A stretch of DNA of 64,000 bases from Thraustochytrium sp. TN22 (taxonomy: Eukaryota; Sar; Bigyra; Thraustochytrida; Thraustochytriidae), in contig JABLUY010000016.1 of assembly GCA_013306675.1 (NCBI GenBank), forward strand, positions 62,001 to 126,000. The letters run 5' to 3'. This document shows, one piece after another, positions 1 through 64,000 of the stretch. The position numbers and the translations under genes are program-made. A model generated the notes under the pieces. It ran no database searches. It worked only from the letters and a program-made list of their open reading frames with translations, and was not told the DNA's origin. Every line of letters starts with the position of its first letter. Position 1 is the stretch's first letter.

Positions 1-1580
1 CGGCCACGAGCGAGCTCTACTACACAGCCAGCCAGCATCACTGCAAATTTGCCTGCTTCCAGCGAGGGGCGGGGTCCATCTCGCGCCGTGCGCATGCCGT
101 GCGCGAGGACTACAACTTGCTTTGGACTCGGAGGCGCCCCAGTGGCAAGGCAAGTCACGGTCTGGCTCGCAGCCAGGTCTAGCTCGTCCTAGCTCTGGCG
201 CGTGCGTTGATGTACTTCCAGAAGAGCAAAGCTGCTGCTCGCTCGCGCGCCTGTCAAGGTCTGACAGGCAGGAAAAACATGCAGATGCTGGAGCTACTGC
301 GCCGCCGACTCGGGCGGCGGGCCGGGGGAAATCGGGCTGCGGCGGCACGATGGCGACTGCGGCGGGCTACGTAGCCTGGTTGCACGTGCCGCGCCGGGTT
401 GTGCTCCTCCTCGCAGGTTCACATCAACTAGAAGCTAGCTAGCGAGCTGTAGCTACCTGCGGAGCTGAGCGGAGCTGTGCGTGCTGCAGTCGCGGTTCCG
501 GACCGCCGGCTGCCAGTCGTTGATGGGTGCAATGTGGGCGTTGACGAGTGAGGCAGTCTCAATGCTGTGCCACCACCTCTCCGCGAGCTGGCACTGCCTC
601 TGCCAGCACCCGTGGAAGCGGGCCACGAGTCCGGACCGGATGTGGCTCTGGCACCCGCCCAGCCAGCGCCACTGGTCGCGGTGCCAGTGCCAGGGCTGGC
701 ACGGCGTGGCGGCCACGGTGCGTTGCGCGCCCGCTCCGAGCGCTTCTCCTATTGCGCGCGGTGCGCGGCCGGCAGGGCGGCCTTGCGAGCTCTCTCCAAA
801 ACTTGAGGATGTTGGTTGCAGCTCGGCGCCAGCGCAGCAGGAGCAGCCAGCTGCCAGGCGAGCAACCAACTAGACTCGCAACGCCGACAGCTCCGACCGA
901 ATTGCTTTCGGAAATTGGCGTTTGTCGAGGACCCGGAGCATGCGCTCGATTGAGCGCACGGCAGCTAGCAGTCGCAGAGCCAGCCGTCTGCGCCAGCCAC
1001 AGCACAACTGCCCCGACCGCTACCTCTCTCAAGGCTCCGCACTGCATGGCGCAGTGGTGATGGCACTGATGGGTGCGGTGCAGGCAGCTCCGGCGGCCGG
1101 GCCGGGCCGGGCCGCGCCTGGGCCGGGCCGGGCCGGGCCGGCGTGCACGTGGCGACCACTGCAACGCAACTCGGACAGCACTAACTTGATTTTAAAAGTA
1201 ATCCTCACAGCCAGCTTGCTCTGGCGCGGCCCGGCCCCGCGCTCGTGGCGACCTCTGACGCAACTCGGACAGCTAGAGTTACCCTGTCACCACACTCCAC
1301 TGGCAGTGGCAGGCGGCTCACAGCAAGTCAGTAAAAACTAGTTGTAACTTGTCAGGGTCCTTCAGCTCCCGGGTGCAGTGCAAGCCAACTTGAAGCCTGC
1401 CAGGGCATCAGTATTAGGAGGACACGGTTCATTCATCATCAGTCTACGCACGCAGATCGGCAAGGAGCGGTGCGCGACGGTCAGGGGCTGACGGATAGGG
1501 TTGTGTAGTGCACGCTGAAGAGCACGCTTTGCATAGCCCGCCAGCTGGCTGCACTGGCAAAAGCCACGGTTCATGATGCC
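1..1580. other. Intergenic DNA, no gene recognised
   Basis: I find no convincing coding sequence here. The stretch contains many short overlapping open frames in all directions, as expected of very GC-rich DNA, and a GGCCGGGCC-type low-complexity run at about 1095-1142. It also contains several copies of the words TGCCAGTG and GGCACTGG that recur in other spacers of this window. Confidence 0.6.
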
Positions 1581-2978
1581 TCAGGCGCCACCACGGCGCT
1601 CGCGCTTGATGGCCGGGCCGGCGCCGCTCGCGACGCGACCGCGCTTGGCGGAGGCGCGCGGCGCGAGCGCGAGCGTGCCGGCGCACCATTGCATGAGCTG
1701 CTCGAGCACTTCGCGGGGTTCCGGGCCGGTGTAGTTGTGGCTAAAGTGATCGAGCAGGTGCCAGGTGCCCATGAGCGGGGCTTTTTGGAATGACTCGAAA
1801 ACCACTGGGCTGATGTTGCCGTCTTCGAGCTGGTTGAGCGTGAACCAGAGGTGCGGGATGGAGATTTTGTTGAACTTGGGCCAGCTGCCGCGGCATTGGC
1901 GCACGCCGTCCGGCATGTAGATGCGCGAGTCGTCCAGCGGACCGGCGAGCGAAGCCCAGGCCTGCGCGAGCGAGCGGTCGGCCTGCGCTTGTTTGCAACA
2001 CTCGCGCAAGCGCATCTGCAGTTTCGTTGGAGCTCCCGCTCGCCCCTGACCGCCGGCCTCACGGTTGTCGGCGGAGTTGAGGAGCGTCTGCACGAAGGCC
2101 GCATGGTGCGCGAGTCTGTCTCCGTCGGGCAGCTGCGCAAGCTCGGGGGCGGCTGCGCCGTTGCCCGGGTGCCGGCTTGCAAGCTGCTTGAGGATGTACA
2201 GCAGCGCTTGGACATACTCCGAGGCGGACTGCAGGCGCGAAGTCGTGCTGCTGGACTTCTTGCTCAGGTAGGCGAGAACGTCGGGAAGGGCGCTGCGCAT
2301 GATGCGCTCCATGACCTCGTAGTTGGGCAAGAGATCCTCCGCCGTCGGGGGCGATCCCGTGCTGCCTGCCTCGCTCGCGCTTGTCGACCCGCCGCTCGCC
2401 GTGCGGCGTTGCGTGGAGTTCGACGTCCTGTCGCCCGAGGCGCTGGCGGCCGCGCTGGCGGCCTCGTCGCGACGACCCGCCTGAGCGTCGTCGTTGCAGC
2501 CAGGCGGAGGACTGCGTGGCGCCTGCTGCTGCTGCTGCTGCTGATGATGATGATGAAGATGATGGTTGTTGTACATTGCGTTGATGGGCGGGGCCGGTGG
2601 CGCGCCGTTGCCGCTGGATGCCTCAAAGCACTGGAACAGCGAGAGAGACATGCTATCGGACGCGCCGAGAATGCCAATGCCCGGGTGCGCAGTCTGCAGA
2701 TTGAAATTCTGCTGGTCCTGGATCTGGTTCTGGATCTGGTTCTGGTTCTGGTTCTGGTTCTGGTGGTGCTGGTGCAGGTGCTGCGGCAGAGGCGCATGGT
2801 GCGAGTGGACGAAGGATGGCAGCTGCGTGTCCGGGTGGCCCGAGAGCTCGTGAACAAACGACGACGGCGAGCGTTCACCGCGTTCGTATCCACGCGGCAC
2901 CTCGCACTCGTTGCCGTCGCACTCGTGCGGGGCCGAGAACTCGTTCACATAGTTGCGGTCCACCATGGTCGATCCCAT
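1581..2978 (-). CDS. Short member of the WCA-domain family, His/Gln-rich, 465 aa
   Basis: Function unknown. The start is the first in-frame ATG at 2978; upstream codons are open but lack an ATG. The N-terminal half is low complexity, with runs rich in Q/N, H and Q, and looks disordered. The last ~230 residues are helical and match the C-terminal half of the gene at 29697-31892: both have a QAWAS/TQWAS segment, then SIP, then an L-x-x-WCAG motif (W431 here) close to the C-terminus. The same pattern occurs, more diverged, in the N-terminal domain of the four large paralogues that start at 8736. The tail is basic (KRGR...KRERR), so nuclear location is possible. It lacks the TPR-like and receiver-like regions of the large paralogues. 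That the gene is real is fairly sure; its role is not inferable. Confidence 0.75.
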   Translation of the reverse strand: MGSTMVDRNYVNEFSAPHECDGNECEVPRGYERGERSPSSFVHELSGHPDTQLPSFVHSHHAPLPQHLHQHHQNQNQNQNQIQNQIQDQQNFNLQTAHPGIGILGASDSMSLSLFQCFEASSGNGAPPAPPINAMYNNHHLHHHHQQQQQQQAPRSPPPGCNDDAQAGRRDEAASAAASASGDRTSNSTQRRTASGGSTSASEAGSTGSPPTAEDLLPNYEVMERIMRSALPDVLAYLSKKSSSTTSRLQSASEYVQALLYILKQLASRHPGNGAAAPELAQLPDGDRLAHHAAFVQTLLNSADNREAGGQGRAGAPTKLQMRLRECCKQAQADRSLAQAWASLAGPLDDSRIYMPDGVRQCRGSWPKFNKISIPHLWFTLNQLEDGNISPVVFESFQKAPLMGTWHLLDHFSHNYTGPEPREVLEQLMQWCAGTLALAPRASAKRGRVASGAGPAIKRERRGGA

Positions 2979-3220
2979 GCAGTCCGTGGCTCGCTGCAGG
3001 ACCACGCTAGTCGCAATGCGGAGCGCGGCGCCCGGCTCGCTCGACTCCACTGGCGCAGCTTCGCTCGTGTGTGAGGTTCACCGCAGCCGTGGTTTCTCGC
3101 GCGTCGTGTAGATGTTTGTCGATGCGCTTGCCTTGCCTTCCCTTGCCTTGCCTGCCTCCTGTCTGCCTGCTCGGGCGGCGAACGAGGTTTGCTTGCCCCT
3201 GAGCCGAGACTGGACGAAGC

Positions 3221-3258
3221 GAGACGAGACGAGACGAGATGAGACGAGACGAGACGAG
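3221..3258. repeat. (GAGAC)n simple repeat
   Basis: A pentanucleotide run with unit GAGAC (ACGAG in another phase) and one variant unit, lying 5' of the minus-strand gene that starts at 2978. It could sit in that gene's promoter or leader. Confidence 0.85.
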
Positions 3259-4078
3259 GCGGGTTGCGTCGAGAACGGGAGCGGAGCGCGAGAGGAGTCC
3301 GAGAGGAGCGCGAGCGAGCGAGCTGGAGTTCGAGCAAGGCGTTCGCGCTTTGCAGACAAGCGCGCGAGCGCGCGAGCACGAGCCCTTGGTCGCGGTGAGT
3401 AGGCCAAGGCAGCCGTCCGCCGGGGTTGGCCCGGGGCGCCTAGCCTCCCTCCGCAGCACTAGGCCGCCGGAGCGGCGGAGCGGAAACTTCGCTCTCGCCA
3501 TGGGTAGAACCGTCAGTCCTTTTCAGGAAGCTGCAGCCAGGCAGGCAGCCCGGTCGACTCGGGTCGAGCCGCTCTCGCCCCCGCAGAGAGCCAGAGATCA
3601 AGATCCATGCCCCTCAGCTCCCTCGCGGCACCAGCATTACGCTTGCTTGCGGCGTCTGAGACGGCCTGACGCCCGCGAGACGCGGCGAGAGAGCTGCTCG
3701 CCTGAGCCACACACATTGATTGCCCAGGCCGCCGACGAGTCGTCCTGCCTGCGCCTTCAGCTTCCTGGCCGCCGCACGCGCGCCGCCACCGCCGCCCGGC
3801 TCGCGGCCTCGCCGCGGAGCTGCGGGACCCGCTGCGGGGCTGCGGGGCTGTGGGGCACCGTGCGCTGCCGTCCGTCCGGGCTTCACCGACCGTCCCGCAG
3901 CGGGCCACAGCCCCACATCGCCCACAGCCGCGCGGCCGCGCGCCGCTGCGCAGTGCGCATCCCTCGATTGACCGCCGGCGCGCAGGCGCGGACGCTCGAG
4001 GGCGCGCGCCCGGCGCCGCTGCCCAGTCACTACCCCATCCATGATCCATCGCAGTCGCCTCAGCCGCCAGCCGCGCCA

Positions 4079-4168
4079 GGCTCTCGGCGCAGGCGCTCAG
4101 GCGCGCAGGCGCGCAGGCGCGCAGGCGCTCGGGCGCTCGGGCGCTCAGGCGCTCAGGCGCAGGCGCGG
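4079..4168. repeat. 8-bp minisatellite, unit GGCGCKCR
   Basis: About ten imperfect copies of an 8-bp unit (GGCGCTCA, GGCGCGCA, GGCGCTCG). It is non-coding as far as I can see. Confidence 0.75.
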
Positions 4169-7100
4169 CGCATCTCCACCAAGTTCTCGGGATGCTTGGC
4201 CGGGTCGGCCCGGCGCGACCCGGCCGGCAGGCCGCCGGCCTCTCTCCACGACGCCTCGCGGCCGCGGCCGGCGGACGGCGACGCGACGCGCGCGGCCGCC
4301 GCCGCGGCTGGAGCTGCAGCGGCGGGCGACCGACGGGCGGCGACAGACCGAGGAGCGAGCGCGCCGGCGGGCGGGCGGGGGAGTGAGCAACCCGCCCCCC
4401 GGCGCCGGCGGCACTGCTGCGGTGTCCTCAACGCGGGGCGGCGAGACGGCGCGTGGACCGGCTCAGCGCGGCGCAGCCCGACTGGCGGTGGCCACAGGGG
4501 AGCAGAGGCGGGGCACGCGTCGCCACGCGTCGTGAGATGATGCGCCGCGACGAGCAAGCCAAAGGACGCGGGCGGTGCCGATCCAGGGAGACTCGGCAAG
4601 GCGGTGGCTGCTTCGCGGCGCGGCGCGGCGCGTGGTGAGGCGAGGCGGCTGCGTTGCAATGCGAGGCCAGGAAGATATCGCGACCGACCTGATGGTTGGC
4701 GGAGCCTGAGGACCTTGGATCGACGGATACACGCCGCGCGCAAGGCTGGTCGCCACCTGGTCGCGGGTCGGCCGGCCTGCCAGTGGCCGCCGCTTGGCCT
4801 GGCCGGCCATGCCACCACGGTGGCTGGTTGCGATGCGATGCCGCGCGCGCGGTGCAGCCCGTGGCCATGGCGACGGACTCGGATTCGCCTATTCGGAGCC
4901 AGGCCTCGGAGTAAACCACCAACAACGCGAAGCGTGCGAGCACCGCCAGGCTGCCCAGGCACACAGCAAAAGGGCGCAAACTTCTTGAAGCGCCGCGCAC
5001 GAGCCGCAGCCTGAAGTCCAAGTTGGAACCTTGGTCGTTGTGGTGTGCCTGCGAGGGCAGCGAGGCTGCCAGCGCGGCCGCCATGGCCGGAGACCAGGCC
5101 CGCGGCCTGCCAGTGCCTCGCCTGGCGGATCGTTCCCGAGAGGTATGCAGGCAGCAGTTGAAGTCGCGCGCAAGAAGCGCGGTCAGGATGCAGCCGCCAG
5201 TGGCAGGCAGCTAGCTGCGCATGAGCGGCGCAAGAAGGCTACGACGCGCGAAAGTCTCTTGCCCCCCCCCCCCCCGCGGCGTATGGCGGTGCTATGGCCT
5301 GGAGCGAAGGTGGTGGCTACCTTTGGCAACCGCTGGCCGGCGCTGGAAAGGGAAGGACGGCTTGCACCACGGCCCGCAGCGGTGCCCGCAGACGAATGCA
5401 GGCGCCCCTTCAAGTTGCGTTGCCTCGCATTGGTAGATGGTGGTGTGTAGTTCCAAATAGCTGTCCCGGTGCGTGGCTAGCAAGCAGAGTCCCCACGAGG
5501 CGAGCGGGCGAGAAGCTAGTTAGTGCTAGTAGAGCCACAATTCAACTGCCCAGGTGGCGGGGTTGGCGCACGCAAAATCGAAACCTCGTCTGGAAACGAC
5601 AAGAGCGCAAACGGAGGACGAGCGGGACGCGAAAGGCACCCCGCCGCCAGCGGCCCTGGCCGCATTGATGGCCTGATAAGGTAAGGCTGCGGGCTGACGT
5701 GCGCATCAATTTTCCAACGGCCGCCTTCGCGGCATGCTTACAGAGTGCGGCACGCCGTTGACCCAGCGCAGGCTCGGCACGATGGACGTACATGCGGTCT
5801 GCTGGAAGCCAGGCGAATTTTGACGAGCTGATTTACATTTCTTCGACCCAGAAGGAGCTGCCTTTAGAGCCCCATCGCCTCCGCTGCATTGGGCCCCGCA
5901 CTGCGAAACGCGTCAATGAGCTTGGCGATTCCTGCGCCCAATGAGCTAGCTGCTGCTGCGCCCACACAGAAAAAAAGATGTAGATGCACCTGAACGCAAG
6001 ACATGGCTTCACATGCCGCGTCGCGTGTCGGACAGTATCCTGCTCTTCGCAATGAAGCGGTCATCCTGCCTGGGGCTCTGCTGAGCGTCCCAGTGTGCTC
6101 GATCTGGGATAAACTGGCCCTCCTGGCCCTCCTTCTGCGGGAAGATCAGCAGCTCGCCACTGCTACGCCTGGCTAGCTGGACGTGATGGAGCATCTCTTT
6201 CGAGGAGGCAGCTTTAACCTGGAAACATTCTATTGACCAAGAGTGACTACGACTGGTCGTCCGTTTCTGGGCACCTCGTTTTGCGCATTCGCATTCGCCC
6301 GCCGGGCCAGAGGGGTGGCACTGCCTGGACGAGCGCTGCGCCTCGCCTGCCGGCGGGCTGCCCAGTGCTCCCCATGCCCGTGGGTCTATGTGCAACGGCG
6401 CAAAGCGTAGAGCAGCTCAATCACCTCGAGCACCCGTCGAACAAGAAAACAACCCCCCTTTTGTTTCTAGCGAGGAGCATTGGTGCAGCTGCACTGCGCC
6501 ACTCTTCCTCCTCGCAGTCCCCTTTGCTTCGTTTGAAGCTCGGTCGACCTTTCGCCCATCATGCGGCCCATGCCTTCTGTCCCAGAACCGCGTACGACAA
6601 CGTTACAAAGTTAGTAGAGTTGAAGCCTATCCTCATGCGGCAGGTACAAGCCGACAAGCCCGTCCGCCACCCGCACCCACCACCCCGCAGACACCACAGA
6701 CCCTGGCAGCGCCCGCAGGTCCCGCAGCAGAGCCTGCACCTCTTGACCCCAGTGCGGGCCGATGGCCGCAAGCTGAGTGGAACTGGTAGCATCGCCCGCT
6801 CGCCTCGCAGCGCTGCGCCGGCCCGGCGGCGGTCACGGCCGCCGCGCACGCGCGAAGGCCGCCAACGCCTTGCTTCGCTAGTTACCAGGAGCTCGGCGGC
6901 TTGCACTGACAGCACCGACACCACTGGCACGGCAGCCGGCCTGCACTGCAGGCACTCCGCTTCCAGCCGCGGCGAGGCCTGCTGATCAGACTCAGTCGCG
7001 CCGCGGCGAGCTGAGCCACGGCGAGCTGAGTCGCGGCGACGGGGGGCTCGCGGCGAAGCGACACGTCAAGCCTGCCAGCCTGCCAGTGGTGACGGCGGAA

Positions 7101-7506
7101 CGGTGTCCGCCGCGTGAGCACAGCACCTGGGGCCACGGGCCGGGCAGGCTGAGCGAGACCAACGGCGAGCCGCCCGACTCGGGGCAGCCGGCCTGAGCCA
7201 GGCCGGCGGCGGCGGCGCAGGAGCCCGCCCTGCCCGGCCCAGGCTACGGCGGCGAGCAACCACGACGCCGTCAACGACGCGCACGCGGCGAAGCACACGC
7301 AACGCGCGTGCGACTGCACGAACTTCAACTTCAAGTTGAACAGGAAGGCGACCAAGTCAGCCACGATCGCCGTCGTGGCGCTGCGGCCCGCGACCGTCTC
7401 GCGCTGGTGGTTTTCGCTCCAAGAGCGGCCGCCGCCGCTGCGGCGGTGCGGCACGGCAGTGCGGCGGCTGCAGAGTGCAGCGACGGTGCCTGGAGCGAGA
7501 GTCCAG

Positions 7507-7617
7507 CGGGGCGACTCGGCTCGGCTCGGCTCGGCTCGGCTCGACTCGACTCGACTCGACCCGACTCGACTCGACTCGACTCGACTCGACCCGACCCGAC
7601 CCGACTCGACCCGACCT
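7507..7617. repeat. Pentanucleotide satellite GGCTC/GACTC/GACCC
   Basis: About 20 tandem 5-bp units. The run passes through three variants, first GGCTC, then GACTC, then GACCC mixed with GACTC, which suggests growth by local slippage with stepwise mutation. Confidence 0.85.
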
Positions 7618-8489
7618 CGCCTCCGCGTCCAGGCGCTGCTCGCTGGCTTTGCGTCCGTCAAGGGGCGGAGCGCTGGCAGGATGCTCAACGCGCGGCTCGA
7701 CTCGCTGCGCTGCACAACGCGCTCTGCGCTGGTTGGCAGCTCCACGTCGGACTCGGACCGGATCATCAACGCCGGCGCGTGGCTGCCGGCCAGCCACTGC
7801 AGACCTTTCTAAGTTCGTAAGTTGGTAACACTTACACTGCCTCAAAGGCTTCAGACAGTGCCAGTGCCAGCCAGTGCACTGCATCAGTGCATCCCACGCC
7901 GAGCGAGCGCAACCAGTCTGCCTGGCTGCTGGCAAATCAAGACGTCGCGCCACGTGACGCAGGCTGCCAGTGGGGCTGACAGATGATGACACGGCGGGAA
8001 AAGGCTCTTGCGCAGTTCTGGCCCGTCGCAGGAGGACCAGCCGGCATTTTCGAGCAGGCTGCCTTGCGTTGCGTCACTTGCGTGCCCTTGGCCTGGAAAG
8101 CTCGCTCGGGCCACTGGCAGGCGGCGCCGGGCGGTCGCCGGCCTCGCCCTTGCCTGAGACTGAGCGCAACACGTATCCAAAGCACTGCTGGCTCGTCAGG
8201 CGCGGGGCGAGCATGGACGCTTGTTCTCCCTCCCCGGCATTCAGCCTGGCTGCCTGAGTCAGGCTCTGCGAGTGCAAGCAAGTCCAGCTGGATTGGCCAT
8301 GGTGGGCGTCTCGCGAGACGCGCCTAGCCAGGGGGCGCGTGGCCACCACGCGAAGGCGTCTGACTAGACGCTGCAGTGCCAAGTTGCACAGTCTAAGTCA
8401 CGTGCTGCATACCTGGATTGCATTGCTACTACCAGCCAGAGGCAGGCACACAGACAGACGCAGCATAATCCAAACGCTGTCTGCGCGTA

Positions 8490-8542
8490 GCGAGGCGCGG
8501 CGCGGCTAGGCGCGGCGCGGCGCGGCGCGGCGCGGCGCGGCG
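8490..8542. repeat. (GGCGC)n simple repeat
   Basis: A pentanucleotide GGCGC run about 200 bases upstream of the ATG of the first large paralogue, followed by C-homopolymer stretches at about 8580-8620. The position fits a 5' leader or promoter. Confidence 0.8.
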
Positions 8543-8735
8543 GGAGCGAGGCGGCGGGCAGCGACGCGGCCGCGGCAGCCCCCTCCACGCCCCCCGCCCC
8601 CCCCCCCCGCCCCCTCCCCTCCCACGCCCCGCGCGCCGGCCGAGAGAGAAGGAGCGAGGAGGGATCGCCCCCCGCGCGCGCGTGCACGGCGCTCTCAACA
8701 GGAACGAGCAAGGCGAGGGAGAGCAACTCGAGCAG

Positions 8736-11700
8736 ATGGAGATCGGGGAGCAAGAGGCCGCGGCAGGCGGCCACGACGGCGGTCTCGTCGACCGCGGCGG
8801 CCCCAACGACCTCGACGATGATGGCCTCGAAGATTATGCTGATGGCATTCTTGAAGGCATCGAATCAGCGCATTCGTTTCCCGCGCTGGGAGCACCGGAC
8901 GATGCTGAGGTCCAGGATGAGGATCCAGAATCGTTGGGTCCGCGCAACGATCCGGCGTACGCCCCGATGCACCTCCCTCCCGAGATGGGCAATCAGCTGC
9001 CGCATCGCGTCGAAGGGGATCTGGGTGCGGATGGCCAGCAGCAGGGCGACCTTGGACCGCAGCAGGATCCGCTGCCGCCGGTGCAGCCGCATGCACCGGC
9101 TGGAATGCCGCCTCATCCCGGCGACATGGATCTGGGGTTGGGTGGTCATGGCCAGCAGCAGGGCGACCTTGGACCGCAGCAGGATCCGCTGCCGCCAGCG
9201 CCGCCTCATGCACCGGCTGGAGTGCCACCTCATCCCGGCGACATGGATCTGGGGTTGGGTGGTCAGCAGCAGGACAACCATGGATGGCAGCAGCATCAGC
9301 ATCTGCCACAACCGGTACAGATGCCGCCCCAGGGACAGCATTGGCCGCAGCTGCCGCCTCATGCACCGGCTGGACTGCCACCTTATCCCGGCGACATGGA
9401 TCTGGGTGCGGATGGTGCATATGGCCGACAGCAGGACTATGATGGACGGCAGCACCATCAGCAGCCGCCGCCGCCGCCGCCTGCTGCACCGCACTTCATG
9501 CGTGAATCGCGACATCAAGCGCAGTTACCGCCTGGACCGGCGGAATCTGCACGCGATCGCTTCTTGGGTCGCGTAGGTGGCCGCACGCTGGCCGACGAGA
9601 TCGAGAGCTCCTTTAGCAGCGACCCTTCGACTGCGGGTCGCAGGGGGGCCGCCGAAAGGGTGAACGGGGACCTTCTCCTAGTCGTTCAGCAACTGGAGAG
9701 AGGGGCCTTCGTCGACCTGGGGGGCATGCCGGATCTGGACGACACGCGCGAGACGGTGGCTGCCGCCGTCCTCCGCAGTACTGATCGGAGACGCGACGGG
9801 CGCCCCTTGCTGCAGATTTTGCAGGATGCAGAGCCAAATCTCGGCTCAGTGGGCCTCGATGATCCGAATCATTGGAATGGCCTCGCCGGCTACGCGCAAG
9901 CGTTGCGCCGAGACGAAAACCCGGCGCTCCCGCGTCAAGGGACCTGGCGCGCCGCTGTCGCCTACCTTGCGGACATGCTGATCCGGGAAGGTGCCATTGG
10001 CCAGCAGGTGGCCGAGCAATGGATCGCTCGAGGCGGCCTGTACCCACAGACGGCGACACGCAACGAGAGGCTCGTCTTCACGCCGCTGGGAGATCTGCTC
10101 GACCTCCTCTTCGCAAACCTCGAAGACCGCTCGCAAGCCCTGGAGTCGCGCCTGCTGCTCTCCATGGCAAGAAACGAGATCGCCTACCCCTACGCCGGGC
10201 TGGTGGCTCGCTTGCTCCCAGACTTCGACCGCTCTCAGCTCATGGCACACTTTGTGCGCTGGTGCGCCGCCGTCCTAGCGTATGGGACCCAGGATACCCC
10301 TGAGCTCGCGAGCGAGGTCGACAAGATGAGGCGCTCTCCTCCAAGCGCGCAGGGTCGCAAGCGCGGCGGTGGTAAGGGCGGCAAGGGCGGTAAGGGCGGC
10401 GGCGGGAACGGCAAGGGCGCAGGCAGCAAGCGCCGGCGCCAAGACGATCAGGGCGGCGAGGGCTCCTCGTACTCGGACGGCCACTCTTCGTTCTCGTCCT
10501 TTGCTCTGGCCGCTCTCGCGTACGGCTTCGGCCTCTTTCTCTCAACCCTGCGGGCAATGCTCGCGCCGCTATTTTCGGCTGTGGATGATGGCGAGAAGCG
10601 CTTGTTGGCGTCTAGCAGCACGTCCGGCAGCATCAGCAGCACAAGCAGCACACCCGGCAGCAGCCGGGACGGTGATGGCCAGCCCGCACCGGCCGTGGCG
10701 CCCGCCGAACGCAACGGCGTCAGCGTAGGCTTCATCAAGCTCTTCGAGCTCTACCTGGCCAAGCACGCTGGGGACGGCGCCACTCTCCCGCCCGGCATGA
10801 CGGCCTACGAAGTGGTTGCCGGGACCAGCAAGGAGTCTTTCGCGGCCGGCCAGGACACCGAGGAGGAGGGTTCACAGGCGCAGCCGCTGTGGACCATCCG
10901 CAAGCTCACCGAGGGCGGCACGGATGGTGCTGCGCCCTTGGGTGGCGCGGCGCTCGCCGACGTGCTGCAGTCATCGCGCGGAGAAAAGCTCAAAGCAGAG
11001 CTTGCGGCGCTGGCGCATCCCGGGAGCGTCGAGGCGGACCCGACGACCTGGTTCGGCGAGCCCTCCATGTACGTCTGCCACGCATGGCAGGTGCCGTTCA
11101 AGAGCTTCGTCAACGCCATCGTTACGTGGACCGCGCAGCTTCCTGCAGAGAGGCCCTCAGACTACCTGTGGATCGACCTGTTCTCCTTCGCTCAGGGCGC
11201 CGGCGGCGCGGCTTCACTCGCGCCGTCGGAAAAGGCCGTGCAGGTGCAGAAGCAACAGGAGCGCGCGAGCCTGGCGCACGACCTGCAGGGCCGCATCGAG
11301 AGCATGAAGTGCGGCACGCTCGTCGTCATGGACCGCTGGACGGCGCCCACCGTCCTGCAGCGCACTTGGTGCTGGTTCGAAATGTCTCTCGCGCTGCAGG
11401 CGGGCAAGACACTGGAAATGGCGCTTCCGGCTGACGAGCAGGATGACCTCGAGCGCGTCAGCAAGAGTACTCTAGGCTTGGACACCAAGGCCATCGGCGA
11501 GGACCGGCGCAGGGAGGAGCTCAAGGCGGTGGGAGCCATGTTCCGCGAGGCAACCATCCAGAAGAGCGACTGCACGGACCCCCGCGACCGCAGGTCCCTC
11601 ATGCGCTCTCTGCAGCGCAAGAAGCACGATGTGGCCGTGGACGCCCAGGTGAAGCGCACTGTCCTCGAAATGCTGCTCGCGCCGGTCCAGAAGCTCATTC

Positions 11701-13199
11701 GCGAGCACAAGGCCGCCTGCGACCCGGTCGAGTTTGTGGCCCAACTCTCGCCACACCTGGACGATGTGAACGGCGCAGCGCTCTACCTTGCGCTCGCGCC
11801 CACGTTTACAATCCGGGGCGCAGACTCCGCCGGCATTGCACTTCTCGACGAGGCCATTGCCAAGCTCCAGGCCAAGCTCCCTGAGCCTCCCAAGGCGAAC
11901 GCCCCGGCGCAGGCCGTCTCGGCCGCGGACGAAGAGGCGTGGCGGTCCCCAGAGGGCGAAGCCCTGGGCCGCCTGCTCATGAGCAAGGGCCGCATGCACT
12001 GTGACCACTTCTCGGACGAGCACGTCGGCGTGGCCGTGGACTGCCTCACTGGCGCGATGCGCCTCATGAAGCTCAATGAGGACTGCACGTTCCTTTGGCT
12101 GGCGCAGTACTTCCTCGCAAGGAGCTTGCTCAACTACCACTTCAGACTCTCGCGCCGCCACAAGGCGCGGCGCGATCAAGCCGCCGATCTCGAACTCTCC
12201 GAGAAGCCGCTGCGAGAGGCCATCGAGTACCTCGAAAACCACGACGCCCACAACCCCACTCTTGGCGCCATGTACATACACCTGGCCAAGGCGCTCGACC
12301 TGCGCAAGGCCTCCGACGACTCGATCGCGGACGAGATGATCGACAAGTGTCTGGAGAAGGGGCTCGCCATCCAGATCGAGCAGTACCCCGCTGGTGTGTT
12401 TGACGCGCGCTGCGGCATGTCGAAGATGTGCTTCGGAGGCAGTCTGCTGTGGCGCGGCCGCTACGGTCGTGCTCTAGACATCCTCATCGACGCTTTCGCG
12501 CATCAACAGCGCGCCGCGCTCAAGAAGCACTGCCCACCGAGGCGCGTGCTCGTCAACCTTGACCGCATATTCATGTGCTTCGACAAACTCGCTGAGACCT
12601 TCCCCAAGCGCCGCAACGACTATCTGCGCCAGGAGCGCGACTTCCTCCTCAGGCACGGTGGCGAGCGCCTGCTCATGGAGCTCTACAACGCCTTTCCCGA
12701 GAAGGACCTGCACAAGGACGCCATCCCCATCTCGCTCGACCTCGATTTTCGCATCCAGCGCACCCTCTCACGCGTCTTGCTTCTCGACGACGACGAAGAT
12801 CGTGCTGAGAAGCTCAAGGAGGACATCATGGCGAAGCAGCCCGCTGCCACAATCTCCGTCGCATCCGACCCCAAGGACCTGGACAAGAAGCTCACAGACC
12901 ACGTCTTTGCCTCGGTTGCTATCGCCGACACCTTTCCCCTCAAGGACAGCGCGGCTCTCGGCGCGTTTATGGGTGCTCAAGCGAGGCGCAAGCAACAGGG
13001 CCAGCCGGCCGCGCGCATTCTCCTCTACGCCACCATGGCCAGCGCTGACGCACACCACGTCAAGGGTGACCAGGACCAGGACATGGACCTTTCTGTCGCC
13101 TCGCTAGCCTCTCGCGTCGCCAGTGGTCTCACCCGCCTCGGCGAGCAGCCCTTTTGGGATCCTCAAGCTCACGGCCCGCGACTTCTCGAGCGGGTCTGA
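8736..13199 (+). CDS. Large paralogue A: WCA domain, TIR-like domain, TPR-like region, receiver-like C-terminus (1487 aa)
   Basis: Exact role unknown. The start is the first in-frame ATG; upstream in-frame sequence lacks ATG. Residues ~100-235 are Pro/Gln-rich with a ~39-aa tandem repeat. Residues ~300-515 are the family's helical domain ending in VRWCAAVL (W509). A Gly/Lys linker (~530-575) and a hydrophobic stretch (~588-613) follow. Residues ~770-960 form a TIR-like domain with YVCHAW at the first strand, LWIDLFSFAQ at the second and WCWFE (E882) at the position of the TIR WCxxE motif; similar domains occur beside kinesin-light-chain TPRs in algal proteins. Residues ~995-1340 are TPR-like and contain NLDRIFMCFDKL (from 1274). 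Residues ~1343-1440 resemble a receiver domain (RVLLLDDDEDRA). The gene heads a tandem array of four. The architecture suggests a signalling or immune-type scaffold, but this is inference. Confidence 0.88.
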   Translation: MEIGEQEAAAGGHDGGLVDRGGPNDLDDDGLEDYADGILEGIESAHSFPALGAPDDAEVQDEDPESLGPRNDPAYAPMHLPPEMGNQLPHRVEGDLGADGQQQGDLGPQQDPLPPVQPHAPAGMPPHPGDMDLGLGGHGQQQGDLGPQQDPLPPAPPHAPAGVPPHPGDMDLGLGGQQQDNHGWQQHQHLPQPVQMPPQGQHWPQLPPHAPAGLPPYPGDMDLGADGAYGRQQDYDGRQHHQQPPPPPPAAPHFMRESRHQAQLPPGPAESARDRFLGRVGGRTLADEIESSFSSDPSTAGRRGAAERVNGDLLLVVQQLERGAFVDLGGMPDLDDTRETVAAAVLRSTDRRRDGRPLLQILQDAEPNLGSVGLDDPNHWNGLAGYAQALRRDENPALPRQGTWRAAVAYLADMLIREGAIGQQVAEQWIARGGLYPQTATRNERLVFTPLGDLLDLLFANLEDRSQALESRLLLSMARNEIAYPYAGLVARLLPDFDRSQLMAHFVRWCAAVLAYGTQDTPELASEVDKMRRSPPSAQGRKRGGGKGGKGGKGGGGNGKGAGSKRRRQDDQGGEGSSYSDGHSSFSSFALAALAYGFGLFLSTLRAMLAPLFSAVDDGEKRLLASSSTSGSISSTSSTPGSSRDGDGQPAPAVAPAERNGVSVGFIKLFELYLAKHAGDGATLPPGMTAYEVVAGTSKESFAAGQDTEEEGSQAQPLWTIRKLTEGGTDGAAPLGGAALADVLQSSRGEKLKAELAALAHPGSVEADPTTWFGEPSMYVCHAWQVPFKSFVNAIVTWTAQLPAERPSDYLWIDLFSFAQGAGGAASLAPSEKAVQVQKQQERASLAHDLQGRIESMKCGTLVVMDRWTAPTVLQRTWCWFEMSLALQAGKTLEMALPADEQDDLERVSKSTLGLDTKAIGEDRRREELKAVGAMFREATIQKSDCTDPRDRRSLMRSLQRKKHDVAVDAQVKRTVLEMLLAPVQKLIREHKAACDPVEFVAQLSPHLDDVNGAALYLALAPTFTIRGADSAGIALLDEAIAKLQAKLPEPPKANAPAQAVSAADEEAWRSPEGEALGRLLMSKGRMHCDHFSDEHVGVAVDCLTGAMRLMKLNEDCTFLWLAQYFLARSLLNYHFRLSRRHKARRDQAADLELSEKPLREAIEYLENHDAHNPTLGAMYIHLAKALDLRKASDDSIADEMIDKCLEKGLAIQIEQYPAGVFDARCGMSKMCFGGSLLWRGRYGRALDILIDAFAHQQRAALKKHCPPRRVLVNLDRIFMCFDKLAETFPKRRNDYLRQERDFLLRHGGERLLMELYNAFPEKDLHKDAIPISLDLDFRIQRTLSRVLLLDDDEDRAEKLKEDIMAKQPAATISVASDPKDLDKKLTDHVFASVAIADTFPLKDSAALGAFMGAQARRKQQGQPAARILLYATMASADAHHVKGDQDQDMDLSVASLASRVASGLTRLGEQPFWDPQAHGPRLLERV
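9031..9440 (+). repeat. 117-bp coding tandem repeat in paralogue A
   Basis: About 3.5 copies of a 117-bp (39-codon) unit. The first two are nearly identical in DNA, the later ones diverged. Each encodes HAPAG-x-PP-x-PGDMDLG followed by a Gln-rich linker. The reading frame is kept throughout, so length can change without breaking the protein. Confidence 0.85.
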
Positions 13200-13750
13200 T
13201 ACTGTATGTAATGATTTTGTTGGTATCCTTTCTTCACTGTTTCCGCGCCGCCTTGGCGCGCACCTTGAAGAGCTGCAAGAGCTTACTGTGTCTGATGATG
13301 TGAGTTCAAGTTCTCTCCCCGCGTATCGCCCGCGGACTCCGAGTCGGACGCTGGGAGGTAAACGTAACCAACCGCATTGCTCGACGCACACCACGTGGAG
13401 CGTCTCATTCACGTGGTGCGCCGCACGCCTGCACTGGCGCGACCAGTGCCGCCGTCCGAGCTGAGTTACGGCGACCGTCCGAGTCCGAGTCACGCCGCTC
13501 AGGTGAGTCAAGTTAGACTCAGACGAGTCACAGCCGACTGGGCCCAACAGTAGACGTCCAGTAGGCAACCCAGTGTACTTTATATTTTACCCTACTTCCA
13601 CGCCCACGCAGTACTAGGCCTAACTAGCTAGTAGGCCTGGACTGCGAGCGTGACTCGGCCGCCGCCGCGAAGCCAACGCGCAGCGCGCAGTACCGTCGCG
13701 GCGGCCGCGGCAGACCAGGATCAGGCGTCGCGCGCCCCGCGGCGACGGCG
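13200..13750. other. Spacer between paralogues A and B
   Basis: 550 bases without a recognised gene. TGTAA-like words follow the stop of A (about 13206). The spacer holds several GACTC/GAGTC words and an ACTGGCGCGACCAGTGC near-palindrome at about 13433. It should contain the 3' end of A and the promoter of B. Confidence 0.5.
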
Positions 13751-16690
13751 ATGATGACGCCCGCCGGGCAGGCCAAGGTCGCCATGCTGCTGGAGCAGGA
13801 GCTGGGCATGAGCCCGGGCCAAGACCAGGATCTCGACCACGACTCGGAGGTGGTGGACACGTCGGACGGGACGCGGAGCGCGGCACAGCGAAACCCGGAG
13901 GGCAAGCGCAAGAGCGGGGCGACGATCTCTGGCCGAGAGAAACGCCAGCACGTGCAGGCTGCGGCTTCGCAGGAGGAACAACCCGTGCTTGAAGGCCTGG
14001 GGGGGATTTCCAACCCGACCGGGGCACGTGAGGCGACCGCAAAGGACATCGGGAAGAGCGTGGAAAAGGTGATCTTGGCTCTCCGCGGCAAAAAGAGCAA
14101 GGCTACAACTTCCAGTGATGACAAGGATACAACTCGCAAGATGATGCTTGCTTCGTCGCGCCGGACGATGCTCGCGGTGATCACAAAATCGGCGCGTGCT
14201 GTTGAGGACCCCGAGTTGTCGCACGTGCTGCTGAAGACTACCCTCGACCATCTCGATGTCCGCCCCGAGGGCAAGAAAGAGCTCAGCCCCGAGGACATGA
14301 ATGAACTCCGCATCGCAGCAGAATCGATGCTCAAGGAGGAGGAACCAGCCGAAGGCGTCGTGCAAAAGGCCGCCAAGCAGTGGCGTGCCACGGTGCTGCA
14401 CCTTGTCGCGGCGCTGTGCCGCACGCAGAGCACGGACGCGTGGCACAAAGCCGTTCACTGGAGACAATGCGGCGGCTTGCTGTGGGAGACGGGCAGCAAC
14501 AACGAGGGCCAGATCTTCACGAAGCTACAGGGGTTGCTCGACAAGTTGCTTCCTTGGATTGGAAGCACGCACCAGAATCCAGAGGCCCTCATCAAGGGCG
14601 CCCTGGACGACTGCGAGAAGGCCGTAACAAACATGTACAGAGGCGTCGTGGACGCCCTCTGGGCTGCCAAGGACGACCTGTCTTTCCCCGTGAAATGGAT
14701 GCGGTGGTGCGCAGCTCTCATCTTCCTTGGGTCAACGAGCATCGAGAAGTCCAAGCCCAGTGGGGTCGACAAGAAGGTGTCTGCCGAGTCAGTGCTCAAG
14801 ATCTTCAAGGGGACCAAGCTCGAGCAGATCAGCCCATCTTTCAAGGCGTGCGTAGAACAGCACAGAGCGCGAGGCGACGAGGCTGCCTTCCTCATGGCTG
14901 TGCATGATTGCCTTGAAGTCTCTCATTTGGCCGAGTACGTCCGCGATCTCAGCCCACACTTTACCATCACTGGGCAGAGCGATGAAGGCATCGCAGTCCA
15001 TCGCAAGGCCCTTGCGAAAATCACGGAGTGGTGCACGAACGCGGAGGAGACAAAGCTCTCGGATCCGAAACAAGTGGACGCTTTACGCACGCTCAAGCTT
15101 TGCCTGGAGGTGAGCCTCGGTCGCCTCCTGTGCGACAAGTTTGAAGAGCCGGCTGTCGAGGAGGCTGTTGAAAAGCTGGACAACGTCATCGCAACGCCGA
15201 AGCTGCATGTGCCTAAACACACGCTATTTCTGGCCCGCTACTTTCGGGCCAGGTCCGTTCTCAACCACCACTTTACCATGTCGCGCCGGCATCAGACGAG
15301 GCGCAACAAGAGCGAGGACCTCGTCAAGGCGAAAAGCGATCTCGACTTCTGCATTACAAACTGGGAAGGGGCCCTCAAGAGCAGTGATGGTGCTCTTCTT
15401 GAGGGCACGCTTGGCGCCGTCTACGTCCATCTCGCCAAGTACCACGACCTTAATGGCGACAGGCTGCGGTGCGCCTCGGAGTGCTTCGACATCGGCATAG
15501 ATATTCAGGCGCGTGCATACGGCGTCGATGATGTACGGTGCTCCATGTCCCTCATGTGCAAGGGAAGCAGCTTGCTGTGGCACGACAAGCCCGCCTTTGC
15601 CCTCCGCAATCTGCAGGATGCTTTTCCAGGGCACGTTAAGGCAGCCATGTGGAAGGGCCAGGTTGCCCCGGTTGATCGTGCGCTCGCCAATCTCGACCGC
15701 ATCTTCATGTGCTACGACAGACTGGAAACACTCGCGAAAACTGCCGAGGAAAAGTCCAGGCTCCCCATGTCAGAAGATGCATTTCTCAAGGGGGCGGACT
15801 CGGACAAGAACGCCGCGGGCGCGGAGAACGACCTTCTCAGGGTCCACAGGAAGGACCGAAGCCTGCGGCAGCGTCGCAAGTTTCTGTCCATTGACGTCGA
15901 CTTCCGCCTCCAGATGCGCTACAAGCGAGTTCTCATCGTTGACGGCGACTCGGAGCGGGCCGGCAGGCTCAAGGATCGTTTGGATCGTTTGGCGGCCGTG
16001 GGCGAGGTGACTCTCGTATCAAGCCCGGCAGAGCTTCGAGTGGTTGCCTTTGAGCGCGTTTACGCCTGCGTACTGGTGGCTAGCGACTTCAAGCTCACTG
16101 GCAAGGACAAAGACCTCGCACCGTCCTACGGCAAGTATATCGAAAAGTATGACGACCATTACCTCATGCACAACGACGAGCTGCCCAAGGACGCGAAGAG
16201 CCTCACCTACAAGGAGAAGAAACTCACCTTCAAGGAGAAGGAAGGGCCCTCCCCAACGATCAGAAAGAAGACAGAGGATGCAGCAGCCAAAGTGGAGGAG
16301 GAGGCCAGACGGCGCGAACAATGGAAGGACGATGCTGTCCAGCTTCACAACAAGGATCTGAGCAATGCTCAGGTCCTCTCGCAAAGCGCTCCGAGCCCAC
16401 CGCGTGAGCCGAACACGCCTCCTCGTCTTCGCATCCGGGCCTTTCGGTACTCGGAACAGCCTCCGGACAGCCAAACTGTTGATGAGTGGCTCATCGCAAA
16501 CCTCTACATGAACCTGGGCTTCCTTGTGTCGGCCAGGGTCGCCGGAGAGGACGAGGTTGTCACACAGGCTAAAGATCTCCTCGTCGCCGACCAAACGGGC
16601 TTCTGGGATCCTCCGGCCTGGACCGCCACACTTCTGCAGCCTCGATTCACGCAACGCGCACCCAATGAGCACGCATCGCGCACTACATGA
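13751..16690 (+). CDS. Large paralogue B: WCA domain, TPR-like region, receiver-like C-terminus (979 aa)
   Basis: Function unknown. The start ATG is followed at once by a second in-frame ATG-containing leader (MMTPAGQ). A short acidic motif DLDHDSE lies near residue 30. The family helical domain (~135-325) ends in MRWCAALIFLG (W319). The TIR-like segment of paralogue A is absent: the helical domain passes almost directly into the TPR-like region (~380-720), which keeps LARYFRARSVLNHHF, LGAVYVHLAK and NLDRIFMCYDRL (from 647). From ~726 comes the receiver-like domain (RVLIVDGDSERA, then YACVLVASDF), interrupted by a Lys/Glu-rich insertion. A late RIRAFRY strand and a C-terminal FWDPPAW...LL motif shared with paralogue A (FWDPQ) follow. 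It is the most compact member and may show the minimal architecture. Confidence 0.9.
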   Translation: MMTPAGQAKVAMLLEQELGMSPGQDQDLDHDSEVVDTSDGTRSAAQRNPEGKRKSGATISGREKRQHVQAAASQEEQPVLEGLGGISNPTGAREATAKDIGKSVEKVILALRGKKSKATTSSDDKDTTRKMMLASSRRTMLAVITKSARAVEDPELSHVLLKTTLDHLDVRPEGKKELSPEDMNELRIAAESMLKEEEPAEGVVQKAAKQWRATVLHLVAALCRTQSTDAWHKAVHWRQCGGLLWETGSNNEGQIFTKLQGLLDKLLPWIGSTHQNPEALIKGALDDCEKAVTNMYRGVVDALWAAKDDLSFPVKWMRWCAALIFLGSTSIEKSKPSGVDKKVSAESVLKIFKGTKLEQISPSFKACVEQHRARGDEAAFLMAVHDCLEVSHLAEYVRDLSPHFTITGQSDEGIAVHRKALAKITEWCTNAEETKLSDPKQVDALRTLKLCLEVSLGRLLCDKFEEPAVEEAVEKLDNVIATPKLHVPKHTLFLARYFRARSVLNHHFTMSRRHQTRRNKSEDLVKAKSDLDFCITNWEGALKSSDGALLEGTLGAVYVHLAKYHDLNGDRLRCASECFDIGIDIQARAYGVDDVRCSMSLMCKGSSLLWHDKPAFALRNLQDAFPGHVKAAMWKGQVAPVDRALANLDRIFMCYDRLETLAKTAEEKSRLPMSEDAFLKGADSDKNAAGAENDLLRVHRKDRSLRQRRKFLSIDVDFRLQMRYKRVLIVDGDSERAGRLKDRLDRLAAVGEVTLVSSPAELRVVAFERVYACVLVASDFKLTGKDKDLAPSYGKYIEKYDDHYLMHNDELPKDAKSLTYKEKKLTFKEKEGPSPTIRKKTEDAAAKVEEEARRREQWKDDAVQLHNKDLSNAQVLSQSAPSPPREPNTPPRLRIRAFRYSEQPPDSQTVDEWLIANLYMNLGFLVSARVAGEDEVVTQAKDLLVADQTGFWDPPAWTATLLQPRFTQRAPNEHASRTT

Positions 16691-17899
16691 GTAGACAAAT
16701 AGAACCAGCCAGCATGCAGCATGTTCTTTTCCTCCGCGTCCGAGCCTCACGACACGGCCAAGCCTCTTGTTGCGCCTTTTCGCCGCAGTTGCGCTGCACT
16801 GTCGCGCTCTGCAGCACAATGGCATCAGCTTGGATACGTGCGTGCAAGGCTTCAAGCTCAGTCCCTCATTCCAGCTCAGACTGCGTCCCGTCACTCTTTG
16901 TCTCGCTCATCGCCCTCCACTCCATGTCTGTCTCCGCGTCTCCGCTGGGGGCTGTCAGGTCGGCAAAGCTCGCCAGCTGCCTCTAGCTACTGGCAAGCTT
17001 TCTAGACTAGCTGTCTCTCTCTCTCGGCTAGTAGAGAGAGCTAACAAACCAGCTAGCTAGCTAGCCCTCAACAACAACGATCATGTTTGCGCTGGAAAAT
17101 TTAGCTGGGTTCCACATCCATGTCGCGGGCATGGTCTGCAAGTGCACCACCACTGCTAGCAGGACGGCGGCTTGCAGCTTCGAGGGGCGCGCGACTTGCC
17201 TGTGCGCCGCCAGGACGCACAGCGCTGAGCCGTGAGCGAAGAACGACAAGATCCGCTCCTGCGGCCAACCCTGCCCCGCCAATCGCGGAGCGGCGTGCCC
17301 ACGCTGGCGCGCTGGACCCGAGCGACCGATCGGCGCCGACCGGCAAACCTGCACGAGCTCGCAAACTTGACGCCCAGACGGTGCCATACCACGCACGTTG
17401 CACTCTTGGACGTTGACAAGCCTCCCTGCCTTGCCACCTGCGACTCCAAGTCGTTCAGCCGAGCCGCAGCGGGGCCCCGCGCTGGCTCGGCTGCGTTTCG
17501 CGGGCTTTGCGCCGCGCCGCGGGCCGCCTCGCCTCGCCTCGCGCCGGCCCGGACCTTGCGCGACCTTGCCGCTCCCGCCGCGCTCCCGCCGCGCTCCCGC
17601 CGCGCTCCCGCCGCGCTCCTGCCGCGGGAGAACGACGGCGGACACGGCGCGTGCAGGCCGGCAGAGCGAGAGGGAGAGACAATCAAAGCCGCAACCATCA
17701 GCGCAGCGCGCGGGCGGCGAGCGGCGAGGGCCAGGGCGGCGCAGCGTGCGCGGGGAGGAGACGCCGGGCGACCTCGCGAGCACGGGGAGCCCCGGCGGCA
17801 GGCGTCGCGACCTCGAGCTCGAGCACGACTCGGAGACGTCGACGGGGTACGCCGGCGCGGTCGAAGGCGCCCCAAGCAGAGCGGCTCGCGTGCGTGGAG
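16691..17899. other. Spacer between paralogues B and C, possibly with an upstream exon of C
   Basis: No separate gene is recognised. At about 17810-17835 one frame reads DLELEHDSE, close to the DLDHDSE motif near the N-terminus of paralogue B, but it is out of frame with the ATG used for C. This may be part of a spliced or shifted first exon of C. TAGCTAG words occur at about 17030-17065. Confidence 0.4.
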
Positions 17900-20625
17900 A
17901 TGGCGGGCAGGAACAAGAGGACGCCGAGCAAGAAGCGGCCGCGCTCGCAGAAGGGCAGGGCATCGCAGTCGACGCGGAGGAAGAAGACGAGCGATGTCAC
18001 GGACTCGAGCACGGCGAGCGCTGGCGACAGCAGCGCGGCCTCGACGATGGCGAGCCCCTACGACGGCGCCGGGAGGCAGATGGACGACATAGTGCAGGGC
18101 AGCCTCCCTGAGCCGACGGCTGAGCAGCAAGGGTATGTCGAAGAAATGTCGGAGGAACTAAGGTGGACCGATCGTGAGAAGCTCCAAAAAAGTATGGAGG
18201 CGCTGGACAGAGCGACGCCGCCAAGCGAGGCGTGTGAGAATAGCACGCCGTGCCAGGAGCCGGAGCCTCACGAGGGCCTGACACTCGGCCGCGATGCCGC
18301 CGCCGCCAGAAACCTCGCCAGCGCCCAGGATCACCGAGGCGCCTCGGGGCCGGCAAGCCCCGACGGCATCGCCAGCTTCGACGGCAACGCCAGCCTCGAA
18401 AGCGCTATCTGCGCCAGCAGCCCGAGCGGGCAATCTCAGTCTGTACACGAGGTGCGCACCGGAGACAACGCAGACGCAAATAAGCGCCAGAGTCCGAAGC
18501 TGGCGAAACAGCTGGCGAAACAGCTGGCGAAACAGCGCGAAAGCGTTGCAAAGAAGGTTGCAGAGAAGACTGTGGAGCTGCTTAAGCTGCCTACTGGCAA
18601 TCGCGATCCCATGGACTTCGAGACGCTCGCCAACCTTCGCCAAATGCTTCTTCCCCTGCTCAGCAAATGCCTCTGCGACAGGCACTCCTGGCAGCATTCC
18701 TGGGTCAACCTGCTGCGCGAGACGGAGTGCTTTGGGGTGAGCGACGAGCGCACGTGGCGTGTGTGCGAAAAGGCGGCACAGACGATATTCAACGACTCGC
18801 AGGAGCCAGCAGATAAAGAAGCCTACGAGAACATGGGCGGTCTTCTCGCCAATCTCGCGATCAAGTTTTCGGGCGATGATGAGCAAGCCAGGGCCCTCGT
18901 CGAAGGCATGAAGGTGGACCTCGTCGACATCTCCAGGGCGGATGCAAACATCTTCAACCCGTTCCGCGTTGTCTTCACCGAGTGTTGCCGTTTCGTTGCC
19001 ACGCGAGACAACGCCCGCCTGATCAAGTTTCGCGAGAAAGTCGCAAACAAGGTGGGAAATGGGGTCCCTTCGCTCTGCCACCGCGCGTACGTGACCCTGG
19101 TGGATGAGTTTATCAAGGTGCAAGGCCGTCCAGGGTCGGAGCCAGTCAGAGTGGTGCACAAACTGCTGCGCTTGGTGGGCGCAATCCTCTACCTAGGGGC
19201 CCCACGCCATGCAGCGAAGACGAAGGAGACGAAGAAGACGAAGGAGACGAAGAAGACGAAGAAGGCGAACGGCACAGCTTCGACTGCGAAGGATGCTCGC
19301 TTCTTCCCGGCGAACATGGTGGGCTTGATTCGTACCACGATCGAAGAAAGCATCAAGCAGCATCAGGCCATCGGTGATGCAGACCTGTTCCGCAAGTTGA
19401 TTGCGCCATTTGCAGTGAGGCATTTGGGGATCTTTGCGGCGTCTAGCGTCGTGTACAGCATGAATTGCACAATCAAGGGCAAGAACCTCGCCGGCATTGA
19501 GCTTTTGACGTCAGTGGGAGACGACCTGTGGACAGCGATTGCCGAAGCAGAGGATCCTGCGGCCAACGGGGACTCGGAGAGGCACAAGACAGCCGCGCGC
19601 CGGACAGCCGCGGCGCTACGCGAACTGCAGGCACATCTGCAGGTGAGCCTGTGCCGTCTGCACTGCGACGAGTTCAAGGAGACGCACGTCGAGGCTGCTG
19701 TTGTCTACGGGGAGCAAGCCATCGAGCACATGGAAAAGACAAAGGACAAGCAGCTGGCCAAGGCCCACTACTTCCTTGCGCGAACGCTCATCTTGCACCA
19801 CTACTCCTTTCACCGACTCTTCTGCACCAAGCGCGATCTTCTTGCAGATCTCGCCAAGTCGGAACACCACATCCGGACAAGCATCGATCTCCTCGAGCAA
19901 CAGTGGGCCATGGGGGAGAGCGACTCGATGCTAGGAGCCGTCTATGTACACTACGCCAAGGTCCTGGGCTTTAAACGGGTCTGTCTCGGCCTGCGAACCG
20001 GCGAGGACGAGGACGGCTACTTCCGAAAGGCCCGCAAGATCCAGCGCGAATTCTTCAAGAAAGGCGACCCGCGCCTCCCCATGTCGTGTATGTGTGAAGC
20101 GGATTGCCTCATGTCGCGCAACTTTTTCGAGGATGCCATGGAATGCCTGCTGGAAGCACTGCAAGGCCATCTCACCGCCGTGGACAGTGGGAACTGCCCG
20201 CCTCGACGCGTCCTCGCCAACCTAGACCGCATCTTTATCTGCCTCGACAAGGCACCGGCCCTTGAGGACGACGTGCGAAAGACGCTCTTTGGGACGACGC
20301 TGGACAACCCCGCGGAGTCCGTGGAGCGCCGGCTGCTCGCCGTGCACCGCAAGCACCCAGAGCTGCGCACCGAGAGCAGCTTCGGCTCGCTCGTGGTCGA
20401 CTTCTACATTCAGCACCTCCAGCCGCGCGTTCTCATCGTGGACGCCAAGGAAGATCGCGCCACGGAACTCCAGGAGATGCTCAGGGCGCAGCTCGGCGAT
20501 TCCATCGGAATTGTCCATGTCTGCGAACAGTCGGAGATGGAGGAGGAATTGGAGAAACACGTTTTTACTTGCGTCCTCGTCGCCAACACGATCGCCGCCG
20601 CGGCTTCTCCTTCTCCTTCCTCTTC

Positions 20626-20659
<34 letters not shown>

Positions 20660-21154
20660 CCAGCTCAGGCTGATGCACCCCAGGGATCTCCCTCCACCGC
20701 CGCCGCCGAGAGTTCTTTCGCGGCGTGTCGGGTGGCGCAAGAAGCCGACGCTTTCCGCGCCAAGGTGAATAAAGCCAAGGATCGGCCCACGGCACAGGAT
20801 GAAGATCTCTCCGAAGACCAACGCAACATCAAGCGCAGGATTGAACTGGAGCGGCCGTCGCGCGTCTTTCGGTACGGGGCCCCTCCCGACAACCCAGTCG
20901 GCTTCGCCGCACATCTCGAGGCAATCTCTTCGCGCCTCGGCCTCCGCGTCGACGCCAGTCTTGTGCCAGAGGATCAACTCGTGCACATGGTCGCATACCT
21001 CAGATCCTGGAGCCAAGAAACGGCCACGCTCCTCCGCGAGAATCTTCCTCTCCTGGCCTCACCTGAGCGCACGCCTGCTCATGCACGTGCCGTGTCCGTA
21101 GCCTACTCCGCTCTCCTCACTGCAAATGCGCTTGGCGCCGGTCGCGGTTCGTAG
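17900..21154 (+). CDS. Large paralogue C: WCA domain, TPR-like region, receiver-like C-terminus (1084 aa)
   Basis: Function unknown. I use the first in-frame ATG; the open frame extends 131 codons further upstream without ATG, so an upstream exon is possible. The N-terminus is very basic (KKRPRSQKGRASQSTRRKK), a likely nuclear signal. A short LAKQ triplet repeat lies near residue 205. The family helical domain (~225-430) ends in LLRLVGAILYLG, so the usual W-C is lost here. It is followed by a KETKKT repeat. The TPR-like region (~497-840) keeps LGAVYVHYAK and RVLANLDRIFICLDK. The receiver-like domain begins at ~843 (RVLIVDAKEDRA) and carries a Ser/Ala-rich insertion before a RVFRYG strand. No TIR-like domain is present. 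It is the most diverged of the three TIR-less members in the TPR-like region. Confidence 0.85.
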
Positions 21155-21733
21155 GACGTAGTGCAGCCCAGAATAAGTGAACAAACTCATTTGAACAAAG
21201 TCTAGCTAGCTGCACTGCACCTCGCTGCACCTCGCTGTAACTACAACTGGTCGGCTGTGGTTGACGCCTGCACTGCACAGCTGGCCGAGGTGCAGCGCGC
21301 TGCAGAATCTCTGACTCACTGGCAAGTATCAGGCCAGTGCACTGGCGGCCGCCGCAGCCAGTGCCAGTGCGTCAGAGGGTCGCGTCGGCGACGCAATCGC
21401 ACTGGCACCGCGTGCGCTGGCCGCCCGCAGCCTATGACGTCGCGGCTGCTGACTCAGCCTGACTGTGACTTGTGAGTGTCCGTGACCGAGTCAGCCAAGC
21501 TCACTGACACTGTGGCACTGGCACTGGCACTGACATTGGCAACAACCACTGCACTGCAATCACTGCAAAGGCTCGAAGAAGCGGCACGTCCGGCACGTCA
21601 CGGTGTGCGGCCTTTTCCAGCCGCATCTGCCGCTCGCGCAAACAGACGAGCGACAGAAGCGAGCAGACCGAGTACGCGGCGAGCGAGAGCAAGGCCGCGG
21701 CGCGAGCGGCGCCGAGCGGCGGCGGCGGCCGCC
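21155..21733. other. Spacer between paralogues C and D
   Basis: About 580 bases, no gene. It is unusually dense in ACTGGC/GCCAGT/CACTGCA words (about 21270-21560), including GGCACTGGCACTGGCACTG just upstream of paralogue D. Similar words precede paralogue A and the gene at 29697, so they may be a shared control element or only simple-sequence drift. Confidence 0.5.
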
Positions 21734-24700
21734 ATGAAGCGGAGCGGCGGCCCGGATGAGACGTGCCAAGGAGATGACAAGTCGCCGAAGCGGCGCGCGG
21801 CCGAGCTGGCGCCGGGGAGGACGGCGGTGCAGGGCGAGCCGGACGACCAAAGTGACCAGGACGACCAGGACGTCCAGGACGACCAGGACGTCCAGGACGA
21901 CCAAGACGAACAGGACGAACTCAATGACCAGGATGCGTGGCGCGAGACGCAGGAGGGCGTTGGGCTGCCGGATGAGAGCAACTTGAGTGACGAGGACATA
22001 AAAGTGCTGCTTCAGCTCCTGTTTGCCTTCCGGGACGACGATGACGACGACGAGGGGTTTCGTGCCCAGACGCCGGAGCTGGGTTCGGACGCGGAGAGCG
22101 CGACGTCGACGATGTCTGGCACGCAGTCCGAGCAGCCGCAGGCGCGGCCGCAGGCGCGGCCGCAGGCATCGCCGCAGGCATCGCCGCAGGCATCGCCGCA
22201 GGCATCGCCGCAGGCATCGCCGCAGGCACCGCCGCAGCCGCAGCCGGAGACGCAGACGACAAACGACGGTCTGCACTGCGTGTCGGTTGCGGGTGCCTCG
22301 GAAGTCCCGAGGACTGAGACGAAGGAGTGCGATGACAAGAAGAAGTGCGATGACAAGGAGAATTCGACGAAGAAGCGCGCTGACCAGATGAAGTCTGTCC
22401 TTTGCCCGTACATGGTCCGCGTGCTGCAGGCGCTAGGCGCCAAGGTCCACGACAAATTTGAGGTGAACGAGGGCGGCGGGTCTGGGACAGGGACAAAAGA
22501 CGCAGCGTCTTGCGCCCGCGATATTGCCGTTCGTCTTGTGACGAACATGAACATGAAGCCGCCGTGCACAATGCTGGAGGTCGTGACGTACGGAATTGAC
22601 GCGTTGCACGAGTTGCGCAAGGTGGGGGAGGACCTCGGGGCTTGCAGAAAGGCGGCTCGTCAGATGGTGGATAACCCGGAGCTGGTCCAGGAGCGAAAGC
22701 ACCGAGTCCCGCTGGTGAAACATTGGCGAGCGCTGGTCCTGCTTCTCGTTGGGCAGCTCGGTCAAAAGGAGCGCGAGAAAGCTGGTCTGGGCCGCGAGCT
22801 TCAACTGGCGTGGCTGGCGCCATGTGCTCATGTCGTCGCTCCGAGATTGGCGAAACTCGGGACTCAGGCTTACAGTGAACTGCGGAAGATCCTCGACCAC
22901 TTGGCTCAGAACATCGACAAGACCAGTGAAGACCTGTGTTCCAGTGCTGAAAAGCACCTCAAGGATTTCGTCGAAGAACACTACCGCGATGCCTACGTTC
23001 CGGTAGCTAATGTCATCATCAACGCGGACGACCCCTCGGACGTATTCCTCCGTCTCGCGCGCTTTTTCGCAGCCACGCTTTATATGCCAGATGCAGAAAG
23101 CCAGCCAGATACAGAACGCCAGCCTCCGGAGCCGCGGAAAGAGAAGCAGAAAGCGAGGTCGCCTCCGAACCTCACAGACATCGACCCGTGCGCAAGCCTT
23201 GATCTCGTGCTTGGGCCGCTGGACAAGCTCAAGAAACGCCATGAGGGCCGCGCTGACCCTTGCGCTATCTTCGCACAGCTCGGGCCTGCGCTAGAGGTTG
23301 GCCACCGGGCGGAGCTCTGCATCGAAATTGCGCCGTTCTACACATTTGCCGGAAAGAACGAGGACGGCGTCCGATGCCTGAACCAGGTGATCCTGGACGT
23401 GTGCAAGGAGCTCGGTGTTTCTGCAACCGAGAGTGACCGTGCCTCGAGATTGGCGGAGGCCGAGATGGTGGGTAACCGAGATGAGAAACGACACCGACTA
23501 CTCCGATGGCTCGGCCTCTTGCTCGTTTCCAAGGGCCGCATGCATTGCGACAACTTCAACGACGAACACCTTCCGCGCGCTGTGACTTCGCTGCAGCGCG
23601 CCATCAGAATCCTGCAACTGGGAAGTCCGAGTGACGTCGCGGCCAATCCTGGGCAGCCTCAAGGAGCAGCGGAATGCAAGTCAAAGCATCATCCGTACCT
23701 CTGGCGGGCGCAGTACTTTTTGGCGCGCACGCTGCTCAACCACCACCTCACTTTGTCGCGCCGGACCAAGCCCAAGAGAGTCCTCGGCGAAGATCTCAAG
23801 ACTTCCGAAGAAGCACTCAAGCCAGCCATCGAGGCGCTAGAGGCCGAGACAACGAAACCTGGCGAGTTGGGCGCCCTCCTCGTTCATTGGGGCAAGGTGC
23901 TGGACCTGCAGCTCCGTTGCGGCGGCGCCGAACAACCTACGGATGAAGACATCAACAGCTCCTACCGCCGGGGCGTGGAGATCCAGGCTCACAACTTTGG
24001 CTTGCGTGATCCGCGCTACAACTTGTCCCTCATGTGCTGGTCTGCAAGTCACCTGATCCGAGGAGAGCCACTCGAAGCGCTACCCAAGCTCACCAGCTCG
24101 TTTAAGGTTCTCCAGTGCGCCGCACGCGATGGCAACTGTGCGCTCAAGTACGCGCTCGAGTGCCTAGAGCGCATCTTCATGTGCTACGAGATGCTGCAGA
24201 GCACGGTCCCGACGCGCGCACCTCAATGGGACGCCAACGAGCGCGACTTCTTGCTCAAGGATGGCGGCGAGGTGATGTTTATGGAGCTCTACAACTCAAA
24301 GCCTGGCGAGCGCCGGACGGAGCGCGAGCAACTCTACTTTTTCGACCTCCAGGATCGTCTGCATCGGACACTCCGTCGTGTACTCATCTACCTGCCCAAG
24401 AAAGAAGTAGCTCCCTCCGATGCTCTCGAAGCAGCGTCGGCGTCGCCAGTCCTTAGGTTGGACAAGTTTGCCGACTTCGAAACAGCGCTTGCCAGTCACG
24501 CTAGCGCCTGTCTTATCATCAGCTTCGAGGCCCTCGCCGGGATGGCCGGCGGGCCAAAGAAGAAACGCACGCCGACGAAGTCCGCAACGTCAGCGGCGGC
24601 CAGCAATCTGAGCGACTTTCTTGGTGAGAACTATCGTATCATCAGGAAGTACAGGAGTCGCATCGCAGATGGGAAAGAGATACCCTGGACACGAGTCTAT

Positions 24701-24994
24701 CTGGTCTGCGAGGACGACACGAAGAACGATGAAGCGCTCGGTTTGCTAAGGGAGACGTGCAAGATGAAGACCAACAGGAGCACCGACAAAGGCACCGGCG
24801 AAGACACCAGCGGGAGCTCCAGCGAGAATGTCAGCTTCGAGGATTTTGGCGTCGAGGTCTTCCGCGCTCAACAAGATGCCTTGGCACGCGCTCTCCAGCG
24901 CCTTGAAGAGCTCGCGAGAGCCCCTATTTGGGACAGGGATGCAAAGGCTGGTCCCTACCTACTGCGCAGGTTTCGGACTGAGGATGAACAGTAA
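21734..24994 (+). CDS. Large paralogue D: acidic/Gln-rich N-terminus, WCA-type domain, TPR-like region, degenerate receiver-like C-terminus (1086 aa)
   Basis: Function unknown. I start at the first in-frame ATG (MKRSGGPDE). Residues ~35-75 are an Asp/Gln repeat (DDQDVQ units) and ~135-172 a PQAS/PQAR repeat, both in frame. The helical domain (~215-450) ends in [12 protein letters not shown], again without the W-C. The TPR-like region (~508-880) is close to paralogue [27 protein letters not shown] and [10 protein letters not shown] are shared with small changes, as is the ERDFLL...MELYN segment. The receiver-like domain starts at ~880 with [11 protein letters not shown], so the acidic residues expected after the first strand are missing. 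The C-terminal IWD...YLLRRF motif matches the ends of A and B. D therefore looks nearest to A but without the TIR-like domain. Confidence 0.88.
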
Positions 24995-29696
<4,702 letters not shown>

Positions 29697-31892
29697 ATGC
29701 GTGGCCGAGGACGCCGCCCCCGCGACAGCGACCTTGACGCGGGGGAGGACGATGCTGGTCAGGGGCAGCAGCAGCAGCAGCAGCAGCAGCAGCGGCGGCG
29801 AAGGCAGGACGCCAAGGGCGGCCGCGGCAGCAGCGTCGCTGCATCCTCGAGCAGCAGCACCAGCAGCAGCACCAGCAGCAGTAGCAGTAGCAGCAGCAGC
29901 GGTAGAAGTAAGAGAGGAGGCTCCAGCAGCACCAGGAGTCATACCAACGGCGGCGGCGGCGGCAGGACGCGCGCGAGGCCGGCGACGCAGGATGACGGCG
30001 ACTCGGCCATAGGACCCGCCACGCACCAGGGTACCACTCATACCTGGGGCACCCATGCGAGCGTGCATCGCAACACGGGCAATCCCTTCGACGCCGGCAT
30101 CTACGCCGGCAACGTCGGAAGGAGTTTGGACGATTTGGACGCAGCGTCGTACGGGCAACGCCACGCTACGGCCATGCAGCTTGCAACGGCGACGAACGAC
30201 GCGCCAGCCACCCCTTTTGAGGATCAACAGCAGCAGCAGCAACAACAACAACAACAACAGGAGCACCAGCTGGAACAGCCGGAGGCCATCGTCAGAGAAC
30301 TGCACCACGCGCGCGAGGTGCACCGCCTGCAGGCGCTCGAGGAGCAGCACCGTTTGCAAGAACAGCTGCGTGATCCAACGCACGGCTTGTACGGCCAGTC
30401 GCCGCAGTCCAACTACCCGTTCCCTTATCCCGGCGTGATGGGTTCTGAGGGCCTCTCGCCGCGCACCATGAGCAGCCCCAACCATCACTATCATCAACAC
30501 CTGCAACTGCAGCAGCAACAGGCGCAGCAGGCCCAAGTCCAGGAGCAAGAGGAGGACCGTCATCCTGGTCTTCACCACCACCTCCACCACCACCAGCAGC
30601 CGCGGCCCGCAGGGGTGTGGGCCGCCCCTCCTCCAGGTGCAGCGGCGTTCTCTCGCGGGGCGCAGCAGCATCTTTTCCTTATGCAGTCAAGTCCGAACGC
30701 GCCTTATTACTCGCAGTACGCCACAGTACAACTTTCCGCCACCTCGTCTGCCTCGTCCTCCTCGTCCACACCCTCCATGGCTGTCCCAGACGCAGCGGGT
30801 GGTGGCACCGGCGCGACCAGTGCGAATAGAAGCAGCAGCAGCAGTAGCAGTAGCAGTAGCAGCAGCAGCAGCAGCAGCAGCGCCAGCGCCAGCGGCATGC
30901 CACAGCACGCATTGTCTGTGCCACCTTCCATTTATGCCCAAGGACCTCCTCACGGCACAACCAGCGGAGGCCCCATGAGCAACCAGGTGCTGGAAGCGCG
31001 TGACGCGGCAGGTATGGTTGCGCCTCCGCCAGCCGACGTGGAGAACCACATCGTGACTATCGCAGGCTACCTGCGGCGCCTCGAGTCCGAGCTCACCGAC
31101 GTCCAGGCCATAGTCGGCATCCAGGGTCTGCCTGGCCTCATCATACAGTGCCAAAACAAGACCATCAAAAACGAAACCGCACGCGGGCGCTACCGCTCCG
31201 TGCATACAACGGCTCAGACCGTCCTTACGGTGTGCAAGGCCATTCACGAGAAGGTCCGCACTGGGCTCCCGCGCGAGCTTGACTCCGCGTCCGAGTTTGC
31301 GCAAAAACTGCTCACGCTTGGCGTTGAAACCCCCGCCTCCCGCGACGGCTTCATGAGGAGCGTCGAGCGTGAGCGCGATCTTCTCCAGAGTATGAGCGCC
31401 GCGCAGTCGGACCTTCTCGCAACACAGTGGGCCTCAGCAGCCGGTCGCCTCGTCAACGAGGACTTCCGCATTTTCGCAAACAGCCAGAGCATTCCTTTCG
31501 TGCGCAACGAACTCGCGCAGGTTGGCGTCATGCACTACGGCAGGCTCCTCGAGACCACCGTCCAGCACCCGCACGTGCTCGGGGTCTGGGACCTCGCCCA
31601 CTTCTTCTTTCGTCTCGATGGCCAGGCCCGCGGCGTTCGCGACAAGTTTACGCGCTGGTGTGCTGGCCTGTTGCACCTTCAGGCCTCTAGGCCACTGAGC
31701 GCCCCGCGCCCCGCGCCCAGCGATGATGGCCACGTCAAGGCCGAGTCGTCTCGCAGGGACGAGCCTTTCTTTGACAGGGCCGACCGGGGCGAGGCCGCAT
31801 CCTCCGCGTCGAGAAGCACCAGCAGTGCAAGCACCAGCTCTGCAAACAAGCGCCGCAAGCGCAGTGGCGGTACGCCTCACGCTTCCTCGTGA
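29697..31892 (+). CDS. Gln/Ser-rich member of the WCA-domain family, 731 aa
   Basis: Function unknown. The ATG start (MRGRGRRPRDSD) is followed by polyglutamine, a long Ser/Ala/Thr-rich tract, a second polyglutamine run (~residue 180) and a third Ser-rich run (~residue 380), so the first ~440 residues look disordered. Residues ~447-660 are a helical domain homologous to that of the 465-aa protein encoded at 1581-2978: TQWASAAGRL, then SIPFVRNELAQ, then a VWDLAHFF segment, then FTRWCAGLLHL (W654). The more distant equivalents are the N-terminal domains of the four large paralogues. The tail has a basic NKRRKRS patch, which would fit nuclear location. It stands 4.7 kb downstream of the paralogue array on the same strand. 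Confidence 0.8.
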   Translation: MRGRGRRPRDSDLDAGEDDAGQGQQQQQQQQQRRRRQDAKGGRGSSVAASSSSSTSSSTSSSSSSSSSGRSKRGGSSSTRSHTNGGGGGRTRARPATQDDGDSAIGPATHQGTTHTWGTHASVHRNTGNPFDAGIYAGNVGRSLDDLDAASYGQRHATAMQLATATNDAPATPFEDQQQQQQQQQQQQEHQLEQPEAIVRELHHAREVHRLQALEEQHRLQEQLRDPTHGLYGQSPQSNYPFPYPGVMGSEGLSPRTMSSPNHHYHQHLQLQQQQAQQAQVQEQEEDRHPGLHHHLHHHQQPRPAGVWAAPPPGAAAFSRGAQQHLFLMQSSPNAPYYSQYATVQLSATSSASSSSSTPSMAVPDAAGGGTGATSANRSSSSSSSSSSSSSSSSSASASGMPQHALSVPPSIYAQGPPHGTTSGGPMSNQVLEARDAAGMVAPPPADVENHIVTIAGYLRRLESELTDVQAIVGIQGLPGLIIQCQNKTIKNETARGRYRSVHTTAQTVLTVCKAIHEKVRTGLPRELDSASEFAQKLLTLGVETPASRDGFMRSVERERDLLQSMSAAQSDLLATQWASAAGRLVNEDFRIFANSQSIPFVRNELAQVGVMHYGRLLETTVQHPHVLGVWDLAHFFFRLDGQARGVRDKFTRWCAGLLHLQASRPLSAPRPAPSDDGHVKAESSRRDEPFFDRADRGEAASSASRSTSSASTSSANKRRKRSGGTPHASS

Positions 31893-32736
31893 AAGTGACA
31901 AGACTGGACCCAAGTTGGGTTTCTGCCGTGTCGCGCCGTGCTCCTGCTCGTGCGGACTCGTCCGCCGCAGAAGCGTCAGCTTTAGCGCTCGCTGTCTGCC
32001 GTATGACCTGACACAGGTGTAGTGTAGTCGTGCTGGTGCTCCGCGCCGCATTAGACCAGCCCCAATGCAGCCTCCGTAGTTCGGGGGCCAGGCCGCTACT
32101 ACAGTGAACAATTCAACGTCTTCTTTGTTAGGTGAGTGAAGCAAGAGCACTTGATTTCCCTTTTTTCTCGAGGAGTTGTGCGATCGTGCCCCAGCACAAC
32201 AACCGTGACCCACCGGCGGCACCATCTGCGGCGAAATGGCCCCTTTTATTCAAAAGAACGGCCAGGGAAATCGTTCTTTTGCGAGCGACGCAAGTCACCC
32301 AAAGATTCAAAGGTCGTCCGAGATTTTCCTAAAATGGTCGGTGAATTTCCCAAAGTCGTCGGTGATTCTCCCAAAGCCGCCCGTGATTCGTCCGAAGTCG
32401 TCCGTGATTTACCACGTCGCGCGTGATCATCCATCAAAGCCGTCCGTGATTTTTACCAAGTCGCCCATGGTTTGCCTGACTGAGCTGAGGGAAGCTTTGC
32501 ACGCTCTCCTCGTCGGGAATGTGTGCGATGCAGTGCGCCGCATGGCACCGCACGCCCCGGCTCGCTGCACTGTCAAGCATCATTCAAGGGTACCCTGGTA
32601 CGACTCTCTGGCCGAGCAGCCAGATACTACGCCACTCACGCGGCCAGTGCCTGCCTGCACTGCCTGCGTGCGCCTTTGATGCCACCCATCCATTTTTCTT
32701 TTGTGTGTTAGCTGGCTGCATGCACGAGGCGCAGAC
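31893..32736. other. Spacer with a 21-bp minisatellite
   Basis: No gene recognised between the convergent genes at 29697-31892 (plus) and 32737-36984 (minus). It should hold both 3' ends. The only clear structure is the 21-bp repeat listed separately. Confidence 0.5.
32302..32475. repeat. 21-bp minisatellite, ~8 diverged units
   Basis: Imperfect units of about 21 bp around AAAGTCGTCCGTGATTTCCC. Because 21 is a multiple of three, one plus frame reads a 7-residue repeat (VVRDFPK-like), but the surrounding frame is short and I do not call it a gene. Confidence 0.75.
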
Positions 32737-35700
32737 TTAGAGTGTGCCGCCGTTGTCGCCGCCAGCAAAGTCGGCGTCGGCCGGCTCGCCCTCCTTTACG
32801 TAGGTCTCGCGAAAGAGCTTGGGATCCATGGGGAACATGAGTGGGAAATGAAAGCGCGTGGCACCGAGAATGCGCTCCGGCAGCTCGTCCTTCTTGGTAG
32901 ACTCGAAGAGAAAGGCGAGGTCCAGCACGAGCGAGTTCGCATATGACTTGACCACGCTCATGAGGCTCTCGGCCACGGTGGAGGAGCTCACGTCGACGCA
33001 GATCTCGAAGTAGTTGTCGCCGCGGAAGTAGTCCGTCTGGATCTTGCGGCCCAGGATTGCCGGCTTGGACCCAATGGCCTTGCGCGCGATAAAGTACCCC
33101 TCCGTCACGCTCGGAATGATCTTGAAGCGCGCATTCCGGTACGCGTCGTCGCCCTCGACGAAGGACTTGAGCATGCGATCGAACTTGGCGTCGTCATCGC
33201 CGCGGCGGCGCGCAAAGTACGCCGCCATGTTCACGCCCTCGCCGCCGCCCAGTGGCACGGCGAAGTTAATGACCACCAGAAAGGGCCTGTCCTTGCGCCC
33301 GGCGTGCTGCTTCTGCACCAGCTCGTCGGGGTCTGCCGAGATGTGCCGCTTTGGCTTGGGGTAGAACGACCACTGGCACGCCACGAGCTCCATGGCCGAC
33401 TTGGCTGCCGGAACCTTGACACTGTCGGTCAGGTAGTTTGGCCCGCGCACCTTGTGGTAGCCCTCGATCTCGCCCGAGTCCGAGATGGCCGTCTCGCCTT
33501 TCTTGCTCCTCTTCATCGGCACGAGAAAGTTGTTCTCGTGCGGAATTTTGTACCTGTAGTCGAGGCGTTTCTTCTCCCCCTCGCTCTTCAGCTTCGAGGC
33601 CGGCACAGGCGTCTCGGTGGCCTCGGCCTTCTCCTTTCGAGCTGCCCCGGCCTGCGCGCGCCCCACCTCATTGGCCGCTTCGTCTTCGTCCTCCTCCGCT
33701 TCTTCGTCATCATCGTCATCGTTGTTGTCGTCGTCGTCGTCATCGTTGGCATTCGCATCGTCATGGACGGCGGCGGCGTCGTTCTGTTGCCTCCTCGCCC
33801 CCGAGGACGCGGGACTCTCGCTGCCGCCCTTGGCGTCGCCAACCCCGGACGCCGCCGACGCATCGTCAGCTGGGTCTTGAGTCTCCGATTTCTGTTTCTC
33901 TTGTTGCTTGCCTGCGTCGGCCGAGTCCTCAGCGGGGCCGTCCTCCCTGACCTCGGCCTTTCCGCACGGCGCCTCGGGCGGGAACCGCAGCGCCTGCTCG
34001 TAGGCATCACGCGACTTGACGAAGTTAGAGACCAGATCATCCACAGGGTACATGACCGGCCGGTGCATGCGGCAGCCTCCGATGAGGACCTCAGGCAGCT
34101 CCTCCGCGGTCTTGGACTCGAACAGGAAGGCGAGGTCGATGACCAGGCTGGTCGCATAGCTCTTGACCAAGCTCATGAGGCTCCCCGCAACCTTGCTGGA
34201 GCCCACGTCCACGCAGATCTCGAACCAGTTGTCGCCCTTGAAGTACTCGGTGTCGATCTTCTTGCCCAGAATGGCTGGCGTGCTGCCGATGCCGCGCTTG
34301 GCGATGTACGAGCCAGACACCACGTTGGGAATGATCTTAAAGCGCGAATTGCGGTGCTCGTCGTCGCCCTTGATGAAGTCGTCCAGCATGCGGTTGAATC
34401 GTGGGTAGTCCACGCCACGCCGCTTCACCAGGTACTGCACGTAGTTGCCGATGGTGGGCACCATGAAGTTGATGATGAGCATGAACGGCCTGTCCGCGCG
34501 ACCCTCGTGCTGCTGCTGCACGAGTTCCTCCGGGTCGCGCGCGATGTTGCGCTTTGGCTTGTCGAAGAAGGCCCACTGCGTCTGCACGAGCTCCATGGCC
34601 GAGACCTGGTTTGGCACCTTGACGCGATCCACCAGGTAGTTGGGCCCGCGCACGTTCCAAAAGCCCTTCTCGATGCCACTGTCCCACCACGCCGAGGTCC
34701 CGTCCTTGGAGATGCCCATGGGGATGAGATAGTTGTTGCGCGGCACGCCATACTCGTAGACGAGGCTGTCGCCGGTTGGCGTGGCATTGCCACCCTCCTT
34801 CACCTTCTTCGACGCGGGTGTCTCCGCGACATCCGTGGACCCCTTGTCCGCCGAAGCGTCCGAGCTTGTCCTGTGGGCCGGCGCTGCGTGCTGCTGCTGC
34901 TGCTGCTGCTGCTCTTGCTGCTCCTTGAGCAGCTGACGCGCTCGCTGCAGCTCGAGTTCGTCAGGCGAGAGATCCCGCAGGGAGGCAATGAGCTCTCGCA
35001 GCACGTCCACGAGGACGACCGGGTCGCGCATGAGTGTGGGCGCGTCCTCGCAGGCATTGTCGAGCGCCGCTTGCAGCTGGCACACAAAGGGCAGACTGTG
35101 CAGGTGCGCAGCTGGGTCGCGCAGGCTGGGCGGCGCCTCGGCAAGCTCCTTGAGCTCGCCTAGACATGCCACCATGGAGAGCGCGAAAGCGTTGGCCACT
35201 GGCCGTGCATACTGGAGCCAGCCGCCGGGCGCCGCGCGCAGGCCCAGCACGACCTTGGAGCTGCCGGCCCGGCCCGGCATGATGGTGGCAAAGAGGTGTG
35301 AGAGCTCGGCGTCCGGCGGCGAGGCGTTGCCCGCCTTGCTAGACGCGCGTAGCGACACGATGTACGCGCCCGAGTTCTCGCGGCACCAGTAGCGGTGCAC
35401 GGGGAAGCTACGCGCCTGCGACATGAGCGGCGCCGCGTAGTGCAGCACAAGGCGATCGTTGTGCGCGTCGATCTTCTCTGCGAGCGTCGCCGACTGAAAG
35501 GCCGAGTCCCAGGCGCAGCGCGAGCGGCTCACGTCCATGAGCATGGCAAAGACCTGCGTGGGCGCCGCGTCAATGACGACATGGCACCGCAGCTCGTGCG
35601 CGCCCACCAGGTCGTCCACATGCGCGTTCATGTCGGTCGAGCTGTAGCCGGCAAAGTCCGTCTCCAGCGCGAACACGCGCACGCCCTTGGTGCACGTCTG

Positions 35701-36482
35701 GAGACGCCACCCCTCGAACTCCGTCACGGCGTCCGGGCCCAGCAGCAGCTCGCGCGCCAGGTAAAAGTCCTCCGGCGGCCGCCCGTACTCGGCCAGGTTC
35801 CCCAGGTCCTCGACCTCCTCTGACAGGCTGCTCGCATCGTCGCCCAGCAGGTCGCGCTCAGAATATCCGGCGCTGTGAAAGGACTCCTCAACGGCGCTCA
35901 GGCCGCCGCCGCTACCCATGCCGCCGCCGATCTCCTCGGAGTCGTTGACCAGGCGCAGGTGCTTGAGCAGCGACCGACGCTTGGACGCGGGCGGCGCGTT
36001 GCCGCTCCCGTCCGCGCCGCTGTGGCGCTGCCTGTGCAGCAGGACGGCCCGCCTGATCTTGAGCTCTAGCACCTCCACCCAATACTCAATGTCGCGCGCG
36101 TTGCCGGACGCGAAGGACCACGATGTGCCGTCGTACACAACGTCGAAGCCGTACAGACCCGAGTCGCTGAGTCTGCCCTTGCGCACCACCTTGCAGTCGT
36201 GGGCGAAGACAGCCTCGCCGCGCGGCGTCGCGTCGCCCTCGCGACCAAAGTACTGCAGGCGGTCATCGTCCGCCACGATGTAGCGCATGCGCCACCCGGA
36301 CCACGACAGGTACGCGCTCAGCCGCGTAGGCTTCTTCAGCAGCGTGCCCTTGTAGATGCCCGTGTGAGCGCCAGCGCCTGCGCCGGCCCCATCCCCGCCA
36401 TCCGCGCCGCCCATGCTGCGCACGCCGCTGCGAGGCGGGCAGTCGGCCCGCGCTGCCGCGCGAGACCCGCCGCCGCCGCCGT

Positions 36483-36513
<31 letters not shown>

Positions 36514-36869
36514 TGCCGCCCGACCGCCCGCGCCGCCAGGGCCCGAGTTCGAGGTCTGGAGTTGCTGCTGCTTGCGCTGAAGCGAAGCCGACGAGGACCT
36601 GCTGCAGCTCGAGCTCGAGCTCGAGCTCGAGCTCGAGCTCGAGCCCGAGCCTGGGCTCGCGGCCGACTGCGGCGACAACGGGGAAAACCGGGAGGTCGTT
36701 CGCCCGGTGCTCGATGTACCCCTGGCCTCGAGGTCGGCGGAGCCGTCGCGGCTCGCGGAGGACGAGGACGACTCGGAGCGCACCTTGCTCGTGGCGCCGC
36801 TGGAGGACGACGACGACGACCTGCTGCTCGTGCTGTTGGAGCGAGACCTTTTACTGGGGGTGGTGGGGC

Positions 36870-36901
<32 letters not shown>

Positions 36902-36984
36902 ATGGTGGTGGTCGTGGTAGTGGCAGTGCTGCTGTGACTGCTGCCACGCCGGCGCCGGCGCTGGCGGATGCTACGGAGTCCCAT
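32737..36984 (-). CDS. PH-START protein with two DUF1336 (EDR2 C-terminal) domains, 1415 aa
   Basis: This is probably a membrane-associated lipid-binding protein. PH domains bind phosphoinositides, START domains hold lipids, and DUF1336 is the C-terminal domain of plant ENHANCED DISEASE RESISTANCE 2. The start is the first in-frame ATG (MGLRSIRQRRRRRG). The first ~200 residues are Ser/Thr-rich with Ala and Gly runs. PH is at ~210-310 (GTLLKKPTRLSAY...YWVEVLELK), START at ~400-615, polyglutamine at ~690, and the first DUF1336 at ~741-983. An acidic linker with a long Asp run (~1010-1140) comes before the second DUF1336 at ~1143-1398. The two DUF1336 copies share VRGPNYL, RFKIIP and DNWFEICVDV/DNYFEICVDV. 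EDR2-type proteins normally have one DUF1336, so the doubling is unusual. The protein ends 30 residues after the second copy. Confidence 0.9.
36604..36648. repeat. (GAGCTC)n hexamer within coding sequence
   Basis: Perfect GAGCTC tandem units inside the N-terminal Ser-rich part of the PH-START gene, read on the minus strand as an alternating Ser run. Each unit is itself a palindrome, so the stretch can fold on itself. Confidence 0.8.
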
Positions 36985-37454
36985 GAGGCTTGAATTGAGG
37001 TTCTGGCTGGCTGGCTGCAGTGCAGTGATGCACGGCCTGGCTGCGGCGGGCCTTGAAGAGAGCGTCGCGGAGAGAAAAGAGCCTCGCCTGAATGCGACGC
37101 GCAGGATCAGGCAGCGCAGGCAACGCAAAACGTGCAGACGCCAGTCGTTTGAAGGACCGCGTTCCAGATTGCACGTCGCGTCGGCATCCTCCGAGGGTTA
37201 GAGAATAGCTTGACGTGGTTGCACAGCCGACCGCGGTGCGTTTAGGGAGTCAGCCAGGTAGGCAGGACTCGGACCCCACCGCAGCGAAGGCGAATGGAGC
37301 TGACTTCTTTCTGAGTCTGAGGCCTAGGTGCGGGCTCGGTTGGAGTGGAGGAGCCAGCGGCGCGCATTCGTACAGCGACGCGCGTCCCGTTGCGGTGCGG
37401 CACGGCGCACGGAAAAGTCAAGCAAGCATGCCTGGACCAAATCGATTCGGACTT
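36985..37454. other. Spacer upstream of the PH-START gene
   Basis: No gene. It should contain the promoter and leader of the minus-strand PH-START gene. Its right end (about 37390-37447) is one copy of the repeat that also lies just 3' of cytochrome c1. Confidence 0.5.
37390..37447. repeat. Copy 1 of a cytochrome c1 3'-flank repeat
   Basis: Around 40-58 bases, including AAGCATGCCTGGACCAAATC, recur at 39925-39983 immediately 3' of the cytochrome c1 stop codon in the same orientation. This copy abuts the left TTAA of the transposon. It reads as the 3' flank belonging to the partial c1 duplicate, displaced by the insertion. Confidence 0.8.
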
Positions 37455-39722
37455 TTAAAATGGTACCCTATCCCAATCCCATCGCCCTAGACGGAGTTTA
37501 ATCAGGATAGCCATATTATCCCTAGTAAATCGGCTCTCCTGCTTGCGCTCGACTGACCTGTTGCTATCATGATTCTAATCATTTTTGGAACTTTCAACTA
37601 CTGGGTTTGTATGGAAGCGTAAAGTGTTGGTCACTTCCGACTGGCCTGTGCGGATGCTGAGGCCAACTTGGGCTGCATCAAGGGCACGATGGACTCGTGC
37701 TGAGGCTGCTGCGAGAGGATCTTGAACTATGGCTTGATGGGGTGTCGGTGTAGCTGGCTTGGGCTACGTGGTCGTTCCTGCTCTGCGCTGTAGGGGTACC
37801 GGACGAGGCACTGGCGCTGCTCGAATCGACATGATCGAGGCAAATGGGCGAAGGTGTTCCGTTGACGTTTGTCTTGCGCTTCTTGAAGCCTTCGTGAGGC
37901 TCGACGCGCACGCGCGTGTGCCACTTGGAAAAGCAGGTTGTGCGTTCATTCTTTCTCATGAACACGTGCAGAGGCACACCGCAGATGGTGCAACGACGGT
38001 GCGTTTGCTTGCCGCAGATGACGCAGAGCCGCTTGGCGGGAATCCTCTTGTTGTTGGCGTTGAAGGATGCCTTTCCCGCTGCCTCTGAGTCATGTTGCAG
38101 TGCGGCATCGAGGCGGATGTCGCGGGCTTGGCCGTGGTTGAAGAACTTCTGCAACTCGGGGGTTCGCTTGCGCTTACCGGCGGTCACGAGGTCCCTCGCC
38201 GCTTCCCTGGTGAGCCCAGTGGGCTTGGGCATGCTTGGCTGCATGTTGAACTCCACCTGCGCCGTATCGAGCTGCCTGCTCCTGTAGACGTGACGGACCA
38301 TGTCGACAGTGAGGCGGAACGAGACAGTGCTGAGCGCTTCAGAGCGGTTCACCTTGTCGCGGAGGGCCTTTAGCCCGTCGCTGTCTTCGAGGTTGCTCTT
38401 CCTCGCAGCCTGTAAGTAGCGGTAGACCACGATGGCGTTGACAACGAGCTGCTTGTACGTGCGCAACGCGATGTTCTGGTCGCAGCTCAGATTCATGCAC
38501 TGCGTGTTGGTGATCTGCTCCACGTACTGTGTGCTTCCGTCGACGCCGCCCTTTGCGACGTTGTATAGCTCCTGCGGTAAGCACTTGATGACATGCACGG
38601 GCCGCATGGGCCCCTTCAGAGCGACAAGCTTGCGCATGGCGCGCCACAGCCGGAAGTGCGAGCTCAGCACCGCCCCCTCCTCCTCGCCGAAGATGGCAGG
38701 TGGCTTGGGCGGCGCACCCGCTGTCGATGCTCTGGTGCGCCCATGTCGTGAGCTTGTCCGCCCACGGTTTCAGAGCGCGCTCCATGGCGAGCCGGGCGTC
38801 CGGAGGCACTTCAACGAGGCAGGCGTACAAACACGAACTCGTGCTGGCAGCAACGTAGAGCACGTGATCGATTTGGAGGACCACAGCTTGGTGCAAGACT
38901 TGCGCGCGGTGCTCGGCAGGTATGGCCTTCCACCAAGTCTCGTCCCCCACGTGTTCATCTGGGTGCTCACGATACGTGCGTCTACCGCGCCTCCAGGCGC
39001 GACGCGCGTCTTGATCTCGACGCTGCATAGTACTGACGATGCGTCGCACTCCGCGCCTGGAAGCCGGACGCGAGCGACTCCATCCGGCGAGACTGCGAGC
39101 CCCGGAACGGTCTTGTGCTGAATGAGGCCGACCTCGAACATGCACTCGCACCACGCGTCGGTTCGTCGACCAACGCAAGTATGTCTTCGAAGTCTTGCTG
39201 CGCAGCGGCCTCAGCACGAGCATCCTCGTCGCCAAGCTCCTCTCCTTCTTCGTCTTCGTCCCCTGTGTCCCGCTTGTCCAGGGGCACGAACTCGCTGTCG
39301 CTGTCGCTGTCGCTGTCGTCCTCCACGCGGTGGTTAGGCCTCGCCGATGCCATGATGTCGCAGTGCGGGCCCGACTCCACGTCCAAGCGCTGCGGCAGGG
39401 GCGTGCGAGCTGAGAGCAGGCACAAGGCACCCGCCAGGGCCGCCTGCAGCCGCGCGCCGCAGCGCCTGCGGCTCCAGCGCGCTCCGCGACGAAGTCGCGC
39501 GCGAGCTCCCCCCAAAGCCGCTCTGGGCGAACTGCCGAGCTCATCTCATCCTAACCACCACGCCTTCGGCCAAAATGAATAGGGGGCAGGAGCCTTGGGT
39601 CGCTTCGAGTGGGCCTCTTCAAGCTCGGCCCCATCGCTGCGTTTTTGATCGAATGCGGAACTAACTTCGCCAGACTCTAGGCCACTTTTTTGGAGCAAAT
39701 CGGGAGTAAAGTACCCTCTTAA
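37455..39722 (-). mobile_element. DNA transposon bounded by TTAA, piggyBac-related, non-autonomous or dead
   Basis: The element is 2268 bases including both TTAA tetramers (37455-37458 and 39719-39722), the target duplication used by piggyBac and Kolobok transposons. Just inside, the ends are imperfect inverted repeats: AATGGTACCCTATCCC at the left and, on the other strand, GAGGGTACTTTACTCCC at the right. The interior encodes, on the minus strand, an acidic leader, a YqaJ-like nuclease and a piggyBac-type C-terminus, spread over several frames. I see no piggyBac DDE catalytic core, so either it was deleted or this family never carried it. Interior end regions (37459-37677 and 39356-39718) show no other genes. 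It sits in the duplicated flank of cytochrome c1. Confidence 0.75.
37678..39355 (-). pseudogene. Broken transposon gene: acidic leader, YqaJ-like nuclease, piggyBac-type C-terminus with zinc ribbon
   Basis: Read 5' to 3' on the minus strand, about 39355-39150 gives MASARPNHR then an Asp/Ser-rich acidic leader. A second frame (39141-~38985) gives EVGLIQHKTVPGLAVSPDGV and VEIKTRV, the PD...ExK signature of a YqaJ-type nuclease. A third frame (~38985-38715) continues it with HRAQVLHQAVVLQIDHVLYV, the helix and strand expected next in that fold. A fourth segment (38670-37678) has YNVAKGGVDGSTQ and LVVNAIVVYRY, the pattern of the piggyBac C-terminal region, then CVICGK, CTICG and CFSKWH, a zinc ribbon typical of piggyBac ends. 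At least three frame changes separate the pieces; introns could explain some but no good splice sites were seen. Confidence 0.6.
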
Positions 39723-39799
39723 TACGCTTTAGTGCCCCCTGTGCCGGGCGTCACCGAGGGACCCCCGCGTGGTAGGCGGATACGAGTAAGCATAGAGGT

Positions 39800-39931
39800 G
39801 TGATTGGGCTATCTTGTGGCCCTTGTGGTTAACGATGGCAAAGCAGAACCACTTGTACAAGCCGGTGATGCCCAGTGGTGGTGGCCATGATGACGAGGGC
39901 GGTGATCCACCCGAAGCCCTGGCGCTTGCGG
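39800..39931 (-). pseudogene. Partial duplicate of the cytochrome c1 3' end
   Basis: About 130 bases closely match the last coding bases of cytochrome c1 (39991-40109), in the same orientation: both contain GGCCCTTG...ATGGCAAAGC, CCAGTGATG-like, GAGGGCGGTGATCCAC and GAAGCCCTGGCGCTTGCGG segments. Small insertions and substitutions separate them and the frame is not kept. With the following 3'-flank repeat this makes a tandem duplication of the gene's end. It is non-functional as a c1 gene. Confidence 0.8.
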
Positions 39932-39983
39932 CACCGCACGGCACACGGAAGAATCAAGCAAGCATGCCTGGACCAAATCGGTT
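39925..39983. repeat. Copy 2 of the cytochrome c1 3'-flank repeat
   Basis: This lies immediately 3' of the c1 stop codon (39989-39991 on the minus strand) and so is the true 3' flank or UTR of that gene. It matches 37390-37447 with a few differences. Confidence 0.8.
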
Positions 39984-39988
39984 AGAAC

Positions 39989-41011
39989 TTAGTGTGTGTA
40001 CTCAATCTTGCGGCCCTTGAGGATGGCAAAGCGGAACCGCTTGTAGAAGCCAGTGATGGTGGCCATCATGATGAGGGCGGTGATCCACTTGAAGCCCTGG
40101 CGCTTGCGGTCCTCCATCTCGGGCTCGGCAGCCCAGGCAAGGAAGGTGGTAACATCGTGGGCCATCTGGGTCTCGGTGGACGGGGTGCCGTCCTCGTACT
40201 CCACACCGCCATCCTCGAGCTGCTTGGGCATGCCGATGGCGCCGCCCGGGAAGTACGGGTTGTAGTAGAGGCCGTCGCGCAGGGTGATGCCCTCCGGGGC
40301 GTCACGGTAGCCGGTGAGGAGGCTGAAGACATAGTCAGCGCCGCCGTGGCGGGCCTTGATCATGAGGGACAGATCGGGCGGGTAGGCGCCGGCGTTGGCC
40401 ATGCGGCCCTCCTCCTCGTTCTTGTATGGCGAGGGGAAGTAGTCCGAGGGCTTGCCGGGGCGCTCGAACATCTCACCGGTGTCGTCGGGGCCGTCCTCAA
40501 CGTCGAGCTCGGCGGTCATGTTCTTGACCTCCTGCTCGCTGAAGGCCACGTCAATGAGCGTGCGGAACGCCACGAGCTCCATGCTGTGGCAGGCGGCGCA
40601 GACCTGCGTGTACACCTGGTGGCCACGGCGGATCGCCTTGTGATCAAAGGCTGACAAGGGGCCGTTGAAGTGCCAGTCGTGGTGGGGCGGGTCTGTGGGT
40701 GCGGAAAAAAGGAGCTACGCGTTAGCTTCTGTGTGTTTGTGTGTGTTTGCCCTCCCGCTGGGTCTGCCCTGCACATGGTTGTGGTGATGTTCTCGCGTGT
40801 GTGCGCGGCATCAACAAAACGTACGGAGCACCTCGTCATCGGCGAGCACCATGGTGCCAACGGCGGTGGTGCCAGCGGCGAGGACGGCGGCCGCGCGGGC
40901 GGCGCCGTTGGCCCACGAGGACCGCGCCGAGGTGGCCACGGTGCGCTGCGCCGCGGCCGCGACCGGCGCCACGGCGCTGCGGCGCACCACGTGGTTGCCC
41001 ATGCGGAACAT
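39989..41011 (-). CDS. Cytochrome c1, haem protein of mitochondrial complex III (two exons, 296 aa)
   Basis: This subunit of the mitochondrial bc1 complex carries electrons from the Rieske protein to cytochrome c. Exon 1 is 41011-40825 and exon 2 is 40692-39989; the phase-1 intron has a strong donor (GTACGT) and a CCCACAG acceptor. Joining them gives VLHPPHHDW, as expected in the family. Residues 1-~55 are rich in Arg/Ala/Ser, fitting a mitochondrial targeting and bipartite signal. The haem motif CAACH is at 94-98, with the axial Met in GAIGMP at about 217, and a C-terminal membrane helix (WITALIMMATITGFY) is followed by a basic tail. The intact CxxCH excludes the Euglenozoan variant (AxxCH). 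The 3' end has been partly duplicated downstream. Confidence 0.95.
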
Positions 41012-42222
41012 TTTAGCAAGCTAGCGCGAGCTACGGGACGGGCGTGCTGTGAGGTTCGAGCGTGTGAGCGTCAGTCTCCGAAGTTCTCTCAATGGGTGCA
41101 GTAATGGCTGCAGCGCAGAGCCCCGCACGGCACGTCAAGTGGATCGATCTTGGTTCAAGACTCGTGTATCCGGCGAGATCCTGTGGCGAGTGCGTGGGCA
41201 AAGGCGCGGGCAAAGGCGAGAGCGCAGGCATAGGCGTACGCCTACGCCTTTGCGCATGCGCACGCGCACGCGCAGCGGCCGAGCACACGGCTGTGCACGG
41301 CCTCGGCCGCTCAGCCGCCCGCGCTCGTCCGTGCATGCACGTGGCGGCGAGCCGCCCACGCACGGCCCGCCTCGCGCGGTGCAGGTGCGGGCCACGGCGA
41401 GGGTCGGCCCGCTCGTGGCTTCCCCTCGCCCCCCGCGCCGCGACCGTCGGCCGCGCGGGCGGCCTCGCACGACCGTCCGTGGGCGGCCGCCCTCGCTCCC
41501 TCCCTCCATTGCCTCCATGGCCCCGCTCCCGGCGCCTCCTCCCGTCTCTCCAGAGCCCGCGCGGGCGCGGCGGCGGCGCACGTACCTTGGCTGCGCGCGG
41601 CGGCGGCCGAGGGTCTTTGATGGCTGCGCGGCGCGCGGCAGGCAGGCGCGAGAGCAGGCAGCCCCGCGCCGCACCCAGCAGCGGGAACCCCGACCGGACC
41701 CCGACCGGGTCCTGCCCAGCAGCAGCAGCCACGGCGCGGCATTGCGGCGCGGCATTGCGGCGCGGCGCGGCACGGCGGCCAGGGCCCGGCCCGGAGGGAG
41801 GGAGCGAAAGGGGCAGCCGCCGGCGAGGCGAGAGCAGCCTCGCGTCGGTTAGAACGAACTTGTGAAGGACTCATCATGACTCATCTCGAGTCATCTGCGT
41901 CACATGTCAAGGCAGCATGGCAGGCTCGCAGAGGGAGGGAGGGGAATCTTTTTACGAAGTTTGCCCATGCCTAGCGACCTACTTAGAGGCCTGGGCTCGG
42001 AGGGCTCGCCTCGAGAAGGAACTTGAAGGACGAACAAACTTGAAGGACCCATCTCTGAGTCATCTGAGTCACATGTCAAGTCAGCGTGGCAGGCTTGCAG
42101 AGGGAGGGGAATCTTTTTACGAAGCTTGCCCATGCCTAACTGTAAGTTAGGCCTGGGCTCGGAGGGCTGGCTCGCCTCGCCGAAGGTCCCTTTCGGCCGC
42201 CCGGGCTTGGTCGCGGTCGCGG
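41012..42222. other. Spacer between cytochrome c1 and urease
   Basis: It holds the c1 promoter side (both neighbours are on the minus strand) and the 3' flank of urease. No gene recognised. The left part contains GGCGAGAGCGCAGGCATAGG-type short repeats at about 41200-41250; the right part is a 178-bp tandem duplication. Confidence 0.5.
41864..42187. repeat. 178-bp tandem duplication 3' of urease
   Basis: There are two copies, starting at 41864 and 42042, each beginning GAAGGAC(T/C)CATC and containing GGCAGGCT-GCAGAGGGAGG, GAATCTTTTTACGAAG, TTGCCCATGCCTA and GGCCTGGGCTCGGAGGGCT. They differ by short indels. The second copy ends about 35 bases from the urease stop codon, so the unit may be part of the urease 3' UTR. 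Confidence 0.85.
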
Positions 42223-44844
42223 TCAAAAGAGCATGTAGCTCTGGGCGAGGGAAAGCTTGTCGGCAGGCTCGCAGGTGAGCGTCTCGCCGTCGACGGAGAC
42301 GTGGTACTTCTCCGGGTCGACCTTGAGCTGGGGGGTGGCGTCGTTGAGCTTCATGTGGGACTTGTCGATGTTGCGGCAGTTCTTGACGGGGACGGCCGTC
42401 TTGGAGATGGCGTACTTCTTGGCGACGTCCTTGGCGGCGGCGGCCTTGGAGACGAAGACGACGGCGCGGTCGCCAACGGCCTTGCCGAAGGCGCCGAACA
42501 TGGGGCGCATGAGGACGGGCTCGCAGGTGGGGATGGAGGCGTTGGCGTCGCCCATCTGGCAGGCGGCGATGACGCCGCCCTTGATGACGAGGTCGGGCTT
42601 GATGCCGAAGAAGGCGGGCTTCCAGAGGCAGAGGTCGGCCATCTTGCCGACCTCGACGCTGCCGACGAAGTGGCCAAAGCCGTGGGAGATGGCCGGGTTG
42701 ATGGTGTACTTGGCGATGTAGCGCTTGACGCGGAAGTTGTCGTTGTCGGCGTCCTTGTCCTCGGAGAGGGCGCCGCGCTGCTTCTTCATCTTGTCGGCGG
42801 TCTGCCAGGTGCGCGTGATGACCTCGCCCTGGCGGCCCATGGCCTGGGAGTCGGAGGACATGGTGGAGATGGCGCCCATGTCGTGGAGGATGTCCTCAGC
42901 GGCAATGGTCTCGGCGCGGATGCGCGACTCGGCGAAGGCGACGTCGTTGCGCGAGTTCTTGTTGAGATGGTGGCAGATCATGAGCATGTCGACGTGCTCA
43001 TCGACGGTGTTCTTGGTGAAGGGGCGCGTCGGGTTGGTGGAGGACGGCAGCGCATACTTGTTGCCGCAGACGGTGATGATGTCCGGCGCGTGGCCACCGC
43101 CGGCGCCCTCGACGTGAAAGTACGCGAGCGGGCGCTCGCCCTGCGCCCGCACGGTGTCGTCGCAGGAGCCGGACTCGTTGCACGTGTCGGTGTGCACGCA
43201 GACCGAGACATCGGCGTCCTCCAGCGCGGTGAGTGCCGCGTCAATGGCGGCCGGCGTCGTGCCCCAGTCCTCGTGCAGCTTGAAGCCGATGGCGCCAGCG
43301 TCCAGGACGGCCTGCAGGCCGTCCGGCTTGGACGTGTTGCCCTTGCCATAAAAGCCAAAGTTGAGTGCCAGGCCGTCCGTGGCCTTGATCATCATCTCCA
43401 CCGAGTCGGGTGCCGGCGTGCACGTGGTGGCCTTGGTGCCGGTGGCCGGGCCGGTGCCGCCGCCAATGAGCGTGGTGAGCCCGCTCATGAGGGCGTCCTC
43501 GGCAAGCTGCGGGCAAATGTAGTGCACGTGCGGGTCGATGCCGCCGGCCGTGAGGATGAGGCCCTCGGCGGCGATGGCCTCGGTGTGCAGGCCCACCGTC
43601 ATGCCGGGCGTGACGCCCTCCATGGTGTCCGGGTTGCCGGACTTGCCGATGGCGCAAATCTGCGTGCCGCGGATGCCCACGTCGGCCTTGTAGATGCCGG
43701 TGTAGTCGATGATGAGCGCGTTCGTGATGACGGCGTCCAGCACGGAGCCCTCCGGCTGCGGGCCCACGGCCATGCCCATGCCCTCGCGCAGCACCTTGCC
43801 GCCGCCGAAGACGGCCTCGTCGCCGTACGAGGTGAAGTCCTTCTCCACCTCGATCCACAGGTCCGTGTTGCCCAGGCGTACCTTGTCGCCCGTCGTCGGG
43901 CCGTACATGCTCGCGTACATGGCGCGCGAGACCAGCGTGCGCCCGTCGTCCTCGGCCTTGGCCGCGGCGCTCTCGGCCTTGGCACCGCCGCGCGTCTTGC
44001 GCTTCTTGGCAGCCGGCTCCTCTGCCGCCGGCGCCGCCGCCTCCGCGCCCGAGGCGCCCGAGGCGGCCGCCTCCTTGTGCGCGAAGCCCTGCTCCGCCAC
44101 GCGCTTGGCCACGCGCTCGCGCGCCGCCGCCAGCGCGTCCCCCTTGGTGTCGCCGTCGATCAGGTTGTTGCCGCCAAAGACGCGCTGCTCGCCGCCGATG
44201 CGGCACAGCCGCACCGTTTGCGCCTCGCCCGGCTCGAAGCGCACTGCCGTGCCGCTCAGAATGTCGAGCCGGAAGCCCACCGCCTTGACGCGGTCGAACT
44301 CCAGCTGGCGGTTCGTCTCCGAGAAGTGGTAGTGCGAGCCCACCTGGATGGGCCGGTCGCCCAGGTTCTTCACCTCCAGCGTCAGCTTCTCGCGGCCCGC
44401 ATTGATCTCCAGGTCCTCCTCGGACCCGGGCTTGACCTCGCCCGGCTTGTCCGAGGTGTCCTTGCGCTTGCCCTTGAACGCCTTGAGCTCCGGCGCCTTG
44501 TACGGCGACCCGTGGAAGGCCAGCGCCATGTTGCCGTCCAGCTGCACGATCGGCTTGTCCACCGTCACCAACTTGGTGCCGTCCGGGAAGGTCGCCTCCA
44601 CCTGCACCATGCCGATCATGTGCTCCACGCCGGGCGCCACCTGCCGCCGCCCCAGGATCTTACGTCCCTCGTCCATGAGCTCGGCCACCGACTTGCCGTC
44701 GCGCGCGAACTCCGCCACCTGCATTGCGATCAGCGCCACTGCCTCGGGGTGGTTGAGCAGCGTACCCCTCGCCAGCCTGCTCTGCGCCAGGCTGCCGGCC
44801 TGCCGCAGCACCAGCTTGCCCTGCTCGCGCGGGTTGAGCATCAT
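42223..44844 (-). CDS. Urease, fused gamma-beta-alpha chain (873 aa)
   Basis: Urease hydrolyses urea to ammonia and carbamate in the cytosol with a two-nickel centre. The single chain has the plant/algal order: gamma at ~1-105 ([32 protein letters not shown]), beta at ~130-260 ([11 protein letters not shown]), a Lys/Ala-rich linker (~262-300), and alpha from ~305. Nickel and active-site residues are all present: H439 and H441 (DPHVH), the lysine that is carbamylated, K522 (GFKLHEDWG), H551 ([12 protein letters not shown]), H625/H626 (MICHHLN) and D665 (SSDSQAMGR). The end, LAQSYMLF, is the usual urease terminus. The length fits eukaryotic ureases (about 840) plus the linker. The start is an ATG pair at 44844. 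The accessory nickel-loading genes are not in this window. It is divergent from the gene at 45921 across 1.1 kb. Confidence 0.97.
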
Positions 44845-45920
44845 CGTGCTCGCCTCGCCGCGCTTCTCGCGCTCGCCTCACGCGCGCCTCGCGCTCGCCG
44901 CGCCGCGCTCGCGACCTGCTCTTCCGCTCGCTGCGCGCTCAAGCAAGCAGCCAAGCACCCTGGCCTCTGGCGGCGTCCGGGCGACCTGGCGGCTCGGATC
45001 TTGATTTGGTTGCGCAGCCAGCCTCCTGCTCGTTCAGTTACTATCTTCCGAGTCCTCGTCCTCTCTCTCACAGGCTGCAACCAGCAGCCAGGCGCGACTG
45101 TCAAGCCATGCCATAGCAGCTGGTAACTAAGGCTAAGGAGTCATGGCACTGTCAAGCACCTGCCATCCTAACCAGGGCACGGACGGGCGGAACATCATCA
45201 TCATCACCCTCCACTTCTTGCCTCGCATCCCCCCCGCAGAACGCACCTCCTTGCTGCCAGCCAAGGCTGCAGTGCGCCTCGCTCCGCACTCGCTGTCACC
45301 ATCCGAGTTGCGAGCTGGCTCCGCTCCGCTACGCTCCGGGCGGCGCCGACGCCCTCCACCACCTCGGCGGCCCCCGCCGAGCCGCCGCAGACCGCCGCGC
45401 CGCGCTCGTACTCCCTCCCCGGACACGGCGCGGGACGCGCGGCCGCCGTCCCGGCGGACCCGTGCAGGGGTCGGCCGTTTTACGAGCGCGGATTGACTGG
45501 GAGCATGAGGACAGCCCGCCTCGGAGCGCGGCGGCGCGGCGCGCGCGGCGGGCAGAGCGCGGGCGCGGCGGCCGACGGGCGGCGGCGCGGCGGGGGGCGG
45601 CGACGCGAGCCGGCCGGTCCGGTCCGCGCCGCGCCGGCCTGGGCCCGCGGACGGGCGGCTGGCGGGCGGCGGCGGCCTGCCCTGGTGTGGCGGAACCCGG
45701 GCATCGAGACCGCCGAGCAGGGCGAGCTCGCGAGGCGAGGCGACGCGGGGCGAGGCGACGCGAGGCGAGGCGGGGCGAGCGGGGCGAGGCGAGCAGGGCG
45801 AGGACGCAGGCGCCGAGGCCGGCCTGGTCGGGCTGGCCTCGTTCAGGTTGAAGGAAAAGGACAGCAGGGACGCGTCCGGGTCCTGGTCCTGACGGTTGCA
45901 CGAGCTAGCTGGCGGGGAGG
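44845..45920. other. Divergent spacer, probable promoters of urease and the SAP/WW gene
   Basis: The 1.1 kb contain no gene I can recognise. Both flanking genes point away from it, so it should hold two promoters. The right half is a dense (GGCGA/GCGAGG)-type run at about 45725-45800. Confidence 0.5.
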
Positions 45921-47902
45921 ATGACGTCGAGTGCGGCGCCGCTCAACCTGAACACGCTGAGCAGGCGCGAGCTGCAACACCTGGCCAAGAAGGAGGGCAT
46001 CCGCGCGAACCAGAAGAACGCAGAGCTCATTGAGCAGCTGACCAAGGCGCGCGATGCGGAAAACGATGGCAATGATGCCAACGTGCTGGCGGAGCAGGTG
46101 TCAAAGATGAGCCTGCAGGGCCGCGAGGCCGGCGGCAGCGGCCCTGTGGCCACCCCGGCCGGCAAGAAGCCGCGCTCGCGCTACGAGAGCCCGCTTGCCA
46201 CGCTCATGCGGCGTGCCTCGGGCGGGTCCTTCTTGCGCACGCCCAGCACGCGCGTCCCGAGCCGTCGCGCCGGCAACTCGCCCTCTGACGCTGCGAGCGC
46301 CACCTCGGCCTCACCCAACTCTGCGGACGGCTCGCCGTCCCGCACGGAGACCAAGAGCCCCGAGCACAGCAGCGGCATCCCGGCCGCGCCGGTCCCGACC
46401 GCCACGACTGCACGGGCGCCCACTTCGCTGCGCACCGTTAGTAAGATTCCGTCGCCCGCTGCGATTCCGTCGTCCGCAGCGACCGCAACCACGACGACGA
46501 CCGTGCTCGCGGCCGCCGACCCAGCCGGACCCACCCTGGCCGCCCGTCCTGACCCGCTCAAGTCAGCCTTTGAGGCGTCGGCGCGCGCCACTGAGGCACG
46601 CTTTGCGGCGGACCGCTTCGCGGCCCTGCGCGCGAGCGCGGACGAGAGCGCCGTGGCCAACGACAAAGAGGAACGGCGGTCGCCGCTTGCGGCGCGCTCG
46701 CGCAAGACGGCCTGTCCGGCCGAGCTCTCGGCCAGTCTCGCGTCGCGCAAATCTCTAGAACGCGCCGTAGCCGCATCGCACAGCACGCAGGCCGGCCCGT
46801 CCGGCCCGGAGAAGATCTGGGTCGCGGGCGGCACCGCCGCGGCGGAGGAGACACCCGCGCAAATCGTGGACGAGCGCGTCCGCATCGCCATCGCCGCCAT
46901 TGAGGCGCTCGCGCCCGGCGAGCGTGGCGCCAGCTTCGACCAGATCTGCGCCCACATCAAGAAGACGCCCTCGCCCTACTATGACAAGGGCTCCACCGCC
47001 GTGCAGCTGCACCGCGCGCTGCGCGTCGCCGTCGAGGAGAACTCGCTGCTGAGCCAGACAAGCCCCTCCGGCGAGGTGCGCTTTGTGCTGCCGCGCTCCA
47101 GCACCGCCACTCTTGCCGGTACGGCAGCTGCTGCTGCCGCCGCCACTACGACCACCACCGCTACCACCAAGACCAAGGCGCCCGCCTCCTCCTCCGTCTT
47201 TGCGGACTCGGCAGCGGCGCGGGGTGAGGCCTTTGCGCGCCGCATTAGCGCTGTATCCTCGGTGATGGACGACGACCTCCCCGAGCCGCCGGCCGCACCT
47301 TCGCTGCCGCTTCCGCTCAGGGGGCTCGCCAAGGACGACACGGGCCTTCGCTCCCACGCGGCCGCCACCTCTCTGGCGGCCGCTGCCAAGGCGCGTCGCC
47401 AGACGCTCTCCGCCTTCCCGAGCTCTTCCACATCCTCTTCGTCTTCTTCTTCTTCTTCTTCTTCCTCCTCCTCCTCCTCCTCGGCCGCCGCCGTTGCCGC
47501 CGCCCCGCTAAGCTTTTTGCCGTCGTCGTCCCGACAGCCCTCCGTCGCAGCGAGACCCTCGTCCAAGCCCGCCGCGGCGGCCGCTGACCCGGCCGCCGTG
47601 GCGGACCGGGTCCGGGCTGCCGTCAAGCGTGAGCGCCTGCGGCGGAACCGGCTCCGCCAGCAGCTGCGGCGCGACCAACTCGAGGGCAAGCTGTCCGAGG
47701 CCTCTGCGGCCGCGGCCGCCGCGGCCGAGAGCTTAGAGCCGCTCCGCTTCGAGTGCGCGCGGTGTCGCGGCGACCTGTCGCCGGAGGCGGTAAGCAGCTC
47801 GCGCCGGCCCGCCACGCAGCCCGAGGACGACGACGACGACGACGACCTCGACGATGACGATGATGAGGAGGTCGTCTTGCACGATGAGGACCTGCAGGGC
47901 CT

Positions 47903-47934
<32 letters not shown>

Positions 47935-48209
47935 TGGACCCGGCCGACTCGAGCCGTGACTCGGCCCGTGCCGGCCCGCTCGCGACCGTCGTCGCGGAGG
48001 ACCCCCGGGCCTTTCAGACGCCCGCGCCCAAGGCCGCTCGCAAGCCGGCGCAGCAGGCCTCGCCGCTCGGCGACGACCCTGTCGAGCTCATGAAGATGAT
48101 CGGCCCCGAGGACAAGGACTGGGAGCTGCGCGAGTCGCGCAGCAAGCCCGGCCGCTACTACTTCTACAACCGCGTTACGCACAAGACCAAGTGGAAGCTC
48201 GCCGATTGA
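45921..48209 (+). CDS. Nuclear-type protein with SAP motif, winged helix and C-terminal WW domain (762 aa)
   Basis: This is probably a DNA- or chromatin-associated protein. The ATG at 45921 is followed by a SAP motif (~8-42: LNTLSRRELQHLAKKEGIRA...), which in other proteins binds AT-rich DNA. Residues ~312-388 fit a linker-histone-like winged helix (VRIAIAAIEAL, ...GASFDQICAHIKK, ...LHRALRVAVEENSLL, ...GEVRFVLP). Poly-Ala, poly-Thr and poly-Ser runs lie between domains. An acidic tract at ~634-675 (Asp runs and an alternating Ala-Asp stretch) comes before a WW domain at ~731-760 (DWELRESRS, GRYYFYNRVTHKTKW), which would bind proline-rich partners. The final residues LAD follow the second Trp directly, so the WW domain closes the protein. 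I do not know a named orthologue with this combination. Confidence 0.82.
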
Positions 48210-48934
48210 CCAGCCAGACGAGTGCAAGTAGAAAGACGCGCCTCCGCGGCGCCTGCCAGCCAGCCATTGAGTCACCTGTTCCCGAAATGATAATGAGACT
48301 TGTTTGACGTCTCTGTAGGGCCAGTGTAGGCCCAGACGGAGTCGAGTCGAAGCCTGGCCGTCACGGCGGTTCTCCAAGTTCGTCGTAAGTTACCGTGACA
48401 CTGCAAACAGTCAGTTCGAGTCTTGCAAGACTGCTCGGAGACGCGCGGCCCGCGCCGCGGCCATTGCCAGCCTCGCGTACACGCGTCGTCCACGTCCAGC
48501 CGTCTCCAGCCGTTTGCCAGCTGCCAGCCGCCTGGCTGGGATCCTGAGCGCCTGACTCGGACGAAGCCTGGCACTGAAGCGGCGGGGCGCCGCGGGGCGC
48601 CCTCGTTGCGGTCGTTCGCACGCTGCGCCACGGGGCCGGGGGGGGGGATGGAAAGTTACTTCGCACGCGAGCGCACGCGATCATCAAAGGAAGGTACCGG
48701 TATCACCACGGACATCGTGTTGCTCCTCAAGTTAGGTACAGGCGCAGGGCGCAGGCGTCGCATGCCCCAAGGCAATGACGCGCTGTGCACGCGCTACCAT
48801 AGATATCGTACAAAACTATCGTACCCTAACCCCCTAGTTTACACGAATGGCAGTTCGCGATCAACACGCAGCAGGTGAAGGACCCGAGCGGGACCGCAAG
48901 GCGCGAGGGCAACGAGCACGCGGACTCAGGCACC
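48210..48934. other. Spacer between SAP/WW gene and ZNF706-like gene
   Basis: No gene recognised. It contains a G-run (GGGGCCGGGGGGGGG) near 48635-48650 and, near 48700-48830, less GC-rich sequence before the leader of the next gene. Confidence 0.5.
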
Positions 48935-49573
48935 ATGGGCCGCAAGGGCAAGGCGCAGAAGCACACGGCGAAGGAGGTGAGTCTGTCGGCGCCGGGCTGG
49001 CTGGCGTCCGTTGTCAGCGTTGGCGCATGCGAGGGACCCGTGCACAACAAGCGCAGAACTGGGACTGGTGGCGGTGGTGGTCGTGGTCGTGGGCCTTGAC
49101 GTGGACAACACGAGGAGGTTGCGGAGTACTGCGAGTAGACCACGCCTCGCGACACCACGCCACGCCACGCGACGCCACGCCATGCCACGCGCCACACCAC
49201 GCGGAGGGAAGGGATGAGAGCGATGACTGACGGAAAGAGTGGGGGGGAGACGTAGATTAACATGAAGCACAAGGCGGCCAAGGAGCGCAATGGCGCCGCC
49301 GGCCATGGTGGCGAGGGCCTCAAGAACCGCACTGCTGCCATGGCCAAGGTCCAGGTGCAGTGCAAGATCTGCCTCGCGGCACAGCCGCACCTGGCTGGTA
49401 TGCGCAACCATTATGCGAGCAAGCACCCCAAGGAGAACTGGTCCGACGATCTCTACGACTTTGGCGAGGCGCGCACCGTCGCCAAGAGCACCAAGCCGGC
49501 GCAGCCCAAGCCGGCAGAAGCCAAGAAGGCATCCAAGCCCAAGAACGACCTCTCGCTCCTTGACGGCTATTAA
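48935..49573 (+). CDS. Small C2H2 zinc-finger protein of the ZNF706/At2g23090 type (two exons, 119 aa)
   Basis: Exon 1 (48935-48976) encodes MGRKGKAQKHTAKE after a good CACCATGG start context. A 279-bp phase-0 GT-AG intron (GTGAGT...GTAG) follows, then exon 2 (49256-49573). The basic, Lys/Ala-rich N-terminus and a single C2H2-like finger (C50, C53, H66, H71 in CKIC...MRNHYASKHPK) match the small ZNF706/At2g23090 family, whose members are short nuclear proteins of poorly known role. The tail of ~45 residues is longer than in that family and ends KNDLSLLDGY. The intron contains a CCACG-type repeat at about 49140-49200. Confidence 0.85.
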
Positions 49574-50133
49574 GCTCTCAAGGGCAGGGGAGGGGTCGTG
49601 CGTGTGTGTATTCATGCGTGCGGGAGTGCAGGACAGTGAGTATCGGAGGCTGCCAAGTCTTTTCGCTCGTTGCTCTGGGCCGCTCTGCCCTGCTGTTGTC
49701 GTCGCTCACCGGGTGTGACAGATCGATCGTCACACACCGTTGAATGCTGCGGCGTGGGAGTGAGCAAACGTGTGCTCCCGCGCGCGGGCTCCGCTTGCTC
49801 CATCCCCGGCCTACCTCGTCTCGGCTGTGCAGGGTGCAGGCCGAGGGGCGCCTTGTCGCCGCCAAGCCTGCTTGCTTCCTTCTGCATGTAGCAGTAGCTT
49901 AGCATTGTGAATCAAAATCTCCATTGACTACTACAGGCATGAGCGAGAGTCTTTTTCAGACTTTGCCAAGGTGCGTTCACTCGTTGGCGAGTCTTTCCCA
50001 GGAAAAGACGTTGAAATAGTTTTGTGACCTGGACTACAGAACAAAGTCTTGTCTGGGCACCTGTGCGTTGCCATGGAGCGCGCGTCGTGCTGGCTACATG
50101 CAGTGCTCGTTTGCTTTCGCGCACGCTCTAACG
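49574..50133. other. Convergent spacer
   Basis: The stretch lies between the 3' ends of the ZNF706-like gene (plus) and a DUF1336 gene (minus). No gene or clear repeat was seen. It is less GC-rich than its surroundings at about 49905-50045. Confidence 0.5.
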
Positions 50134-51378
50134 TTACTGCTTCTGGATCTCACCGTTGCTGTCTAGACGCTGCCCGCAATCCTGAATGGTACAGTGGTCC
50201 CAGCGCACGGAAAAGAGCGCACGCTCGGGGATCTCGTCCTCCTTCTGTGCCTCAATGCAGACGCACTTGTCAATGACCAGGTTGCCACTGGACTTGAGCG
50301 CCAGACCGTTGAGCATGGAGGCCACGGTGGACGAGCCGACGTCCAGGTCAATCTCCACGTAGTTGTCGCCGTGGTAGTAGTAAGGGGTGAGCTTCTTGCC
50401 GACGAGCACAGGCCGGTTGCCGCCGAGCGCGTCAATAGCCGAAAGCAGGGTCGGGTTGGCCTGGGAAAACTGCGCGCAGAACTTGAGGCGCTCGCTCTTC
50501 TCCTTGTCCGGTAGCGCGAGCCAGTCGGAGAAGACCTTGTCCAGCACTGGGTCCTCGCCCTGGCCCGAGGAGTCGATCTTCATCACGCGGCGGCACACGT
50601 GCACCACGCAAGTGTATTCGGTCTTTAGCAGGTTGCTAAATACCCAGGAGTAGATGAGGTACGGCGGCGCGTCACCCTGCACGGCTGGATCCTTCTCCGG
50701 GTCGGCCTCCTTGTCCTTGGCGGCGCGCTCCGCCAGGTACCGCTTCAGGCTTTGAACCTTCTCCGCCGCATGGCGCAGGTCGGTCCTAGACTGGAAGACG
50801 TTCAGGCCGACGCACGCGTAGGCCGCCGGCTTGGAGCGCACCTTGAGCTTGACGTTGTTGGTTGTCTTCGAGTCCAGGTACCCCGGTCCGCGCAGCTTGA
50901 AGGCGCCTGCCGGCAGGTTGCAGAAGGCGTTCCTGTTCTTCTTCTTCTCGTCCTCGCCCAGGGGCTCCGCCGGCTCGCCATCCGGGTTCTCCTCCTCGTA
51001 CACGTACGGCTTGGGCAGCCCCAGCAGCCAGGCGGCCGTCGGCTCTACGCGCGCCGACGGGCCCAGCACCGCGGCGTCCGCGCCGCTCTCCTGCGACGCC
51101 ATGCTCAGCTCGGCGTTCTCGCCGCCGCGCGCGCTGCCGCCACCGCCAGCGCCGCCGAGCTCGAGCGCGGCGAGCTCCAACCTGTTCTGCGTGGCGGCCT
51201 GCGCCTCCATCTCCGCCGCCGCCGCGCCCCGCGCCGTAAGGCGGCCGCCGCGCGCGCCTGCTTGCGGCCGCCGCGCCGCCCCGGGCGGGAGCAGCACCGC
51301 GCGCGGCCACCTTAACACTATCCGTTCGCGGCGCGCAGAACCCAGGGTCAAGAGCGACCACCGCCTCCGGCGGCTCAT
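50134..51378 (-). CDS. DUF1336 (EDR2 C-terminal domain) protein, 414 aa
   Basis: The C-terminal ~250 residues form one DUF1336 domain, known from plant EDR2-type proteins and thought to act in lipid-linked membrane signalling. Visible motifs are AFKLRGPGYL, KLKVRSKPAAYAC, YSWVFSNLL, GNRPVLVGKKL, DNYVEIDLDVGSS and NLVIDKCVCIEA. No PH or START domain precedes it, unlike the large protein encoded at 32737-36984. The first ~110 residues are Arg/Ala/Gly-rich. The first ATG (51378) is used here, but a second in-frame ATG at 51210 (MEAQAATQ) is an equally plausible start and would give 358 residues. It is divergent from the alpha-kinase gene with only about 290 bases between, which may be a shared promoter region. 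Confidence 0.88.
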   Translation of the reverse strand: MSRRRRWSLLTLGSARRERIVLRWPRAVLLPPGAARRPQAGARGGRLTARGAAAAEMEAQAATQNRLELAALELGGAGGGGSARGGENAELSMASQESGADAAVLGPSARVEPTAAWLLGLPKPYVYEEENPDGEPAEPLGEDEKKKNRNAFCNLPAGAFKLRGPGYLDSKTTNNVKLKVRSKPAAYACVGLNVFQSRTDLRHAAEKVQSLKRYLAERAAKDKEADPEKDPAVQGDAPPYLIYSWVFSNLLKTEYTCVVHVCRRVMKIDSSGQGEDPVLDKVFSDWLALPDKEKSERLKFCAQFSQANPTLLSAIDALGGNRPVLVGKKLTPYYYHGDNYVEIDLDVGSSTVASMLNGLALKSSGNLVIDKCVCIEAQKEDEIPERALFSVRWDHCTIQDCGQRLDSNGEIQKQ

Positions 51379-51669
51379 GATGACATGCTCAGCTCAGGCT
51401 GCTCACTGTCAGCGCGCAGGAAAAGCTGCTCGAGCGGAGGCGCGGAGCCGGCCGTCGCGACTCGCGTTGCTGCGTGCAGGCGCCGGCTCGGCCGTCGCGC
51501 GACGCGCGGGCGCCGAGGCACGCCCGGCCCCGTCAGGTGCTGCCTGCCCGGCCGGCAGTGGCTGGCCGTGAGGCCTCACTGACAACCGCGCCTCCAGCAA
51601 GTCGTGGAGCGCAGTTTGTTGTGAGTAAGGACGCCTGTCGTGCAGGAGTTCTCACTGGAGGCCGCGTGC

Positions 51670-52431
51670 ATGGGAGCGAATGGAGGCAAGTTGCAGGACG
51701 CGCCGGAGAGCGAGCTGGACTTCGAGGCGACTAGGTTCGCCAGCGGAGAGTACAAGGCGGCCTTCCGCGGGTCCCTGGCTCGCGGCCCCGGCGCCGACCG
51801 CGAACGGGTCGTCGTCAAGGCCTATGATCAGCGCTGGCGCGCCAGGGAGGACCTCGCCAGGGACCTTGAAATGCATCAGCTTGCCGCCAAGCTAGCGGAC
51901 AAGTTCAACGCGATGCGGATTCCGGACGCCAGGCCCATTCGCGTGCTGCTGCCAGAGCGCGCCCGAGTCACCCGCGCCAGGCTATGTGGCGGCCTGGCGC
52001 CGGGCGACTGCGTCACTGTCGAACCGCTGCTCGAGGGACGCTACCAAAAGTTCGTTTCCAACAATGGCACCTTCTCGCCGGGCCACGACACGCTCACCGC
52101 CTTCACGCACTGGACATTTCACCACACGCGCGGCCGCACCATGGTGGTCGACCTGCAGGGCGTGCGCTCGCGCGATGGCTACCAGCTCACCGACCCGGCA
52201 GTCCACTCGCGAGAAAGCTCTTTCGGCGACCTCGATTTGGCTGACGTTGGCATGCACGCCTTCTTCGCGAACCACAAGTGCTCGCCGCTCTGCAGCAAGT
52301 CCTGGCGTCGCCCACCCATATCCTCCTTTGACGTCAAGGACTGCGAGAAGATCATGCGCGATCGTCTCTCGCGCTCCAAGTCTTCCTCGCGCATCCAGCC
52401 GGCGCCATCGGGCGCTCTTCGGTATGAGTGA
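51670..52431 (+). CDS. Solitary alpha-kinase (MHCK/eEF2-kinase family), 253 aa
   Basis: This is an atypical protein kinase; family members phosphorylate myosin heavy chain or eEF2. I start at the first in-frame ATG (MGANGGK). Nearly the whole protein is the kinase domain: FEATRFASGEYKAAFRG, the ATP-binding lysine K50 in VVVKAYD, VEPLLEGRYQKF, FTHWTFHHT, the catalytic aspartate D161 in VVDLQGV, LTDPAVHS, and the structural zinc site made by H147 with H202, C204 and C208 (NHKCSPLC). These motifs are all present, so it should be active. There is no calmodulin-binding region, Sel1/TPR repeats or WD40 domain to name the substrate. The ~40-residue tail is Ser/Arg-rich. An upstream exon cannot be excluded because the open frame runs further 5' without ATG. 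Confidence 0.9.
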   Translation: MGANGGKLQDAPESELDFEATRFASGEYKAAFRGSLARGPGADRERVVVKAYDQRWRAREDLARDLEMHQLAAKLADKFNAMRIPDARPIRVLLPERARVTRARLCGGLAPGDCVTVEPLLEGRYQKFVSNNGTFSPGHDTLTAFTHWTFHHTRGRTMVVDLQGVRSRDGYQLTDPAVHSRESSFGDLDLADVGMHAFFANHKCSPLCSKSWRRPPISSFDVKDCEKIMRDRLSRSKSSSRIQPAPSGALRYE

Positions 52432-52913
52432 GGCTGCGGCAGAAGGACGAGCCAGGCCTTTGTCAAGCTTGGTGAGGCGAACACGATTTACCTCGAGCCC
52501 GAGGACGTTCGGATCCACTATGCGAGCTGCAGGGCAGGAGGAGCCGGCTACTCTGGTTGGCGACGGAGACGCCTTGCTATGGAAATGCCAGGGTCCTATA
52601 CGTGCGCTCTGCGCGAGGACCGCCCTCGCTAGCTCTTGCTAGTAGAGGAGAGATCGAAGACGTTTGGCTGGAAGCGCCCAGCAAGCGCACGCTTGGCTCG
52701 AAGCACGGAGGCTCGCCCGTCATGCTCGCCACTTCGTTGCTGTCATCGTTGCCGGCATCGTTGCTCCTCCTCACCTACTCCTGAAGGATAGCATGGTGAA
52801 GGCAATAGCTGGCCTACATACATGACGGGCGACATAGAATGGATAGAACGGAACCTCTTGGTGTTCCCGTCTGAGTAGCACAGGAACTTCACGCCAGCCA
52901 GGTGGGCTTGGGC

Positions 52914-52914
<1 letters not shown>

Positions 52915-52955
<41 letters not shown>
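52915..52955. repeat. (GA)n dinucleotide repeat
   Basis: About 20 perfect GA units. Confidence 0.95.
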
Positions 52956-52957
<2 letters not shown>

Positions 52958-53574
52958 ACCTGGGTCGAAGGGAAGTAAGCCATCTGAGACTTTTGCGTGC
53001 AATACGCGGGCTGCAACTCAAGTAACTCGTAGACGGCGAAAGTAGATGAATAAAAAAAGCCCCGCGCCTCGGCTCGCCCGCGTGGGCAAACCGAGGACGC
53101 GGGGAGAGAGTGATATGGGGAGCGAACGCTGCTGCTCGTCGCTCCTGTACTGCCACCGCGTGCGATTCCTTCCCCCGTGTAGCCGGGGTTGGAGATCTGC
53201 TTGGTGGGCACGCTCGCTGGCGCGAGGCTTCGATGCTGGTCGGGGGGGATCGGTGCGATGTGTCGGACCGATGTGTCCTCCCGTGCCGATCCTGAGCGGG
53301 CTCAGAGTGTTCTCGTGGTGTTCTCAGAGCAGGCTGCCGGCCGGCTTCATCTCGACGTCGGTGTCTCTGCTCGTACTAATTCCGGCCGGCTCATGCCATC
53401 TGTCCAACAGAGACACACTGGTGCTAAAACCAGACTCAGAAAAGAGCGAGCACCACAGCTACTTGACCTTACCGTCTTCCAGAACGACGTCAACGCGCTG
53501 CCTCTCTCCGCAGCCTCCACGCTCAGCGCCCACCAGGCCGAGAGCCCAGGGCGGATTGCTCGCACGCCAACCCG

Positions 53575-53770
53575 CATGCAGACCATAAAAGGCTCCAAAA
53601 GCGGCCGACACGGACACTACGGCGCCGACTGTCGTAGGCAGGCGGGTGGCGACCGTGGCCGCCCCTCGGGCATCACCTGCGACTTTTGCAACAATCGTGG
53701 CCATCAGGAGTCCGTATGTCGCCACAAGGCGCGCACCATGAAAGAGTTTCAAGAATCGAGACGGCTTGAG
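53575..53770 (+). mobile_element. Fragment of an LTR-retrotransposon gag gene (zinc-knuckle part), broken relic
   Basis: One plus frame carries a CCHC zinc knuckle, CDFCNNRGHQESVC, preceded by a second, poorer knuckle (HYGADC) and followed by a basic helix, the layout of the nucleocapsid part of Ty1/copia-type gag. No LTRs, protease, integrase or reverse transcriptase are visible nearby, so only a small broken piece remains. Age cannot be judged from one fragment. A host CCHC protein is the alternative. Confidence 0.35.
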
Positions 53771-53782
53771 TGCGGTGCCCGA

Positions 53783-54078
53783 AAGCTAGCCAGGCTGCTG
53801 CTCGTCGTCGTCGTCCGAAGCGTCGTCGAAGTCGTCGTTGTCTGACTCGCAGCCAGGCTTTTCATCATGTCATCATGACCGTGACAGGACTCGGAGAGAG
53901 GGAGTGCGTGAATAGTGCTCGGAGAGATGGAGTGCGTGAACAAGCTAGCCAGGCTGCTGCTCGTCGTCGTCGTCCGAAGCGTCGTCGAAATCGTCGTCGT
54001 CTGACTTGCAGGCTTTTCATCATGTCATCATGACCGTGACAGGACTCGGAGCGAGGAGGGAGCGTGAACAGTGTGACC
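53783..54078. repeat. 159-bp tandem duplication
   Basis: There are two copies, beginning at 53783 and 53942 with AAGCTAGCCAGGCTGCTGCT, each containing a GTCGTC-rich stretch and TTTTCATCATGTCATCATGA. On the minus strand both read an Asp-rich tail ending DDDDEQQPG and a stop at the same place, so the unit may derive from the last exon of an acidic protein. A shorter GGAGTGCGTGAA repeat is nested within the first copy. Confidence 0.8.
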
Positions 54079-54115
54079 TGGATGCCGCCGCAATGATAAA
54101 TCAGAATCAAGAACC

Positions 54116-55594
54116 ATGGCGCCGCCGTACATTCTCGCGTGCCAGGAGGACAGGTGAGTCGAGGGCGCGGGCGCTCTCGCGCGGCGTGGCGGGCGCGAGC
54201 CCGGTCGCACGCGGAGAGAGCCGAGCGCTGCAGCGAGCGCCCAGGGCAGGACGGGCAGGCCAGGTCAGGACAGCCCAGGCTGACGCGCCGTTCGCTCATG
54301 ACATGACGACGACCCCAGCCACCTGCGCGAGCTGCGCGGGCTCGAGGTGGTGCAGTGCGAAGCGGCGGACGAGGGCTGGCGCGTGCAGCTGAGCGACACG
54401 GTGCTCTTCGCCGAAGGCGGCGGCCAGCCAAGCGACACAGGCGTCCTGGTCGTCGACAAGGGCGGCCCCGAGGACGGCGACGCCGCGCACGTCGCGCACG
54501 TGGAGCGCGCCGAGGATGGCAGCGTATGGCACGCGGTGGACAAGGAGCTGCCGGCGGGCACCAAGGTCACCGCCAAGGTGAACTGGGAGCGCCGCCGCGA
54601 CCATATGACGCAGCACTCCGGCCAGCACCTCATCACGGCCGTCGCCCTGCGCACGATCGGGTACGATACGGTCAGCTGGGGCCTGGCCCCTGCGCCGCAG
54701 CCCAGCTACTTGGATCTGGCTGGCCCACCGCTGGCGCAGGAGCAGATCGACCAGCTGGAGCGCGACGTGAACGCCGCCATCCTCGAGGACCATGCCGTGA
54801 CGGCGCGCGCCTACTCGCCGGAAGAGCTTCACAGCCTCGACAGCGAGGAGGTGCGCGGCGGCGCCAAGCTGGCGGACAACGGCTTCCCCGTGCGCATCGT
54901 GACGATCGCGGGCCTGGACGACAACATGTGCTGCGGCACGCACGTCAAGCGGCTCTCGGAGCTCCAGGGCATCAAGCTCCTCAAGAATGAGACGCTCAAG
55001 AAGAAGGATCAGCAGCTCAATCGCCTCCAGTTCGTCGCCGGCCCGCGCCTGCTCACCTTCACCGGTGAGCTCGCCGCCCGCGCCCAGGCGCTCACGCAGA
55101 CACTCGGCGCCGCCGGCGACGACCAGCTCAGCCGCGTCGAACAGCTCCAGGCCACCAACAAACGCATGCAGAATGATGCCAAGACGCTGCTTGCCGACCT
55201 CGCGGCCCTTCTTGGCCCGCAGCTGCTGCGTGATGCCGCTGATCCGGGCCTCATCATTTACCACCGCCGCGAGGGCACGCCGCAGTTCATGGATGCCCTC
55301 GTCAAGGCCGTCACCGCCGCGCATGGCGGCGACGCAGGTCTGCGCGTCCTCGTCACCATCGGCGACGAGACCGCGCGCGACGGCGGCACTGGCGGCGCCT
55401 TCCTGCTCGCTGGCGGCGCCGACCGCCTCGACGAGTTCAACACCATCGTGCTCGAGACGCTTGGCGCCAAGGGCGGCGGCCGCGGCAAGCGCTTCCAGGG
55501 CAAGATCCCGCCTGGTGCGCTCTCGGTCAAGTCGCTCAAGACCACCCACGAGCGCCTTCAGGCATTCCTCTCGGGCTCCGAGGCGTCGTCCTAG
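54116..55594 (+). CDS. AARSD1: Alanyl-tRNA editing protein, Aarsd1/AlaX type (two exons, 437 aa)
   Basis: This is a free-standing trans-editing enzyme that hydrolyses Ser-tRNA(Ala), preventing serine misincorporation. It acts in the cytosol. Exon 1 is only 38 bases (54116-54153: MAPPYILACQED) with a GTGAGT donor. The acceptor CCCCAG ends at 54318 and exon 2 is 54319-55594; the phase-2 join gives CQEDSHLRELRGLEVVQC, matching the animal N-terminus. Zinc and active-site motifs are complete: H112 and H116 in QHSGQHL, C218 and H221 in CCGTH. The glycine-rich start of the editing domain (LFAEGGGQPSD) is present. The C-terminal half has the oligomerisation-type region and a Gly-rich GGRGKRFQGK segment. 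The length matches human AARSD1 (412) plus a short extension. No catalytic alanyl-tRNA synthetase domain is present, as expected. Confidence 0.95.
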
Positions 55595-55795
55595 GCGCGG
55601 TCAAGGTGAGGGAGCTGGTGCTGCCTTCCATCATGTAGCAACGACAAAACACCAAGCTTTGATCTCTTGTCAAGCTCTTGCTTCATCGCAGGAAGCGATT
55701 GTACTGTTGCCGCTGGCTGCCGCCTTGCACGATGTAGTGCACGATGTAGCAACGACAATGACCTTTCAGCTCGACCACTCAGCTCGGCAGGCTTG

Positions 55796-58700
55796 CTAGC
55801 CGATGCACCGCAGGAAGCGATCGTACTGCTGCCGCACTTGCTCATCGCCCAGCACGGCGTACGCCTCGGCGGCGCGCTTGAACGCCAGCTCGCTCGCCTG
55901 TCGCTCCATCGGAGGCGCACCCTGCGTCTTATCCGGATGGTGCTTGAGCGCCAGGCGGTGGAATGCCTTTTTGATTGCAGCGCGGTCCGGCGCTCCGCCC
56001 GCGGAGAGGCCCAGCGCTTTGTAGAAGTTCTTCACGCGGCCTCCAGACTCCATCCACTCCCCAGCATTCGCCGACCCAAAGCTCCCGCCGCCACCGGACG
56101 AGCCGCCGGCCCGACCGCCGCTCGAGTACTGGGCTCCACTCGTGCTCGAACCCCACGAGCGCGACGTTCCGGCGGTCCGGGGCCGAGGGCCCTTGCTGCT
56201 ACCACTGCTGCTGTTGCTGCTGCTGCTACCATTCGTACCACTGCGCGGCGGCGCAGCCCTCGAGCTGGAGCTCGACGAGGCTGATGCGAAAAAGGATGCT
56301 CGCTGCTTTGCGTACCATTCCTGCCACTGCTCATCCTGCCGCTGCTTCCACGTCTTACTGGCGGGCTTGCCTGAGGCCGGCCGGGTCCGCGACGCCCATG
56401 CCGATGATGATGATGATGATGATGATGACGAAGTGGATGAGCCCTTTGGTGTGGGCGCGGGAGGCGGCGCTGCCTTCTTGCGCCGTGCCGCCTCCTGCGC
56501 CTCTTGCTCGGCGCGACGTGCAGCGACGATGCGGGTCTCCAGCTCACTAGCTTCGTGCTTGTGCGCTTGCGCGAGGCTGGCGTCACGACCAAAAGCCTTC
56601 TCGTAGTCCGCCTTGGCCTTGAGCAGCGCCGCCAAGCCCTCACACTGTGCGTGGGCCCGTGCGCGTCGCAGAAGCGCCTTCGTGTACTTGACGTCGAGCC
56701 GCAACGCCGCGTCGCAGTCGTTGATGGCCAGCTTGTACTCTTGCAGTCCCATATACGCCGCGGCGCGATTGCTGTGGAGCACCGCCAGGTATCGCTTACT
56801 CGCCCCGCTAAGCGCGAGTCCAGACCCGTACAAGTCCACCGCCTTTGCGTGCTGGCCCGACGCGAACGCCGCGTTGCCTTGCGCCTTGAGGTCGCACATA
56901 CGCTGCCACAATGAGAGTCGAGCGCGACGGTCCGCGTCCATAAATCCGGCATCGACGCCCTGCAAAAGCTTCAACGCCTCCTCCAGCTCTCCTGTCTCGT
57001 ACACGCAAGTGGCCTCCACATCGCTCAAGTTGGCCACCAGGCGCCGGTCCACGTTTGGGTCTGCGGCGCGCTTTGTTGCGCTGCAGTGCCGCCGAGCATC
57101 GGCCCACCGCTTCGCCCCGACCAGCGCCTCCGCCTTGAGCGAGAGCGCCCGCACCGAGATGGGCGACACGCCCAGGAGTGCCTCGGTGTGCCGCAAGCAC
57201 CGCAGCGGCTTGCGGTCCCTCAGCGCGCCCTCCGCGCTCGTCTGCAACCGCGAGGCCTCCCCAATCTCGCGTTGCAGCCCTTCCGCTAAGCCCATAAAGT
57301 CCAGACCCCACAGCACGAGCAGCCCTGTATCGTGCCGCAGCGCCTCGCCCGCCTTGCTCGCCGCCTTCTTCCCGTTGCTATAGTGGCCTGCCAGCAGGTC
57401 CACCTGGGCCTGCACGACGAGCGCGAGTCCTTCGAGCACTTGCGCTTTGGCGTGCAGCCTCTCGCGGCTGATCTCCTCCAGCGCGCTCACCGCGTCCAAC
57501 TTCGCGCAGCGAATGCGCGAGCGTCGAATGCTTTCCGACTCCGCCTTGCAGCTCCACTTGAGATAGACTTGGGCGCGCTGCACGACCACCGGCACGCGCC
57601 ATTCGAGCGCCTCGCCTTGCATCTCGCGTACCATCTCGTCGCAGAGCTCCCCGCAACGCTGGAACTCTGCGTTGAAGAGCGCAAACTGCACCTTGCGTCG
57701 CCACGCCTCCACACGCGCCCGCAGCTCCGCATCCGCCTCCACTTTTACCTCAGGAAACGCTTGGGCGTCCTTGTGATGCGAAGTTTCAGTCGCCTTGGGA
57801 AGCGATGCTTGCGTGTCCTTGTTTTGCGATGCTTCAGTCCCCTTGGGAGGCGATGCTTGAGCACCCTTGGGGAACGACGTCTCAGCAGCCTCAGAAAGCG
57901 ACCCGTTCGTAGCTTTGGGTAGTGATGCTTCAGTGGTCTTGGAAAACGTTGCTCGAGCCTTCTCGTCGCTTTGCTTCGTGGCCGTGGCTGGCGCCGCTCG
58001 CTTCCCTGGCGTTGCTGGAGAAGGTGGTATTCTCTTTGCTTGTTTTCCTGCAGAAGATGGAGCGCCGGATGTCGCTGGAGGGCCCCGTCTTGGCGGCCGC
58101 GACTGCTCGCGTTTCGACTTGGTATGGTGCTTCGGCAGCGCCTGTCGTGTTGCTTGCTCGGGCCGCTCTTGAGGTGCGCTAGCTCCTTTACGCGGAGAGG
58201 CTAGCTCCGGAAGGGGCTCGCCTTCAGCAAGAGCACGGAGAAGTTCTCGTAAAACCATGTCGTCCTCGTCATCCTCCTCTTTGGAGTCGCGAGCTGCATC
58301 TGTGGTGGTGGCTGCGCCCCCTTGTTTCGCCTCTGCATCTCGCGTCACCGTCATCGCAGGGCACGGACTGTGTTCGCCTTGGTCCGCCGGCAGTGGCAAC
58401 GCGTCCTCCGGACGTGCATCGAGCTCAGACATCACAGGAGCTGGCGGCGAGGTACGATGAGATGTGCCGGCCGGACTTGAGCTCGGCTCGCGAGCATTCT
58501 CAGAGTCGCCCTCTTGAAGGGAGCACGCATCGTCAGCATGAGGAGAGATTGCCGGGACAGAGGCCTCTTCTGTCGACTTTTCCGACGGGCCCGAGTCGTC
58601 AGATAGCTCCAATGCAGCATCGTCGGCATATACTTCGCATGAAGCTACGCCGGCAGGCAGTTCGCGTGGCGAGACCTTGGGCTGAACGCTGCTTGACATC

Positions 58701-59038
58701 GCAACACCTCGGAGCGAGGGAGGCGTCTGGAAGTAGCTGAGCCGTCGGTGGCGGTTGCTTGGGCAGGAGCACGTGGCACAGACCTGCGCTGCAGCGTCGT
58801 CCTCATCGTGGCGTTGCCGCTCGAACGCCTTACAGCGTCCGCACCGGCAGCGGCCTCTGCGAATACCAAATGCGTCCGCGCTAGGGCCTTTGCGCGAGCG
58901 TGCGCTGCGCGGCGTGTCCTCGACGCGCTCGTCGTCGTCCTCCTCCGCCTGCAGGTTTCGTCGAGGCAGTTTGCGCCTTGCGCGCAGCAGACTTGGGTCG
59001 TCTGCTGCGCCGTTGCGCTGCGCGGTCCCCCGCACCAT
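55796..59038 (-). CDS. TPR co-chaperone with C-terminal J domain (DNAJC7-like), 1080 aa
   Basis: This probably links Hsp70 and Hsp90 through its TPRs and stimulates Hsp70 through its J domain. The start is the first in-frame ATG at 59038 in a CACCATGG context. Near the N-terminus is a Cys-rich motif (C64, C66, C69 ... C87, C90, C92, H97: CRCGRC...CATCSCPSNRH), probably zinc-binding and not usual in DNAJC7. The next ~330 residues are Ser/Glu/Pro-rich, with a degenerate ~10-residue repeat (KATETS/KGTEAS/KDTQAS) at about 57740-57960. TPR-like helices follow (~430-900; LKAQGNAAFASGQ, LHSNRAAAYMGLQEY and ALLRRARAHAQ are typical). Then comes a Ser/Gly-rich linker and a J domain at ~1008-1078 (FYKALGLSAGG, HPD at 1034-1036, YAVLGDEQVRQQYD). 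J after TPR is the DNAJC7/DNAJC3 order; lack of a signal peptide favours DNAJC7. Confidence 0.9.
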   Translation of the reverse strand: MVRGTAQRNGAADDPSLLRARRKLPRRNLQAEEDDDERVEDTPRSARSRKGPSADAFGIRRGRCRCGRCKAFERQRHDEDDAAAQVCATCSCPSNRHRRLSYFQTPPSLRGVAMSSSVQPKVSPRELPAGVASCEVYADDAALELSDDSGPSEKSTEEASVPAISPHADDACSLQEGDSENAREPSSSPAGTSHRTSPPAPVMSELDARPEDALPLPADQGEHSPCPAMTVTRDAEAKQGGAATTTDAARDSKEEDDEDDMVLRELLRALAEGEPLPELASPRKGASAPQERPEQATRQALPKHHTKSKREQSRPPRRGPPATSGAPSSAGKQAKRIPPSPATPGKRAAPATATKQSDEKARATFSKTTEASLPKATNGSLSEAAETSFPKGAQASPPKGTEASQNKDTQASLPKATETSHHKDAQAFPEVKVEADAELRARVEAWRRKVQFALFNAEFQRCGELCDEMVREMQGEALEWRVPVVVQRAQVYLKWSCKAESESIRRSRIRCAKLDAVSALEEISRERLHAKAQVLEGLALVVQAQVDLLAGHYSNGKKAASKAGEALRHDTGLLVLWGLDFMGLAEGLQREIGEASRLQTSAEGALRDRKPLRCLRHTEALLGVSPISVRALSLKAEALVGAKRWADARRHCSATKRAADPNVDRRLVANLSDVEATCVYETGELEEALKLLQGVDAGFMDADRRARLSLWQRMCDLKAQGNAAFASGQHAKAVDLYGSGLALSGASKRYLAVLHSNRAAAYMGLQEYKLAINDCDAALRLDVKYTKALLRRARAHAQCEGLAALLKAKADYEKAFGRDASLAQAHKHEASELETRIVAARRAEQEAQEAARRKKAAPPPAPTPKGSSTSSSSSSSSSSAWASRTRPASGKPASKTWKQRQDEQWQEWYAKQRASFFASASSSSSSRAAPPRSGTNGSSSSNSSSGSSKGPRPRTAGTSRSWGSSTSGAQYSSGGRAGGSSGGGGSFGSANAGEWMESGGRVKNFYKALGLSAGGAPDRAAIKKAFHRLALKHHPDKTQGAPPMERQASELAFKRAAEAYAVLGDEQVRQQYDRFLRCIG

Positions 59039-59424
59039 GGCGCGCCTGAGCCGCAACGCTGCGCTGCGCCGCGCCGCGCCGCACCGTGCCGCGCCGCGCC
59101 GCGCTGCGCCGCGCGCGGGACGGCGCCGGGAGGGGGGGCTGCTTTCTCGGCTCGCCCGCTTCTTTAGAAGCTAATGTAAGTTCCTCGCTCGCTGCGCGCG
59201 CAGGAGGTCGAGTCACTGGAGTGGGCTCCTTGCACGAAACGGTTCTCTGTCTGATGAGGGAAGAACTTGAAGACACGCGCCACAGAACATGTTCTCTGCA
59301 GACGGCCAAGGCGTCTCAAGACTCTTCAGAGCCAAGCTCTCAAATGGTGGTCGGGGCGTAATTTACTACTTATTCAGGTAGCGAGAGATTAAGAGCTCGC
59401 GGGAGGAAAAGGCCGGCGCGAGCG
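59039..59424. other. Spacer upstream of the TPR-J gene
   Basis: No gene. It contains GCGCCGCGC-type short repeats at about 59060-59120, next to the start of the minus-strand TPR-J gene, and the 3' flank of the next minus-strand gene. Confidence 0.5.
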
Positions 59425-60663
59425 TCATCCGGGCTGCACGTGAAGCGTGGAGCCGAGCGCGACCTCGTCCAGGAGAGGCGCAAATTCAGGGCGGGCTCGG
59501 AGACGAGCATACTTGGTGCGCGTGGCCCTGGAGAGATTGCGGCAGGAATCGACGAGGAGGAGGCGGGGAAAGCAAGGCCGGGGGTTCTCGAAGCGGGCAA
59601 TCGTTGTCTCGGTGATGGAAATGCCAGAGAGCTGCGCAAAGCGGAGGCGCGGAGCGAAGCGGTGCGGCGCATGCATGCCCGGGTCGAAGCTGGAATCGTC
59701 GTTGTGGGCCCAGCGCGAGGCGGCAAGCACCTCGAGGGCCGGCAGTGCATCGTCACAGAGCATGCGGCCGAAGCCGTCGGGCAGCGCGACCGAGTCGAGA
59801 AGGAGGCAGCGCAGGCGGGGCGCATGCCAGCCCGGGAGCAGGGGAAAACTTGTGAGGGACTCGCTCAGATTGATGTGCTCAATTGTGCCAGCGACGGCGC
59901 GCAGCGCCTCCGCGAGACGCTGCGCGTCGAGGACCCCGGCGCCGCACTGAAAGAGGACGAGGCGGACGAGCGGCGGCCGCAGCTCCGGCAGGCGGCGCAG
60001 GCCGCGGCCGGAGAAGTGCGTGCCGCCGGAGACAGCGAGGTCCTGCAGCTTGTCGCTCACGAGCGCCTCGACCTGCGCGTCGGTCAGGTAGTGCGCTTGC
60101 CAGAAGCGGATGCGGCGGAGGCCCTCGCTGGAGGCCTCCAGGCGCACCTTGGTGGGCAGCGACATGGCGCGCATGTCCAGTACGTCGACGGCCTCGAGAC
60201 GCGGCATGTCGAGCAGGCGCTTGAGGCCTTCGCGCTTGCCGGGCACGACGAAGAGCTGCACGGCGCGCAGGTTGGGCACGCGGTCGAGCACGGCCAAAAA
60301 GTCGGCCTGCTTGAGCCGCTCCACCTGCGTGAGGTCCAGCTTTTGCACGGAGCTGGCCAGCACGGGGTGGTCCAGCACGTTGCGCCGCAGCTTGGCCAGA
60401 CGCTTGACGGGCGCCAGCCAGCAGTTGCGCAGGCCGACGCTCTCGGCGGCGGCGCGCCACGCGCGGTTGACGCTCCTGCACGCGACCCAGGCCTTGGCGG
60501 ACGTCAGGTAGGCGATCACCTCGAAGGCGACCGCGTCCACCTGCGCCTGCGCCGGAGCGGCCGCCTCCGCCTCCGCCACGCGCGCCGCCTTGGGCCCGCC
60601 GCGCGAGGAGGAGGACGCCGCCGACGCCGAGGTGGACGCCGAGGTGGACGCCCTCTTGGCCAT
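59425..60663 (-). CDS. F-box-like, leucine-rich-repeat protein (412 aa)
   Basis: This is probably an adaptor, possibly for an SCF ubiquitin ligase, though this is inferred. The ATG at 60663 has a GCCATGGCC context and begins MAKRASTSAS. After ~35 Ser/Ala-rich residues comes an F-box-like helix set (~45-85: VAFEVIAYLTSAKAWVACRS, NRAWRAAA). The rest consists of irregular leucine-rich repeats: VQKLDLTQVERL, LRAVQLFVV, LEAVDVLDM, LRRIRFWQAHYL, LQDLAVSGG, LVRLVLFQCGA, IEHINLSESL, LRCLLLDSV, LEVLAAS, LRFAQLSGISI, FPRLLLVDSC. The repeats resemble the cysteine-containing/RNI-type found with F-boxes. The extra open sequence 5' of the ATG has no start codon. No other ligase subunits lie nearby. Confidence 0.78.
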   Translation of the reverse strand: MAKRASTSASTSASAASSSSRGGPKAARVAEAEAAAPAQAQVDAVAFEVIAYLTSAKAWVACRSVNRAWRAAAESVGLRNCWLAPVKRLAKLRRNVLDHPVLASSVQKLDLTQVERLKQADFLAVLDRVPNLRAVQLFVVPGKREGLKRLLDMPRLEAVDVLDMRAMSLPTKVRLEASSEGLRRIRFWQAHYLTDAQVEALVSDKLQDLAVSGGTHFSGRGLRRLPELRPPLVRLVLFQCGAGVLDAQRLAEALRAVAGTIEHINLSESLTSFPLLPGWHAPRLRCLLLDSVALPDGFGRMLCDDALPALEVLAASRWAHNDDSSFDPGMHAPHRFAPRLRFAQLSGISITETTIARFENPRPCFPRLLLVDSCRNLSRATRTKYARLRARPEFAPLLDEVALGSTLHVQPG

Positions 60664-61163
60664 GGCGCCGCGCGGGGTGGGGCGGGGCGGGGCGCGGCGC
60701 GGCGCGGCGCGGCGCGGCGGGGCCGGGCGGGCCGAGGCGGCGGGCCTGCTCACGCGGCGATGGTTCTGCGGGCCCTTCGCGCGCCGCCCATGGCCGCGCC
60801 GGGCTTCAAGTCGAGGTTGGCGGTCTGCGCTGGGAACTGGGCAGGAGCTCGTCGGGAGCGACCCCAAGGAGCATGGGCACTGGCACCAGTGGCAGTCAGT
60901 CGGCGGCGCGAGAGAGGCCTACGCCGGGGCGCGGCGGCGGGACGGCATCGGGAGGAAGTTGAAGAGCTTACACACGAGGTTCGTTGGCTAGCTAGCACGG
61001 CAAGAGGCGAGCGGGTCCAGGTTGGCGTCGGCGTCGGCGCCGGGGCTGCCTTGATTTTGCGACTTTGACTGTCCAAAGCCTGCTCGCCTGACGGGATAGG
61101 TCACGCGGCCCTCTGCGGCCGGCCGGCCGGCGGACACGAAGGGAGACAGCGCTCGAAGACTTC
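60664..61163. other. Spacer upstream of the F-box/LRR gene
   Basis: No gene. A (GGCGC)n run lies at about 60690-60722, just 5' of the F-box/LRR start. A GGCACTGGCACCAGTGGCAG near-palindrome lies at 60879-60898. Confidence 0.5.
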
Positions 61164-61433
61164 TTAGCCGCTCTTGAAGAGGAGGATGGCAATCTGCGAG
61201 AGGTAGAGGTAGATGAAGTGCTTGGTCTCGTGCGTGACGTAGGAGCCAAAGTTACGGCCGACGATGCAGTGCCAGGTGGGGCCGTGCTTCTTGTCGAACT
61301 CCTTCTTGATGTAGGCGGCGATGTCCTTCTCGATGTTGTACTTCTCGAGCGCCTGCGAGGCCGTGTCGACCACGTCCTGCTGCATCTCCTCGCTCATGTC
61401 CGCATTCTTGATGACGGCCTTGCGCTCCGTCAT
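61164..61433 (-). CDS. Dynein light chain LC8 (DYNLL type), 89 aa
   Basis: This is a small dimeric hub protein of dynein motors that also docks many partner peptides. The length, 89 residues, is exactly that of human DYNLL1, and the sequence is very conserved: [64 protein letters not shown] and the terminal LLFKSG. It is a single exon from ATG to stop. Its presence implies a dynein-using cell, consistent with flagella or retrograde transport. Confidence 0.97.
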
Positions 61434-62458
61434 TGTGCCGACCTGGGCCTGCCTCTGCTGCGACTGCGCTGCGGCGCGAGCGCCTCGTCAGTTCCCCTTC
61501 TCCTCCGCCGCGTCAGCCCGCGCCCGTACCCGCCGCGCCGCAGCTGCGCGTACCGCGCCTCCCTCCCGGCGACGGTTTCCTCGGCCACCTCGAGCCCAGC
61601 CGCGCGCCCGCCCGCGGGGCGGCGGCGGGGGCGCGGGCGGGCCGAGGCGAGGCGAGGCGAGCGCAGGGCGAGCGCACGAGGCGCCGCCGCCGGGGCCGCC
61701 CGAGGCCGGGCGCAGCCGAGCCGAGCCGAGCCGAGCCGAGCCGAGCCGAGCCGAGGGCGCCGGCATGGATGGCGCGCCCTGCTGCCGCTCGTGGGCGTCG
61801 AGGCGCACCGGGCGGCGCTCCCGCGGCTGGCGGGCGAGAGAGGGAGCTGCAGCGGCAGCGGCAGCGAGAGATGCACGTACCTGCGAGGGCTCGGCGGCGG
61901 CGAGACAAAGAGCAAGAGAGCGGAGACAATGGGCGACTGGCCTGAGCTAGCGGGCAAGAAAGAGGCGCGCGCCTGGCCCCGGGTTCCCCCCTCTGCGGGT
62001 CCGCGTCCCTTGCGTCCACAGGGGCGCCCCCCCTCGAAGTTCGCCGCAGCCTCCCGCAGTGGAAAGATGACGAGACCGTGCACCACTGGACAGGGCGCGA
62101 CTCGGAGGGGGGCCGGGCCGCTCAGTGGGAGGGGGCAGTGGGCGGGTGGGGACGAGGGGCGAAGCGCGAGCGTTTTTTCCGTGTACCGTTTGATGGAGCG
62201 GGTGGCGGCGCCTAAGGCGCGGCCGGTAGAAAGCGGGAGGGGCCTCGGGCGGGAACGCAGGAGGGTTAGGCGGCGGCAGATAGGCCGGGCGCCGGCTGCG
62301 GGAGGTGGGGGGAAGCGGGGCGCGAGCGAGCCGTTAGGCCGGCTAAGACTTGCGCGAGCGGCGCATGCGGCGGCAGCGCACGTACGGTCAGGAGAACCGA
62401 GGCACGCGTTGACTCCCACGAGGTCTGGGCTGCCAGTGGCCCGAGCTGGGACGATGGC
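61434..62458. other. Spacer 5' of the dynein light chain gene
   Basis: No gene recognised; short Arg/Ala-rich open frames only. It contains a (CCGAG)n run at 61715-61755. Confidence 0.5.
61715..61755. repeat. (CCGAG)n simple repeat
   Basis: About eight perfect pentanucleotide units. Confidence 0.9.
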
Positions 62459-62706
62459 GAGACGCGAGGTCTCGGACTTGGACCTGCACTTGATGAAAAT
62501 CGAACTTGCATTCCATTTATCAACTGAGCTATCGCTCTGGGGAGACGCAAGGTCTTGGACTTGATACTGCACTTGATGAGAATCGAACTTGCATTCCGTT
62601 TATAACTGAGCTATCGCTTTGGGGAGACACAAGGTCTCGGACTTGGAACTGCACTTGATGAAAATCGAACTTGCATTCCTTTTATAACTGAGCTATCGCT
62701 TTGGGG
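62459..62706 (-). repeat. Three tandem ~82-bp tRNA-derived units (SINE-like)
   Basis: Units start at 62459, 62542 and 62624. On the minus strand each has AAGCGATAGCTCAGTT, which fits a tRNA D-arm and pol III A box, and, about 15 bases later, AAGTTCGATTNTCATC, which fits a T-arm and B box. The anticodon arm is missing and the acceptor ends do not pair, so these are not working tRNA genes. The rest of the unit (AAGTCCRAGACC...) is tRNA-unrelated. They lie within 30 bases of the aminotransferase stop codon and may be in its 3' UTR. Confidence 0.65.
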
Positions 62707-62734
62707 TTCTACGTCTCACTCACCCTTGTAGTAG

Positions 62735-63892
62735 TTAGGCGAGCTTGGCCTGGTAGGCGCGGATGGCATCGGCAAGGCGCTCGGCACCGACCTTGATGTC
62801 CTCGGCATCGTAGTAAGAGAAGGAGAGGCGAAGGTAGTTCTTCATGGACTCGCCGAAGCTGGCGCCGGGGAGGAAGCCGACCTTGTGGTTGTCGACGGCC
62901 TCCTTGAGGAGGTCGGCGGCGATCTGGCCCTCGGGGAGCTTGACGAGCACGAAGTAGCCGCCCTGGGGCTTCTCGAAGGTCGTGCCCTCGGGCAGGTGCT
63001 CCTCGAGCGCCTTCTCGAGCGTCGAGTAGCGGGTCCAGAGGGTCTCGCGAGTCCAGTCGAGGTGCTTGTCCTGGAGGCCCATGTCGATGGCCTTCTGCAC
63101 GAAGCCGAAGACGACCGGGTTGAGGCCGCCGGAGGAGTCGAGCTGGCCGCAGGCGGCGACCTGGGCGAGGATCTTCTCGCTGCCCTGGAGCCAGCCGGCG
63201 CGCAGCGCAGGGGCGAGAATCTTGCTGAAGGAGCCCATGCAGAGCACCTTGTCGTGCTTGGCGAAGGTCATCATCGGGGGCGGCGGGGTGATGTGCGGGA
63301 AGGTGAGCAGCTGGTAGACCTCGTCGCAGACCAGGATGAAGTCGTACTTGGCGGCCAGCGCGCAGAGCTTCTCGCGGCGCTCCGCCGTGAGCGTGCGGCC
63401 GGTCGGGTTGTGCGCGGTCGGCACAATGTACATCATCTTGGGCACCGGGCCAGCCTCGAGCGCCTGCTCCAGCTTGTACACGTCGAGGCCCTCCTCGTCC
63501 ATGGGGATCTGGCGGCAGTCCAGCTTGAAGTCCTTGAAGATGGACTTGGCCAAGAAGTACGTGGGCTCCTCGGCATATACAATGTCGCCCGCCTGGACGA
63601 ACAGCGAGCAGATGAGCGCCAGCGTGCCGGTCACGCCGTTCGTCATCATGATCTTGTTCGGGTCCACATCGTACCCGTACCGCTGGGTCAGGAACTTGAC
63701 CACGGAGTCGCGGCACTTGCCAAAGCCGTAAATGTGCCCGTACTGCAGGTACAGCGGGTCCGTCTCGCCCAGCTTGGCGGTCGCCGCCTCCCGGATCGCC
63801 TCAAGCGGCAGCATCGACGGCGCCGGCTGGCCCACCTTGAAGTTCACCTGCACATCCACGGTGGGGATGTCATACTGCGCATCCGCGTTCAA
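62735..63892 (-). CDS. Class I/II PLP-dependent aminotransferase, 5' end incomplete (385 codons seen)
   Basis: This transfers amino groups using pyridoxal phosphate. The fold-type I pattern is clear: VNFKVGQPAPSMLPLEAI near the start, TNGVTGTLALI, the EEPTYF segment, AHNPTGRTL, CDEVYQLL, and the PLP lysine K224 (counting from 63892) in GSFSKILAPALRAGW, followed by GGYFVLVKLPEG. It resembles the 2-aminoadipate/aromatic transaminase branch (LysN and yeast YER152C types); the substrate cannot be fixed. The open frame begins after an in-frame stop at 63902-63904 with no ATG, and a CTGACAG splice-acceptor-like site lies just upstream, so a first exon is missing, either in the last 100 bases or beyond the window. 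Nearly the full catalytic domain is present. Confidence 0.93.
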   Translation of the reverse strand: MNADAQYDIPTVDVQVNFKVGQPAPSMLPLEAIREAATAKLGETDPLYLQYGHIYGFGKCRDSVVKFLTQRYGYDVDPNKIMMTNGVTGTLALICSLFVQAGDIVYAEEPTYFLAKSIFKDFKLDCRQIPMDEEGLDVYKLEQALEAGPVPKMMYIVPTAHNPTGRTLTAERREKLCALAAKYDFILVCDEVYQLLTFPHITPPPPMMTFAKHDKVLCMGSFSKILAPALRAGWLQGSEKILAQVAACGQLDSSGGLNPVVFGFVQKAIDMGLQDKHLDWTRETLWTRYSTLEKALEEHLPEGTTFEKPQGGYFVLVKLPEGQIAADLLKEAVDNHKVGFLPGASFGESMKNYLRLSFSYYDAEDIKVGAERLADAIRAYQAKLA

Positions 63893-64000
63893 GGGTCTCT
63901 GTCAGCTGTCTGTCTCCCGTCGCGTCCTCCGCGGCACGCATCTTCAGAGTGCGTCTCGGCACATCGTCTTGCCGTGCCGAGCCCTCCTCTGCCCCTCCCG
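63893..64000. other. Window end, probable intron or leader of the aminotransferase gene
   Basis: It contains a possible splice acceptor (CTGACAG on the minus strand) next to the aminotransferase frame and two ATGs that are out of frame with it. Confidence 0.4.

Follow-up and report, generated by a model that had tools for sequence, protein, structure and literature searches.

A tandem array of four TPR-like paralogues, one with a HET/TIR-like domain, suggests a self-defence or signalling cluster in a thraustochytrid-like protist

Introduction

Four consecutive genes (A to D) in the genome of a thraustochytrid-like protist are paralogues with a shared, derived TPR core, the first of which, A, carries in addition a HET/TIR-like domain with no detectable copy in B, C and D. 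Domains of the kind that it resembles set off immune cell death in fungi, plants and animals, and this composition suggests a self-defence or signalling cluster. Tentatively, and with slightly less than an even chance of being correct, the array is read here as the product of an expansion, specific to this lineage, of HET/TIR-superfamily proteins in intracellular signalling, with a proposed role in defence, cell death or stress. The family itself is well supported and the additional domain, previously overlooked, appears to be meaningful, its kinship to known domains being remote and the function of the proteins wholly inferred. Thraustochytrids, a group grown industrially for omega-3 oils, are little studied for such genes. 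An account of the whole architecture or of thraustochytrid HET/TIR-TPR families was not present among the literature matches listed, and the array would provide an initial point of entry to possible genes for defence or self-recognition in these organisms.

The array and its genes

The window, the whole 64-kb stretch of DNA that was analysed, lies on contig 77 of a 37.9-Mb genome in 453 contigs. A to D are four consecutive open frames on the + strand, each a single-frame gene, which together span positions 8736-24994 (Table 1). In 100 base-shuffles of the array region stop-to-stop frames reached at most 435 codons, and the codon-position GC of all four genes is gene-like with second positions lowest (0.42-0.47 versus 0.73-0.77 at third positions), so that frame length and base composition identify A to D as real genes. 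A tRNA was not detected in the 64-kb window (ARAGORN). The algal setting assumed in the original prediction was not supported, as the genome gave 0 chlorophyll-binding matches in a search for light-harvesting/chlorophyll-binding proteins that was positive in a cyanobacterium control, and encodes, within a single 3044-codon frame, a PfaA-type PUFA synthase at full length (2540 bits). Such a synthase in a eukaryote, together with a GC content of 0.59-0.73, we take to indicate a thraustochytrid.

Table 1. Features of the array and its closest relatives; positions are those of the window.
Feature	Contig	Position (strand)	Size or residues	Remarks
Gene A	77	8736..13199 (+)	1487 aa	helical, HET/TIR-like, TPR-like and alpha/beta C-terminal domain
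A, helical domain	77	9915..10295 (+)	394-520	basis: match to B 180-341, E 1.7e-7
A, HET/TIR-like domain	77	11055..11465 (+)	~774-910	CHAW 781-784, WIDLF 812-816, RTWCWFE 876-882; glutamate = residue 882
A, TPR-like core	77	11649..12746 (+)	~972-1337
A, C-terminal domain	77	12747..13196 (+)		alpha/beta, receiver-like
Gene B	77	13751..16690 (+)	979 aa	HET/TIR-like domain not found
B, helical domain	77	14351-14740
B, TPR-like core	77	14798-15901
B, C-terminal domain	77	15902-16687
Gene C	77	17900..21154 (+)	1084 aa	frame open from 17417; HET/TIR-like domain not found
C, helical domain	77	18659-19207		weakly alignable
C, TPR-like core	77	19292-20401
C, C-terminal domain	77	20402-21151
Gene D	77	21734..24994 (+)	1086 aa	frame open from 21476; HET/TIR-like domain not found
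D, helical domain	77	22694-23095
D, TPR-like core	77	23171-24352
D, C-terminal domain	77	24353-24991		diverged
E	305			tandem pair with F
F	305			tandem pair with E; cut at 5' side by contig end
G	370
H	449			returned by the A and F queries only

That the four genes are tandem paralogues was borne out by all-against-all BLASTP, in which all six pairs align with E values from 1e-23 to 2e-61 (A-D 2e-61, A-B 3e-49, A-C 2e-40, B-C 3e-35, B-D 2e-33, C-D 1e-23) at a pairwise identity of 26-37%. As had been proposed, the TPR-like region, which lies within every one of these matches, is the best conserved part, and the ends and linkers are fast-changing. A full-length MAFFT alignment misplaced the helical parts of B, C and D onto the extra domain of A and was consequently used for the percent identities alone. 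The motifs quoted for the core hold approximately, with substitutions. GRMHCDxFxDEH is exact in A and D; YFLARxLLNHH, given for A, B and D, is present in A and D as YFLARxLLN[HY]H and replaced in B by YFRARSVLNHH. LGAxYVHLAK, given for A, B and C, occurs unaltered in B alone, with YIHLAK in A and YVHYAK in C; NLDRIFMCYDxL, too, is exact in B alone. Of the three parts described as shared, the TPR-like core stands, the C-terminal domain is more weakly shared, and the helical domain is evident in A and B but recognised in part in D and weakly in C. Nuclear localisation was considered for these proteins and dropped, since NLS-like basic clusters are 0.8 to 2.2 times as frequent in A to G as in the average shuffled sequence.

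A HET/TIR-like domain in gene A

The same spacing of the parts had been claimed for all four genes, which is not the case: about 455 residues separate the end of the helical domain from the start of the TPR-like core in A (517 to ~972) versus about 23-40 residues in B, C and D, and the extra piece of A holds a fourth domain, which was missed in the original prediction. The assignment to no named family is correct insofar as nothing in Pfam or NCBIfam was over the cut-off in A to D, with a few weak rows at chance level (NCBIfam: three, for C and D), and PADLOC gave no match to these proteins at E up to 0.1; it passed over the HET/TIR-like domain of A. A match of the cores to a well-described family of known function, which had been named as the finding that would overturn the proposal, was observed in part, with a TPR core distantly of kinesin-light-chain type and an extra domain that is HET/TIR-like, whereas a known family with the whole architecture was not found.

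The domain was delimited through its relatives. In the genome search residues 725-1198 of A match protein H, and stretches within residues 762-961 match at least 21 further loci (31 of 98 candidates scored); equally, residues ~770-920 match H and six further proteins by BLASTP. Of the 21 further loci 16 were read, as six whole genes (T1-T6) and ten domains, with those on contigs 40, 155, 348, 28 and 254 left out; these 16 domains together with those of A, E, F, G and H constitute a set of 21. The blocks W[LIV]DxF, RxWCxxE, which includes a W-x-x-x-E pair, and [SVC][HQ]A are kept in 21/21 domains, and a glutamine follows WxDxFxxx in 18/21 (it is absent from G, T1 and L046), counts that are somewhat biased toward the motifs as the copies had been collected by similarity to A. 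When domain profiles were compared with all window frames of at least 80 codons, gene A was recovered with E 5e-90 and 3e-23, well ahead of a next-best row at E 0.62, and no significant match was found in B, C or D.

The kinship of this domain is beyond the reach of standard models. Pfam TIR and HET did not match any of 11 copies at E up to 10, a setting at which HMMER filters drop most matches above 0.1, and four other Pfam models match one member each (best E 0.008). A search of the PDB with the HET/TIR profile returned a ThiS/MoaD protein only (E 1.8). Canonical representatives of both families are encoded separately: PF06985 finds two places in the genome, one over the cut-off (L037, 28.5 bits), and PF01582 finds 17, all at loci other than A to H and the T genes and domains.

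Profile comparison, on the other hand, relates the 21-sequence family to the HET domain at L037 (hhalign score 33.5, E 6e-5, probability 65%) over 45 columns that span the first two blocks, the third block being matched by eye. This score was reached by 0/200 sequence shuffles, 0/50 column shuffles and 0/120 natural segments taken from the remaining frames of the window (120 of the 146 available, best 18.6). With the 16 T domains alone it is 31.9 and with A, E, F, G and H alone a marginal 19.6, as against 18.4 for the best of 30 shuffles, so that A is connected to HET by way of its relatives. The similarity to four TIR domains that this genome encodes is weaker (score 19.1, E 0.02, probability 2%, 0/50 column shuffles as high); A, E, F, G and H alone score 18.6 (0/30 shuffles as high), the T domains alone 14.5 (2/30), and with one of the TIR domains as sole target 3/200 sequence shuffles were as high. 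In this weak match (E 0.02) the conserved glutamate falls on the TIR glutamate. As far as sequence comparison reaches, the domain family of A is shown to be related to HET and more weakly to TIR, both remotely.

It is through its HET/TIR-like domain that A ties the array to recognition and cell-death proteins. HET and TIR have been described as related, and HET as occurring in Stramenopiles (PMC4986451). Overexpressed fungal HET domains are reported to suffice for cell death, and NAD+ hydrolase activity is spoken of for the HET/TIR module (PMC12881547), while the mechanism by which HET domains kill cells was called unknown in 2024 (PMC10890737). According to PMC7075850, NADase activity depends critically on the TIR glutamate, which over 70% of TIRs retain, and residues W71 and E75 of SARM1 bind ligand. 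The spacing of these two residues is that of W and E in RxWCxxE. The glutamate need not accompany activity, however, and is frequent also in TIRs without reported enzyme activity, and retention of W-x-x-x-E in the family would be no proof of NADase activity (PMC7075850).

Relatives in the genome and the TPR-like core

Genome searches with A, B, D and F (the latter query comprising 1146 of 1346 residues) each return A to G, counts that represent lower bounds. The D query also matched contigs 150 and 55 through its low-complexity N-terminal stretch, and these matches were set aside. E, F and G share the architecture of A. H is a fusion of a HET/TIR-like domain, TPR and a DNA methyltransferase, which matches approximately the first half of the TPR plus C-terminal profile (positions 6-267 of 526, E 4e-31) and ends in the methyltransferase (PF01555, E 3.6e-18; PADLOC type II methyltransferase, E 2e-16). 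Further family members were not found in the context stretches L040-L043 at E up to 0.01. In a narrow pattern step, which provides weak evidence, relatives were confirmed neither in viral contigs or prokaryote genomes for the HET/TIR-like and the T-family alignments nor in viral contigs for the TPR plus C-terminal alignment. In tblastn of T4 against phages the TPR stretch alone matched, in 3 Wolbachia phage WO records.

The nature of the core emerges from the T genes. Pfam TPR models do not match A to D at E up to 5 or E and G at E up to 1, and TPR_12 remains below the cut-off in F (E 0.21) and H (E 1.3e-4). The T genes have strong TPR_12 and TPR_10 matches, which we take to be of kinesin-light-chain type, in 5/5 genes scanned (T1-T3, T5 and T6), besides NPHP3-type matches. 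A profile of A to G, covering 386 residues of A, aligns with the TPR parts of T1-T6 over 262 columns with a score of 43.5 (0/40 column shuffles as high), and a PDB search with the TPR plus C-terminal profile places kinesin light chains first (E 0.1). From the T1-T6 score and the PDB ranking we conclude that the core is, by profile similarity, a derived TPR superhelix of the kinesin-light-chain type, the repeats of which would have eroded below Pfam cut-offs in A to G.

In a tree of the TPR region the one group to be resolved comprises E, F and G, with a support of 92/97 that is short of the mark set by the program, and a single origin of B, C and D appears in 25% of the bootstrap trees. As A, E, F, G, H and also the T loci have the HET/TIR-like domain, its loss in B, C and D would be the most parsimonious reading.

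A core of this type might equally belong to scaffolds or cargo adaptors, with the superhelix engaged in trafficking or complex assembly, the HET/TIR-like domain merely dimerising, and B, C and D performing the same work without it. Such an assignment, which we regard as unlikely albeit worth considering, fits the kinesin-light-chain type of both the TPR core and the related T family, the three of four array genes that manage without the domain, and the frequency of the glutamate in TIRs without reported enzyme activity (PMC7075850). However, the occurrence of RxWCxxE in 21/21 copies read goes beyond what a mere dimeriser would seem to need, and a divergence as fast as that between the neighbouring genes (25-37% identity) would be unusual for trafficking adaptors.

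The helical and C-terminal domains

The helical domain of A matches that of B with E 1e-5 by BLASTP and E 2e-7 in the genome search with B, and the B-D match extends into it. Equally, the helical domain of F matches those of G (E 8e-8) and E (E 1e-6), and that of C can barely be aligned (15% to A), with two invariant columns among seven proteins.

The C-terminal domain of A, B, E, F and G starts with R[VA]L[IL]xDxD, that of C with RVLIVDAK and that of D with RVLIYLPK. A receiver-like first strand and helix are kept in A, B and C, and the acidic residue is lost in D. A two-component-like output has to be considered, in which a C-terminal receiver would take up phosphate and switch the TPR part or the HET/TIR-like domain. 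Receivers that exceed the Pfam cut-off number at least 24 in the genome, and the first strand-helix-strand pattern resembles six of the same genome (obtained by motif from twelve loci, two of the six being identical) with an hhalign score of 22.2, as high as which were 0/60 and 0/50 column shuffles. The probability is, however, 7.8% over 43 columns, and a profile of E, F and G only scores 14.2, which 4/60 shuffles reach. Furthermore, Pfam Response_reg (PF00072) has no match at E up to 10 in six C-terminal fragments (A, B, C, E, F and G; not D), a PDB search with the C-terminal profile returned no receivers and nothing relevant (best E 0.86), and upon inspection of the alignment neither a phospho-acceptor aspartate at the end of strand 3 nor a strand-5 lysine is conserved in A to G, making this type of output highly improbable. 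The missing Pfam and PDB matches and phospho-acceptor restrict the domain to being called receiver-like; by sequence it appears to be no receiver proper and is probably not phosphorylated.

The uneven retention of these parts could also mean that B, C and D arose as copies of a gene like A and are now decaying, functionless and nearing loss, as the effector domain is undetectable in all three, the acidic start is lost in the C-terminal domain of D, and the helical part of C is hardly alignable. Yet frames of about 1000 codons that are open and have gene-like codon-position GC at 25-37% identity are unlike the outcome of long neutral drift, and decay is the least probable of the readings considered.

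Proposed function of the array

In the preferred reading as an expansion of HET/TIR-superfamily signalling proteins, A would be a complete member with variable N-terminus, helical domain, HET/TIR-like effector, TPR-like superhelix derived from the kinesin-light-chain type and receiver-like tail, and B, C and D would be paralogues that lack the effector domain, most simply through loss. The TPR-like part and the variable N-terminus might bind a ligand or partner, upon which the HET/TIR-like domains, both in A and among its relatives, would cluster and, with the W-x-x-x-E pair kept, either cut NAD+ or recruit partners, with a defence, cell-death or stress response as the putative outcome. B, C and D, which share the non-effector parts, could serve as sensors, adaptors or brakes for executors of the A type; the distribution of roles into an executor-type A and effector-less partners is inferred from the cell death reported for HET domains (PMC12881547).

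A more specific version, by analogy to the paired and helper NLRs of plants, would see an NLR-free immune cluster of a stramenopile with A as HET/TIR NADase executor, the TPR-like and receiver-like parts of which bind the diversified sensors B, C and D without a nucleotide-binding switch. This specific arrangement is considered clearly doubtful.

Comparison with known systems

NB-ARC or NACHT, as in NLR/STAND proteins, had no Pfam match in A to D (E up to 5) or E to H (E up to 1). The resemblance of A, B, E, F and G to PF00072 receivers is one of the first half only, with an R[VA]L[IL]xDxD start followed by a helix and a second strand; unlike receivers, A to G have neither a phospho-acceptor nor a lysine that is conserved upon inspection, nor a Pfam match. 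Kinesin light chains and NPHP3-type TPR proteins are the apparent source of the TPR core, with the T genes as a sister family, in contrast to which the repeats of A to G are eroded and extra domains are located on both sides.

The fungal HET proteins (PF06985; the HNWD family and BH of Podospora) equally join an effector to a repeat or other recognition domain and form large, varied gene families, and a hydrophobic strand followed by [SVC][HQ]A, together with WxDxF and RxWCxxE, can be likened to what we take to be the wording of the fungal HET blocks. Different from these proteins, the family described here has no NACHT/NB-ARC match but a TPR-like solenoid of the kinesin-light-chain type and a receiver-like tail, its domain is below Pfam detection, and the host is no fungus. 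With TIR domains (PF01582; SARM1 and plant TNLs) the family shares the aligned glutamate of W-x-x-x-E and a collinear first strand, second strand and glutamate helix, although the similarity is weak (E 0.02) and the WxDxFxxxQ block is HET-like. The kinship of HET and TIR enzymes has so far been argued from remote similarity, and a family that unites HET-like blocks with a TIR-like W-x-x-x-E in 21/21 copies read might serve as a bridge for testing this kinship as well as NADase activity.

HET/TIR-like and TIR proteins elsewhere in the genome

A genome search with gene A, the member of the tandem array that carries a HET/TIR-like domain, located at least 21 additional HET/TIR-like loci besides genes A-H, and Pfam matches to TPR were strong in all five of the genes scanned among them. 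The repeats of T3 (L029), a whole gene from these loci, appear by eye near-identical to one another, which suggests concerted repeat evolution.

In gene H, a relative of A, a bacterial-type N6/N4 DNA methyltransferase is joined to the HET/TIR-like domain and the TPR-like part, an unexpected combination within one eukaryote protein. The methyltransferase part matches PF01555 in Pfam (E 3.6e-18), and its matches in PADLOC are type II methyltransferases.

A protein search with the HET part of L037 returned L037 itself as the sole match; by eye, the C-terminal half of this protein resembles MORN repeats. Canonical TIR domains are present at L033, L034, L035 and L036, and their partners differ: on visual inspection L033 seems to have armadillo-like repeats, L035 ankyrin repeats and L036 a part resembling Roc-COR. 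The TIR repertoire of the genome is varied.

Features in the window and elsewhere in the genome
Feature	Location	Strand	Content
Receiver, first copy	G000:C37:43990-44346	-	
Receiver, second copy	G000:C37:56134-56490	+	
L037	L037:1084-2724, contig 110	+	HET domain over Pfam cut-off
Gene H	L026:3452-7258, contig 449	+	HET/TIR-like, TPR-like, DNA methyltransferase
Further HET/TIR-like loci	contigs 280, 44, 143, 50, 39, 93, 58, 407, 53, 424		
Further HET/TIR-like loci, list continued	contigs 40, 102, 72, 55, 155, 198, 348, 28, 110, 254, 398		
EDR2_C gene 1	window 32740-36984	-	START domain, two EDR2_C stretches
EDR2_C gene 2	window 50137-51378	-	EDR2_C domain
Urease	window 42226-44844	-	single chain; gamma, beta, alpha parts in one frame
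DnaJ gene	window 55799-59038	-	C-terminal DnaJ domain

Identical receiver domains elsewhere in the genome, and genes of the window

Two response-regulator receiver domains, 12 kb apart on opposite strands, are identical across the stretch read, perhaps through inverted duplication or as an assembly artefact. In the DnaJ gene of the window, the part N-terminal to the DnaJ domain has by eye the look of TPR repeats, which gives the gene a DNAJC7-like appearance. EDR2_C, found in two genes of the window, represents a plant disease-resistance regulator family.
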